Notes under the pieces: model-generated
The model's input: the letters and a program-made list of their open reading frames with translations, nothing else
Database searches by the model: none
What the model was told of the DNA's origin: nothing
From: Primulina eburnea
Lineage: Eukaryota; Streptophyta; Magnoliopsida; Lamiales; Gesneriaceae
Direction: 5' to 3'
Length of the DNA: 64,000 bases
Assembly: GCF_022965805.1 (NCBI RefSeq)
Contig: NC_133117.1
Location: 10,192,183 to 10,256,182 of the forward strand
Part shown: piece by piece, positions 1-64,000 of the stretch
Position numbering within the stretch: the stretch's first letter is position 1
Layout: every line of letters begins with the position of its first letter
Program-made: the position numbers and the translations under genes

Positions 1-577
1 ATAATTGTCCCTGTTTGGTAGAAAGATCGAATCGTGATGCTTGAGCTGCTGTGCGGTTTAAATATTTGAGTTGCACAATTACTACTAGCTATAGGTTTTG
101 GTAAAACGGTAAGCACTCGGTCCTACACAACATATTAACTTCTCATTATAATTTCACAAACTTATTCGATATTAAATCCTCAACTGAAGAATTATACCTC
201 AAACACGTCGAACCTACAACAAAAATCCGATATATATATATAGAACAATTCAAAATACAAAAACAATTTAAATCGGAACGAGTAAAATACCAATAAAATA
301 AAATAAAAAAGTAAGTGATTTCGGGAAAGTAAAACAATTTAAATGGGTAAAACAATTTAAATCGTAGCGAGTAAAACAAATATCCAAAATAAGTTGAAGT
401 TGTTGGATATTCGATCTTCAGTTGTAGCTCATGGTTGTCGAAGCCTTGATTGTGGGCGGCTGGCTTGCTGGCTAGAGCAAGGAAGAAAAGGGCGATGGAA
501 CAAGGAGGTTGGGGATGGGTTTTCTATCTTCTTCCTTCCCTTTTTTTAATGGGTAAGCGCATGTATATGCATATCAT
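1..577. other. Left flank of the nest; no gene seen
   Basis: AT-rich DNA outside element A. Short open frames here have no recognisable domain. On the minus strand the first 150 bases look like a dispersed plant repeat end, but I cannot delimit it. This stretch may continue the old Copia LTR relic that lies on the other side of element A (42296-43161), because A splits a single target site. The homology of this left part to any LTR in the window is not clear. Confidence 0.4.
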
Positions 578-582
578 ATAAT

Positions 583-1638
583 TTTTAGAAACAAAATTTC
601 AGTGATTTGATAAACTAAACTTCAAACCTATTAGATTAACTGATCAAAGTCATACGAGCCTAACCGACTGAAATCTTACAACTATTATTAGCCGAAGATT
701 GCAAACTGATCAAGTGTATACAACTGAATGCGTATAAGCTAAAAATTATACACGTCATCAGTTGAAGCAGAAATATAACTGACTGATCAGTTGGGAATTG
801 ATCAGTTGAAACAATTAGTTATAAGTTTTCCAGCAAAGTGTATTTCATCCAATCTCTCAGTTGTACACATCATCAGTCGAAAACACATTCGACAAATAGT
901 AAAAACAGACTACAACTAGTAGTGGAACGCCGCATTTCAGAGTGCAGTGTACGAATGTTAGAGAATAATGACGTGGCAATCAACGGATATATCGATTCAA
1001 ATGTTATTTAATATTACCGTTGAGAGGGAAGCCTATAAATAGGTGAAGAGATCAGCTGAGAACATAACATTCGAATTACTATTCTATTCAAGCTTGTTGT
1101 TACTCTGCTAAAATCACGACTCGTATTCAGATATCAAAGCTCACTCTTATCAGAGTTATCGGTAGAAATCAAGGCTACCTTTACGAGCTTGTTAGCACCT
1201 TGAAATCTTTGTTAGATTTATACTCAAGTTGTGTTATATTCAGTCGCACTGTAAAAGTTATTGTATACTAAGAGTTTCAGTTTTGGCAAGTGCTAAGTCC
1301 AAACTGAAGTGGGTCAGTACAAAGTTTGTATTCGATCAAAGTCTTTTAGTGAAAATCCTATCTTCGTGATAGAAGGGGTGACGTAGGAGTCATTCCATTC
1401 TTCGAACATCCAGAAACAATCGTGTGCATTTAATTTCAGTTACGATCAATTATTCTATCTTTCAGTCAGTTTATTTTCGCAACTGTTTTTCACTTAAACT
1501 GATTGTTATTGACCGACGAGATACCGAGGATCAGTTTGTCACTAAACTGAACTCAATATTCGAAAAGAATACAAAACTCGATAGTGTTTATTCAACCCCC
1601 CCTTCTAAACACTTTCCACCTTCTAACCGATCCTTTCA
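583..1638 (+). repeat. Element A 5' LTR
   Basis: It matches 41251-42290 along its whole length with scattered substitutions and one indel of about 16 bp. The 3' copy begins TGTTGGAAAC; the 5' copy has decayed to TTTTAGAAAC. The end is ...GATCCTTTCA, followed two bases later by the primer binding site. A TATA box (TATAAATAG) lies at 1034-1042, just before a conserved stretch that probably holds the transcription start. Confidence 0.92.
1034..1042 (+). promoter_or_regulatory. LTR TATA box of element A
   Basis: TATAAATAG lies in a conserved part of the LTR, and the 3' LTR has TATAAATAT at the same place. This is the expected position for the U3/R core promoter. The same motif occurs in the LTRs of elements B and C. 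Confidence 0.65.
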
Positions 1639-1640
1639 AG

Positions 1641-1652
1641 TGGTATCAGAGC
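1641..1652 (+). other. Primer binding site, element A
   Basis: TGGTATCAGAGC is complementary to the 3' end of plant initiator tRNA-Met and starts two bases after the LTR. This site is usual in plant Copia elements. Confidence 0.9.
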
Positions 1653-1696
1653 AGTTGTATCTTGTCCAAAGAATATCTCTACTCAAACTATTGATC

Positions 1697-2392
1697 ATGT
1701 CTTCCTTCAACAAGATCCCAATGTTTTCCAGAGAGGACTTCGATGATTGGAAAATCAGGATACAGGCTCACTTAGCTGCACAAGACGATGATATGTGGTA
1801 CGTCATCACTGACGGACCTATGAAGATTCTGAGAGCCAACACAGCAGTTGCAATCACTGATGGGGCACCTCACAGAATTGAAAAGTCCAGAGATGAGTGG
1901 ACTGCTGAAGACAAAAGAAAAGCAAATCTGGACAATGTAGCAAAGGACATAATGTACAAAACGCTGGACAAAGTAACGTTCAGTAAAATCAAAATGTGCA
2001 AGACAGCTAAAGAGATTTGGGAAAAGCTGATACAGCTTTGTGAAGGAAATGAACAAACCAAGGAGAATAAACTTTCTGTTGCTGTTCAGAAGTTTGACAA
2101 CATAAAGATGAGAGCTGGAGAATCGATGTATGAATATGATGAAAGAGTCAGCTGTATCATCAATGAACTCAATTCACTTGGAAAAGTGTATACCAACAAA
2201 GAAGTTGCTCTAAAAGTGATCAGAGGTCTTCCCAAGGAGTGGGACGTAAAGACCATGGCAATGAGGGAATCCAAGGATCTAAACAAGGTTGAGCTTCATG
2301 ATCTATTTGCTGATCTGAAGGCCTATGAGTTTGAGCTGCAAACTCGTGAAGGAGAACCATCCACTCCAGCAGCAACTACTGCCTTAGCTGCT
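1697..2392 (+). pseudogene. Element A gag, N-terminal part (split by B)
   Basis: The Copia gag polyprotein packages element RNA. The open frame runs upstream into the LTR, but the ATG at 1697 matches the start of the sister gag in C (MSSFNKIPMFSREDFDDWK). The visible part is the gag core, with WKIRIQAHLAAQDDDMWYVI near the start and EIWEKLIQLCEGN and LNSLGKVYTNKEVALKVIRG further on. The frame is intact to 2392, where element B enters after codons for LAA. It resumes at 14083 with VRTEPTGSVEK, exactly as in C. So this segment was open when B inserted. The gene as a whole is broken by B and by later stops. Confidence 0.9.
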
Positions 2393-3148
2393 TGATGTCA
2401 CCCGGGCGAAATGGTCGAGTCGGGTCGGGAACTCTACCGGGTAAACTATCAAAAATTTATAATGAGGGAAACTGAACAAGAATTGTATCGGTGATGAGGA
2501 TATATCTCTGCAATATGGTTTCAGCTGTGACCTGTAAACAAGGAAAGGAACTCGTGAATGGGCGCCGGTGGGGTGTCCGGCGTGGTCACTCCGATGCTTA
2601 AGTCAGCAGGGTACTCAAGCAAGAAAACCAATGTAGCCAAGTGATGGCTGTGATGATTGGTGTATAATAAATGAGAGTATTAAATGTCAATGAGTGTCTG
2701 AGTGTGTGTTAAATACGGATAAAAACCTGGTATTTATAGTAGAGGAAGCAATGATGACCTCGTTTTTTGTGTGTGGGCATTAAATATAGTAGGGTGGCTG
2801 ATTGTACCCTATTATTCTGACATGTCAAATCATATGCTAGTCCTATCTCGTCTATCCTGTCAACCATTAATATTAACCAGGGATAGGTCGGCTGGATATG
2901 CAATCTATTAAGTCAACGCCATTAAATGCTCCCCCCGCATCGAGGTGACAGAGGAGAAAACTTCCCGGGTAGTCTTGTCAGAACTCGGGCGCCACGTCCT
3001 AGGCGACCTATGACCCAGGATATGAGTGTTTGCTTCCGTATTCAACTTTGAAAATATTCTGCCCTGACCCGGGCGCCGTTCATGGGCCTGCCACATGACC
3101 CGAGAGATCCCAGATCCTACTAATGTCCCGGGACATATCGGGGCATCA
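2393..3148 (-). repeat. Element B 3' LTR (left copy)
   Basis: It is the same length as 13322-14077 and differs from it at about 14 positions by eye. On the minus strand it reads TGATGCCCCG...GTGACATCA. ACTATAAATA on the minus strand (2731-2740) is the likely TATA box. Confidence 0.93.
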
Positions 3149-3161
3149 CCACTCCCTCCTT
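3149..3161 (-). other. Polypurine tract, element B
   Basis: The minus-strand reading AAGGAGGGAGTGG abuts the 3' LTR, where plus-strand DNA synthesis is primed in LTR elements. The following 290 bases (3162-3450) hold no gene that I can see and form the upstream region of ORF-a. Confidence 0.7.
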
Positions 3162-3450
3162 AAATAGTCGGGCTAGAGTCTACTCGCTGTCCCGATTAGT
3201 CACATGTGCCCGGTCAGGAAAGTCATTTTAGCATGCTTCCGAGACTGACTGTACCGTACTGATACCTGTACATCGCTGAGATATGTCTTATACTGCAACC
3301 TTATCCAAAGCATTTTATGTTCTCGAGGATGATTTATCGTGATATTTCGATATCTGTGCACGTCTCTTCAACTGGGGGGTACAACTTCCAACACTCATCT
3401 TACTCGTCCACGTGTTAAGAGATCAACGGCTGTGATTAACCCCTCACTCC

Positions 3451-3459
3451 TATATATAA
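3451..3459 (+). promoter_or_regulatory. TATA box of ORF-a in element B
   Basis: TATATATAA stands 62 nt before the ATG at 3513, in a CT-rich then A-rich leader typical of a plant core promoter. The element's own LTR promoter fires in the opposite direction, so this is an internal, independent promoter. Confidence 0.55.
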
Positions 3460-3512
3460 CAGCACCTTTTCCCCAAAATTCCATCAGTTAGCCTACTACT
3501 CAAAGAATCAAT

Positions 3513-3929
3513 ATGGCGAGTTCAAGCATCCCGAAGGCTCTCGTCACGGAGGAAGTTTCGCATGAATATTCCGAGAAGAGAAAAGCTGAGATAGAAGACG
3601 AAGTGTTCCAGAAGATTATTTGCTACTGGGAAAAACTCCATAAATTACAACTTCTTTACGAAGCCGGGGAAGCTACTGCTTCGAGACTGGTGGTAAAGAT
3701 GGAGAAGTACCGAGATCGCCTGAATGTGACCGAGAGGGTGAACATTTTCGAAGGCGACTACGTATACCAACTGATGCTGTTTAAGGAGAGGAAGATCTTA
3801 TCGAGCGTCACGGGCTCCGATAGTTTCCTCAAGGCGTCCACCAGTGAATTAAGAAAATGGAGGACCATGTGGACACTCTTTGTAGAGAAAGAATACTTTA
3901 ATGTAATCCGCAAAAATGCTCTTAAATAA
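3513..3929 (+). CDS. ORF-a of element B: small antisense accessory protein, new family
   Basis: A 138-residue protein of unknown function, antisense to gag-pol of element B. It is hydrophilic and probably helical, with no signal peptide or membrane segment. Residues about 29-132 align without gaps to the protein at 25906-26298 in Copia element C, with about 38 of 104 identical by hand. Shared landmarks are EDEVF, YWE, LLY..G, V..F...Y.Y.L.L.KE, S..F.K.S, the two W residues and VE.EY. It is also recognisably related to the ORF-b proteins (VFQK, WEK, KY..R, the W...W spacing). It has its own TATA box at 3451. The stop codon lies in CTTAAATAAAATT, so it overlaps an AATAAA poly(A)-type signal. 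The frame is intact. I know no domain name for it. Confidence 0.75.
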   Translation: MASSSIPKALVTEEVSHEYSEKRKAEIEDEVFQKIICYWEKLHKLQLLYEAGEATASRLVVKMEKYRDRLNVTERVNIFEGDYVYQLMLFKERKILSSVTGSDSFLKASTSELRKWRTMWTLFVEKEYFNVIRKNALK

Positions 3930-4374
3930 AATTCATACTTTTCATCTCTATTCTTTACTTTTGGAACCCGGGTCTAATGTCCATTATGGCAGGCATACTA
4001 TTAAATTGAGTAAAATACCTAGTTAATAACTGAAATGACTGATGAAGGCTTTTAATATCTCGGGTCCAGAACATCACGCCGGGTCTTCACACTTCCGAGA
4101 CGTTAGGACTTTTAATCTTCGAGTCACGACAGTCATAATTATGCATGAATGGTCATTGAGCCTTAGCTGAGAACTTTTCATATTCTGAGACGCTTCGATA
4201 ACTGCACACACCCTTTTACCTTCCCGATGCGACCTCCGAGGCATTTATTGATAATCCGCGTGTATGTATTTTAGTGGATTTGATAAATTCTCTCTCCAAA
4301 TAAATGACAATATGCTTTGATTAACTCTAGGCCTTTCGAATTCCTTCGTATTAAATGCCTTCTCCCTGTTTCTT
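3930..4374 (+). other. Spacer between ORF-a and ORF-b, element B
   Basis: Non-coding as far as I can see. It should hold the 3' end of the ORF-a transcript and the upstream promoter region of ORF-b. Confidence 0.5.
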
Positions 4375-4385
4375 CTATAAATAAG
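4375..4385 (+). promoter_or_regulatory. TATA box of ORF-b in element B
   Basis: CTATAAATAAG lies 45 nt before the ATG at 4420. The same 11 bases occur as the TATA box of ORF-a in Copia element C (25841-25851), so the core promoter is shared as well as the protein. Confidence 0.6.
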
Positions 4386-4419
4386 CACGTGGACAAGATG
4401 CATCGGCACTAGCAGGAAA

Positions 4420-4864
4420 ATGTCGAGCTCAAGCGATTCTAGTACCTGTAGCACTGCCATCTCCTCCATTGGCGCACAAAGTCAGACATCAGCTGAGTTG
4501 CGTCCATACGTGGAGAACTTTAAAAGGACTGTCGACGAGTACATCCTAGCCAAGGTTATATGTACTTGGCATAAACTTCAGTTTATCGGCCTTCTACACC
4601 TGAACGGTACGGTCCTCACCCGTTCTCAGAGGCTGGTAATGAGGATACAGACGGGAGCTGGAGGTAGCTCGTATTGAAGAGTTGTTGACTGATCAGAACC
4701 TGCTGCATGCCATGTTGTGGAAGGAATGGCATCACCTAAATAAGATTTCGAACACCGACTCCTTCGCCAATCTCCACATCCAAGAGGTTGCCGACTGGAT
4801 GGATGAATGGAAAGGCCGAGTGGCCTCTGAAATATCTGTAATACGGCGTCGGCCATTTCCTTAA
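4420..4864 (+). pseudogene. ORF-b of element B: small antisense accessory gene, one frameshift
   Basis: A second member of the ORF-a/ORF-b family, unknown function. The first frame (4420 to about 4640) begins MSSSSDSSTCS and carries VDEYILAKVICTWHKLQ. Homology to ORF-b of element C then jumps one base, somewhere in 4635-4652, and continues in the next frame through LLHAMLWKEWHHLNKIS to the stop at 4862-4864. The ORF-b protein in C has LLEAMLWKEWHVVDKIS at that point. A single-base indel therefore breaks an otherwise complete gene of about 148 codons. The stop context CTTAATAAGATT matches the other three family genes. The DNA around the start (GAGCTCAAGCGA) resembles that of ORF-a in C. Confidence 0.75.
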
Positions 4865-5308
4865 TAAGATTTTCAATTATTGCTTCTCGTGTCTTTTTGA
4901 TTTTCTGCAAGTGGATTAACACGAATGGACCTAATAATGATCAATAATCGAAAAATTGAACAAATTAGCTTAAAACTTGTCGTAGAATGCCAGGGCCTTA
5001 TCTTCTCGAGCCATCGGATAAGATGGCAAGAGCTGTCTTTCTTAGGCCGGGCCGTTATATCCTCCGTGCTTTGAGATTCTTTTCTGATTTATGTTCCCCA
5101 GGTAGTCGATGCGCAGTCATAATGACCAATTCTCTACTGACATGCTGTCAGAGCCTGTACACATTCCCAGCTATTCAAACAATCATGACACCTCGATTCT
5201 CGCGTGTGTCTTTTCAAATTTCCCGCTTAATCATACCGCTCGATTCCCAAGGCCAATCTAGCCCGTCCAATCAATCTCGGATCGACGGTATAGATCTTCT
5301 TTTTTCCC
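4865..5308 (+). other. Spacer upstream of the long antisense gene, element B
   Basis: An open frame of 139 codons (4987-5406) runs through here but overlaps the promoter and leader of the next gene and has no family resemblance. I read the stretch as non-coding promoter and leader DNA. Confidence 0.45.
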
Positions 5309-5317
5309 TATATATAG
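5309..5317 (+). promoter_or_regulatory. TATA box of the spliced antisense gene, element B
   Basis: TATATATAG follows a T-rich run. The predicted ATG is at 5501, so the leader is about 150-190 nt, or shorter if a leader intron is removed; a strong donor-like CAGTAAGT lies at about 5456-5463. It is the third independent TATA box on this strand of B. Confidence 0.5.
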
Positions 5318-5500
5318 CAGTTCGTCGGTTTCCCAAAAATCATTTGCAAATTCACCTTGCAGCGAAGCTCTGTCGAATTCTTCTTTCGGGCCTCTCCGTT
5401 ACGTAGATCTTTCCAGCAACCTCTCCGGCTATCAACCACCATTTTTGCTTCTTTTCAGTAAGTTCTTCTTTTCTCGCATCTTATTTACTCCTTTTCCATC

Positions 5501-7738
5501 ATGTCTAACTCTACCTCTTCTACTTCCGGTAAGAATGTTAGAGGTCGATCAGAAGACACTTCCCATACCCCTTCTGAACAATCTATTCAAATTCCAAGGG
5601 GTGTTCCTACTGTTTCTTCTCGACCCCTTCCCTAGAAGGTTGCTAAAGCGTCTTCCTCCCGACCCCTGGGCTCCCCGAGTAAGGGGAAAGATAAAATAAC
5701 AGGGCCCTTTTGGTTTTCCACGGTGACCTCCACTCTCCACCCGCGTAGTTTAGGAGAAATCCGGTCTCTGGGAGCTATTCCCTCTTCTTATGACATCAGA
5801 ATTCCCGGACCGAACGACCATCCCGACACCCCTCCCCCTGGATACCATGCTTTCTTCATTGAGCAGCTTAAGAGTGGTCTCCGCTTCCCGGTGTATCATT
5901 TCTTTGAAGGAGTTGGTCGATTTTTTAATCTCCCTCTTAATCATCTTCATCCCAATGTCTTTCGTATTATGGCGGCTACCTTCATCTTGTTCCCTATGAA
6001 GCTTATTCCCATTAACTCCTCCATCTTCCATTATTTCTATTCTTGCCGATTCAATGATGGGGTCTTCTCTTTTATGGCCCGGATGCATTATCGGTTTTTA
6101 ACCGACATCCCTTCCTCTTTGAAGGGATGGAAAACAAAATTTTTCTTCCTTCAATTTCCGACTCTCCCGAACTGTGCTTTGGGATTTCTGCCTTCCATGC
6201 CCAAACAACCTGAGCTTCTCCGGGATTTCAAGCTTCTCCCCCCTTTCACCCTTGCTTGGGATGCTTTGGGGAAGCAATCCTTCTTATCCTCCGTGCTGAT
6301 CGGGTCGAATAATTTGGCTTACTATGGGATCGGGTCCCGGCCTGAAGACCCTGTAGATCAGATCATTGATGAGTTTGATCAACCCGGGTCACAGGCGGGT
6401 AAACTGCTTTTCTCGGTTTTATTATTTTTCCCATAAATCTATTTTTTTTATTCGCTCTGTCTCTGTTGTAGCCGAAGAAGATATGATCAGAGCGAGCTTC
6501 CAAGAGGCTGCCGCGAAGAGGAAAGCGGAGCAAAAGAAGATTAGGGCGGAGAAGAGGGCTACAGAGGCCCAAGAACAGGAGGAACGCTGAGCCAGGGAAG
6601 CGGCCGAGGTTGGTGAAGTGGAAGAACGCCGAGCCAACGAGGCAGCTGAGGCTCAGGAAGCGGAAGAACGCAGAGCCAGGGAGGCAGCTGAGGCCCGGGA
6701 AGCAGAGCTTAAGGCTCGAGAGGAGGCTGTTCCTTCCCGCGAGGGACCTCTTTCTTCGGGCATGGAGGAAGACCCGACCCCTCTGAATCATCGCAAGAGA
6801 AGAGCCACGACAGGGCCAGGAGTGGAGACAATAGTGGTGGAAGATGAGCCCGAGGAGATGACTCATTCTCCTTCCTTCGCCGGTTCTTCTGCAGGTGCTT
6901 CTATTGAGAGGCCTTTGGTTCTCCTCAATATTTTTGGGGATATTATCAGTTCAGATTTAATAAGGATGATTCGAGGCCTCCTTCGCCCTAATGAGGTAGC
7001 GCATCTCCAGGGAGTTCAACCCAACATGCTTCTGAGTGAAGGAGCGTCCCGAACTTTCTTTGTAAGTCTATTATTTTGGCTTTTCCCTTTGGTACAAGCT
7101 TTCCTGACTTCTTTTATTTCTAGGGCTTACAGATGTTAATACATGGGTATGAACGGGTGGCTAAGGTGGCCAAGGGAGCTCATGCCCAAACCAAGGCCGT
7201 TCAGGAAACGCACGGCAAACTCCAGGAGGAAATTGGCCGGATTAAAGAAATCCATGAGAATGTTCTTGCCCGGGAGAAGGCCGTTTGGCAGCAGCAAATG
7301 GACTTGATCCGGGCTGAATTATCTGATGCCCGGGCAGAGGTTCAGACGGCTAGGGCAGAGGCGGAATCCTCCCCAGCTCGTGCTGAGGATTTCGAGGCAT
7401 TAGCTGCTGAGGCTAGAGAGGGGGCGCTGGCGGCCAGAGAAGAAGCAGAGTACAACCGAGTTAGGGCTGAGTACTTTCAGGCGGCTGTGACCCTTTTGAA
7501 GAATACTCAAGCAGAACAATTATCACACTTCCTGAAGTCCCCTGATTTTAAGAAGATGCTAGCCGAGAAAGCTTTCCCGTACTTTGAACAGGGCTTCAAC
7601 AAGTGCTTGGAGCAATTCGAGGAAGTCGGTCTGGTTCCAGCCGATATGGAGGATTTCCCGGATCTGGAGAAGGCTGCTGCATCCCTTCCGAATGATGAGG
7701 AGGAAAATTCAGATAAACAGGACCCCCCTGTAAATTAA
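5501..7738 (+). pseudogene. Antisense additional ORF of Tat Gypsy element, three exons, two stops
   Basis: The reading frame is continuous if two introns are removed: 6399-6471 (GTAAAC...TTGTAG) and 7062-7123 (GTAAGT...TTCTAG). Exons 5501-6398, 6472-7061 and 7124-7738 then give about 700 codons. Exon 1 has a Ser-rich start and a folded region (FFIEQLKSGLRFPVYHFFEG onward) like the putative gypsy-type transposon domain known from plant Tat elements. Exons 2 and 3 are coiled coil (repeated E/R/A with AREAAEA, then ARAEVQTARAEAE). The C-terminus is acidic. Two in-frame stops, TAG at 5633-5635 and TGA at 6588-6590, break it; both are what C-to-T changes at CAG and CGA would give. The protein's role is unknown. 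It lies antisense to pol, as in other Tat elements. Confidence 0.75.
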
Positions 7739-8069
7739 GTAACCCAGTTTTCTCTTTTTGTAATCTTTTTTCCTTTGATGAAATATATACGCTTGTTTTT
7801 TCCTCCGATTTTTTTTCCTTTCATGCTATAGTAAAATTTTGTGATCTTGATTGCTAAATGAGGTACGGTTCCTCCAGGCCGGGGTATAGGTCCCTGGTTT
7901 TAAAAGATAATCCGGGGTACGGGTCCTCCGAGCCAGGGTACGGGTCCCTGGGCTTAAAAGATAATCCGGCGTACAGGTCCTCCGGGCCAGGGTACGGGTC
8001 CCTGGGCTTAAAAGATAATCTTTTGAATAATCTCTTCATTTGATGCAGAAATAATAGATACAAATGTCT
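7739..8069. other. Convergent 3' region between antisense gene and pol
   Basis: The stop codons of the antisense gene (7738) and of pol (8070, minus strand) face each other across 331 bases. The tail of the antisense gene is T-rich with AATATATA-like sequence. Most of the rest is the 54-bp tandem repeat listed separately. Confidence 0.6.
7862..8023 (+). repeat. 54-bp tandem repeat, three copies
   Basis: Units start at 7862, 7916 and 7970. Each carries GGTACGGGTCC, then AGGGTACGGGTCCCTGG, then TTAAAAGATAATC. The middle and last copies are the most alike. Each unit also holds two halves of a GGTACGGGTCC-like motif. The array sits exactly between two convergent genes. Confidence 0.9.
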
Positions 8070-10486
8070 TTAAACATAATACTTCTTTAAATAAAAAGCA
8101 TTCCATGGCCTCTTGAGGGTACGCCCTTGAGGATCTTCAAGATAATAAGCTGTACCCGAGCTGACTCTTTTAATAACCTTGAAGGGTCCTTCCCATTTTG
8201 CTTCTAGCTTCCCTACATCACCTACTGGCTTGACTTTCTTCATGACGAGGTCCCCTACTTGAAATTCTTTTGCTCGAACATGTTTGTCGTAATATCTTAT
8301 TATTCGGCTGCGATAAGCTTCCATCCTAAGAGCTGCCCGATCTCTCTTCTCTTCAATTAGATCAAGCTCGATGGCCCGGGTTTGACCATTGTTGTCCGAG
8401 TAAGATTCTATTCGGGCGGAAGGAAACCCGATTTCCACAGGGAGGACTGCTTCTGAGCCATAGACAAGGCTGTAAGGTGTTTCCTGTGTGGATGATCGTG
8501 GTGTGGTCCGATATGCCCATAACACACTGGGTAATTCTTCCACCCAATCCTTGCCTTTCCCATAGAGTCGGGCTTTTAACGCCTCCACAATGATTCTGTT
8601 TGTTACTTCGGTTTGACCATTAGCCTGAGGGTATGCCACTGAAGTGAAGGACTGGGCTATCTTCATTTCTTGGCACCAAGAGGTGATCTTCTTTCCTTGG
8701 AACTGCCTTCCATTGTCCGAAATCAACTTTCTCGGGATTCCATATCTGCAGACAATACTTTTCCACAAGAACTTCATAACCTCGTCTTCGTTTATCCTGG
8801 CTAAGGGCTCAGCCTCAACCCACTTGGAGAAATAATCTACTGCTACGAGGAGGAATTTCTTTTGTGCTCGGGCTATAGGGAAAGGGCCCACAATGTCCAA
8901 ACCCCATTGATCAAAGGGGCACGATGCGAAGACCGGTTGCATGCCTGTAGCTGGGCGGTGGTGGAAATTAGAGTGATGCTGACAACCCTGACATTTTTTA
9001 ACAAAACGGGCGGCATCTTGGGTCATCTGAGGCCACCAGAATCCAGCCAATATGGATTTACGAGATAAAGCTGTCGCACCGAGGTGTTCCCCGCAGCATC
9101 CTTCATGTATCTCTCGAAGGACATACTCCACCCCGTCTTCGGCTAAGCATTTAAGCAAAGGGCCCTGATGAGATCGTCTGTACAAGACATTATTTAGAAG
9201 AACAAACCTGGGCACTTGTTTCCTGATCTTTGCAGCCTGGACTCGATCTTCTGGGAGTTTTTTATGCTCTATGTATTCCATGAGAGGGGCCATCCATAAG
9301 TTCGCTGGAGGCGTGGGTGTTTCTTCTTCAAGGGATGATACTAGCCGAGTAAAACAGAGAACCTCCCGGGTGCTTATTTCTGTCAAGGAAGCAGCTAGTT
9401 TGGCTAACACGTCGGCCTCAGTATTTTCTTCTCGGGGAATTTGTTCGATACTCCAGTCTATAAAGGATGAAGCTTGAGAAGTAATAAGCTTCAAGTACTT
9501 GAGCATCTTTTCATTCTTGACCTCGTAAATTCCTTTAATTTGTTGAGTAACCAACTGTGAGTCGGAATAGATGATGATTCGGGAGGCCCCAACTTCTCGG
9601 GCAGCACGCAACCCCGCCAAAACAGCTTCGTATTCCGCTGCGTTATTCGTGACCCTAGAATCAATCTTCAGAGCCAGTTTGACTTTCTCATCTAGCGGGG
9701 AGACCAAGACAATCCCCACTCCACATCCTGATATGTTTGAGGCGCCATCAACAAACACTCTCCATACCTCTTCTTCTCCGGGCTGAATCATCTCTGTTAA
9801 GAAATCTGATAATTCTTGTGCTTTTATTGCAGCCCGGGGTTTGTATTCAATATCATACTCTCTGAGTTCCACAGTCCATTTGATCATTCTCCCCGAGACC
9901 TCTGCGTGAGTCATGATACTCCCGAGAGGAGAATTAGTGAGTACCACAATGGGATGCGAGAGAAAATACGGCCTCAACTTTCGAGCAGTCATTACTAAAG
10001 CTAGTGCAATCTTTTCTAATTCACTGTATCTCAACTCGGCTCCTCGGAGGGCGTGACTGACATAATAAACAGGCTTCTGATCGGTCCCTTCCTCTTTGAT
10101 GAGTACAGAGCTAACAGCAATTTCAGTGGCCGAGAGATAGACCCACAATTTTTCTCTGGGCTTAGGCTTTGCCAAGACGGGCAGTTCAGCTAGGTGTTTT
10201 TTCAAATCTTGAAAGGCCTGCTCGCAATTGTCATCCCAACCGAATTTCTGCGCTTTTCTCAGAACTTGAAAGAAAGGGTAACTACGATGTGCAGATCGGG
10301 AAATGAAGCATGACAGGGCTGCAATTCTCCCTGTCAATTTTTGTACGTCCCGGACAGACTGAGGAGAGGGCATGTCCACGATGGCTTGGATTTTCTCCGG
10401 GTTAACCTCAATTCCTCGGTCCGTGACCATTAACCCCAAGAACTTTCCGCTTTTAACCCCAAACACACATTTTGCCGGGTTAAGTT
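8070..10486 (-). pseudogene. Element B pol, RNase H, archaeal-type RNase H and integrase
   Basis: This is the C-terminal part of the Gypsy polyprotein, about 800 codons with no internal stop. From its N-terminus: the end of reverse transcriptase and connection (FGVKSGKFLGLMVTDRGIEV), RNase H of the usual type, then a second RNase H starting FVDGASNISGCGVGIVL with the SDSQLV acid, as in the Tat lineage. Integrase follows: zinc-binding H...H...C..C (CQGCQHH), catalytic Asp in WGLDIVGPFP, Asp in ISDNGRQF and Glu in PQANGQTEVTNR. The end is a GDLVMKKVKP..GKLEAKWEGPF module. It is joined to the upstream frame through a single-base indel at about 10493-10506, so the gene is broken as read. Confidence 0.92.
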
Positions 10487-12091
10487 TTATTCTGAATGTT
10501 TCAGAGTGGCGAAAGTTTCAGCTAAATCATCAATAAAATGAGCAACTTCACGGGTTTTGATTAGAATGTCATCCACATATACCTCGATATTGCGACCTAT
10601 CTGTTTCTGAAAAACAAGGTTCATCAATCGCTGGTACGTAGCCCCCGCTTTTTTTAATCCAAAAGGCATCACAACATAGCAAAAGGTACCCCCGGAAGTA
10701 ATGAAACTAGCTTTATCTTGATCTTCTAAAGCTAAAGGGATCTGATGATATCCCTGATATGCATCCAGAAAGCTTAACAGTTCACATCCAGAAGTGGAAT
10801 CGACTAGCTGATCGATCCGAGGGAGCGGATAACAATCTTTCGGGCAAGCTTTATTCAAGTCCCTGAAATCAACGCACATTCTCCATTTCCCAGTAGATTT
10901 TGGGACGAGAACTACGTTCGATAACCAAGAAGGGAAATTGACTTCCCTAATGTGCCCGGCCTTCAGCAATTCTTCCACCTGTTTTTCAATTACTTTATCT
11001 TTTTTCGGGCCGAAATGTCGCTTTTTCTTCTTAACTGGCCGGGATCCCGGGAGGATGTTTAATTTATGCTCGGCCATTCGGGGCGAGATCCCGGACAATT
11101 CCTGCTGAGACCAAGCAAAGACGTCAACGTTAGTTTTCAAACATTGCAAGAGGTTTACCCGGGTGGCTGCGCAGATATCTCGGGCTACCCGGACGTTTTT
11201 CCCTGGCTCAATTTCTACCACTTCCTGCTCTTCTTCAGCCACAAAGTGCACTTCTCTTTCTCGGGTCTCCCCTTGGTGCTTTTTCTCCTTCCCTTCCCTC
11301 CTTGCTTTCTTTTGATCAACCCAGACTGTTTCTCCATAACATCTTCGAGAAGAGGGCTGATCGCCTTTAACTTCTCCCACCTGTCCTCGCACTTGGAATT
11401 TGATTTTTTGATGATAAGTTGAGGCCACGGCCTTCATTTCATTCATGGCCGGCCTTCCCAGTATGACATTGTAGGAAGACGGGGCATCCACCACTGTGAA
11501 CGTGGTCATCACAGTCTTTCTCAAGTCTCCCGTGCCTAGGGTTAAGGGTAGAGCAATTTCTCCCTCTGGATATACGGCGTAGCCAGCGAATCCGAATAGG
11601 GCAGTTTCAACGGTTTCCAGCTGGTATTCATGTAGATCCATTTGAACTAGGGCCTCTTTGAAAATGACATTGACAGAGCTCCCATTGTCCACGAAAACCC
11701 TCAATACGTCGTAATTGGCCACTCGGGCCTGAATGACAAGAGCGTCATTGTGGGGCAGGCTCACCCCTAGGAGATCTTCTGGTCCGAAGCTTATAACCGG
11801 CTCGTCTCTCCACCTTCCATCAACCTCTAAACATTCCCTCCTACTCCTCGCTTTTCTATCCCGGTTAGAGTCACCATCGGTAGATCCTCCTGAAATCATT
11901 TTGATTATCCCTCGACTTGGGGAGGGATCTTTCCTTTCTGCTGGTTTGATTCTCTCCTCCCGGGTATTCATGTCTCCTCCCCGCCTCCCACTTGAGGTGC
12001 TTTCCGTCTTTGGTGGCATATTCGATATCGGACGTCTAGATAACCATGGTGGCTGTCTAGACTTATCTCGCGAAGGGTGAGGCACTGACAT
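10487..12091 (-). pseudogene. Element B pol, protease and reverse transcriptase
   Basis: This segment holds the retroviral-type aspartic protease (FVDNGSSVNVIF; DNG in place of the more usual DTG/DSG) and Gypsy reverse transcriptase: WRMCVDFRDLNKACPKD, FLDAYQGYHQI, MPFGLKKAGATYQRLM and the catalytic YVDD in VYVDDILIK. The frame terminates at 10487 just past YVDD, at the frameshift into the next segment. Its N-terminal end continues the C-terminal zinc-finger-like part of gag (YCTLHKDCAHHTNEY), which lies upstream of 12091 in this frame. Confidence 0.92.
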
Positions 12092-12114
12092 AGGATGCTT
12101 ATTGGAATTCCTCC

Positions 12115-13278
12115 TCAGGACCCGGTATTCATTGGTATGGTGGGCACAATCTTTATGGAGGGTACAATACCTTTTTGTTCTGGCCTTGGGGTTCTTGCTA
12201 CAGAATTGGGAGGAGGGGCTTCATCTGATCTGCATTCTTGAATCTCTCTGTCTCGGGCAACTCTCAAAAGTACATGGGAGAAATGTCCTGAGCCGTTCTT
12301 CTTGGGGGCTCTATCTTCGGTTTTGATAGCCCGATCTCCTCTTGCTCTTTTCAAGGCCTCTCTCTTCTGGTTTTGTGCTTCTTCCATATTAATGTATTTC
12401 TCTGCTCGGGATAAGAGATCCTCGAAATTACCTGGCAATTTTTTTGTCAAGGATCGGAAGAAATCCCCTTCCCATAGCCCTTGCATAAATGTGGTGGTTT
12501 TCGTCTCGGGTGCACAGGTTGGTACATCCAGGGCCACCCGGTTGAACCTTTTGAGATATGCTCTCAAGGTCTCATCTTGCCTCTGTTTTACCTCAAATAA
12601 ACTGAAAGCGGTTCTCTTGTACTTCTTGCTGCTGCTAAATTGATGCAAGAATACCTTTTGAAAGTCCTCGAAGCAACGGATGCTTTGTGGTGCCAACCCT
12701 TCAAACCATCTCTGTGCAGAATCGACCAGAGTGGTGAGGAACACTTTACATTTAATCGGGTCTTCATAACAATGTAGCATGGCCATATTCTCGAAACGAG
12801 CGAGGTGCTCCTCAGGGTCAGAGCTCCCATCATAATCTTTGATTTTCGCTGATTTGAAATGTCCGGGGAGTGGTTCTTGAACAATGATGTCAGAAAACGG
12901 GCAACCCTTGACGACAAGAGCATCGCCTTTAGAACCAACCTGCCCTTCTAACACTTTCAACTTTTTTCTTAACACTTCCAATTCTTCCTCAACAGTGGGA
13001 GACTTAGAACCCGCGCTCGATTCCCTTTCTTCTTCCCTTCTTTCTTCTTCTAATGGCTGTTCACGCTGCTGCTCGGGACGACTGTCATGACGGGAGGTGG
13101 CCTTCTTCGTTGCAGCCATCTTAACCGCATCAGCTATAATCCTTTGCAACTCTTCAGGAGTTAGATGGATGGTGGGCTGAGGACCATTAGGAGGAGGACC
13201 ACCCGCACCAGAAAGACGGGTATTGTTTTCCTCTTGGACTCGAGAGGTGTCTTGGTTAGCTCTCCTAGTAGGAGCCAT
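12115..13278 (-). pseudogene. Element B gag
   Basis: A Gypsy gag of 387 residues. After a charged, coiled-coil N-terminal third comes the retrotransposon gag core: DYDGSSDPEEHLARFE, AQRWFEGLAPQSI, FLHQFSSSKKYKRTAFSLF, KQRQDETLRAYLKRFN. A one-base indel at about 12171-12190 throws the frame off before the zinc-finger-like segment; that segment and the protease continue in the frame of 10487-12091. In intact Tat elements gag and pol form one long frame, so this is decay rather than programmed frameshifting, although I cannot exclude a sequence error. Confidence 0.9.
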
Positions 13279-13311
13279 ATCAACGCCTTTAGAGCTCAGT
13301 GTTTCCCACAG

Positions 13312-13320
13312 ACGGCGCCA
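13312..13320 (-). other. Primer binding site, element B
   Basis: On the minus strand TGGCGCCGT starts one base after the 5' LTR. It complements the 3' end of plant tRNA-Asp (…ACGGCGCCA) for nine bases and then diverges. This sequence is typical of Tat-type elements. Confidence 0.65.
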
Positions 13321-13321
13321 A

Positions 13322-14077
13322 TGATGTCACCCGGGCGAAATGATCGAGTCGGGTCGGGAACTCTACCGGGTAAACTATCAAAAAATTATAATGAGGGAAA
13401 CTGAACAAGAACTGTATCGGTGATGAGGATATATCTCTGCAATATGGTTTCAGCTGTGACCTGTAAACAAGGAAAGGAACTCGTGAATGGGCGCCGGAGG
13501 GGTGTCCGGCGTGGCCACTCCGATGCTTAAGTCAGCAGGGTACCCAAGCAAGAAAACCAATGTAGCCAAGTGATGGCTGTGATGATTGGTGTATAATAAA
13601 TGAGAGTATTAAATGTCAATGAGTGTCTGAGTGTGTGTTAAATGCGGATAAAAACCTGGTATTTATAGTAGAGGAAGCAATGATGACCTCGTTTTTTGTG
13701 TCTGGGCATTAAATATAGTAGGGTGGCTGATTGTACCCTATTATTCTGACATGTCAAATCATATGCTAGCCCTATCTCGTCTATCCTGTCAACCATTAAT
13801 ATTAACCAGGGATAGGTCGGCTGGATATGCAATCTATTAAGTCAACGCCATTAAATGCTCCCCCCGCATCGAGGTGACAGAGGAGAAAACTTCCCGGGTA
13901 GTCTTGTCAGAACTCGGGTGCCATGTCCTAGGCGACCTATGACCCAGGATATGAGTGTTTGCTTTCGTATTCAAATTTGAAAATATTCTGCCCTGACCCG
14001 GGCGCCGTTCATGGGCCTGCCACATGACCCGAGAGATCCCGGATCCTACTAATGTCCCGGGACATATCGGGGCATCA
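13322..14077 (-). repeat. Element B 5' LTR (right copy)
   Basis: It is the partner of 2393-3148. On the minus strand it is the promoter LTR of B, with ACTATAAATA at 13660-13669 as the likely TATA box. TG...CA ends are intact and CTGCT follows at 14078-14082 as the target duplication. Confidence 0.93.
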
Positions 14078-14082
14078 CTGCT

Positions 14083-15355
14083 GTTAGAACAGAACCAACT
14101 GGTTCAGTCGAGAAGGTTGTTGATCAACTAAGCAATGACGCTATGTCATTGTTCATCAAAAAATTTGGAAGATTTATGAGGAAAATCCAAGGGAACTTCC
14201 AGAAGAATTATCAGAGAAACAACTCTAAAGAAGATTCAAATGCTTGCTACAACTGTGGCAAACCTGGTCACTTCATTGCTGACTGTACCAAACCCAAGAA
14301 GGACAGTCAATGATCAACTGAAAGAAAGAAGAAATCATATGAGCACAAGGAGACCCAGGGATGATAAGAAGTCTCTCAAGAAGAAACATGAGGTACTCTT
14401 AGCTGAAGAGAGTAAATCAAAATGGGCAGAAACTGACAGCGAAGAGTCAGAGCCAGAAACCTCATGCAGTTCCAGTGATGGTGAGGAGGAAGTGAAGTGT
14501 CTAATGGCTGGTGACACAGAATTGGAGTCAAGCAGTCAACATGTATTTGATTTCGCCTCAACTGATTTCACTAGAGAAGAACTTATTTCAACTCTTCATG
14601 ACATAGTTAATGAGTATCAAAAGCTTGCCTTATCTTTTGAAAAGGCCAAAGCAAAGCAAACTGATCCCATAGACAATAAACTAAAACTTAGGAATCAGTT
14701 GATGAGTTGAGTCTGAAAAGAGAGATTGGTGAACTTAATGCTGAAAGAAGCAGGAATCAATCAATGATTCAGAAGTTAATGCTTGAAAATTCAAAGCAAA
14801 CTGAGCTTATTCAGGCTTGGAAAAAATCATCTGCTGCATTAATTGATATACAGAACTCTCAAAAATCAGTTACTGATAAAACTGGTTTTGGGTTCAATAA
14901 CCAAGATGAAATGACTTCCAATTATACTCAACCAAAACTGAATATGGTCAAAGGGAAATACATTCACTTTGTCAAGTCAGTTATGGTATAAGAACAACCT
15001 GAGCCAAGTAAACTGGTTGAACAGCCTACTGAAAGTACGAACAAGGCTAGAAGATATGATATTGGTTATAGCCCAAAAGTTTTAACTGACTCATGCAGTC
15101 AGTCGCCAAAAAGATTCAGCTAGAATTATTCAAAAGAAAAAGGCTACTCCAATTACTACAACAACAAGCCAGTTCAGAAAAGATATCGGCTGAACAATCA
15201 GTTGAACAAAGCTAAATCACATGTTGTCTCATCTGTACACTACACACCTACCACACACAAATCGAGAAAGGCCATCTGGAATACAGCAACTGAACAGTCA
15301 GTTAGACTGATCCAAGTCTGGATTCCTAAAGGAATAATCAATGTAGGACCCAAAT
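14083..15355 (+). pseudogene. Element A gag, C-terminal part
   Basis: It continues the gag cut at 2392. The CCHC zinc knuckle CYNCGKPGHFIADC is at about 14248-14290. After it the frame meets a stop at about 14311, a frameshift near 14345 and another near 14708, and then runs on as the Lys/Ser-rich tail with SYEHK, KKKHEVLLAEE and KGKYIHFVKSV. The final codons GPK-stop (about 15348-15356) match the gag end of element C. It is degenerate but alignable over its whole length with gag of C. Confidence 0.85.
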
Positions 15356-15389
15356 AATTAAGGATACCAAAATTATATCTTGTGTGTGA

Positions 15390-15973
15390 TTGCAGGTAAC
15401 AGGTACAAGCAAGGAATCATTCTGGTACCTGGATAGTGGATGCTCACGACACATGACAGGAGATGCAAACCTGTTATCTCAACTGATCAAATACACTGGA
15501 CCAAACATCAGTTTCAGAGATAACTCCAAAGGTAAAACTGTGGGTAAGGGTAAGCTTATCCATGGTAACTTTATCATTAATGATGTTTTATTATTTGAGA
15601 ATCTCAAGAATAATTTGATTAGCATTAGTCAGTTATGCGATAATGGATTCTCAGTTCAGTTTGACAAATATTCGTGTTCAGTTAAACACTCAACTGATGA
15701 GGTCATCCTAACTGGCAAACGGTGTGGAAACACTTACAAAGTCAGCTCGAATGATCAACCTTATGCACCAATATGTTTATCGCTTCAAAATATTCTAAAA
15801 ACTGGTTGTGGCATAAGAGATTAAACCATCTGAACTTTAAATCAATTTCATATCTGAGTAATCACGATCTTGTCACAGGTTTGCCCAAAATGGATTTTAT
15901 CAAAGATAAAATTTGTTCAGCAAGTCAGTTTGGTAAACAAGTAAAATCTTATTTTAAAAACAAGGGCAGTAAA
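15390..15973 (+). pseudogene. Element A pol, protease and GAG-pre-integrase (split by D)
   Basis: Copia protease with the active-site motif [15 protein letters not shown], followed by the GAG-pre-integrase zinc finger (WHKRLNHLNF...CSAS). A frameshift at about 15770-15790 separates the two. The second Cys of the finger is Ser here (CSAS for CSAC), so the metal site is damaged. There is no ATG; the homology starts at a TTG right after TTGCAGG, as in C. The frame runs into the LTR of element D after KNKGSK and resumes at 35246 with SSSRCLELL. Confidence 0.88.
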
Positions 15974-17670
15974 TGTGGGGACCCGGACGCTAATCATTTA
16001 CTTAATCATCTTTGGGATTTAATTATCAGTTCTGATAAACAGGGTCTAAAAATTTTTGTTTTTAAAGTGTAAATGCGGAAGGTAATGGAATCTAAATAAT
16101 ATACATCTCTGTATAACAACTACAATTCAGTAGAAAAGTACAATACTGTACAACCTCAGTCTAAGGTTTAGTTACTAAGTTCAAGTAATAAAACCAGTCT
16201 ACAGTAAATCCGGAATCACCACGCTATCTAGTCCAGCCTCTTTCTCATCTTGACCCTGATCCAGCCCCACCTGTTGTCATGCACACATACAAAACAAGAC
16301 AACAGCCGGATAACTCCGGTGAGAATAAATCCCAGTATAAAACATGGTAAGAATGTATATAAATAATCTAAATCATAAAACATGCTATCATGGACATATT
16401 CAAAAGTAATAGATTTCATAATCTATGAAATCTACTCAAAATAAGCATGTAACTCAATTCAGATAAACATGCAATTCAAATCAAATCATATAAACATGCT
16501 ATCATACTGAAAGCAATAAACATGGGTTTCATAGTCTATGAAACCACATCTATAAACGCATGCTGTTCTAGTCAAATCATGTCTAGACTCGACTCAACTA
16601 TAACTCTAGGGATCCCGTGATGAATAAGACGTCAATGGCTGTTACCTACTCAACCGATCGTGGTAACTGTACGTCTTATTCCTAGACTTCGGTCATGGCT
16701 GTATCGCATAATCTACAATAGGACAATGTCTGCTCTTATGTAACGATACACCGAACGTCTAGAAGTCTGACTGTTTCTGTCAAACTTTCCTATCTCAAAT
16801 GCAATGCATAACCATCTGTAAACAATGCATGATTATCTTAAAAGATTCGAATACAATTCTATAAACAAATCATAATCATATCAAAAGATAAACAATAATC
16901 AAGTATGTGATTTTATTAGGAAACTCAAATGAAATCTGATTTGAGTTGTATCTTCCCAGATATCACATGAATTATACCTTTGTCGTCCCGATCTGACGAT
17001 GACGAAGACCTGTATTCAACTCTGTCCATCTCGAATCTGAAATGACAATATTGAATACGCTGTATCAGTGAATAACTCTATATACAATCTGTTCTGATCA
17101 ATACTCAATTCAGTATACAATCTGATCAATGTCTGAACAAGATACAATCTGAGTCATATCAATAATATCACAATCTAATCGAAATCATATCTGAATCTGA
17201 TCAATATCAATCTACTGATGTTTCGATGGCATAACAACACAATCTGAATAACCCCGTCAATCTGAACATCACAAATATAATACTGGAACTCATAATATGT
17301 GTCAATATAATTCATACTCTGAATATTAACACAATTCTGATATAGAATCTCAGTCAATATCTTTCAAAAATCATAACAATTACGGAAACAGTCTGTTCTT
17401 TAATCTGATTTCAATTCTATAATGTCTACGGTAGCAGAAACACCATATCTGAATCATATTCAATTCTAGCAACATCATATTTTCAAAACATCTCAAAACG
17501 TAACAAAACTTACGTCCTTGTGTAGCTCGTGTCGAGAGGAACTCAGTACTGTACTCGGCTTCAAAAACAGACGAACGGATTCTTCGTAAATTGACTTCTA
17601 AAGTCACGATGTAAAACTCCTTTCCAATTCCCTCGATTTCCTTCGACTTTCTGTTGGAGAATTGCATGTA

Positions 17671-17709
17671 GATATATATATATATATATATAAATATATA
17701 TATATATAC
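17671..17709. repeat. (TA)n microsatellite, left LTR of D
   Basis: About 38 bases of TA dinucleotide with one AA interruption. The right LTR has about 100 bases at the same place (34680-34778). Confidence 0.95.
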
Positions 17710-17753
17710 ACGTCGCATTCCAAGACACCATGTGGCGATTTTTCATAATGCAT

Positions 17754-18020
17754 GCCGCGCGCATATGCGCGCACAAAGCCGCGCATATGCGCCGGCAATT
17801 CTGCCCGGCTGCTTCTGCCTCTCGCGCATATGCGCCCACTCGTCCGCGCATATGCGCCAAAGCTCCTGGATGTCCCGCGCATGTGCGCGCAATGAAGTCG
17901 CGCATGTGCGCGCATGCTTCTGTCCTCCTCGCGCATGTGTGCCGATACCCACCGCACATGTGCGCCAAATGTTCTGGATGCTCCGCGCATGTGCGCGCAT
18001 TTCTTCGCGCATGTGCACCA
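17754..18020. repeat. Array of GCGCATATGCGC-type palindromes in LTR of D
   Basis: About ten copies of a 12-bp palindrome or near-palindrome (GCGCATATGCGC, drifting to GCGCATGTGCGC) are spaced about 23-43 bp apart, with unrelated short spacers. The left half of the array uses CATATG and the right half CATGTG. The block is strongly GC-rich inside an AT-rich LTR, and on the minus strand it lies in the upstream (U3) part. The cores CATATG and CATGTG fit the E-box pattern CANNTG. Function is not known. Confidence 0.9.
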
Positions 18021-18171
18021 TGGCTTCGGCTTTGCTCGTGATTTGGTGCATTTTTCTTGTCTTATCCGGTCCTATCTGTTCCGTCTATAATTAAATCAAT
18101 TATCACCAATCATTATATTAATTATCGCCTAATCCTTTCTGATTAACGAAATACATTTCTCGGGCCTTGCA

Positions 18172-18185
18172 TTTCTCCCCCTCTT
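18172..18185 (-). other. Polypurine tract, element D
   Basis: The minus-strand reading AAGAGGGGGAGAAA abuts the 3' LTR. Confidence 0.85.
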
Positions 18186-19818
18186 AGATCTGAGTTCGTC
18201 CTCGAACTCACAAATACTCAATTCAGATATATCAGAAGAAATGTATACAAAGTTCAAAGCAGAACTCATCTCAATGAATCTGTTCTGAAATCTCAATCTT
18301 GCAATACTGGCTATACAACATCTGTATAAACCAAACTAAAGCTCATAACAAATTACTGTCATCAGCGGTTATCAAATCTGTTTATCCCGGTCAAGGATAT
18401 ATTCAATCTTGTCTTCAAATACCAATCGTCACCATCCGACGCTGGCATGATAAATCTGTCTGACCTGAGTTATTCTCATTCTATTCTGAATCAACTATCT
18501 TTTCTTTATCATATCTCTGACCGTATCAGCTCCTATCCCAAGTATCTCTGAGATATTATTCTGATTCAAAGAATCTATAGTACTCACTGTACACTATCTC
18601 ATCTGTACCTATCTCATAACCCCTCTGGTAATCTGATAAATAACATCATCTCATAACTCAGATAGTGACAATCTGTCATATCCACCAGTGCTAACATCCA
18701 ACACTGCAGCTTTTTGGATATCTTCCGATATCTGAATAGCACAATCTGGCTATTTTCTAATCAATCTGACAATTTCTTTGACATCGATCTTTGTCATCTG
18801 TTCATGTTTGTACGTTATCTGGTACAAACTAATCGATATAGATTGAACAATCTGTCAATCACAATCATATTCTATCGCAATATGGAAAGTATTGCTATAA
18901 TATTATTACGAAATTCATCGAAATATACTCTCCGTGTCGAATCAGAACTATACAATTCTGTAATAATCTCCTGATTTCTATCTTTTTGTCTTCATTTATT
19001 GGCAATTCAGTCATTTCAGTATAATTTCTGCCATAACTGATTTAATCTATCTATATCATACCTGTCTGTTCGAATCTCATACATTCTCAGTCAGCAAAAT
19101 GAATACTGAATCCACTACAATGCATTTCTGACACTGTCTGTAATTTCAGATTCAAACTATTCGGTATAACCAAATCAGTTAATAATGAGATTTAAAGAAA
19201 AATACCTACCTGGTATTCGGCTCTGATTATAAATATCAATTCTGTTATACAACTCTGAAACCTTCTGATATCATAACACAATCAGTCTAATACAAAACAC
19301 AAAATCGCATATCTGTTTCTCTGACCGATACTCTGCTCTGATTATCGAAATACTGTTCTGACCACTCTGATCATGTTTCGGAACGGCTGAAATTCTTGAA
19401 TTCATTTCTGATACAAGCTGAACTGTATATACTCTCAACGGTTCATAAAATCTGTATCAATACTGATTCAAAATAACAATAATCTATACTAATCTAGTAA
19501 ATATATAGGATTGTAAGTTCTAACAATACTATCGATTCTGACAAATCAATCAGATCTTCATGCCAGTCTGATCAACTGCTATATATCATCTGCAAATATA
19601 ATATGCTCTCCAAACAATACAATCTGTATAAAATACTGATTTAGAAGCAATCATTCTCAAGCAGTTCAAAACACAATTATATCAGATAATCTGTCAACTC
19701 GTACAATATCAATTTCTGACAATTCTAACATTTCTGACTTCCTGATCCTTCTGATATCGGTATCTGATCAGTCACTGTTGTGAATTCTGGATCTGGGTTT
19801 CCAATGGAACTCTGTTCC
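18186..19818 (-). other. Non-coding internal region of element D
   Basis: About 1.6 kb of AT-rich DNA with many TCTGA/TCAGA and CTGAT words, lying where pol would be in a complete element. I searched by eye on the minus strand for protease, YVDD, RNase H and integrase motifs and found none. Short frames here do not resemble anything. Confidence 0.6.
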
Positions 19819-20718
19819 CTACAATCTTCGGGAACGCTTCTGGGGACAGACTTTAGCAAAGTGTCCCGGCTGTCCACAAATATTATATCTACCAGTTACT
19901 CCCTGGCATTGTTCGGTGGAATGTCTCCCTCCCCAACTCCTGCAATACACTCCAGTATAGCTCGGACTAGAACTACTGGAACTCGAGGAATCACCCCCTA
20001 ACTTCTTGAATGGCTTCTTGCGGGCTTTCAGCAAATCTTGCTTCCCACTCGTACTGTCGTGATCATATCGAAGAGGGGATTGCTGTGTCTGAAGTGGCTT
20101 CACACACAACCTTGTCAATTGTCTAGTCAGACTCGCCTCCGCTCTCTTCGCTCTACTCAGGATATCAGCAAAATGTTAAGGTCGCTGCAAATTCATAAAT
20201 GCAACTACCTCCGAATTCAACCCTCTGATGAACTGATTTACTATAGCTTCATCATTTCCAGCTATCTGAGGAGCAAAATGCAGTAGAGTAGAGAATTTGG
20301 CAGTATATTCATCAATATTCAACTGACCTTGGCTCAAATTCTCAAACTCTGCTTTCTTGTCCTCTCGGTACGAGACTGAGAAAAATCTTCGATAGAATTC
20401 AGTTCTGAATATTTCCCACGAAATCACTGTACCTCTCTGTGCCCACATTCTTCTACTGGTAATCCACCAACTCCTGGCGGCTTCTCGTAACTGATAAGGT
20501 ACCATTTTAACCCTCTGTTCATCTGTACAATCAAGTAAATCAAACAAGATTTCTATATCATCAAACCAGTTCTGACAATCTTCAGATGTCTCGGTACCAT
20601 TCAGAACCGGCGGCTGTAATAACTCAAATTCTTTCATCTTTTCTTCTAACTGAGTTTCTGATACATCTCTCTGTTCAGACGAAGTACTGCCCTTTTCTGA
20701 AATTCTTCGAGGCGGTAT
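19819..20718 (-). pseudogene. Element D gag, start codon lost and one stop
   Basis: A chromovirus-like gag. The frame starts IPPRRISEKG at 20718; plant chromovirus gags commonly begin MPPRR, and the codon here is ATA, so the start seems lost. The gag core is clear: CQNWFDDIEILFDLLDCTDE, REAARSWWITSRR, FRTEFYRRFF, LSQGQLNIDEYTAKFSTL, FIRGLN. A TAA at 20176-20178 interrupts LQRP-stop-HFADILSRAKRAE. The tail has a Ser run and two zinc-knuckle segments; the first has lost a Cys (CRSW), while the second, ICGQPGHFAKVC, is intact. The gene ends KRSRRL-stop. It would supply capsid, not enzymes. Confidence 0.85.
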
Positions 20719-21065
20719 ATCTGATAATCAAACAGATTAGTACATAATCTATACAATCTGTCTCAGCCCTCCTCTGATCATATACCTCTGATTCAGACTC
20801 GGTTCTGATCCAGGCTTAGTAATTACATGCTGCAATCAACTCAGATAACAAACAACATGTAATAGGGAAATCAATAAATTATGTTAGCACACATCATGCA
20901 AGTCAACATTGACATAAATCTCATGCTAGCAATCACATGCAAGGAAAGAAAATTCAATCTACCCCGCTCATTCTCTTCTATCTCAGTCTAAAGAATCTAT
21001 CAACTCTGACTATCTCAGTCTAGAGGATCTATCGCTCTGATAATCTAAGTCTAAAGGAACTATCA
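20719..21065 (-). other. Leader region of element D
   Basis: About 350 bases between primer site and gag on the minus strand. No gene is visible. It has repeated TCTGATAATCTAAGTCTA-like words at 20985-21070, a weak short tandem structure. Confidence 0.5.
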
Positions 21066-21077
21066 GCTCTGATACCA
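21066..21077 (-). other. Primer binding site, element D
   Basis: TGGTATCAGAGC on the minus strand, five bases inside the 5' LTR. Initiator tRNA-Met priming is normal for plant chromoviruses of this type. Confidence 0.85.
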
Positions 21078-21082
21078 CCTGT

Positions 21083-21510
21083 TGTGGGGACCCGGACGCT
21101 AATCATTTACTTAATCATCTTTGTGATTTAATTATCAGTTCTGATAAACAGGGTCTAAAAATTTTTCTTTTTAAAGTGTAAATGCGGAAGGTAATGGAAT
21201 CTAAATAATATACATCTCTGTATAACAACTACAATTCAGTAGAAAAGTACAATACTGTACAACCTCAGTCTAAGGTTTAGTTACTAAGTTCAAGTAATAA
21301 AACAAGTCTACAGTAAATCCGGAATCACCACGCTATCTAGTCCAGCCTCTTTCTCATCTTGACCCTGATCCAGCCCCACCTGTTGTCATGCACACATACA
21401 AAACAAGACAACAGCCGGATACCTCCGGTGAGAATAAATCCCAGTATAAAACATGGTAAGCATGTATATAAATAATCTAAATCATAAAACATGCTATCAT
21501 GAACATATTC
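21083..21510 (-). repeat. Element D 5' LTR, first part (split by C)
   Basis: It matches 15974-16400 with about six differences. It ends at GAACATATTC, where element C enters; TATTC (21506-21510) is duplicated at 33410-33414. Confidence 0.92.
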
Positions 21511-22487
21511 TGTTAGGATCGGTTATTGACTAAGGAGTGTTTAGAAGGGGGGTTGAATAAACACTTCTAGGAATTTAAATGTTTTTCGAAAAAGGTAGTT
21601 CAGTTTTGTTACAAACTGAACTAAGTATCCCGTCGGTCAATATCAATCAGTTAAACTGAATAAGCAGTTGCGGAAAATAAACTGATTGAAAGATAGAATA
21701 TCTAACTGGAAATAAAGAGCTGAAGTAAAGATAACACAATATGTTTCTGGATGTTCGGAGAATTGAATAACTCCTACTTCACCCCTTCTATCACAAGGAT
21801 AGGATATTCACTAAAAGACTTTGATCGAGTACAACGCTTGTACAGACCCACTTCAGTTAGGACTTATCTATTGCCTGAACTGAAACTCTTAGTATAATAC
21901 AATGATCTCTGTAAGTAACTGAACTTAGCACTTATAGAATTATCAATATTTCAGAGTGCTAGTTTGCTCAATGTGTAGCCTTGATTGCTACGAGTAGATC
22001 TGATAAGTGTGAGCTGAGATTTTGACGGAGTAATGGCAAGTTTGAGATTGATCAATCGTATATTTTGTCAACTGCTCTTTAGTCATATTTATAGACTTAT
22101 CTTTCAATGGTAATTTTGAATTCTCGTATCCGTTGATTGCCATCTTATCATTTCTTGAACAATGTTCTCGATTGCCGCTTCATCATTTATTGTACGACGG
22201 CGTATTAATCTCAATAGCCGAAATACGTTGTTCTATGCAGTGCGGCTTTCCATATTCAGTTGCTGTCTGATATGTCTTTTTGTCTGTTGAATGATCTTTC
22301 CCGAGGTATCTTCAGTTTAGAAGCTTTAATGTTTTCGGCTGAATGTTTTAACTGATCTGTTCTCAACTGATCAGTTTGTGTCAACTGATTTCAGTTGAAT
22401 GTCCAGCTGCCGAATTTGCTTTCATGTATTAGTTGATTTGATCGTTTGATTTGTGTTTTGTCAAACTCCAGAATTTAGTTTCCAACA
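21511..22487 (-). repeat. Element C 3' LTR (left copy)
   Basis: On the minus strand it runs TGTTGGAAAC...GATCCTAACA. It is nearly identical to 32432-33409, with about seven substitutions and one G-run indel. TGTTGGAAAC also starts the 3' LTR of element A, but the LTR bodies differ. Confidence 0.95.
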
Positions 22488-22500
22488 ATTTCCCCCTTTA
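22488..22500 (-). other. Polypurine tract, element C
   Basis: The minus-strand reading TAAAGGGGGAAAT abuts the 3' LTR. The 200 bases between it and ORF3 are AT-rich and non-coding. Confidence 0.85.
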
Positions 22501-22705
22501 TGGTGTTTGACAAAACCAAGAGATTTAACTCAGCTCTTTGTTGATAATAGATTACGCAACTGAATCATAGAATATCTGAGTTTCTTGTAGATAATATAGA
22601 AGTCTGAGGAAATGATATCAGTTGATAATAATAGCTTGATTAATTCTTCATCTAATTCTTTAGCATAACTGAATCATAAAATAACTTGTCAAATGATATC
22701 ATTCT

Positions 22706-25294
22706 TCAGCTGCTTTCCCCCTTTTTGTCAAATATATCCATCTTGTCAGATAGCTTGCGAACGTGAGAAGAAAGAACCGTGATAGAGGATGACATATTTT
22801 CAATAGAAGTAGTCATTGTGACTTGCAGTAGTTCAATTTTCCGAGACACAAGCGATTCCACATTGTCGAAGCGTTGTGTAATTAATTCTTGAGTGGCAGT
22901 CAGACTGGACATGATACCTCTATTTTTCTGAATATCACCAACTGCAAAAGAGAGAGCGGTAACAGCAGATTGAATATCTTTCAGTCTTTTCAAGGATTCT
23001 TGATTATCATCCAACTTCAGACTGTGCGAAAGTTGCGTATTTTGAATTTTGGAGATGGCAGTAATTATTTGACTCATACTGTCCTGCATATGTTGGACTT
23101 CTTCAAAAATGAGATCAAAATCTGCTGAAGATGGAGGATTGGATTGTCGAGAAGTGCTTGGTTTACTTGTATCAAGTTCAGACACGATCAAGGCTTGATC
23201 AATCGAAATTGTTTCAGTAACATTTCGAACTGAAATATCAGCAGCAGGGATTTCTGCTTGATCCCGAGGTGGTGAGGAAGGTTTTTGGTCAGTTGATGGT
23301 GACACAATCTGAACTGATGTCTCTAGGGAATGATCGATTGAGTCATCTGGCATATCAGTTGGTATGACCTGATCAGCAGATTGATCTGGTGGAACAATTT
23401 CCACTGAAGGAATAGTGACCTCTGGATTGGTTTGATCAACAGAGTGATCAACTTTATCATTCACTGGTCCACTAAGGTGGGATTCCTCTACCACGGCTTG
23501 AATTACTTCATCAATATGAGCGAAAGACAGCTCTGCTTCAGTATATAGTTGTTGTTCAACAGGTGGTGAAGAAAGCTTATCAGAAATTGGCTCTTCAGTT
23601 GGAACAAGAACTAAAGCTGATGATGTTTCTGTTGTGTTAGAGGGTGCTTCTTCAACTAGTTCCACATCATCATCTGAATCTTCTTGGTAGACTACTAGTT
23701 CTTGATCCAATTCCCAAAATTTAATTCGAGAAAGTAGCCCTATAAGGTCAGTGTCAAGCTGAGTAATTACAGCTTGATCAGCATATGCAGTAGGACCAGT
23801 TGGCAAGTAGTTGTTTTTAAGCTTAGCTACAAATTGAGCCAACTTCTTTGCTCTCATCTGATCAAAGAAATAACTTTTCCTCTCTAAGGCTTGAGCAATA
23901 GAGGCAGCTTTGACAGTTCGAAGAACAAAGGCCTCCAGCTTGATGAATTTTCTGAGCTCGGACTTTTCCTTCAGTTGCTTGGCAAAAACCTAAGTACGAT
24001 AGGCTACCCAAGCATCATAGGACTTAGTCTTTGCAGCAGCAAAACTGTTCACTTTTCCCCATACCAGATCAATATGAGTTTGAATCGGGTTGGAGGGTCT
24101 GGGTTCTACAATCAACTTCCCTTTCCCTTTATCAGTACTCATGATATGAGGAATTTCCAGTCCGGTTCGAGTTGATTCAATCTGTTCTACAAACTTTATT
24201 CCTTTGGGTCTGGCAGGTGCTACACCAATTGGTCGAGGTATTTGAGTAACAGGAGCTTGGGTCCTAACGGATTTCTTTATGGTACTTACTGAATCAGCTT
24301 GTGGAATAATCTGTAGAGGAACTGCTTCTATAGGCTGCTGATCAGTAAAGGAAATCATTTTGTCAGTAGGAATGGATACCTCAGAAGTAGTTTTAACCCT
24401 TCGAGTTCTTGGCTTCTTCGCAATTTGAGGTGATGAAGTCTTATCTGACTCTGATGTACTCAAAATCAACTTCCTTTTGGCAACCTTCAGTTGAGCCAAC
24501 GTTTTGGTTTTCTTGACTGATTTGGGAGCAGCTAACTGAGTCCCAATTTCCTGTTTGATTCGCACAAACTGAGTAGGAGATATGTCCATTTTGGATTTAA
24601 TTGGCATCGTGTTCTTTGCATTGAACACCTTAAATTTCGACGTCTTCTCAGATTCCTCAGCCACTAAACCTTTTGCTTTCAGCAGATAACTGATTTGAAC
24701 AGCAAAACCCTTGGATTGTTTAGGAGACAGAAACATATTCTTCAAAATATTAAATATGAGATGCTTCCAGTTAAATTTGTGATTAGCCATTATTACAGTA
24801 ATGGCCTGAAATTTCTCCAAAGTTAGGGCAGCAAATGATTCAGCTTTTGCCAAAAGCCCTTTAGCAATTACATCGGCCAGCAATTGAACTTCATGCTTGA
24901 GTTTCTTTTTAGGATCAGAAACTTTAATCTTCTGTCCATCAGCAGAGAGAAGGGTTTGCATTTCCTCAATATCAGATGCTTTGACATCCGAAAGTTGTGC
25001 CATTCCTTCAGAAGGTATGAGAAATAAGTCACCAAGAGAATCTTCAGAGATGATCAGTAACTGACCATTGATAGTAGAATTGATATTTCCCTCAGAATTA
25101 ATCACGCCAGAAGAGTAGAAATCCTGAAGTTCTTTGGGATAGATATCCTGAGAGGATTGTCCCAAAAATGTTTTTAGACCAGCAGCTTCAAGTTTCTGAA
25201 ATACTTTCTGAACTTCAGCATCGCCGAAGGATAAGATAGATCCAAAATTGATGGCCATAGCATTTAGCATGAAAGCGGGAATTTGAGTCGCCAT
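22706..25294 (-). pseudogene. ORF3 of element C: long extra protein after pol, one stop
   Basis: One frame of about 862 residues in the gag-pol direction, interrupted by a TAG at 23990-23992 between VAYRT and VFAKQL. SIRE elements often carry an extra ORF here that has been called env-like. I see no signal peptide and no membrane-length hydrophobic run, so an envelope role is not supported. The first 240 residues look folded (FMLNAMAINFGSILSFGDAE, LQDFYSSGVINSEGNI, LLIISEDSLGDLFLIPSEGM) and resemble what I remember of putative plant transposon proteins; this is a weak recollection. The middle is Lys/Ser/Pro-rich. The C-terminal part is acidic and then probably coiled coil. Element A carries the same protein in decayed form. 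Confidence 0.75.
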
Positions 25295-25840
25295 TGAATG
25301 CTGAAAAATTTCTTGAAAGAAAATTCGAATGATGAGGTAGTTCTTGCTCTAAAGATGATTTGAAGTAGTCGAAAAGTAAAACTGAAATGAAGCGGGTAAT
25401 TGTACTAATGTTTGTGACTGTTTGAATTTTTGGACACGTGTCAGTCCAATAAAATTTTGAGTAAAAATATGTGTACGTGTGCTATAATCGTGTTTGTAAA
25501 ATAATGAGCAGTTAAAATTGATTCCACGTCATAAATTAAAATTCATCATTAGTTTAGCAGACAGTCACATCATTTGATTTGAAATATAATTGGTTAATTA
25601 GTTAACTTATATGAGAAGATTAGTGGAAAATTCGACTGGTAGATCAGTTGATAAGACTGGGTTCTTTCAGTCGAGAGTTCACTAACAACTGTCTTCTCAG
25701 TTAACTTCTTGAACCATTATTCCCCCTTAATAAATGCATTAACGCAAAATGACGGCTATAGTCGGTAATGATTAAAGTGAGTATGGTGCTCGGCATAGCA
25801 ATCGTCACAGAGTGAAGTTTCCTTTCATTTCCCTCTTGGC
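25295..25840. other. Divergent intergenic region, element C
   Basis: ORF3 (minus) and ORF-a (+) start away from each other across about 610 bases. A TATA box for ORF-a is at 25842. On the minus strand I see no convincing TATA box for ORF3. The region is AT-rich with no coding frame. Confidence 0.55.
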
Positions 25841-25841
25841 C

Positions 25842-25849
25842 TATAAATA
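25842..25849 (+). promoter_or_regulatory. TATA box of ORF-a in element C
   Basis: TATAAATA within CTATAAATAAG, 64 nt before the ATG at 25906. The same 11-mer is the TATA box of ORF-b in Gypsy element B (4375-4385). It drives transcription against the LTR promoter of C. Confidence 0.6.
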
Positions 25850-25905
25850 AGAGTGAAAGGGTTAGCCAAAATTATCTCAGCAAGTAAGTTTCAAAGATAA
25901 GGAAA

Positions 25906-26298
25906 ATGGCAGAAGCTGGAAGCTCAAGCGACGCTCAGTTTACACTGCAGGCCAGGAAGCAGTCCATGGAAGATGAAGTCTTCTATGCTAGCCTTCCTTA
26001 CTGGGAGGAGATGCAGGAACTAGAGTTCCTGTATTACTCTGGGCGGGTCTCTTCTTTCAGGCGAAAGGCCCAACTTCAAGAGGTGCGAGAGCTCCTAGAG
26101 GTTCCTGCGGGGGTGGACCTTTTTAAAGAGTGTTATCTCTACAAGCTCTTTCTTCTGAAGGAGCTAGAGATCCTCCGCCGCATCGCTGCCTCCCACAATT
26201 TCTACAAAACCTCTTCCTCAGCACTAGCTGCATGGATGAGTTTGTGGATAATTGCTGTGGAGAATGAATATGAAATTGTAACCGGCTCCTCTTCTTAA
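25906..26298 (+). CDS. ORF-a of element C: small antisense accessory protein, new family
   Basis: A 130-residue protein of unknown function, antisense to pol and ORF3 of element C. It is the closest relative in the window of ORF-a in Gypsy B (3513-3929), with a gap-free alignment from MEDEVF (residues 21-26) to VENEYE near the C-terminus. Conserved landmarks are YWE, FLYYSG, the Y.YKLFLLKE block, S..F.K.S, W...W and VE.EY. The N-terminus is Ser-rich (GSSSD), like that of the ORF-b protein in B. It is probably all-helical and soluble. The stop TAA at 26296-26298 lies in CTTAATAAAATA, overlapping an AATAAA signal. The frame is intact in a young element, which suggests recent selection for the protein or simply recent insertion. 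Confidence 0.78.
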   Translation: MAEAGSSSDAQFTLQARKQSMEDEVFYASLPYWEEMQELEFLYYSGRVSSFRRKAQLQEVRELLEVPAGVDLFKECYLYKLFLLKELEILRRIAASHNFYKTSSSALAAWMSLWIIAVENEYEIVTGSSS

Positions 26299-26634
26299 TA
26301 AAATATTTATTATGTTTTATCGTCTTTGTTCTTTTATTTCTGCCTGCAATGATCTGGAAGAGATATAATCACAAACACTTGCTGACATTAGTTAAGAACT
26401 CATAAGAGTAAGCAACTCATTTATATATTCAGTAAAGGTTAACAACAAATTACGATCAATGATTATGTAATCCTGTTATATGATCTAATGACATGCTAAC
26501 AATCATCAGTTTTGATAAGTAAATGAACTAATAAAATTCAAACTGTTATTAACTGATATCTTAAATGTCCTCGGTAAATGTGAGAGTCGATTTAATTGAC
26601 TTGTGATTCTTCAACTTCTTCAACACTTTTTTCT
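26299..26634 (+). other. Spacer between ORF-a and ORF-b, element C
   Basis: AT-rich, with no gene visible. It holds the 3' end of ORF-a and the promoter of ORF-b. Confidence 0.55.
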
Positions 26635-26641
26635 TATAAAT
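26635..26641 (+). promoter_or_regulatory. TATA box of ORF-b in element C
   Basis: TATAAAT preceded by CTTTTTTCT, 52 nt before the ATG at 26687. Confidence 0.55.
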
Positions 26642-26686
26642 GAGATGATAGTGGTGATAATGTGATCAGTTCAAAATTATTTCAAC

Positions 26687-27109
26687 ATGTCTGATTCTGA
26701 TGCATGCAGTAGCACGTATGTTCATGCGACTGATCAGTCAGCCCCTCGTTTAGCTGAAATTAAAAGAAAGATGGAGAAATATGTTTTTCAGAAGGTATTG
26801 ACATCCTGGGAAAAGATTGATGAGTTGAAGATGGTGAGTGACAGTGGTGTCATTCCTTTTCGTGCTCAGGAGAGAAGAGCACTGAAATACCTTGCTCGTT
26901 TTGAGGTTAGCCGCGTTAATGATTTGGTTGAAGACAAATGTCTTTTAGAAGCAATGCTATGGAAGGAGTGGCATGTTGTTGATAAGATTTCAAAGTCAAG
27001 GGCATTTGCTGGAGTTCGAATTTATGAGTTGAATGACTGGATTAGGGCATGGCTAGATACAGTTGGATCTATGATTTCTTCTGTAAATTGGGAACGTTGG
27101 TATTCTTAA
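26687..27109 (+). CDS. ORF-b of element C: small antisense accessory protein, new family
   Basis: A 140-residue protein of unknown function and the second member of the pair in element C. It aligns with the broken ORF-b of Gypsy B over its whole core, most strikingly at LLEAMLWKEWHVVDKIS against LLHAMLWKEWHHLNKIS, followed by F(A), I..., DW and a second W. It also aligns more distantly with both ORF-a proteins (VFQKVLTSWEKIDELK against VFQKIICYWEKLHKLQ of B). Seven-residue spacing of hydrophobics suggests helices. No signal peptide or membrane segment. The stop context CTTAATGAAATA belongs to the shared pattern. Its stop is only 13 bases from the pol stop at 27123 on the other strand, so the two genes converge and their transcripts should overlap. 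The frame is intact. Confidence 0.78.
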   Translation: MSDSDACSSTYVHATDQSAPRLAEIKRKMEKYVFQKVLTSWEKIDELKMVSDSGVIPFRAQERRALKYLARFEVSRVNDLVEDKCLLEAMLWKEWHVVDKISKSRAFAGVRIYELNDWIRAWLDTVGSMISSVNWERWYS

Positions 27110-27122
27110 TGAAATATTATTA

Positions 27123-30100
27123 TCAATTTGTTGTATTCTTATTTTCTGCACTTAATTCTGTTAGTGAAGTTATATCAATTAAACCAAGAATATTTCGGAA
27201 ATAAGAAAACTTAGCCTCTGGTAACGGTTTTGTGAAGATGTCTGCTGCTTGTTGTTCCGTTGAGACGTATTCTAATCTGATGTTCTTCTTTAGTGCATGA
27301 TCTCTGATGAAATGATGTCTGACATCTATATGCTTAGTCTTGGAGTGAAGAACTGGATTGTATGCAATAGCTATTGTACTAGTGTTGTCACAGAATATTG
27401 GTGATTCCTTTGCATCAACACCATAATCTTTCAGTTGTTGCTGAATCCAGAGCAGTTGGGCACAGCAGCTTCCAGCAGCAAGATATTCTGCTTCAGTTGT
27501 GGAAGTTGCTATGGATGTTTGGTTTTTACTGAACCAAGAGATCAGTCTGTCTCCAAGAAACTGACATGATCCACTTGTACTTTTACGATCAAGTTTGCAT
27601 TCTGCATAATCTGCATCTGAATAGCCAACTAAATTGAAAGATGAGTCTTTAGAGTACCATAAACCAACATTTTCCGTGCCTTTAAGATATCTCAAGATAC
27701 GTTTGGACGCAGAAAAATGTGACTGCTTAGGGTTAGCTTGAAATCTTGCACATATACATACAGCAAACATAATATCAGGGCGACTAGCAGTTAGGTACAA
27801 TAAAGAACCTATTAAACCTCTGTATAGTGTCGTCTCAACTGATATTCCCCCTTGATCAGTGTCTAATTTAACTGATGAACTCATTGGAGTGCTTGCTGCT
27901 GAACAAGATTCCATGCCAAATTTTCTTAGCAATTCCTTGGTATAATTGGTTTGACTAATAAATGTTTCTGAATCCAGTTGCTTCACTTGTAAACCAAGAA
28001 AGAATGTCAGCTCACCCATCATGCTCATCTCGAATTTATCCTGCATCAGCTTGGAAAATTTCTTGCATAATTTGGGGTTAGTTGACCCAAAAATAATATC
28101 ATCAACGTAAATTTGAACAAGTAAGATATGATCATTTTTCGAGAATTTAAACAAAATCTTATCAACTGATCCAACAGAAAAATCATGACCAGTTAGGAAT
28201 TTTGAGAGGGTTTCATACCAAGCCCGTGGAGCTTGTTTGAGACCATATAATGCCTTGTTTAAATGATAAACGTGATCAGGAAAATTATGATTGACAAAAC
28301 CTGGAGGTTGTTCAACGTAGACTTCTTCTTGCAATTGGCCATTTAGGAATGCACTTTTCACATCCATTTGATAGACTTTAAAGTTTTTGAAGGATGCATA
28401 GGCAAGAAATATTCTGATTGCCTCCAGTCTTGCAACTGGTGCATATGTTTCATCATAATCAATTCCTTCTTCTTGTCTATACCCTTGTGCCACTAACCTT
28501 GCTTTTTTGCGCACAACTGAACCATCTTCGTTTAGTTTGTTTCTGTACACCCATTTTGTACCTATAACAGTTTTAGAAACTGGTCTTGGAACTAAGTTCC
28601 AGACATTGTTATGAACAAACTGATTTAGCTCTTCTTGCATTGCATTAATCCAATTAGGATCAGTAAGAGCTTCGGCAGTTTTTGTTGGTTCGATTTGAGA
28701 TACAAAATCTGAATGAATAAATAAATTGAGCATCTGATTTCTTGTTCTTACTGGATCAGATGGGTTACCTATTACCAGTTCTGGAGGATGTGATTTCTTC
28801 CATCTAAATTCAGCATTGGGTGCTTCACAGCCAGCAAATTCTTCATTAGGTAACTGAATGTTCTCAGTTTCAGTTGGAGCTGATTCAGTTGATAATTGAT
28901 TTTCATTAGTTTGCTCCACTAACTGATTGTCAAGATTTGATTTCAATTCAGCTGGTTGATCCAATATCTCAGGTTCAGGTGTATGAAAGATATTCTGATT
29001 ATTACGACTTTCGTCTGAGTCATCATCTTCCAGACTGATATCTGTAAATCGATCAGCTAGCTCAACTTGATCATTTGGCTTATCGATTAGTGCAGTTTCA
29101 TCAAAATCAACATGTGCAGATTCTTCAACATTCAAGGTTTTCTTATTAAATACTCTGTAAGCTATGCTAACTGATGAATATCCAAGGAATATTCCTTCTG
29201 CTGATTTGACATCGAATGCTTTTAGATAATTTTTACCATTGTTATGAATAAAACATCTACAGCCAAATATTTTGAAGTAAGTGATTATGCTTTTTCTTCC
29301 ATGACAGATCTCATATGGTGTTTTCATGTGATTTTTATTAATCATTGATCTGTTCTGAGTGTAGCATGCAGTGTTTACTGCTTCTGCCCAAAATCTTTGA
29401 GAAATACCAGAATCAGCAAGCATTGTTCTAGCAGCTTCTTTAAGAGTCCGATTCCTTCTCTCAGCCACACCGTTTTGCTGAGGTGTTCTTGCTGCTGAGA
29501 ACTCATGCTTGATTCCAGTATTTTCTAAAAAGTTTGAAAGTGTTTGATTGATGAATTCAGTTCCTCGATCAGATCTGATTCGATCAATCCCAACTGATTT
29601 TTCATTTAAAAGTCTTTTGAAGAGTTTAATCAGTTGTGCAGCAGTATGGTCTTTGGATTTGAGAAATATAACCCAAGTAAATCTTGAAAAGTCATCTACG
29701 ACCACTAAGGTGTATTTCATTCCCCCTAAGCTCATGACTGGTATTGGACCAAAGAGATCCATGTGCAATAATTCTAAGCATCGGGATGAAGATTTACAGC
29801 CTTTGTTTTTGAAAGAGGATCGAACTTGTTTTCCATACTGACATGCTGAACAAGGTTTTTCTTTTGAAAAATTTATTTTGGGCAAACCAGTTACAAGTTC
29901 ATGCTTACTCAGATAGGCAATAGATTTAAAATTTAAATTATTTAACCGTTTATGCCACAACCAGTTTTGAGATGATTTAGACGCAATAAAGCATACTGGT
30001 GTATAAGGTTGATCATTCCAGCTGACTTTGTAAGTGTTTCCACACCTTTTGCCAGTTAGAATAATCTCTTCAGTTGAGTTTTTGACTGAACAAGAGTGTT

Positions 30101-30377
30101 TGTAAAACTGAACTGAAAATCCATTATCGCATAACTGACTAATGCTTATCAGATTATACTTAAGATTCTCGACTAATAAAATATCATTAATGGTGAAGTT
30201 ACCATGGATAAGCTTACCCTTACCCACAGTTTTACCTTTGGAATTATCCCCAAAACTGATGTTTGGACCATTGTATTTGACCAGTTGAGACAATAAGTTT
30301 GAATCTCCTGTCATGTGTCGTGAACATCCACTGTCCAGATACCATATTGATTCAATGCTTGTACTTATTGCCTGCAA
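27123..30377 (-). CDS. Element C pol: protease, integrase, reverse transcriptase, RNase H
   Basis: A complete Copia polyprotein of 1,084 codons without a stop. In order: protease ([15 protein letters not shown]), GAG-pre-integrase finger ([10 protein letters not shown]...CSAC), integrase with Asp in LLHMDLFGP, Asp in RSDRGTEF and Glu in [12 protein letters not shown], reverse transcriptase ([37 protein letters not shown]) and RNase H ([45 protein letters not shown]). The finger has Asn where the second His is expected (RLNNLNF; element A has RLNHLNF), which may weaken zinc binding. There is no ATG near the start: the frame opens at TAA-TTGCAGG just after the gag stop and in another frame, so pol needs frameshifting, readthrough or splicing to be made. 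Confidence 0.92.
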
Positions 30378-30409
30378 TTAAATACAAAATAAGATTCTGG
30401 TACCCTTTT

Positions 30410-32373
30410 CTATTTGGGTCCAAAGTTGATTAGTCCTTTAGGAATCCAGACTTGAATCAGTTTAACTGACCGTCCTGTTGCTGTATTCCATATGGTCCTT
30501 CCCTGTTTGTGTGTGCTTGGTGTATGGTGTGTAGAGGATACAACATGTGTTTTGACCTTTTTCAACTGATTATTCAGCCGATATCTTTTCTGAATTGGCT
30601 TACTGTTGTAGTAGTTTGAGTAGCCATATGAATATTTTCTGCTGAGAGTTTTTGGTTGTTGATTCCATGAGTCAGTCTTACCCTTTGGATTATATCCAAT
30701 TCTACATCTCATACCTTTATTCATATTTTGAGATGGCTGTTCAATCAGTTTGCTCGACTCTTCTTGATTTTGTACCGTAACTGATTTTACAAAGTGAATA
30801 TATTTCCCTTTGTTCATATTCAGTTTTGGTTGAGTATCTTGGGAAGACAAATCATCTTTATTACAGAATCCTAAACCAGTTTTATCATCAACTGATTTCT
30901 GAGAATTCTGTATATTAGTTAAAGCTTTAGATGATTTGTTCCAAACTTGAATGAGCTCATTGAGCTTTGTATTTTCAAGCGACATTTTTTGAACCATTGA
31001 TTGATTCCTGCTTCTTTCATCAGTGAGTTCAGCAATCTCCCTTCTTAGACTCAACATTTCAACTGATTCATCAGTTTTTGTTTTATTGTCTTTGGGATCA
31101 TCTTGCTTTGCTCTGAGTTTTTCAAATGATAAAGCAAGCTTTTGATACTCATTGACCATGTCATGAAGAGTTGAGATGAGTTCTTCTCGTGTAAAATTAA
31201 TAGAGCTAAAATCAAATACCTGCTCGCAGCTTGATTGATCTTCTATGTTATCTGCCATTAGACATGTTACTTCTTCCTCATCCTCACTTGAACTGCAAGA
31301 GCTTTCTGGATCTGACTCTTCGCTGTCAGTTTCTGCCCATTTGGCTTTGCTGTCTTCAGCTAGGAGTACTTCATGTTTCTTCTTGCAAGGCTTCTTTTCG
31401 TCCTTAGATCTTTTTTTGTGCTCATACATTTTCTTCTTCCTTTCAGTTGAGGTTTGATTATCCTTTTTAGGCTTTGGACAGTTGGCAATAAAGTGACCGG
31501 ATTTCCCACAGTTGAAACATACATTAGACTCTTCTCTGGAGTTGTTTCTTTGATAATTCTTCTGAAAATTTCCTTGATTTTTTCTCATGAATCTTCCAAA
31601 TTTCTTAATAAATAGAGACATGGCATCATTGCTCAGCTGATCAGCAGTTTTCTCAACTGAACCAGTTGATTCATTTCTAACAGCAGTCAAGGCAGTAGTT
31701 GCTGCTGGAGTAGATGGTTCTCCTTCTCGAGTTTGAAGTTCAAACTCATATGCTTTTAGATCTGCAAATAAATCATGAAATTCAACTTTGTTAAGATCTT
31801 TGGATTCCCTCATTGCCATAGTTTTGACATCCCATTCTTTGGGAAGTCCTCTGATTACTTTCAATACTACTTCTTTATTTGTATACACTTTTCCAAGTGC
31901 ATTTAGTTCGTTGATGATACAGCTTGTTCTTTCATCATACTCATCCATTGTTTCTCCCATCTTCTGATGTTGTCGAATTTCTGCATAGCAACTGAAAGTT
32001 TGTTTTCTTTTGTTTGATCATTTCCTTCGCAAAGTTGAATTAATTTCTCCCAAATTTCTTTGGCGGTTTTGCACATTTTGATCTTACTGAACGTTACTTT
32101 GTCCAGTGTCTTATATAATATATCTTTTACAACGTTGTCTAGATTTGCCTTTCTCTTGTCCTCTGTAGTCCACTCATCTCGAGGCTTTTCAATTCGGTGA
32201 GGTGCCCCTTCAGTGATAGCAACAGCTGTGTTTGCTTTCAAAATTTTCATGGGTCCGTCAGTTATGACGTACCACATGTCATCGTCTTGTGCAGCTAGAT
32301 GAGCCTGCATTCTGATTTTCCAATCATCAAAATCTTCCCTGGAGAACATTGGAATCTTATTGAATGAAGACAT
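30410..32373 (-). pseudogene. Element C gag, one frameshift
   Basis: A Copia gag of about 650 codons. The ATG at 32373 gives MSSFNKIPMFSREDFDDWK; the frame opens further upstream in the primer site, but that start is unlikely. The core matches gag of element A. At about 31956-31972, within NIRR|MGETMDEYD, the frame shifts by one base, and the rest (31960 to 30410) continues in the new frame with the CCHC knuckle CFNCGKSGHFIANC, a Lys-rich region, an acidic Ser/Glu patch and KGKYIHFVKSV. It ends GLINFGPK-stop, the same place as in A. Everything else in C is nearly intact, so the indel may be recent or a sequence error. Confidence 0.88.
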
Positions 32374-32417
32374 AGTGATTAGATTGAGGATAGATAATCT
32401 TTGACAGGATATGCCTT

Positions 32418-32429
32418 GCTCTGATACCA
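32418..32429 (-). other. Primer binding site, element C
   Basis: TGGTATCAGAGC on the minus strand, two bases inside the 5' LTR. Confidence 0.9.
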
Positions 32430-32431
32430 CT

Positions 32432-33409
32432 TGTTAGGATCGGTTATTGACTAAGGAGTGTTTAGAAGGGGGGGTTGAATAAACACTTCTAGGAATTTAA
32501 ATGTTTTTCGAAAAAGGTAGTTCAGTTTTGTTACAAACTGAACTAAGTATCCCGTCGGTCAATATCAATCAGTTAAACTGAATAAGCAGTTGCGGAAAAT
32601 AAACTGATTGAAAGATAGAATATCTAACTGGAAATAAAGAGCTGAAGTAAAGATAACACAATATGTTTCTGGATGTTCGGAGAATTGAATAACTCCTACG
32701 TCACCCCTTCTATCGCAAGGATAGGATATTCACTAAAAGACTTTGATCGAGTACAACGCTTGTACAGACCCACTTCAGTTAGGACTTATCTATTGCCTGA
32801 ACTGAAACTCTTAGTATAATACAATGATCTCTGTAAGTAACTGAACTTAGCACTTATCGAATTATCAATATTTCAGAGTGCTAGTTTGCTCAATGTGTAG
32901 CCTTGATTGCTACGAGTAGATCTGATAAGTGTGAGCTGAGATTTTGACGGAGTAATGGCAAGTTTGAGATTGATCAATCGTATATTTTGTCAACTGCTCT
33001 TTAGTCATATTTATAGACTTATCTTTCAACGGTAATTTTGAATTCTCGTATCCGTTGATTGCCACCTTATCATTTCTTGAACAATGTTCTCGATTGCCGC
33101 TTCATCATTTATTGTACGACGGCGTATTAATCTCAATAGCCGAAATACGTTGTTCTATGCAGTGCGGCTTTCCATATTCAGTTGCTGTCTGATATGTCTT
33201 TTTGTCTGTTGAATGATCTTTCCCGAGGTATCTTCAGTTGAGAAGCTTTAATGTTTTCGGCTGAATGTTTTAACTGATCTGTTCTCAACTGATCAGTTTG
33301 TGTCAACTGATTTCAGTTGAATGTCCAGCTGCCGAATTTGCTTTCATATATTAGTTGATTTGATCGTTTGATTTGTGTTTTGTCAAACTCCAGAATTTAG
33401 TTTCCAACA
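32432..33409 (-). repeat. Element C 5' LTR (right copy)
   Basis: The promoter LTR of C on the minus strand. CTATAAATAT on the minus strand (33007-33016) is the likely TATA box. It is followed at 33410-33414 by TATTC, the target duplication in the LTR of D. Confidence 0.95.
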
Positions 33410-34677
33410 TATTCAAAAGTAATAGATTTCATAATCAATGAAATCTACACAAAATAAGCATGTAACTCAATTCAGATAAACATGCAATTCAAATCAAATC
33501 ATATAAACATGCTATCATACTGAAAGCAATAAACATGGGTTTCATAGTCTATGAACCACATCTATAAACGCATACTGTTCTAGTCAAATCATGTCTAGAC
33601 TCGACTCAACTATAACTCTAGGGATCCCGTGATGAATAAGACGTCAATCGCTGTTACCTACTCAACCGATCGTGGTAAATGTACGTCTTATTCCTAGACT
33701 TCGGCCATGGCTGTATCGCATAATCTACAATAGGACAATGTCTGCTCCTATGTAACGATACACCGAACGTCTAGAAGTCTGACTGTTTCTGTCAAACTTT
33801 CCTATCTCAAATGCAATGCATAACCATCTGTAAACAATGCATGATTATCTCAAAAGATTCGAATACAATTCTATAAACAAATCATAATCATATCAAAAGA
33901 TAAACAATAATCAAGTATGTGATTTTATTGGGAAACTCAAATGAAATCTGATTTGAGTTGTATCTTCCCAGATATCACATGAATTATACCTTTGTCGTCC
34001 CGGTCTGACGATGACGAAGACCTGTATTCAACTCTGTCCATCTCGAATCTGAAATGACAATATTGAATACGCTGTATCAGTGAATAACTCTATATACAAT
34101 CTGTTCTGATCAATACTCAATTCAGTATGCAATCTGATCAATGTCTGAACAAGATACAATCTGAGTCATATCAATAATATCACAATCTAATCGAAATCAT
34201 ATCTGAATCTGATCAATATCAATCTACTGATGTTTCGATGGCATAACAACACAATCTGAATAACCCCGTCAATCTGAACATCACAAATATAATACTGGAA
34301 CTCATAATCTGTGTCAATATAATTCATACTCTGAATATTAACACAATTCTGATATAAAATCTCAGTCAATATCTTTCAAAAATCATAACAATTACGGAAA
34401 CAGTCTGTTCTTTAATCTGACTTCAATTTTATAATGTCTACGGTAGCAGAAACACCATATCTGAATCATATTCAATTCTAGCAACATCATATTTTCAAAA
34501 CATCTCAAAACGTAACAAAACTTACGTCCTTGTGTAGCTCGTGTCGAGAGTAACTCAGTACTGTACTCGGCTTCAAAAACAGACGAACGGATTCTTCGTA
34601 AATTGACTTCTAAAGTCACGATGTAAAGCTCCTTTCCAATTCCCTCGATTTCCTTCGACTTTCTGTTGGAGAATTGC

Positions 34678-34779
<102 letters not shown>

Positions 34780-34823
34780 GTCGCATTCCAAGACACCATG
34801 TGGCGATTTTTCATAATGCATGC

Positions 34824-35094
34824 CGCGCGCATATGCGAGCACAAAGCCGCGCATATGTGCCGGCAATTCTGCCCGGTTGCTTCTGCCTCTCGCGCATATG
34901 CGCCCACTCGTCCGCGCATATGCGCCAAAGCTCCTGGATGTCCCGCGCATGTGCGCGCAATGAAGTCGCGCATGTGCGCGCAATGAAGTCGCGCATGTGC
35001 GCGCATGCTTCTGTCCTCCTCGCGCATGTGCGCCGATACCCACCGCGCATGTGCGTCAAATGTTCTGGATGCTCCGCGCATGTGCGCCATGGCT
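34824..35094. repeat. Palindrome array, right LTR of D
   Basis: About ten copies of GCGCATATGCGC/GCGCATGTGCGC, as in the left LTR. The AATGAAGTCGCGCATGTGCG unit is present twice in a row here, so the array changes by unit gain and loss. Confidence 0.9.
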
Positions 35095-35245
35095 CCGGCT
35101 TTGCTCGTGATTTGGTGCATTTTTCTTGTCTTATCCGGTCCTATCTGTTCCGTCTATAATTAAATCAATTATCACCAATCATTATATTAGTTATCGCCTA
35201 ATCCTTTCTGATTAACGAAATACATTTCTCGAGCCTTACAGTAAA

Positions 35246-36466
35246 TCTTCTTCCCGTTGCTTAGAGCTGTTGCAAATAGATCTATTTGGTCCAATACCAG
35301 TCATGAGCTTAGGGGAATGAAATACATCTTGGTGGTTGTGGATGATTTTTCAAGATTTACTTGGGTTATTTTTCTAAAATCCAAAGACCAAACTGCTGCA
35401 CAACTGATCAAGCTTTTCAAAAGACTATTAAATGAGAAATCAGTTGGAGTTGATAGAATCAGATCCGATCGAAGAACTGAATTCATCAATCAAATTCTTT
35501 CAAATTTTTTAGAAAATGCTGGAATCAAGCGTTAGCTCTCAGCAGCTAGAACTCCTCAGAAAAATGGTGTAGCTGAAAGGAGAAATCGGACCCTCAAAGA
35601 AGCTGCTAGAACAATGCTTGCTGATTCTGGCATTTCTCAAAGGTTTTGGGCAGATGCAGTAAACACTGCGTGTTACACTCAGAACATATCCATGATTAAT
35701 AAGAATCATTGGAAAACACCTTATGAGATCTGGCATGGACGAAAAATTGTGGTTTCTTACTTCAAAATATTCGGCTGCAGATGTTTTATTCTCGACAATG
35801 GCAAATATCATTTAAAACCCTTTGATGCTAAATCTGCAGAGGGAACATTGTTGGGATATTCATCAGTCAGTAAAGCACATAGAGTGTTTAACAAAAGCAC
35901 ACTAAATGTTGAAGAGTCCATACATATTGTTTTTGATGAAACTATACTAACCAAAAAGCCAACTGATTCAGTTGAGCTAGTGGATAGATTTACAGATATC
36001 AGTTTGGAGGATGATCATGAAGAAGAAAATTACATCAATCGAAACATCCTTCAAACACCAGAACCTGAAATTTTTGATCAATCAGTTGAACAGGAAGCTG
36101 TTCCTGATAATCAGTTGTAAGAGCCTATTGAGAACATTCAATCACCAACTGATGTAGCAACTGAAACTGAAGAAAACAACTAGTTGCAAACTGAAGCAGT
36201 TGCTGACATGGCTATAACAAATGCTGAATACATATGGAAGAAATCACACCCTCCAGAGTTGGTAATAGGTAACCCATCTGATCCAGTGAGAACTAGAAAT
36301 CAGATGCTCAACTTATTTATTCATTCAGCTTTTGTATCACAATTGGAACCGGAGACAACTGATGAAGCCCTTGCTGATTCAAACTGGACAAATTCTATGC
36401 AAGAGGATCTGAATCAGTTTACACATAACAATGTATGGAACCTAGTTCCAAGACCAATTTCAAAAA
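35246..36466 (+). pseudogene. Element A pol, integrase and start of reverse transcriptase
   Basis: It continues from 15973: [16 protein letters not shown] carries the first catalytic Asp. A frameshift at about 35300 follows; then DRIRSDRRTEF (second Asp, but Gly changed to Arg after it), a stop at 35533-35535, and [20 protein letters not shown] with the catalytic Glu. Stops at 36118-36120 and 36181-36183 interrupt the linker. The segment ends at [14 protein letters not shown], the beginning of the reverse transcriptase domain. All the rest of reverse transcriptase and RNase H is deleted; the frame passes straight into ORF3. Confidence 0.88.
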
Positions 36467-36601
36467 CTAATAAGAAGAAGGAATCAACAAAGGTTGCAGC
36501 TCCTTTGATCCAAATCAATCGACCTTCGATCCTTGCTCCTGCTCGACCCAAGGGAATCGTCATTCAGGAACGAGTGGATTCTACTCACTCTAGACTGAAC
36601 A
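36467..36601 (+). pseudogene. Element A ORF3, first fragment fused to pol (split by E)
   Basis: After PISKT of pol the same frame reads KKKESTKV...ILAPARPKGIV...STHSRLN, which matches the middle of ORF3 in element C (PIGVAPARPKGIKF...STRTGLE). Compared with C, everything between C positions of about 24287 and 28568 is gone. Element E then cuts ORF3 after RLN. Confidence 0.8.
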
Positions 36602-39587
36602 TGTAGAACCAGTAACTTAGACTACGTATAAGCCATGTATAATTCTAGTATTTTAAATTAAATTGACTTCATTGCATGAATATTTAAATGCTTTTCTTTG
36701 AATTTAATTATTTTAGCCAGCAGTTTGATTTTTATTCATTTCAGTTATTTCAGTGAGGCCGGACTGGAGTTGGAACTTTGAGATAGAATTTAAGATTCAG
36801 AAAACATTTTCAGGATTTATTTTAGCTATCAAGTAAGTTCATTTAAGTTAATAAGAAGGTTTGAGGATTTATTTAGTTACTTGAGGTGAGTAGGAAATTA
36901 ATTCAATTAAGTTCCAATTATTAAGGGTTTTATTCACTAAATTATTTAAGGGATTTGTGAGGCTTTTAAGAGTTATTAATTTAGTAAATAAACAACACTT
37001 CCCATTCATTTTTATTAATAAATTTCGGCCCCTAGTTGATAGTGTATTGCCTTGCCAACTCATCACCCTTTTGACCCTTTCTTTGCATGTAATTAGTAGG
37101 ATAATTCTATGATTTTTGGGGGCACCATTTAATTAATTATTAGAGCTTATCCTAACCCATTCCTAGCCTTGAAGAAATCGGCCACCCCATTCTAGAATCA
37201 TCCAACAAGCCATTTGCTATCAACCAAATTCAAAATTCAAATTTAAAAAGGGGGAGACTTGGTCTTGATTTCTCCCATATATTTTGCACCCACTACCCTC
37301 ACTCCCCTAACCATTTTCCCCTCTCCCTAATCTCGAAAATCAGAGCACTTTTCAGAGTAAAAATTGTGAGTCTTAACTAGAAAGAAAGGGAAAGAAATCG
37401 AGTAGAAGGAAAGGAAAGAAAGCGTTCCACTCCTCCGCGCCGCGTCGTCGTCGTTTCGTTCGTTTTCTTTCAAAACGAAACCAGGCATGTCTAGATTTCT
37501 TTCAAACCTCAATCAAGTCCTACTATTATTTTAAACATCACTTTTACATGATTTTTATTCAAGAAAAACCGAAATTTCATCAAGCATTTTCGAAATGCAT
37601 GTGCAGAATTTTTTTGACTTTCATGATGCTCTTCACGGTTTTCTCTTGTTTCAGTGCTATAGGTTATGGATCGACTCCAAGCTCCCAAGGCTGTTCCTAG
37701 ACATGTAATAGGATGCATTAGGACCATGTTGGTCCATTCATTCAGCCCCCATACTTGCTGGAAAACCGAAATGACAGCAAGCTCCCCATAGGTGCAAGAT
37801 TGGGTTCGAAAAATTCAGTTTTGATGTCAAAGGGATATGAATATGATCATGGCTGCCCCAAGGCCTATAGCCATGGTTAGATCACTTTCCTAGCATGTCT
37901 AAGACGTGACTAAGTCGCCCTTTTGGTGGCTTGGTCCATGGTTACTCGGTTTTCAATTAAAACATCAAGAACAGCCCCTACACCCTTCGGCCCCTTCATT
38001 ATACAGCATGTATTGATTCGATTTTTGGTAATGGTGTGGATCTTGGTTGGCCTATGGCCCTTAGCCAAGGTTCATACCATACCCCAAGACGTCTAGATCG
38101 TGCCATGGTCAAACAAATGGCCACTGGAACGAGTCGAGACAGCAAGCGAAGCACAACACCACACACGCACGCATGAGGCCCTCGGTAAGAGTTTTCGGTT
38201 GGTTGCTGGAATGGTGAGGATTGTGGCTGTCCTAGGGCCCTTACCCATGGTTCAAATCATTCCTTGAGATGTTGGTAAGAGTCTCTGGTCGGTGGTTCAC
38301 GCCCCAATGGCCGGTAGTCTCGAAAACAACACAAGACATGCAATTGCGCAGTTGCTGGAATTTGACAGCAACTTGCTGTGACGGTTTGGAGGCTCGTCTG
38401 AGTTATTGGTTGGATTTTAGCCCTTGGCATTGGATTGGACAGTGCCCCATCGAGTTAGGAAGGTCATGTTTTTTACCGTTTGTAATTCGGATCATTTTTG
38501 AGGTCGTACGAGAATTTACGGTGTGATGTGCCAAATTGACTCTCGAAAGAGCGTTTCATGTTTTGGCCTCCATTTCACCTAGATTTCGACCCTCATCATT
38601 TTAGGAGCATTATTTCATTATTTTAAGCGTATTTTAATCATGACTATATGACGGTTCAGTGTTGGTTCGGGTTTGGTTCGGAGTCATGATTTAAAATACG
38701 GAGTCGTTAGACGTAGTTGTCGCATTGTCAAATTTAATTGCATAGTTGGTCAAGTAAAAGCTATTGCATATTTTTCATGGCACCTTTAGGTTGCAGCGAG
38801 CTTGGGAGCGATCCTATCCAGTTGGTAAAATTACAGGATTTTCATTATGCCATTTAATTATATTACGTGCATAAAATTAGAAAATACTTATTTTTGAGAT
38901 TTATGCGATATTGCTTATGGTCAATTCACTATTATGGGAGCATTATTTTACACGGTCGCCAGTGACCGGTCAGTTCAGTTTGGTACCATCCGGTCGCCAG
39001 TGACCGGTCAGTTCAGTTCAGTTTGATACTCTCCGGTAGCCAATTACCGATCAGTTCAGTTCAGTGCAGGGGCCACAGGCGTATACCATAATCTCAACAG
39101 AAAATTGTTACCAGTTATTTCAGTACAGATTTTCAGTTCAGTTATGCACATATTATAATTGCTCAGTACAAGTTATTTTCAGTATGCCTCATGACATGAT
39201 ATTTTATCCCATGCAAAATTTTACTATAGTATTTACTCGTTATCTACGATATATGCATGTTGAGTCTTTAGACTCACTAGACTTGATTGTTGTAGGTACT
39301 GATGAGGCTAGGGCCGAGGGCGGGGACCAGTGAGCCAGCTTAGGTCGGCAGTAGTGGCACCCGAGGACCTCATTTACAGCAATCGTCATTTTATGCAAAC
39401 ATTTTATCAGTTGTTGGATATTCTTTAACTTGTTACTTTTGCAAACTTTAAATTCTTTCGCTGCTATTTTTTTAGCATTAAACGTTATTTAACAGTTTAT
39501 TTTATGAATTTGATACTTCATTTAATTTAAAAAGAAAATTTTTAATTTTCCGCAAATTTTTCAAGCAAGGATTTTTAGGCCTTTATA
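36602..39587. mobile_element. Element E: probable solo LTR of a Gypsy element
   Basis: A 2,986-bp block interrupts ORF3 of A between RLN and HILTDEKGKGK. GAACA flanks it on both sides (36597-36601 and 39588-39592). The block starts TGTAGAACC and ends CTTTATA, so TG...TA rather than TG...CA. No gag or pol motif lies inside. The tail has a tandem CGGTCGCCAGTGACCG block (38953-39065) followed by features I associate with long chromovirus LTRs. A solo LTR left by LTR-LTR recombination explains length, target duplication and lack of genes; a large non-coding non-autonomous element is the alternative. Orientation is not certain. Confidence 0.6.
38953..39065. repeat. Short tandem repeat with inverted CGGTC...GACCG core
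   Basis: Three units begin at about 38953, 38991 and 39034. Each has an imperfect hairpin (CGGTCGCCAGTGACCG in the first two, CGGTAGCCAATTACCG in the third) followed by GTCAGTTCAGTT. In the third unit the two arms have changed together, CGGTC/GACCG to CGGTA/TACCG, so pairing is kept. Confidence 0.85.
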
Positions 39588-39592
39588 GAACA

Positions 39593-41095
39593 TTCTACAT
39601 ATTCTTACTGATGAGAAAGGAAAAGGCAAGTGGATTGAAGAGCCAAGGTCATCCAATGCCATTCAGACTCACATTGACCTCATCTGGGAACAGGTCAATA
39701 CTTTTGCTGAATCAAAACTGAAGGTTTATGATGCGTGGACTAGATTCAGAACGCACACATTTGCTAAACAGCTGAAATAAAAGTCAAAGCTGGATACATT
39801 CATCAAGCTGGAGGCAACTGTTATCAGAATGGTCAAGGCTGGTTCAATAATTCAAGCTTTCGGGAGAAAGAACTATTTCTTTGATCAAATCAGAGCCAAG
39901 AAGTTGGGCCAACTGATTGAGAAATTGAAAAGCAACTATATTCCCACTGGTCCAACTGCCTATAATGATTGAGCTGTGATCACGCAGCTAGAAACTGATC
40001 TTACGTCTCTGCAATCACAGATAAAATTTTGGGAGATGGATCAAGAACTAATCAATCTTGAAAGCACTTCAGAAGATGAAGAAGATGAATCGCCTTCTCA
40101 ACACAGAGAGCCATCCCCTGTACAAGCTGCTGCTACAACTGAAGAGCAGTACAAGATGTGCCTCAATCTTCTGCTGCTGATCATCAAATATGTTCAGAAG
40201 CTAACTTGACACTCGCAAATATTGATGAAATTATTCAGTCAGTAGTACAAGAATCTCAAACCAATGTACCTATTTCTGAATCAGTTGATCACTCAACTGA
40301 TCAAGCAGCTCAAGAGACTCATATTGAAAAGCCCGTTGAGCATGTTGTCTCTGCTGAACCTGATGATCAAACTGATGTACCAACTCAGTCACGAGATCGA
40401 GAGATTGCTGATGAGCCAGCACAAGTCTCCGCTGATTGTCAAACAGTAGCACAAGTTGTTGATCCTTCAGCTGAAAATCCCATAGAATCTCATATTCAGA
40501 AAAATAATTCATCTGCTGCTCAGAATCAATCTTCACCTCCTATAGTTCAGGACAAAGTCATTGAAACAGTTGCTCCAGAACAGACTATTGCTGAAACCGA
40601 GGTTTCTGACAGGACTTTGGTCATATTTGATAAATTTTCCAAGGAACAAGAACCAGGGCCGTCTAGATCTCCTCATCCATCAGACATGGATTTAGTCCTT
40701 GAAGAGATTCAGGACATTCAACACAATATGTCAAACTTAATGCAATAAATAAAGGAGATTCAATGCACTCAGCTTGCTCACTCCCTGAAACTGAACTCCT
40801 CCAATGAATTCAACTCGGAGAAACTGAAATCTATTCAAGAGGCTGTGACCTCCATTTCTTTTGTGATCGATGAGCTTAAAAAGAACAGAGGTTTAGCTGA
40901 AAGCTTCTCACTCACTCAAGATCTAATTGGCAAACGAGTAGAATCTATGGAGGCATCTGTCTCAAGAAAAATAAACTTGCTGCAAACACCTATGATGACT
41001 GATGTTAAAGATATTGCAGCTGATGTTAGAATTCTATCTTTCAAAGTCGATGTGCTTGACAAAAAGGGGGAAACAGATAGATTGATGAAGGAGTA
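39593..41095 (+). pseudogene. Element A ORF3, C-terminal part
   Basis: It resumes after E with HILTDEKGKGKWIEEPRSSN and follows ORF3 of C closely: IQTHIDLIWEQVNTF, YDAWTRFRT, KLEATVIRMVKAGSI, YFFDQIRAKKLGQL, IPTGPTAYN. Stops occur at about 39778 and 39970, and a frame change near 40165. The middle, rich in Gln, Ser, Pro and Val, differs strongly from C, while the helical C-terminal part (LDKKGE near the end) is alike. It ends at 41093-41095. Confidence 0.82.
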
Positions 41096-41250
41096 AGAGA
41101 TGATGAAACCGAAGAGACCACCTTTGTCAGTTATTAGATTATTGGATTTCTTTGTACGAATCTGTACATTAGAAAAATTATTTTATCTACAATGATTCAT
41201 GATCAATTTATTAAATTCTGAGTTTTGTCAATCACCAAAAAGGTGAAAAT

Positions 41251-42290
41251 TGTTGGAAACTAAATTTCAGTGATTTGACAAACTAAGCTTCGAACCTATT
41301 GGATTAACTTATCAAAGTCAACGAGCCTAACCGACTGAAATCTTACAACTATTTTTAGCTGAAGATTGCAAACTGATCAAGTGTATACAACTGAATGCAT
41401 ACCAGCTAAAAATTATACACGTCATCAGTTGAAGTAGAAATATAACTGACTGATCAGTTGAAACAATCAGTTATAAGTTTTCCAGCAAAGTGTATTTCAG
41501 CCAATCTCTCAGTTGTACACGTCATCAGTCGAGAACAACAACCGACAAATATTACAAACAGACTGCAACTAGTAGTGGAACGCCGCATTTCAGAGTACAG
41601 TGTATGAATGTTAGAGAATAATGACGTGACAATCAACGGATATATCGATTCAAACGTTATTTAATATTACCGTTGAGAGGGAAGCCTATAAATATGTGAA
41701 GAGATCAGCTGAGAACGTAATATTCGAATTACTATTCTATTCAAGCTTGCTGTTACTCTGCTAAAATCACGACTCACATTCAGATATCAAAGCTTACTCT
41801 TATCAGAGTTATCAGTAGCAATCAAGGCTACCTTTACGAGCTTGTTAGCACCTTGAAATCTTTGTTAGATTTATACTCAAGTTGTGTTATATTCAGTCGC
41901 ACTGTAAAAGTTATTGTATACTAAGAGTTTCAGTTTTGGAAAGTGCTAAATCCAAACTGAAGTGGGTCAGTACAAATTTTGTATTCGATCAAAGTCTTTT
42001 AGTGGAAATACTATCTTCGTGATAGAAGGGGTGAAGTAGAAGTTATTCCATTCTCCGAACATCCAGAAACAATCGTGTGCATTTAATTTCATTTACTATT
42101 AGTTATTCTATCTTTCAGTCAGTTTATTTCCGCAACTGTTTTTCAGTTAAACTTATTGTTATTGACCGACGAGATACCGAGGATCAGTTTGTCACTAAAC
42201 TGAACTCAATATTTGAAAGAATACAAAACTCGATAGTGTTTATTCAACCCCCCCTTCTAAACACTTTCCACCTTCTAACCGATCATTTCA
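41251..42290 (+). repeat. Element A 3' LTR
   Basis: It begins TGTTGGAAAC just after a purine-rich run (AAAAAGGTGAAAAT, about 41237-41250) and ends GATCATTTCA. It is followed by ATAAT, the target duplication. A TATA box lies at about 41693. It is about 95% alike to 583-1638 by eye. The 41096-41236 interval is a non-coding spacer. Confidence 0.92.
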
Positions 42291-42295
42291 ATAAT

Positions 42296-43161
42296 ACAAA
42301 CCAGTTACTAAAAATAGTAATTCATGTCCATTTATCATGGTTTTGCATTTAACTAGCACTCGTGTGTCATTTTAATTCTATATGTATCTTATATCGTTTA
42401 AATCTCCGATGTCAAAATAAATATTTTTAACACATTTTCTAAATTTATTTGACAAAAATAATTTTTCTAATTAAATAACTCCATAATTATCTTAATCATG
42501 TCAAATTATCGGATAATTACGTACATGACCTTACAGAAAATCTACTAATTCAGATTTGACTAGGAAAGTAATAGTTTTATCAATCAAACTATCCACACAC
42601 ATAAGTGAGCGATGAATCCCCGATTATAAAGCATCGACTCCTATGTATGTCGTAACTACATTCAATCTCGACATCTGATGACCCTCTCTGTGTCGATAAA
42701 CAAGTCAAAGTGCAGCGGTAGTACATAAAGCCTCTATGTTATCCCGAGTTAAAGGATTAACGGTGTACAACCATAATCACAGACTAATTAACTAGATATG
42801 CGATGACCACATAGAAAGTATAAGTGAAGGTTGTTCAACGACTCATCCCATGAGTACTCCATCTGTATTATTGGACATCTTCATGTCCATAACAATGAAA
42901 CCTGGCGTTATCATTACAGATGTTAATCTCGAGCTCGAGTAACATTTATCTTTATTTTAGACGGCTGAATCAACTAAGAACAAATTTATAATATAAGGTA
43001 TTAGTTTTCAATAATCGACGTGATATGTAAGATCTCATGCAGCGTGTATGGAGATATAAATAAATTAAATGTCATATTTTTATAAAAACGTAAAAACATA
43101 TTATTAAAATAATTAGTAAAGATCAAACCACAAATCAGCTTGTGTAACCCCTATTCTAACA
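42296..43161 (-). mobile_element. Relic of a Copia LTR next to element A
   Basis: Read on the minus strand from 43161 it begins TGTTAGAATAGG and then follows the LTR of element G in order: ATGGTTGTACACC, then TGCACTTTGACTTGTTTA, GGGTCATCAG, TAGGAGTCGATGC and GGGGATTCA. Similarity fades after about 570 bases. It belongs to a related but different family. There is no purine tract beyond 43161, so it is a 5' or solo LTR. Element A inserted at its left edge or inside it. Confidence 0.6.
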
Positions 43162-43278
43162 ATGTCAACAAGCAAAAGAGTTAGAGTACCTTGACATACT
43201 ACAATCACTCTCCTGAGAAGATTTTGTTGCTTTCTGTCATTGTTGTAGATAGATGAAAGGAAGCAGATTTTGTGGTGG

Positions 43279-43281
<3 letters not shown>

Positions 43282-43362
<81 letters not shown>

Positions 43363-43370
43363 CATCATCA
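43282..43370. repeat. (TTA)n trinucleotide microsatellite
   Basis: About 85 bases of TTA/TAT with one phase slip near 43313, ending in ATCATCATC. The apparent Ile/Tyr-rich and Leu-rich frames are artefacts. Confidence 0.97.
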
Positions 43371-43727
43371 GTATTAATTGGACATTTTCTAATAAAAATT
43401 ATTTATTCATTTTGCGCTACCGACCCCGAACACCACGTGGACACATATCTTATTAAATATAATTTTTTTTATGACTTGCAACCACCAATACATTTAAGTC
43501 AATATAAAATCCTTGTGTTATAGTGTTGTTTCTTACCATTTTCCCATATAAAGATGTAAAAACGACGACAAAAATATTCCGTGAAAAAATTACAAATAGA
43601 TTTTTTTAAAAAAAAATAAACATACTGAAATTTAATATATATATATATATATTTATTTAAAAAAAATTGGAGATCTTATAAGTGTTCATGTAAGATGAAA
43701 TGATGATATTTGGAAGACAAAAACTTG

Positions 43728-43885
43728 TGTGAGACGGTCTCACGGGTCGAATTTGTGAGACGGATCTCTTATTTGGGTAATCAATGAAAAAGTATAATTT
43801 TTTATGCTTAGAGTATTACTTTTTATTGTGAATGTGGGTAGGGTTGACCCGTCTCACAAATTAGTATCCGTGAGACCGTCTCACA
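43728..43885. mobile_element. MITE copy 1 with palindromic ends
   Basis: About 158 bp. The left end is TGTGAGACGGTCTCACGGGT and the right end, reversed, is TGTGAGACCGTCTCACGGAT, so the terminal inverted repeat extends about 40 bp with mismatches. Each end is also nearly self-palindromic (GTGAGAC/GTCTCAC). The interior is GGGTAATCAATGAAAAAGTA and TTTTTATTGTGAATGTGGGT. Other copies are at 46458 and 49499. Confidence 0.85.
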
Positions 43886-46457
43886 TGAGACTCACTCTAT
43901 TTGGAATAGGCATTTTACAAAATTAGAAAATAATAATTTGTTCCTCCATGTTTCATTTTTTTAAAATAAATAAAATATACGAAAAATCTTTCTATGAAAA
44001 ATCAATTATCGATATCACTCACTTTCACATTATTTCACATTTTTATGTTTCCGAAATTTTCCTGCTTCAATCTAATCAGCATATTAAATTTTGTACAAAT
44101 CATACCAAAAATTGAAAAAAAAAAAATTGGATACAAAAAGTGACTTGATTTCTAAATACACAAATGATAAAAAAAAAAGTTATAAATAAACACATGAATA
44201 GTACTCATTACAAGAAAAAACACTTTTTTCTTCCAACTGTCCCAAAATATATAATTGAATGCAGCAAATCGATGATAAGATGTTTAAAGTAAATAACACA
44301 ACATTCTTCCACTAACCGGAAGACTTCGATTTTACAACAATTTATAACAACTCACTTCAATTAAAATTTATACTCTGAAACTCTTAATCTTATACGTACT
44401 CAACAAATACAAACACTGTTTTTGAATAATTAGATTCAACACTCGAGCAAATAAATTTTTAAGAAAAACTTGAGTCGTTGAGTGAAATGAATGTGATAAA
44501 ATTTGATGTGAGTGCTAAATGAGCACCTTGATGATTAAGAGCGGTCGAGCTTTTTCGGAAGCTTCAAAATCTGAAATAGACAAGTTTCTGGGTGGGCCTA
44601 GATTAAAGGTAGAGTAGATGCTACCTGTGGGGGCAGTGCCCTCACAGGATCTCAGCCATTGATTTTACATGGTGATTAAATCTGGGCCTTTGATCACTTC
44701 ATGGGATGTATGTGTGTTTAAATTTGGGCTTTTGATCACCGCATGGGGCAGTGCCACACAAGGTAGGGTGAAATAAACCCTAGATTAATTATCTATCCAC
44801 GTCATACCATGTGGGCATAACCTGAATATAATTCTAGCCGTCAGATTGATGTGGCTGTCACTAAATATAAGGGCCCCATATTTGATTTTGCTGTATCGAC
44901 GGTGGATTGTGGACCTGGTGTGCATATTCGCTGCCTCATTCAATGTGTTCCTTCTTTATCTGGTTGACCTTTTTTTACATCTCCTAACTAACTTAAAAAA
45001 TATATGTACTCCATCGACCTGCATGTATTTTTCGGATAAAATTTAATACAAAATATTGAAAATCGGAAACCGATATATAATTTTTCGTAATTAAATTTTT
45101 TAGATACGACATTAGTATATTTAAAATTTGATGAAATTTCGGTACAAAACTTTGAAAATCTGTATTAATATATTTATTATATTTGAATACTATATGTTTC
45201 AGATCTGAGATGAATATATTATTTTTGAGTACTCAAACATGTATAATAATTTTCGACATTAATGACACATGTTTTTCCCGTAAAAATCGGTACAAAACAT
45301 TAAATATCTGGTACTATTAAATGATACACCAATGTAAACTCTTTTTGATCGGGTACTAATGTATGATATTTTAGTACACAAAAAATTGTAGTAAGTTTGA
45401 TATTAATATAATTGTTCCAATTTTATATTCAAAATTTTATCTTTTGTATCATATTTAAAACAATAATTTCTACACTATCGTACTAAGTTCTAGGATTTCA
45501 ATGCTTTGTGTCGGATTTCTTCCGAAAAATTGTTTTTTGTTTAAAGGTTGGGAATGAGTATCGAAGTCAAAATCTTATATTAAATTTGTTTCTTGATGTC
45601 AGATGAATAATGTTATGGACATTTAAGATTATTTAATTATAATAATAAATATATATTCTCTTTGTACGTTATTGACAATAAAATCAATAAATCGTCACGA
45701 TTGGTAAATCTTACGAGATATATGTGTAAAAATTTAATGTAAATAAAGAGTAGGTCTATTGTGAGACTGTCTCATAGATCTTTTATCGTGAGATGAGTCA
45801 ACTATATGTTTATAATAAAAAATAAAAATTCTGACATAAAAAATAATATTTTTTTATGGACGACTCAAATAAAAAATCTATTTTATGAAATTGATTCATA
45901 AGATCATTTACAAAAAATTGGTATCAAATAAAAGACCAATTATTATTTTATTTAAGATAGAAACTTAAGGGGACATGAAAATTCTCAAGTCCCACTCGAT
46001 GTCGGACGGTCATGTTATTAAAAAATTAATTTTAATTTTCCTTTTCATTCATCATATTTGGGGACCATAAAACTCTGTAGAAATTAATTTGTTTTTTATA
46101 GGATGGACCCCACTTTAATATGGGCCCACCTTCACACTTTCTGGTTTGTGAAAAAGTATGACCAGAGAGATTTTTTCGCCAGGATTATGTAAGGGAAAAT
46201 AAATTTGTTTAGTGGTTCATCGATCTTGAGATATAATTTGTAGTTATGAATCAAATTATATTTTTGTGACTTATTATAATTTTTTGTACATAATATAAAG
46301 TAGGTTTAATTTTTAATAATTCGTGTAAAGAGAACTTGTTTCAACAAAATAAATCTCTATTTAGAACATCAATTGAAGATTTATTTTAAAGAAAGTAAAA
46401 TTTGTAAATTGTACTCTCTAATTGATAATTAGCCATCAAATTCTAAGCAAAAAATTG
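43886..46457. other. AT-rich intergenic DNA
   Basis: No gene is supported. At 44560-44790 a more GC-rich patch has two copies of a GGGCAGTGCC word and is bounded by CCTAGATTAAAG and CCCTAGATTAAT, so it may be another decayed small element. A diverged copy of the palindromic-end MITE seems to lie at 45758-45915 (GTGAGACTGTCTCATAGATC and degraded interior). Confidence 0.5.
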
Positions 46458-46615
46458 TGTGAGACGGTCTCACGGGTCGTATTTGTGAGACGGATCTCTT
46501 ATTTGGGTCACCTATGAAAAAGTATTACTTTTTATGCTAAGAGTATTACTTTTTATTGTGAATATGGGTAGGGTTGACCCGTCTCACAGATTATGATCCG
46601 TGAGACGGTCTCACA
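46458..46615. mobile_element. MITE copy 2 with palindromic ends
   Basis: Same family as 43728-43885: TGTGAGACGGTCTCACGGGT at the left, GATCCGTGAGACGGTCTCAC at the right, interior GAAAAAGTATTACTTTTTAT. It is the best preserved copy in the window. Confidence 0.88.
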
Positions 46616-47890
46616 TGAAACCCACTCCAAATTCTAATCGCGGTTTCCCATCGGAGAACTTGGCCAGCTGACTCTTTTTAGGTAACTGAAAATATTCCAC
46701 TTTTCTACCCTCCATTGGTAAATTATTCCACTTTTTAGGTAATTGAAAATCTTTTAACAAGGATAGAAAAAAGTTCAAGGGTCTGGTCTTTCCAAGAAGG
46801 GCCGATCTATCTATTAATCAACATAATTAGTAGGAAAACTGATTCCACAATTTTTAATACAAACAACCCAAAACGTTAAATTAATATGTGGAAAAAAGCA
46901 CTGGAAGTAAATTAGAAGCATCTCAAGAATATTTAAAAATAAATCCCATTATTCAAATTAATTAGACATCACAATTTCATTGTTTTGTATTTGATTAAAT
47001 CAAAAGACATGGAAGTCTAAAAAAAAATCTTGAGCAAAGATACCAATTAGGTAAGCACTTGTCCCAGTCATCAACTCGACAACTGTCGATTCTATCTGGA
47101 TCCTAACCATCAACTCCCCAACGGTTCTATGATTCCATCCTCTCTGATCGGTTTCCTCTCAAATTCTAGCCATACTTTTGCAGGCTGCTTGGAGAGATAT
47201 AGCGGGTTCGTGGGATTTTGGCGATAGAAGTGGATTCAAATTCTGGGTTGGCGAAAATTGAGCGAAGAAGGGGCCGATAAGTAGACGGGGATAACCAGTT
47301 GGCCCGGCCGACTCCGGATCAAGTCCGGTGTACTTGTAATGATGCATTTGTGTGTTACGAGATGGACATGGTTTTTGATGCTTGTGTATAAAAGGTACAG
47401 AGTATTGCTTTGATTTGCTAATAGCCCGGTTGGCGGTTGAGGCATGTGTTTGGTTTCGGGTTTTGATTTAAACTTCTTCTTGGTTTTCATCTTCAATCTG
47501 TGAATAAGAATTTGAACTTGGTTGAATTTTTTTTTTCTGGGTTTGCTGGAATGCGACGGATCTTAGTCGGGAAATTTGGATATAAAATTGATTTGAATTA
47601 GTTTTTCTGGGTTTTGATTTGCTGATTTGATTCAACAATTTTTTTTCTGGCTCTTTATTTCAAGGTCAATTTCGAAAATTTATACTTCAGACATGCATAT
47701 CAAGTAATTTGATTTGAACTTAAAAATTTATCAAATCCATTTTCATACCTTTGGTCGTCTGTCTTTCCCCGATCAGATGAATTAATTTACTCGAGTTTTC
47801 AGACTAATCTTATTACCAACTTCGAGGCTGTCGAGAAACAGAGTACAACTGTCCGTACACTAACTTTAACTGCAGATAATCGACTTATCC
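46616..47890. other. Intergenic DNA, possible decayed gene sequence
   Basis: The stretch 47040-47500 is less AT-rich than its surroundings and holds a TATAAAAG at about 47388, but neither strand gives a frame I can recognise. Minus-strand frames of 62 and 86 codons overlap here without homology. Confidence 0.4.
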
Positions 47891-47919
47891 CTTACCTTAA
47901 ATTCGCTGGAAAACTCAAA

Positions 47920-48189
47920 ACATTTCTTACAAAACAAACAACTATTACGGAAACCCAAACATATTGCTACGAATAAACATGGCAAGAAGCCCTGATCAAG
48001 CTGGAGTTTTAGTGTGGATTCCTCGTAGCCTGAATAGACACACGAACCATTCGAACATTTCTTACAAAACAAACAACTATTACGGAAACCCAAACATATT
48101 GCTGCGAATAAACCTGGCAGGAAGCCCTGATCAACCTGGAGTTTTAGTGTGGATCCCCCCTAGCCTGAATAGACACGCGAACCATTCGA
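47920..48189. repeat. 135-bp tandem duplication
   Basis: 47920-48054 and 48055-48189 are two adjacent copies with about ten differences (for example CGAATAAACATGGCAAG against CGAATAAACCTGGCAGG). The duplication lies inside or just beyond the small minus-strand ORF 48131-48328. Confidence 0.93.
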
Positions 48190-48328
48190 AAGCAGTTCCG
48201 AGTAAGTGAATTATATCCGAGAAAATACGGGCCTTGATGGCTCCTCGGACGGGTAATGGGCGGCAGGAAAGCTTCTTGGCCGAAAATGGCTCCTCCTCAA
48301 CATTCAGAGAAGGCCCAGAACCCAACAT
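48131..48328 (-). CDS. Possible small host gene or 5' exon, unknown
   Basis: A 65-codon frame on the minus strand (starts MLGSGPSLNVEEEPFSAKK, then CRPLPVRGAIKARIF). It has the best host-gene credentials in the window: GTATAAATAGG as TATA box on the same strand at 48395-48405, about 70 bases before the ATG, and a good splice donor (AAG|GTAAGG) further on at about 47891-47899. I recognise no family. The 135-bp tandem duplication covers its 3' part and the following DNA, so the gene may be truncated or rearranged. It could also be a chance frame. Confidence 0.35.
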   Translation of the reverse strand: MLGSGPSLNVEEEPFSAKKLSCRPLPVRGAIKARIFSDIIHLLGTAFEWFACLFRLGGIHTKTPG

Positions 48329-48405
48329 TTCTGGTACTGTTTGAGGTGGGTTCTGAGATTGGAAAGAGTCGCTTTTTTTTGGCGAAGAAAGATGCCTATT
48401 TATAC

Positions 48406-49498
48406 TACGGGAATCATCCCTATGATTCTTTCACCTGCTACGAAATTTCCTGCTGATCTAGTTTTGGCAGTGCCAGTCTATGTTTAATTAAATTATGGTC
48501 ATGCTACAATTGAGATTACATATTTTAATTTATAAAATACGTTTGATATGATAAAGTTATCATATATATATTTTTGAAAGGCTTCTTTCATTCGAAGCTC
48601 TTGAATTCTGACCAATGGTTTCTAGTCACTCTTGAACGTAATTTTAACCGAAATTTTCAGCTACGGATTCAACCCTTCAAAGTGATATTTGCATAATGAT
48701 TCTTCAATAATATGAAGAGTTTTATAATAAAACTCTTGATCATGCAGGTTCTAAAATCTGGGATACAAAATTTGTTTCTATAATACATAAATAAATAAAA
48801 TAGTTGTATCAATAATCACATGATTTAATTATTTTTTATATTAAGAACCATGAATGGCAACAACTTATTACCAAGAAAAGTATTGAGAACAAAAAAATAT
48901 TCTCATCTCAGGTTGTGTTTGAATTGAAAGATTTGAGTGAATTTGCATTCAAATTCACACATTAAATCCATCGTATCAATTTGGTAAAAAATTACGATGA
49001 ATGATTTGAAATCACTTGTGTTAATTACGTAAATTTTTGTGCTTCAATCAATATAGTCAATTTAAATTTATGAATTTCAAATGCTTTGATTTGAAATCCT
49101 CCGAAAAATTTAAATATATCAATCTAAACGCAACCTTAATGTTTTAAAATTATCTCCGATCACGTTTCGAATGGAAGCGTGAATAGAATTTGAACAAGTA
49201 TGTGTTACATTCGAAATTTGACGGCTTATAATTTTTTGTAATATCCCACCTTCATTAAACCGCGTTCTCAGCTTGTTTAATTTCTGCACTGAAAGTCGAC
49301 GGCAATTTCCTTTCTTGAACCACTGGGACCAAACCACCAAATCTCGTTGCATGGCATCAGAGAAATATTATACGAGGAATTATTGTTGAGTTTAGATGGA
49401 AAGATTTGAAATTCATGGTTTTAAATGTATTTTATTCACTTTTACGAAATATAAATTCAAATCTATCTCTATTTATTTACATTAAACGCAAAAACTTG
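48406..49498. other. AT-rich intergenic DNA
   Basis: I see no gene, repeat or element here. Confidence 0.5.
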
Positions 49499-49638
49499 TG
49501 TGAGACGGTCTCACGGGTCGTATTTTGAAAGACATATATCTTATTTGAGTCATCTATGAAAAATATTACTTTTTATGCTAGCAGTATTACTTTTTATTAT
49601 GAATATCGGTAAGGTTGACCCGTCTCACATGTCTCACA
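49499..49638. mobile_element. MITE copy 3 with palindromic ends, right end shortened
   Basis: Same family as 43728-43885. The left end and interior are kept; the right end has lost about 20 bp of its inverted repeat. Confidence 0.8.
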
Positions 49639-49659
49639 AGAGACATACTCTACATTAAG

Positions 49660-51110
49660 CAATAGTTTGGTACATGGGATAAGAGAGTGATTGATAAATA
49701 ATCCTCCTTATCCCATGTTTGGTACCTTTTTAAAAAGCCAATTATATTCTAGAGAAATAATTTTTTAGAAGGATAAAATATCCCTTCTATTAGGTGTGAT
49801 AATTTTAATTTAATGATAAAATACATTACAAATGACTTAATTGCCCTGAATTTATAATGATTTTTATAAATCTATGCTAGAAGGTAGAAATTAAAATCAA
49901 ATAAATATTTTTTATTTATTTTTATATATTATATAATATGATAATTATATAAATAATTTTTATAAATATCAATAAAATTATTATTATCACTCGATTAACT
50001 TTAAAAATTGATATTTAACTTGACTCACAAAATCAAGGGCTCAATTATCCCATTATACAATATATAAAATTAGGTAAAAATAATTAAATCATGCAAGCAC
50101 TATCAGCGCATGAACAGATAAAAAAATATGAATTCAAGCAACAACTTTGAAATTATAAAATTTATTATGATAAGGTCAATTTTGTCATTAAAATCTAATA
50201 TATAAATTTAATCATTCTTATTAAAATCATACCAAACATTAAATATAATATCCTACATCTTATTTATCCTTAACTTATCCTTATAGGCATTGTTTGGTGT
50301 GCATGATAAGGGGGGATTGATTGTTAATCCTTCACTTATCATGTGTTTGGTGTGCATGATTAAGATTGTGATAGGCCCGTTCAACCCGCACCCGGCCCGC
50401 ACATATGCATTATTATCCTCATGTGGGTGATTATATAATCCTTTGGGGGAGAAGGGATTATGTTTAATTAATTTAAATTTTTCTTTAATATTCTAAAGTT
50501 TAAAATAATTATAGATTCAAAACATTTAATAATATTTAAATATAATTTTTAATTTAACTGATATTATAAATAATTTAGTTATTATTGATCATATTTTTTA
50601 TTATTATATTATTTTTAATTGTAATAGTATAATTTTTATTAACCATTTTTTATTATTCAAATTTGTATTAATATTTTAATTATCACAATAAATGCATATT
50701 TATATTATTATCAAAATTTAATTATTTTTTATAATATTAATCGAGTTTTTAGTTTTTTTTTTTCGAAAATTGGAATTAATGAAAGTTCAATAATTAATAT
50801 AATATTTAAATTTTATTTATAATTTTTAAAATCAATTAATTCTAGATATTTTATTTATTTATTCAATCATTTTAAAAATATATTACTAACTAATATATGA
50901 TGAGGGCATTTTAGTAAATAGTTAACAAAAATAATCAAGCAAGTTAAACTCATGCCAAACATCATATAATTTATCATCATGTATTGTGTATCCTTACTTT
51001 TTATTTTATAATCACTATTATTATATATCATTTACTTATCCTATCACACGAACCAAACGGTGCCATATTATATATCACATATTTATTTTATCATATGTAC
51101 CAAACTACTG
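49660..51110. mobile_element. MITE F1, split by a second MITE
   Basis: The left end CAATAGTTTGGTACATGGGA is the inverse of the right end (ATGTACCAAACTACTG). The body is AT-rich and closely resembles 53134-53845 (ATAAATAATCCTCCTTATCC, CATGCAAGCACTATC). The similarity breaks at 50285 and resumes at 51065, where F3 sits. No coding frame. Confidence 0.75.
50286..51064. mobile_element. MITE F3, Tourist-like, nested in F1
   Basis: It begins GGCATTGTTTGGTGTGCATG and ends with the inverse (CCAAACGGTGCC). A 3-bp ATA flanks both sides (50283-50285 and 51065-51067). The terminal sequence and 3-bp duplication fit PIF/Harbinger (Tourist) MITEs. It is 779 bp, AT-rich, without a transposase frame. Confidence 0.7.
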
Positions 51111-52290
51111 ATCATCATGGATTTGATAAAAATGCCATGTAGAATAGTCTGGGTCAGATATTATGTTAGTTTTTGGTTGTTCAGATTAAATTAGCCATCG
51201 AATTTTTTTTGGAGTGTTATTTAAACTTCTTTTTTTGTTAATTACATTCGATCGTTTAGTTTTATCTAAAAATTGAGAATGATACCCTTTAACTGATTGT
51301 TTTTATTTTTGGTAAATTCATTAGTATTTTAATTTTCAAGTTAACTTATATAAAACTATATATAATTATTTAAAAATTGTATTTAAATTCTTTAGTATAT
51401 TTAAATATAAATAGATACACAAAAGTCTTACACTTTTTATTTTTTTTAAAATTCTATATCTGCTTAATTTTTTATTATAACTTAAAAGAGAATAATTTTT
51501 TAAAATTAATCATAATATATTATAAAATATATCTACTGAAAAATTGTTATTTTAAAATTAAACATTATTTATAAAATTCATAATTAATATATTTGTATAT
51601 TACCATCATACATAAATAATTTTAACACATTTTTTATTTATATAGTATTAATGTAGCTAAAAAAATGCAACTCATTGGATTACGTAGATCGAAATAAGAA
51701 GATCTTGTTGGATCGTAAACGGGTTCGGGTAGTTATAGATGACAAACATAGACGACTAGAGTAGACGAGTCAACCTAGTAGTAGACAATTGGCTCGTAAA
51801 CAGATCAACGTAGTCGTAAAAGACTGGCTTGTAAACGAATACATACATATCTTAAACGGATACATACAGATGACTGGCTCGTAAAAGGATCTTTGCATTC
51901 GTAAAAGACATGCTCGTAAACGGATCCACGTAGATATAGACCAGTAAACAACAAACTTCATAGGTTGTCATCTATGTCACGAACAAACGTAATAGACATC
52001 GGGATTTGTCCAGCATAGAAACTCTCACGCTCCAGCCAGTAAATAATTTATGTATATTATATGAAAGTTGGAGAGCCATAAAGGGGATAATGTACCTTGC
52101 ATAGCGAGGGTTGTATTTTTAAGAGTGTCTGACGAGCTTTGACTTTTGTAGGCAATGCGGACAAATGATGAAATTGGGCTAATAACCCATCTTCTCGGAT
52201 CCAGTGAAGTGGGGGTGATGAACATTACATGTATTGGAAATAATTAGTCTTGGGATGCAGGCTGGCTTGGTCACTGATAAATAATTATGA
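51111..52290. other. Intergenic DNA with a degenerate short repeat
   Basis: AT-rich to 51650. From 51712 to 51945 the words CTCGTAAACGGATC, TCGTAAAAGA and ACATACA recur irregularly (about eight occurrences of TCGTAAA), a decayed tandem or clustered repeat. No gene. Confidence 0.5.
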
Positions 52291-52432
52291 TGATTGAGCA
52301 TAGTGTCCCGCCCTTGTAGACCGGGACGGATCCAGATATATATACTAATTTATTATATTAAGTTTAAGTCTATCTCAACTTTAATTTCTGGATCCGTCCC
52401 TGTTTACAAGGGCGGGACACTATGCTCAATCA
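52291..52432. repeat. Long perfect-like hairpin (inverted repeat)
   Basis: Arms of about 46 bp (52291-52336 and 52387-52432) pair almost fully; both carry TGATTGAGCATAGTGTCCCG and GGGACGGATCCAGA or their complements. The loop is about 50 bases of AT-rich DNA. It could be a foldback MITE or a miRNA-like precursor. A partly related piece (GGACGGATC...GTCCGTCCC) lies at 52981-53010. Confidence 0.9.
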
Positions 52433-53133
52433 TCTATATATATATCAAATATGATAAATTAATATGAAAATAGTTTGCAAAATGAACCTGATATTTTTTT
52501 ATAAAAAAAACCTATTGTTCCTAGCGTATTCGAAATAGGAGAGTTAATTTTCAAAAAATAAGTTTAATCAATAGCATTTTTCAAAATTTATATATTATTT
52601 AAATTAATATGTAACTCGTGTAATATAATATAAGTTTCACTTAAATTCAAAATTTACATTTTAAAACTATTTTTAATATATTTTAAATGTACTTTCAAAA
52701 TTAAATTCTATTAAATAAAAGAATTGATAAACTAAATTTATCACTTTTATGAGTTATTTGTAACAAACCCCCTTTGAAATATCGAAAATCTACATTTATT
52801 CATTGTGAAAGTTAAATATGTATTCTAGATATTAACTTCTATGAGTTATTTGCATCGTGATATCTTTTAAAAAAATTAGAATGTGCTTGAATCTCTATAT
52901 ATATTTATCAAATAAAAATTGGAATTGGCTCGAATTTCTATAACTCTTTGTAAAAAAAATTGAGCTGGACTACAGCCTAGGACGGATCAAGCGTAGGTCC
53001 GTCCCTGCTTGTAGATGCGTGATTGAGTAGCTTCATACATTGATGCTTTGGAAATTGTTACTTTGCCACATGTCAGTCAATTATTTTGTTGAAGAAATAA
53101 TAATCTTTTTGTTATATGTTGTTTATAATCTAT
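52433..53133. other. AT-rich intergenic DNA
   Basis: No gene. It holds the partial hairpin relative at about 52981-53010. Confidence 0.5.
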
Positions 53134-53845
53134 GCATAGTTTGGTACATAGGATAAGGGAGGGATTGATAAATAATCCTCCTTATCCTATGTTTGGTATA
53201 TTTTTAAAAAGCTCATGATAATACCATGGGCCCTTGATAAATAATTTTTTTGAAGGATAAAATATCCCTTCTATTAGGTGTGATAGTTTTAATTTAATGA
53301 TAAAATACACTACAAATGACTTAATTACCCTCAATTTATAAATGATTTTTATAAATCTATGATAGCAGGTAGAGATTAAAATCAAATAAATATTTTTATT
53401 TATTTTTATATATTATATAAAATGATAATTACATAAATTGATTTTTATAAATCTCAATAAAATTATTAGAAATTAAAATCAAATAAATTGATTTTATATA
53501 TTATATAAAATGATAATTATAAAAATTGATATTTGACTTGACTCACAAAATCAAAGGCTCAATTATCATATTATATAATATATAAAATTAAGTAAAAATA
53601 AATAAATCATGCAAGCACTATCGACGCATGAACAAATGAAAAATATGAAGTCAAGCAACAACTTTGAAATTATAAAATTTATTATGATAAGGTTAATTTT
53701 TTCATTACAATCTAATATATAAATTTAATCACTTTTATTAAAATCATACCAAACATTAAATATGATATCTTACATCTTATTTATCCTTAACTTATCCTTA
53801 TATTATATATCACATGTTTACCTTATCATGTGTACCAAACTATGC
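53134..53845. mobile_element. MITE F2, 712 bp
   Basis: Terminal inverted repeats of about 25 bp: GCATAGTTTGGTACATAGGA at the left, and reversed at the right GCATAGTTTGGTACACATGA. CTAT flanks both sides (53130-53133 and 53846-53849). The body matches F1. No transposase frame. Confidence 0.8.
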
Positions 53846-54239
53846 CTATGTGACTTATGCATCAACTTGTTGCATTTCTTATAGTTGATATAACTTTTTT
53901 CTATGACTTGTTGCATTTCTTATATTCAATATGACTTCTTGCTGTGATTGTTGTTTGGTAGGATTGAAGATAATGGTTTAGACGAGAGGTGAACGAATTG
54001 TTATGCAAACCATGTCAAATAATGCTAATATTAAATTGTGTTACTAAAAACAAGTTTTAATAACGACTGAGTAATATGTGCTACTAAAAACAAGTTTTAA
54101 TTGCGAAAATTGCTCAGATTACTTAGTGAATATGATATAAAAGTAACATCTCAATTTTCTTCATCTTACTTATCAGCACATATGATAGTCTTAGCAGCAC
54201 AAGTAAATACTAGTGAATAAAGAGGCAAGAAGTTTTATA

Positions 54240-54760
54240 TGAAAGTTCGAAGGCTAAGCTTATATGTTTCCCTTCTTCTATTTCTAGTAGGATTCTACTA
54301 AAAGATTTGATCAGTGCAACAACTTGTACAAACCCACTTCAGCTTGGTTCCACAACCCTAATGAGTAGAAACTCATAACACTCTTATCTTAAACTAGATA
54401 TGCTCAGAAACAAGCTTCTGATAGTTACACTTGATTCTCACAATATAACAACGCTCGTGTGTAAAAATAAGTGAGAATACAAAGTGCACAATATTGATCC
54501 TTAATCAACATGATGGGAAACTGAGTGTATGTAATAACAGCTTAAAGATGAATCTTTTGAGGGATGTGTGATTTGAATACTTGATAAAGATTGATAAAGC
54601 AATAGTAGTTTTTTGAGAGGTCTTTAGTATTGATGCGTTCCTTATTTATAAGTGTTAGTCCCCAACAACAATAAATATATCGGTAATCACATATGTATTG
54701 GGCAGCTTACATTTATGCGGATACAACCACGTGTCCTTGTTGTTTTGTCAAATATAATAT
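54240..54760 (-). mobile_element. Decayed SIRE-like LTR fragment
   Basis: ACTAAAAGATTTGATCAGTG, ACTTGTACAAACCCACTTCA and a minus-strand TTATAAATAAGG occur in the same order as the corresponding words in the LTRs of C (ACTAAAAGACTTTGATCGAG, GCTTGTACAGACCCACTTCA, TATAAATA). The limits are unclear and no internal region was found, so it is a fragment or solo LTR. Confidence 0.55.
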
Positions 54761-55124
54761 CGGCTATTTAAAATTCCTTGTACACTACATGAAAAGAGTA
54801 ACCAAAATATCTTCTTTTGTTTATTCTTACTGACCACTTTATTATACACTCATAGATAGACACTTTGTATTCAAAGAATTTTGATATATTGGTTTTCAAG
54901 TTGATCTGTTCTATTCGAAAAACTTTGTTCAAGTCGTGATGATGAATAAAATTTATCAGATCGAAATAGTTGAACAACTCAACCTGTCAGTTCAGTTTAG
55001 CTGGTAACATCGTAGTTCGATAATCATATTTTTAGTATTGTTTAGTACAGTTTAATAATCTACATTAATATGAGTTTGAGTTAGACCAGTTTAGTTAGTG
55101 ATCACCAAAACTTAGATATAAATT
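54761..55124. other. Intergenic DNA before element G
   Basis: No gene. Some words resemble LTR-type sequence, but nothing can be delimited. Confidence 0.4.
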
Positions 55125-57173
55125 TGTTAGAGTAGGTGTCCGTCGAGCCAAGTGTTGGTCGAGGGTTCACGTTGAAACTCTATGGATAAACAATCTTTAT
55201 TTTAATAATATTTGAAAGTATTGTTTTGGCATATCTTTATCTGTATATCCATGTTTGTTGCATAGATAAAGTCTTTGAATATACAAATAGTATAAAGAAT
55301 ATGAGATGCTCATATGATGAGTATCATGAAACTCATATTTGGAATACTGTATATTCTAAACAGTTCCTAGTTGATTCAGCCGCCGCTAAGAAGGATATAG
55401 GCCGATCGAGTTTGAGATTAGTATCTATGATGTGAGTACCATGTTTCATTGGTAGGGGACATTGTGATGTCCGAGCATACAGGTGGGTGCTCCTTGTAGA
55501 GTGCACTGAACAACCCTGAATAAAGGACTTTCCAAGTGGTTCTCACTTATCGAGTGGAAACGTCCTAGTTTATGGTTGTACACCATTAGTCCTTATGATC
55601 CGGGACAACATTGAGACTCTATATGCTAGAATTGCACTTTGACTTGTTTACCGAATCTCATGGGGTCATCAGGTAGCGAGGTTGGGTGTTCTGTCGAAAC
55701 ATATAGGAGTCGATGCATTGTAGTCGGGGATTCACTGCTTACCTTCGGGTATGGATATCCTATGTGTATGTAGTATGAAATCTCTAATCAGAGTATGGTG
55801 GTAATTAAGAAAGGGGTTTCTTAGATTACACCATCGATGCAACTACGACACGACACATAATATCGATTCATTGACAGCTCTCGATATACCAATGGTTGTC
55901 GAATTCGGGATATATGAGATGAAGGGACCGTATTGTACGCTAACCATAATTGAATTCTTCTTGCAGGCACTATCATTTGATACCTAGGGTAACATGTAAG
56001 CTATGCTGATAGTCGTTTAACATGATTGGTTGGGTACTATCAGACTTGAGTTCTAACGTTCTTATTATCAAAGAGTTGATGAGTAAGAATGAAGCAATCG
56101 AGGTATGCTCATATAATGACATGTTTAGTCCCGAATCACATAGGGATGTGAGCCCACTATTAGTTGTATCAATGAACTATTGAGGGTCACACACGTGCTA
56201 ACTTTTTAGATCTCGTTGAGAAGTAAAATTAGTTCAATGTGTTGAACGGCTTATAAACGAGTTTATAAGCACAAGAAAAAAATAGAAGTATGACTTCTAT
56301 ATAGGGAATGTGACTTTTAATTTGTGGAAGTGTATCTGATTAAAAGTTGGCCAAATAAATAATGTATTTGAAAATTGTGATTTTCATAAACATTATTATT
56401 GAATAAATTAAATTAATTCAAGTGTTGAATTAATTAAACACTAGTGGACCTAGTAGAGTCTAAATAATTAAATTAATTTAGGATTAAATTAATTAAATAA
56501 TATTGGGTCTTGTAGAGCGCCATTTAAAATAATTAATCAACTAGTGGACTGAGTAAAATCAAGTAAAATTTAATGGTCTCAAATGTGTTTGGGATATTTA
56601 AATAAAAGTTCATGGGCTTTGTAATTGTTACAAGCCCAGATAATATGCATGGGGAGGTGAAGAGTTGGGAGACAACTTTTTCAATAATCAAAGCATGTGT
56701 CTCACATGCAACCTTTTGTTTACACAACCAAGAAAACAAAAACTCTTCTCTCCTCCCCATATGAAATGGCCGAAAGTTCCTTCGGACCTTCCCACATACT
56801 CTAATAATTTTTCTTCATTTTTTATAAAGGAAAAATATACTTTTCTCGAAGAAAAATGCTCTAATTTTTCTAGTGCAAAATTAGAGTGGATCTATTTTGT
56901 TAGTGGTGGACCTAATTTGAAGGAAGGAGTCCAAGAGAAAGGAAAGCTTGTTGAGGCTCAACCATTAAAGAGCTAAGTTGTTTACAACTTAGTTGGAGCC
57001 ATCATCAATCTTTTGAGGTTGATAGGTAAAATTTAATAACACCCTATGAATGTCATTTCGTGTTTTTCGTATTTGCTACACACAATATGTTGGGGTGTTC
57101 GGTTTTTTTCTTGTAAAATTTGATTTTTGAAACTTCCATTGCGTATCCGGGCACCGTAACCTATCCTTTTTCA
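55125..57173 (+). repeat. Element G 5' LTR
   Basis: It begins TGTTAGAGTAGGTG and ends CCTTTTTCA; the copy at 62853 matches from the first base. About 2,049 bp. It contains one stretch with alternating AATTAAATTAATT words at 56400-56530. No coding frame is credible. Confidence 0.9.
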
Positions 57174-57175
57174 AG

Positions 57176-57187
57176 TGGTATCAGAGC
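57176..57187 (+). other. Primer binding site, element G
   Basis: TGGTATCAGAGC, two bases after the LTR. Confidence 0.9.
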
Positions 57188-58959
57188 TAAGGTTACTATT
57201 TTGTGTAGAAAATACATGATATTATATTGAGGTCAATTTCTAACCGCATGAGATAATCGTTACAACAAATCGAAGGTCGTTTTTGGGAGTACTTTCAGCC
57301 CTATCTTGCTACCCGTTTCGTGCAGCTTGGGATGCCCGAGGGGCTGCCCGTTTCGTGCAGCTCGGGCTGCCCGAACCCCCCTTCAAAATTAAAAAAATAA
57401 AATTTGTTGGCCGGAATCCGGCGACGGATCCCCGGAAACGACGATGACGACTAGGGTTTCTAAAAGTGTTTTGGAATATCAAAGTGTCATGAGGCTTCAG
57501 TTGTTGGGCCATTAGATAGATAATAACATATTTTTTGAAATTTAAATGAGCCAAAATGTTTTTGGTGAAAAATGATTTTTTGGGCCCTTAAGTTTAAATC
57601 TACAAAAGTTGTACATATTTTCTCATAAAATAAATAATTTAAGTTGGATTTTATTTATTTATAGTAAATGGTGATTTAAAAGAAATTCGGTTACAAATAA
57701 ATTAATTAGAAAGTAGAACAAGGGGTTTGTTTACTTTGTTGATTTAGTTTATAATCGCGACGATTAGTTTTGATCAAGATATTTAATATTGGATCAATCG
57801 ATTATTGTAATAATTAATTGATGGTATATGATATGTAATATTATGCATGAAGGATGATCAAAAGTCCAAGCTCAATTTTCCAGGTGTATGTTAGGGTATT
57901 TTGTGTTGAATGATTGTAATAATTATCAATTTATAAGTGGAATTGTTTTATGGCCCGTTCCTACCCCATGAGATATACCTATTTGCCATGAATATTTATT
58001 TGTAAATATTAGTAAAAGATCAAGATTGGAAGATGGTGGCCTTAATGATTATGAAGATCGAAGACATGTAAATATTGGAGGCTTATGTAAATGTTGCATT
58101 TTCATCCCATGCATTTCCCTAGGATTGGACCTAGGCCCGTTCTTAGCTCACACGAGCCATTAGTATTGGGCTGATTGATCATCCTTGTTTAGTTTACTGT
58201 TTATAATATATGCATGATGTATTATAAATAATGAGTATGTGTGTTATTATTATGATAATAACAAAGTTGCATGAATCCGGCAAACATACGATCAAACATG
58301 GCGAGCTTTTAAACAAAATTAATGACGAGACCTTTCAAAATTGAAAACCCTCATTTTGAATAAGATTCAAAATTAATATAAAGCTCTAAAAGGGGAATTA
58401 TAAAGGTGTTTATAATTCCATGTATTTCATGGACAATGGGTGCATGATGAACTCTACCCGTGTTTGGGGCTCGGCTCATATTATTGGGGAGGCCCTGGAC
58501 ACCGGAAAGCTGTAACATCCATTGACATGGTGATGTGAACTACGTGGAACTCCCATGATTTCGGCTCATATTATTGAGGGAACTCATGGCGACCATTATT
58601 AAGGTTCAACATCGATGGGTAAGGCTTGACACGTAAAAATGAACGACGTCATATTATTGGGTCCTAATCAAACGTGAGACAAAAATTTACGTAGAGGGTT
58701 GCATAGAGATGCAATTGGAAACTACCTTCTGGGAATTATGATTGGCTGATATTATTCGGGATGCTAATTGGACCTTAGTACCTACTCAGAAAAGGAATTT
58801 TCCGTTTTCAGTAGAGGGTAGTGAAAGATGTCAAAACAGTGGAAGCGAAAATTTATGAAGTAAAAATCCATACTTTATATTTTACTAAATATTTTAAAAT
58901 AGTCATTAACATTTATCTGTTTTACTTTTTAGTACAAATTGGACATTGTCTTCGATTCG
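57188..58959 (+). other. Leader of element G
   Basis: About 1.8 kb without a coding frame. Near the start GCTGCCCGTTTCGTGCAGCT-type words repeat twice (57310-57372). At 58440-58790 GGCTCATATTATTG-like words recur four or five times. Untranslated leaders of this length are seen in this Copia group. Confidence 0.55.
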
Positions 58960-59780
58960 CAACCCATTATCTGCAATACTCGACAAACACATATTAACCA
59001 GACCTAATTACCTCAATGGCTAAGAAACCTAAAAATCGTCTTGAATTCGGAAATGATAGCATATACACTGACTAAGTCGCCCCCTGTTGAGGCTCCGACT
59101 GGTTGCACTCCTGAGGAATTGCAGACTTACAAGGAATGGTGCGACCATGACTTGAAAACCAAGTGTTATACGCAGGCTTCTATGAATGATGAGCTGCAGA
59201 GGCGTTTTGAGGATGCAAAGAGTGTTGCTGACATTCATTTTCATCTCAAGGAGCTCTTTGGTGAGCAAACAAGGCCTCTTAGGTATGCTACCGTCAAGGA
59301 GCTAATCACTTTACACATGCGAGATGGGGCCTCGGTCCATGAGCATGGCCTAAATATGATTGGGCTCGTGGACACGCTCGTTGGCATGGATCTTATGTTG
59401 CCTTCGGAGTTGACCATCGACGTGTTGCTCTTGTCACTGTCTAGCTCATTTGATCCTTTTTTTGGTGAATTTCAACATGAATAAGCTAGAGTCGACCCTT
59501 AGGAGTTGGTGAATATGCTTGTTACCTTTGAATCCACCATAAAGAAAGAGAAGGAGGTTATTTATGTGGGTTCTTATCTGGTACGAAAATTGGTCCACAT
59601 GGGAAGGGAAAGAAGCGTTCTTTCCAACGTCCCAAGAAAAACGTTCCCTTGAAGAGGCAATCCCCGATTCTCGCTATGGCAGCCACACAAGTGAAGGATG
59701 ACAAGACTGTTGATGTATGTCATCACTGCAAGAAGCCTGGACATTGGAGGCGTAACTGCAGAGAATATCTTGCCCATAAA
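58960..59780 (+). pseudogene. Element G gag
   Basis: The gag core is readable from about 59011 (WLRNLKIVLNSEM, CTPEELQTYKEWCDHDLK, FHLKELFGEQTRPLRYATVK, MRDGASVHEHGLNMIGLVD) to a stop at 59482-59484, after which frame changes and stops occur. The CCHC knuckle CHHCKKPGHWRRNC is at about 59717-59758. The start codon is lost. Capsid-type function in life; now dead. Confidence 0.85.
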
Positions 59781-59799
59781 GGTTTTGGAAATGGTATGT

Positions 59800-61318
59800 T
59801 CTACATTGAATTAAACATTCAATTAACTCTACTTCTTGGGTATTAGATACCGGCTGTGGCTCACATCTCTGTAATGATTTACATGTGATGGGAAGAAGTA
59901 GAATACTTAGGGAAGGTGAGAGCTTCTTGAAGATGGGCAATGGAGCAAGAGTTGCTGCAAAGGCCGTATGAGATATTTACTTATTGTTGAACAATGATTT
60001 TAGGTTGATTTTAAGAGATTTTTTGTTTATACCCGATTTGGTGAAAAACATTGTTTCTATTTCTATGCTTGATAAAGATGGATATTCTTGTTTATTTAGC
60101 AAATGTGTTTGAAACATTTACAAGAATGAATGTTTGATTGGTACTGGAGAACTTAAAAACTATCTCTATAACTTAAAATTTAAAGGTATTTCACTAAACA
60201 ATGTCCAAGAAATAACAACAACAAACAAGCTAAAACAAGATACTCTAAATTCGGCACAATTATTGCATGCTCGATTAGAACATATTTCCATAAGAGGGAT
60301 GAACAAGCTAGTGGGAGAGAGCATGTTTGATATGTCTGATATTAATTCTCTCCCAACTTGTGAATACTGTCTAAAAGGAAAGATGACCGAAATTCCCTTT
60401 AAATACCATGTGAGCGAGCCAAAGGGTTATTGGATTTGATACATACCGATATGTGCGGTCTGCTTAGCATCACCACTAAGCATGGACATGCCTACTTCAT
60501 CACCTTTACCGATGACTTTTCGAGGTATGGGTATGTGTATTTGATGAAATACAAATCTGAAGCCTTTGAAAGGTTAAAAGAATTCAGAAGTGAAGTAGAG
60601 AAACAGTTAAGACGAATCATCAAGTCACTTTGATCGGATCGAGGTGGTGAGTACTTGAGTGCCGAGTTCCAACAGTATCTTAGGGAGAATGAGATTCTCT
60701 CGCAGTGGACTCCACCTGCTACACCACAGTTGAATGGTGTTTCGGAGCGTCGTAACCGGACTTCAATGGACATGGTTCGGTCAATGATGGTGTTCACAGA
60801 GTTTCCGCCATCTTTTTGAGGATATGCGCTTGAGACAGCGGCACTGTTGTTGAACAATGTCTACTTAAAGGCAGTTGATAAGACACATATGAGATATGGA
60901 TGGGTAAGCCTCCCAAATATTCTTATCTTTGAATATGGGGATGCCCTGCTTATGTGAAGCAGATAGTGGGAGATAAATTGGATAGTCGATCATTTTATGT
61001 TACTTTGTGGGATATTCAAGGAATTCAGTTGGATATTATTTCTATCATGCCCAAGAAACAAAGTTGTTTGTTTCTAGGAATGCAACCTTTTTGGAAAAAG
61101 AATTTCTATTGGATAGAAAAAGGGAGATGATAGAACTCGAAGAGGTTCTAGAGACACCCACAATTGTAGAACCCACACCCGAAGAGCCAAGAGAGGAAGT
61201 ACAAGCTCTTAGAAGATCCGAGAGAGTCTCGAGACCACCTATGAGGTATGGTCTGCTTCTTGAAGAGGGTCAAGATGAGCCTAACCATGGATGTGATCCA
61301 AGGACCTTCAAGGAATAA
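59800..61318 (+). pseudogene. Element G pol, protease and integrase
   Basis: Protease VLDTGCGSHLCNDLH near 59850; GAG-pre-integrase finger LLHARLEHISIRG...CEYCLKGK near 60265-60385; integrase with Asp in LIHTDMCG, Asp in SDRGGEY and Glu in NGVSERRNR, all three still present. Stops include about 59969, 60110, 60437, 60631 and 60818. A truncated linker ends with LRRSERVSRPPMRYG before a TAA at 61316-61318. Confidence 0.87.
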
Positions 61319-62832
61319 TTATCTGATGCTGATTCATCCAAGTGGCGTGAAGCAATGGAATCTGAGATGAATTCCATGCATTCGAACCAAGTGTGGAATC
61401 TTATGGATCCACCTGAGGGAACTATTCCCATAGTGTGTAAATGGATTTACAAGTGGAAACTTGGGGCGAATGGGAATGTATTGACCTTCAAGGCGCGATT
61501 GGTGGCAAAAGGATATACTCGAAGACGAGGAGTTGACTTTGAGGAAACCTTTTCTCTAGCTGCAGTGTTCAAGTTTATAAGGATATTGCTAGGCATAACT
61601 GCATGGTATGACTATGAGATATGACAGATGGATGTCAAGAAAGCCTTTCTTAATAGGGATATTAAAGAAGAGATTTACATGTCTAAACTTGAAGGGTTTA
61701 CATATGTCGGAAGTGAGCATATGGTATGCAAACTTCAGACATCTAGGAGTTGGAACCTCAAATTTGATAGTACAATCAAAGATTTTGGTTTTACTAAGAA
61801 TCTTGAGGAACCCTGTGTGTATAAGAAGGTCAGTGGGAGTGCTGTGACATTCCTTGTGTTTTATGTTGATGACATTCTGCTCATTGGGAATGATGTGGGA
61901 ATGTTGCAATCAACTAAAATATGATTAGCGAGTAAGTTCTCGATGCAGGACTTGGGTGAAGCATATTTTGTATTGGGAATACAGATCTATAGAGATAGAT
62001 CAAGAAGATTTCTTGGTCTCACCTGGTCGACATACATTGATAAGCGGTTCTCGATGGATGAGCCCAAGAGAGGACATCTACCAATGTGTCATGGCGTGTC
62101 CCTATCCAAGTCTATGTCTCCCAAGACTGATGCAGAGATAGCGGCGATGACACGCATTCCGTATAGATCTACAATTGGTAGTATAATGTATGAGATGATA
62201 TCTACACGTCCTGACGTATCTTTTGCACTAAGTGTAGTGAGTAGATATCAATTGAACCCTGGTCTTCTACACTGGAAAGCTGTGAAAGACATCCTCAAGT
62301 ATTTGAGAAGGACCAATAAGTTGTTCTTGGTCTATGGGGGTGGAAAACTGTAATTGGAAGGCTATATCGACTCTAGCTTCCAAAGCGATATCGATGACGC
62401 AAAGTCAACCTCTTGGTTCATATTCATGCTCAATGGTGCTGGTGTCTATTGGAAGAGTTCCAAGCAAGACAGTACTGCGGATTCCACCACTAAGGCCGAA
62501 TACATTGCTGCATCAACTGCAGCAAAGGAGGCTGTTTCATAAGGAATTTCGTCCAAGAGTTCGGCATCATTCCTAATGGATTTTCTCCTGTCCCGGTGTT
62601 GTGTGACAACACGGGAGCTATAGCTCAAGCAAAGGAGCCAATGTATCATCAGAAATCCAAACATGTATTGAAAAAGTACCACATCCTGCGAGAGATTGTG
62701 GAAAGAGGAGAAATGTCAATTAACAAAGTTGGCTCCGCAGATAATGTTGCTGATCCACTAATTAAGCCTATACCTAGACCATTATTCGAGAAACATCGTG
62801 AATCGATGGGTTTGAAGCATATGGGTAGTTGA
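61319..62832 (+). pseudogene. Element G pol, reverse transcriptase and RNase H
   Basis: Reverse transcriptase: VCKWIYKWKLGANGNV, FKARLVAKGYTRR, QMDVKKAFLN and VFYVDDILLIGND with the catalytic Asp pair kept. RNase H: LKYLRRTNKLFLVYGG, STTKAEYIAAS, LCDNTGAIAQAKEP, KHVLKKYHILRE, NVADPLIKP. Breaks: a stop at about 61622, another at about 61922, one at 62351-62353 and frame changes around 61720 and 62540. The stop at 62830-62832 follows SMGLKHMGS, the normal end. Confidence 0.88.
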
Positions 62833-62840
62833 CTCTAGCG

Positions 62841-62852
62841 CGAGTGGGAGAT
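62841..62852 (+). other. Polypurine tract, element G
   Basis: GAGTGGGAGAT lies directly before the 3' LTR. Confidence 0.75.
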
Positions 62853-64000
62853 TGTTAGAGTAGGTGCTCGTCGAGCTAAGTGTTGGCCGAGGGTTCACGT
62901 TGAAATTCTATGTATAAACAATATTTATTTTAATAATATTTGAAATTTTTGTTTTGACATATTTTTATTTGTATACCCATGCTTGTTGCATAGATAAAGT
63001 CCTTGAATAAACAAATAGTAGAAAGAATATGAGATGCTCATATGATGAGAATCATGAAACTCATATTTGTAATACGGTATATTCTAAACAGTTCCTAGTC
63101 GATTCAGCCGTCGCTAAAAAGGATATAAGCCACTCGAGTTTGAGACTAGTATCTGCGATGTGAGTACCATGTTTCATTGGTAAGGGACATTGTGATGTTC
63201 GAGCATGCGGGTAGGTGCTCCTTGTAGAGTGCACTGAACAACCCTCCATAAAGGACTTTCCAAGTGGTTCTCACTTATCGAGTGGAAACGTCCTAGTTTA
63301 TGGTTGTACACCATTAGTCCTTGTGACTCGGGACAACATTGAGACTCTATATGCTAGCATTGCATTTTGACTTGTTTACCGACTCTCATGGGGTCATCAG
63401 GTGGCAAGGTTGGGTGTTCTGTCGTAACATATAGGAGTCGATGCATTGTTGTCGGGATTCACCGCTTACCTTCGGGTATGGATATCCTATGTGTATGTAG
63501 TATGAAATCTCTGATCAGAGTATGATGGTAATTAAGAAAGAGGTTTTTAGATTACACCATCGATGCAACTACGACATGACACATAGTATCGATTCATTGA
63601 CAACTCTCGATATGCCAATGGTTGTCGAATCGGTCGGGATATATGAGATGAAGGGACCGTATTGTACGCTAACCATAATTGAATTCTTCTTGCAGGCACT
63701 ATCATTTGATACCTAGGGAATCATGCAAGTGATGCTGCTACGCGTTTAACATGATTGGTTGGGTATTATCAGACTTGAGTTTTGACGTTCTTATTATCAA
63801 GGAGTTGATAAGTAAGAATTGAGCAATTGGGGTATGCACATATAAGGACATGTTTAGTCCCAAATCACATAGAGATGTGAACCCACTGCTAGTTGTATCA
63901 ATGAACTATTGAGGGTCATACAAGTGCTAACTTTTTAGATCTCAAATTAGTTCAATGTGTTGAACGGCTTATAAAGGAGTTTATAAGCACAATAAAAAAT
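62853..64000 (+). repeat. Element G 3' LTR, cut by the window end
   Basis: It matches 55125 to about 56280, with scattered substitutions and small indels. About 900 further bases should lie beyond the window. Confidence 0.92.

Follow-up and report, generated by a model that had tools for sequence, protein, structure and literature searches.

Copia and Gypsy are the two main superfamilies of plant retrotransposons. Retand, Grande and RIRE2 elements contain antisense ORFs, chiefly encoding TRP28 (PF04195), which run opposite to gag-pol and are located between pol and the 3' LTR, as are the genes described here (PMC11963269, PMC7264820). Such antisense genes are typical of Retand (PMC11963269), and in Grande an own promoter has been reported for gene23 and a nuclear location for the antisense protein (PMC7264820). 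The Retand survey considered ORFs of at least 600 bp, and genes of the size described here would be absent from it unless they bore TRP28 (PMC11963269). Among Copia elements, SIRE is characterized by extra ORFs in sense orientation between pol and the 3' LTR, which are present in 74% of SIRE elements, and a survey with a minimum of 250 codons recorded 582 Copia elements with extra ORFs (PMC6317226). Furthermore, env-like genes are stated to be present in some lineages of each of the two plant superfamilies, and a domain screen starting from 121 plant genome assemblies reports no domain gain in Copia among its results (PMC9289625).

Exchange of accessory ORFs between distant retroelements has been described in bdelloid rotifers, where ORF3 types are common to LTR retrotransposons and Penelope-like elements; these are of the GDSL, DEDDy, coiled-coil and transmembrane types, and the account given of them describes no two-gene antisense cassette (PMC5408684). 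A further parallel is provided by the plant mobile domain proteins of Gypsy elements, which are element-borne accessory proteins with host relatives (MAIN/MAIL1) and a proposed anti-silencing function (PMC8616336, PMC6317226). Together with VANC21, they are examples of element proteins known or proposed to counter silencing (PMC8616336).

The analysed stretch of 64,000 nucleotides from Primulina eburnea (hereafter the window) contains a Gypsy element (Gypsy B) and an only distantly related Copia element (Copia C), each carrying two small genes, a and b. In Copia C, aC (25906-26298, 130 aa) and bC (26687-27109, 140 aa) are encoded on the + strand, antisense to the Copia gag-pol, and 13 nt separate the bC stop from the convergent pol stop. 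In Gypsy B, aB (3513-3929, 138 aa) is likewise encoded on the + strand, antisense to the Gypsy gag-pol. An earlier note on this DNA had listed four small genes, including one for ORF-b of Gypsy B at 4420-4864. While aC, bC and aB are intact ORFs, the reading frame at 4420-4864 is interrupted in the present copy: the N-terminal half of bB is encoded at 4420-4677 (85 aa) and the C-terminal half at 4643-4864, in another frame that is open from 4643 (both + strand). This frame break had been overlooked, and the antisense orientation to pol, the promoters and the poly(A) signals had gone unmentioned. In both elements, a precedes b along the antisense strand and both genes are located between pol and the 3' LTR. 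In Gypsy B, a TRP28 gene is situated between b and pol, and in Copia C two sense ORFs lie between the 3' LTR and a. Compared with the antisense ORFs of Retand, a and b constitute a separate family of about 130-140 aa, comprising two paralogues and present also in a Copia element. In contrast to the characteristic ORFs of SIRE, they are antisense and fall below the 250-codon limit of the respective survey (PMC6317226).

Gypsy B spans 2393-14077 on the - strand, with CTGCT on both flanks and LTRs (2393-3148 and 13322-14077) that are 98.2% identical. Its gag-pol (8070-13278, - strand) consists of gag (12115-13278), RT (10487-12091) and an ORF (8070-10466) encoding RNase H (RT_RNaseH, 103-204), a second RNase H (RVT_3, 244-358) and the integrase zinc finger and core (447-613). 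A second RNase H between RNase H and integrase, as present in Gypsy B, is a feature common to Ogre and Retand (PMC6317226). In addition, Gypsy B contains, like Retand, an antisense TRP28 gene between pol and the 3' LTR (5723-7738, + strand), consisting of three ORFs with GT-AG intron-like gaps; the match to Transposase_28 (TRP28, PF04195) in 5723-6436 (E 1.2e-5) reaches 25.9 bits, just below the cut-off of 26.2. The intron-like GT...AG stretches are found at about 6399-6471 and 7062-7123, and the gene may be spliced. Judged by these sequence features, Gypsy B is a Retand/Ogre-type Gypsy (Ty3/Gypsy, Tat clade).

Copia C spans 21511-33409 on the - strand, with LTRs (21511-22487 and 32432-33409) that are 99.1% identical and the target-site duplication TATTC. 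Its gag-pol (27123-32430, - strand) comprises gag in two frames (30410-32430) as well as integrase and RVT_2 (in 27123-30377). The two sense ORFs (22706-25294, - strand; 434 and 383 aa) lie between pol and the 3' LTR, like the extra ORFs of SIRE (PMC6317226), and gave no Pfam family above the cut-off. The SIRE 5' LTR/PBS junction has been described as CA/ATTGG (or AGTGG)/TATCAGAGC (PMC2829016), a pattern which the Copia C junction CA/AGTGG/TATCAGAGC fits. SIRE elements also share the PPT octamer AGGGGGAG with an AT/TG junction and several copies in the linker (PMC2829016). The PPT of Copia C reads AGGGGGAA followed by AT/TG, one base off AGGGGGAG; its linker contains no copies of AGGGGGAG and three copies of AGGGGGA. 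By its LTR/PBS junction and sense ORFs, Copia C can be classified as a SIRE-like Copia. The earlier assignment of one Copia and one Gypsy carrier is supported.

The four genes encode one protein family. One copy of Gypsy B and one of Copia C were analysed, and the ten pairs among five pieces (aC, bC, aB and the two of bB) were aligned locally and compared with 1000 shuffles each. In eight of the ten pairs, no shuffle reached the observed score. With score and z value in brackets, these are aC-aB (215; 33), aB-bC (116; 17.6) and aC-bC (92; 11.7), bC with the first (79; 13) and the second (136; 22) piece of bB, aB with the first (75; 12) and the second (62; 8.8) piece of bB, and aC with the second piece of bB (50; 6.4). 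Of the true cross pairs, aC with the first piece of bB is the weakest (score 41, z 4.2), with 4/1000 shuffles as high. The two bB pieces are unlike each other (281/1000 shuffles as high), but two halves of a protein need not be alike. In a tblastn search of the window with aC, aB was matched over 108 residues without a gap, at 37.0% identity and an E value of 3e-22, in agreement with the roughly 38 identities in 104 ungapped residues that had been counted by hand. The motifs LLxAMLWKEWH and KIS, noted before as common to ORF-b of both elements, were recovered in the alignment, as was VFQK...WEK, from which ORF-a and ORF-b had been taken to be distant relatives. The homology of all four genes proposed in the earlier note therefore stands, and the likeness between the Gypsy and Copia members is significant for both genes. 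A family profile run against all six frames of the window gave nothing above the inclusion threshold beyond the five pieces, which it recovers by construction, being built from them.

Tree building, a step suggested in the same note, grouped aB with aC and bB with bC, with 2000/2000 bootstraps and an IQ-TREE support of 100 in the C-terminal half (71 columns), and with 1816/2000 bootstraps and a support of 89 in the N-terminal part (51 columns). As the tree pairs the genes in this way, the duplication that gave rise to a and b preceded the event by which Copia and Gypsy came to have both genes in common. The two genes therefore moved, or were captured, as a unit, i.e., a two-gene cassette.

Conservation, compared between the two elements, is visible at the codon level. 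Codon positions 1/2/3 are identical in 54/78/46 of 108 codons between aC and aB, in 30/39/19 of 54 between bC and the second piece of bB, and in 46/55/28 of 97 between aB and bC; the difference between positions 2 and 3 is significant for aC-aB (p = 2e-5) and for bC-bB second piece (p = 2e-4). This bias, with position 2 best kept, reads as the pattern of a conserved protein. The NG86 method gave a dN of 0.52 and a dS of 3.5 for aC-aB and YN00, with far less contrast, a dN of 0.66 and a dS of 0.95, so that the dN/dS contrast is method-dependent for sequences so far diverged; no usable dS was obtained for bC-bB with either method.

Each of the four genes is preceded by a TATA box on the + strand, located at 3451-3459 for aB (-62 and -60 from the ATG), 4376-4382 for bB (-44), 25842-25848 for aC (-64) and 26635-26641 for bC (-52). 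A TATAWAW motif starting 40-80 nt ahead of the ATG was found in 4/4 family genes and in 5/89 other ATG ORFs (9 of the 93 ATG ORFs of at least 60 aa in the window, the four family genes included), and such a motif lies ahead of 4.3% of window positions. Furthermore, poly(A)-like signals overlap all four stops on the + strand: AATAAA at 3925-3930 (aB), AATAAG at 4863-4868 (bB), AATAAA at 26297-26302 (aC) and AATGAA at 27108-27113 (bC). Among the other ATG ORFs of at least 60 aa, 5/90 share this feature; the 8 positive ORFs in the set of 93 include aB, aC and bC, while the true bB stop is outside the set because the second piece is too short. Seven of 35 ORFs ending in TAA carry the signal, three of these being family members, and part of the poly(A)-like signal therefore comes with the stop codon. 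From its sequence, each gene looks self-contained, with a TATA box followed by a short leader, the ORF and a poly(A)-like signal over the stop.

Promoter likeness was assessed in ten pairs against 285 TATA-centred control windows, and the following figures are uncorrected for the ten pairs. The promoters of aB and aC are alike (0/285 and 5/285 controls as high), as are those of aB and the TRP28 gene, both in Gypsy B (0/285 and 1/285); bB-aC follows with 1/285 and 11/285. The likeness is weaker or absent in bB-bC (5/285 and 44/285), aC-bC (8/285 and 29/285), aB-bB (67/285 and 27/285) and aB-bC (237/285 and 190/285). Whole upstream, intergenic and downstream stretches showed no alignment beyond chance in seven pairs (27-164/300 shuffles as high). 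The TATA contexts before aB (3449-3462) and before the TRP28 gene (5307-5320) are identical at 13/14 bases.

AlphaFold2 modelling, likewise suggested in the earlier note, gave helical models of aB (pLDDT 86.0), with four main helices, and of bC (pLDDT 75.7), in which the main helices follow in the same order. Both proteins are thus predicted to adopt four-helix folds, without a convincing relative. A Pfam scan of the five pieces gave no family above the cut-off, the sole report being DUF2594 for aB (17.3 bits, cut-off 24). No match of the five pieces to TRP28 (PF04195) was reported in that scan, which had a maximum E of 10 and filters that drop most matches above 0.1, and none to the plant mobile domain, from which a and b differ as a family by sequence.

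Taken together, the most likely explanation is a cassette transferred from one element to another and coding for an accessory regulator that works as a pair. We lean, by a modest measure, towards a two-gene antisense cassette of ancient paralogues, located between pol and the 3' LTR, that was handed as a block between a Retand-type Gypsy and a SIRE-like Copia. Block transfer would account for the common order and orientation and the own promoters in both elements, features that a single captured mRNA would leave unexplained. Separate capture of the same tandem host gene pair by both elements appears unlikely, albeit worth serious consideration, as each gene, having a TATA box and a poly(A)-like signal of its own, resembles an entire plant gene of small size and as plant LTR elements do take up host domains, such as an m6A demethylase in an orchid Gypsy (PMC9289625). 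The proteins, however, gave neither a Pfam family above the cut-off nor a convincing relative among solved structures searched by sequence (best E 0.48), and the order and orientation of the genes are identical inside both elements. Transfer is favoured over two such captures because, in addition to order and orientation, the element region and the resemblance of the gene-a promoters are shared.

An origin of both copies from a third mobile source, such as a plant virus, a pararetrovirus or another transposon, is improbable. An unknown virus has been offered by Vicient as a possible origin of the Retand antisense region (PMC11963269), and no relative of a or b was found in this analysis, as would fit such a source. 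However, when IMG/VR, a collection poor in plant viruses, was scanned with three patterns, none of the 384, 4 and 6 candidate stretches was a confirmed relative. The aB model had no match at E <= 0.001 among predicted viral protein structures, and inverted repeats enclosing the two genes are lacking, with no pairs in B and 7 short ones in C. That the antisense RNA matters rather than the protein, with the ORFs being incidental, is very doubtful: antisense transcription itself can regulate elements (PMC7264820) and bB is frame-broken in this copy, yet aC and aB match over 108 ungapped residues with a bias towards position 2, at a divergence at which the intergenic sequence no longer aligns. The split between a and b predates that between the carriers, which would also suit a pair that the ancestor of the two superfamilies already carried and that was lost almost everywhere else. 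The superfamily split is far older than the flowering plants, and this scenario is barely credible, as it requires loss in nearly all lineages and as aC and aB retain 37% identity and a similar promoter despite that far older split.

Returning to block transfer, the cassette would most simply have moved by template switching between co-packaged genomic RNAs, or else by DNA recombination. Two points weakly favour a direction from Gypsy to Copia, namely the likeness of the aB and TRP28 promoters within Gypsy B and the fact that Retand elements typically carry antisense genes. The proteins would be produced from antisense transcripts with their own promoters, independently of the LTR promoter, and could be made while the latter is silent. 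The reverse orientation would spare the genomic RNA from the poly(A) signals of the genes, and the signals over the stops may keep the antisense messages short. As two paralogues are kept together in both carriers, we hypothesize that the a and b proteins act as a pair, either as homo- or heteromers. By analogy with known element proteins, a role in regulating the element, e.g., by countering silencing or tuning transcription, appears likeliest. As a tentative synthesis, to which we give somewhat less than an even chance, a self-transcribed antisense module of two genes encoding a paired four-helix regulator would be an accessory unit that moves among plant LTR retrotransposons. It would have passed between Gypsy and Copia by recombination of co-packaged RNAs, been kept in both by selection, and gone unseen owing to survey cut-offs or a focus on known domains.

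The earlier note had announced a new route of gene flow among retroelements. This is too strong in view of the ORF sharing in bdelloid rotifers (PMC5408684) and the env-like genes of both plant superfamilies (PMC9289625), but the literature matches listed include no report of an antisense family common to plant Copia and Gypsy. With 130-140 codons and no Pfam domain, a and b would be missed by surveys that require 250 codons, 600 bp or a known domain (PMC6317226, PMC11963269, PMC9289625), which exposes short antisense genes without known domain as a blind spot. The finding suggests an exchange of accessory genes among mobile elements that belong to different families. If a shared, selected two-gene cassette is confirmed, accessory functions can spread between superfamilies, and the elements would encode a function from which both superfamilies benefit, perhaps in countering a host defence that acts on either. 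Its source and direction are directly testable by a tree once plant genomes are compared.

The window also contains an older copy of the Copia C family (Copia A, 580-42291), with LTRs that are 93.2% identical. Copia A contains Gypsy B and, in its pol, a further element (F, 15974-35240) with Copia C inside. Element F has LTRs of about 2.2 kb and an interior of only about 2.9 kb, carries Copia C in its right LTR, and looks like a large non-autonomous LTR element. As C lies in F, and F and B each lie in Copia A, B and C are separate insertions, neither containing the other. The part of Copia C that lies between the end of pol and the first sense ORF has no match in Copia A, which gives no date for the gain by Copia; at 36604-39591, Copia A contains about 3 kb of other sequence. 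Towards the end of the window, a direct repeat (55124-56281 and 62852-63999), 91.6% identical over about 1.16 kb, perhaps represents the LTRs of a further element.
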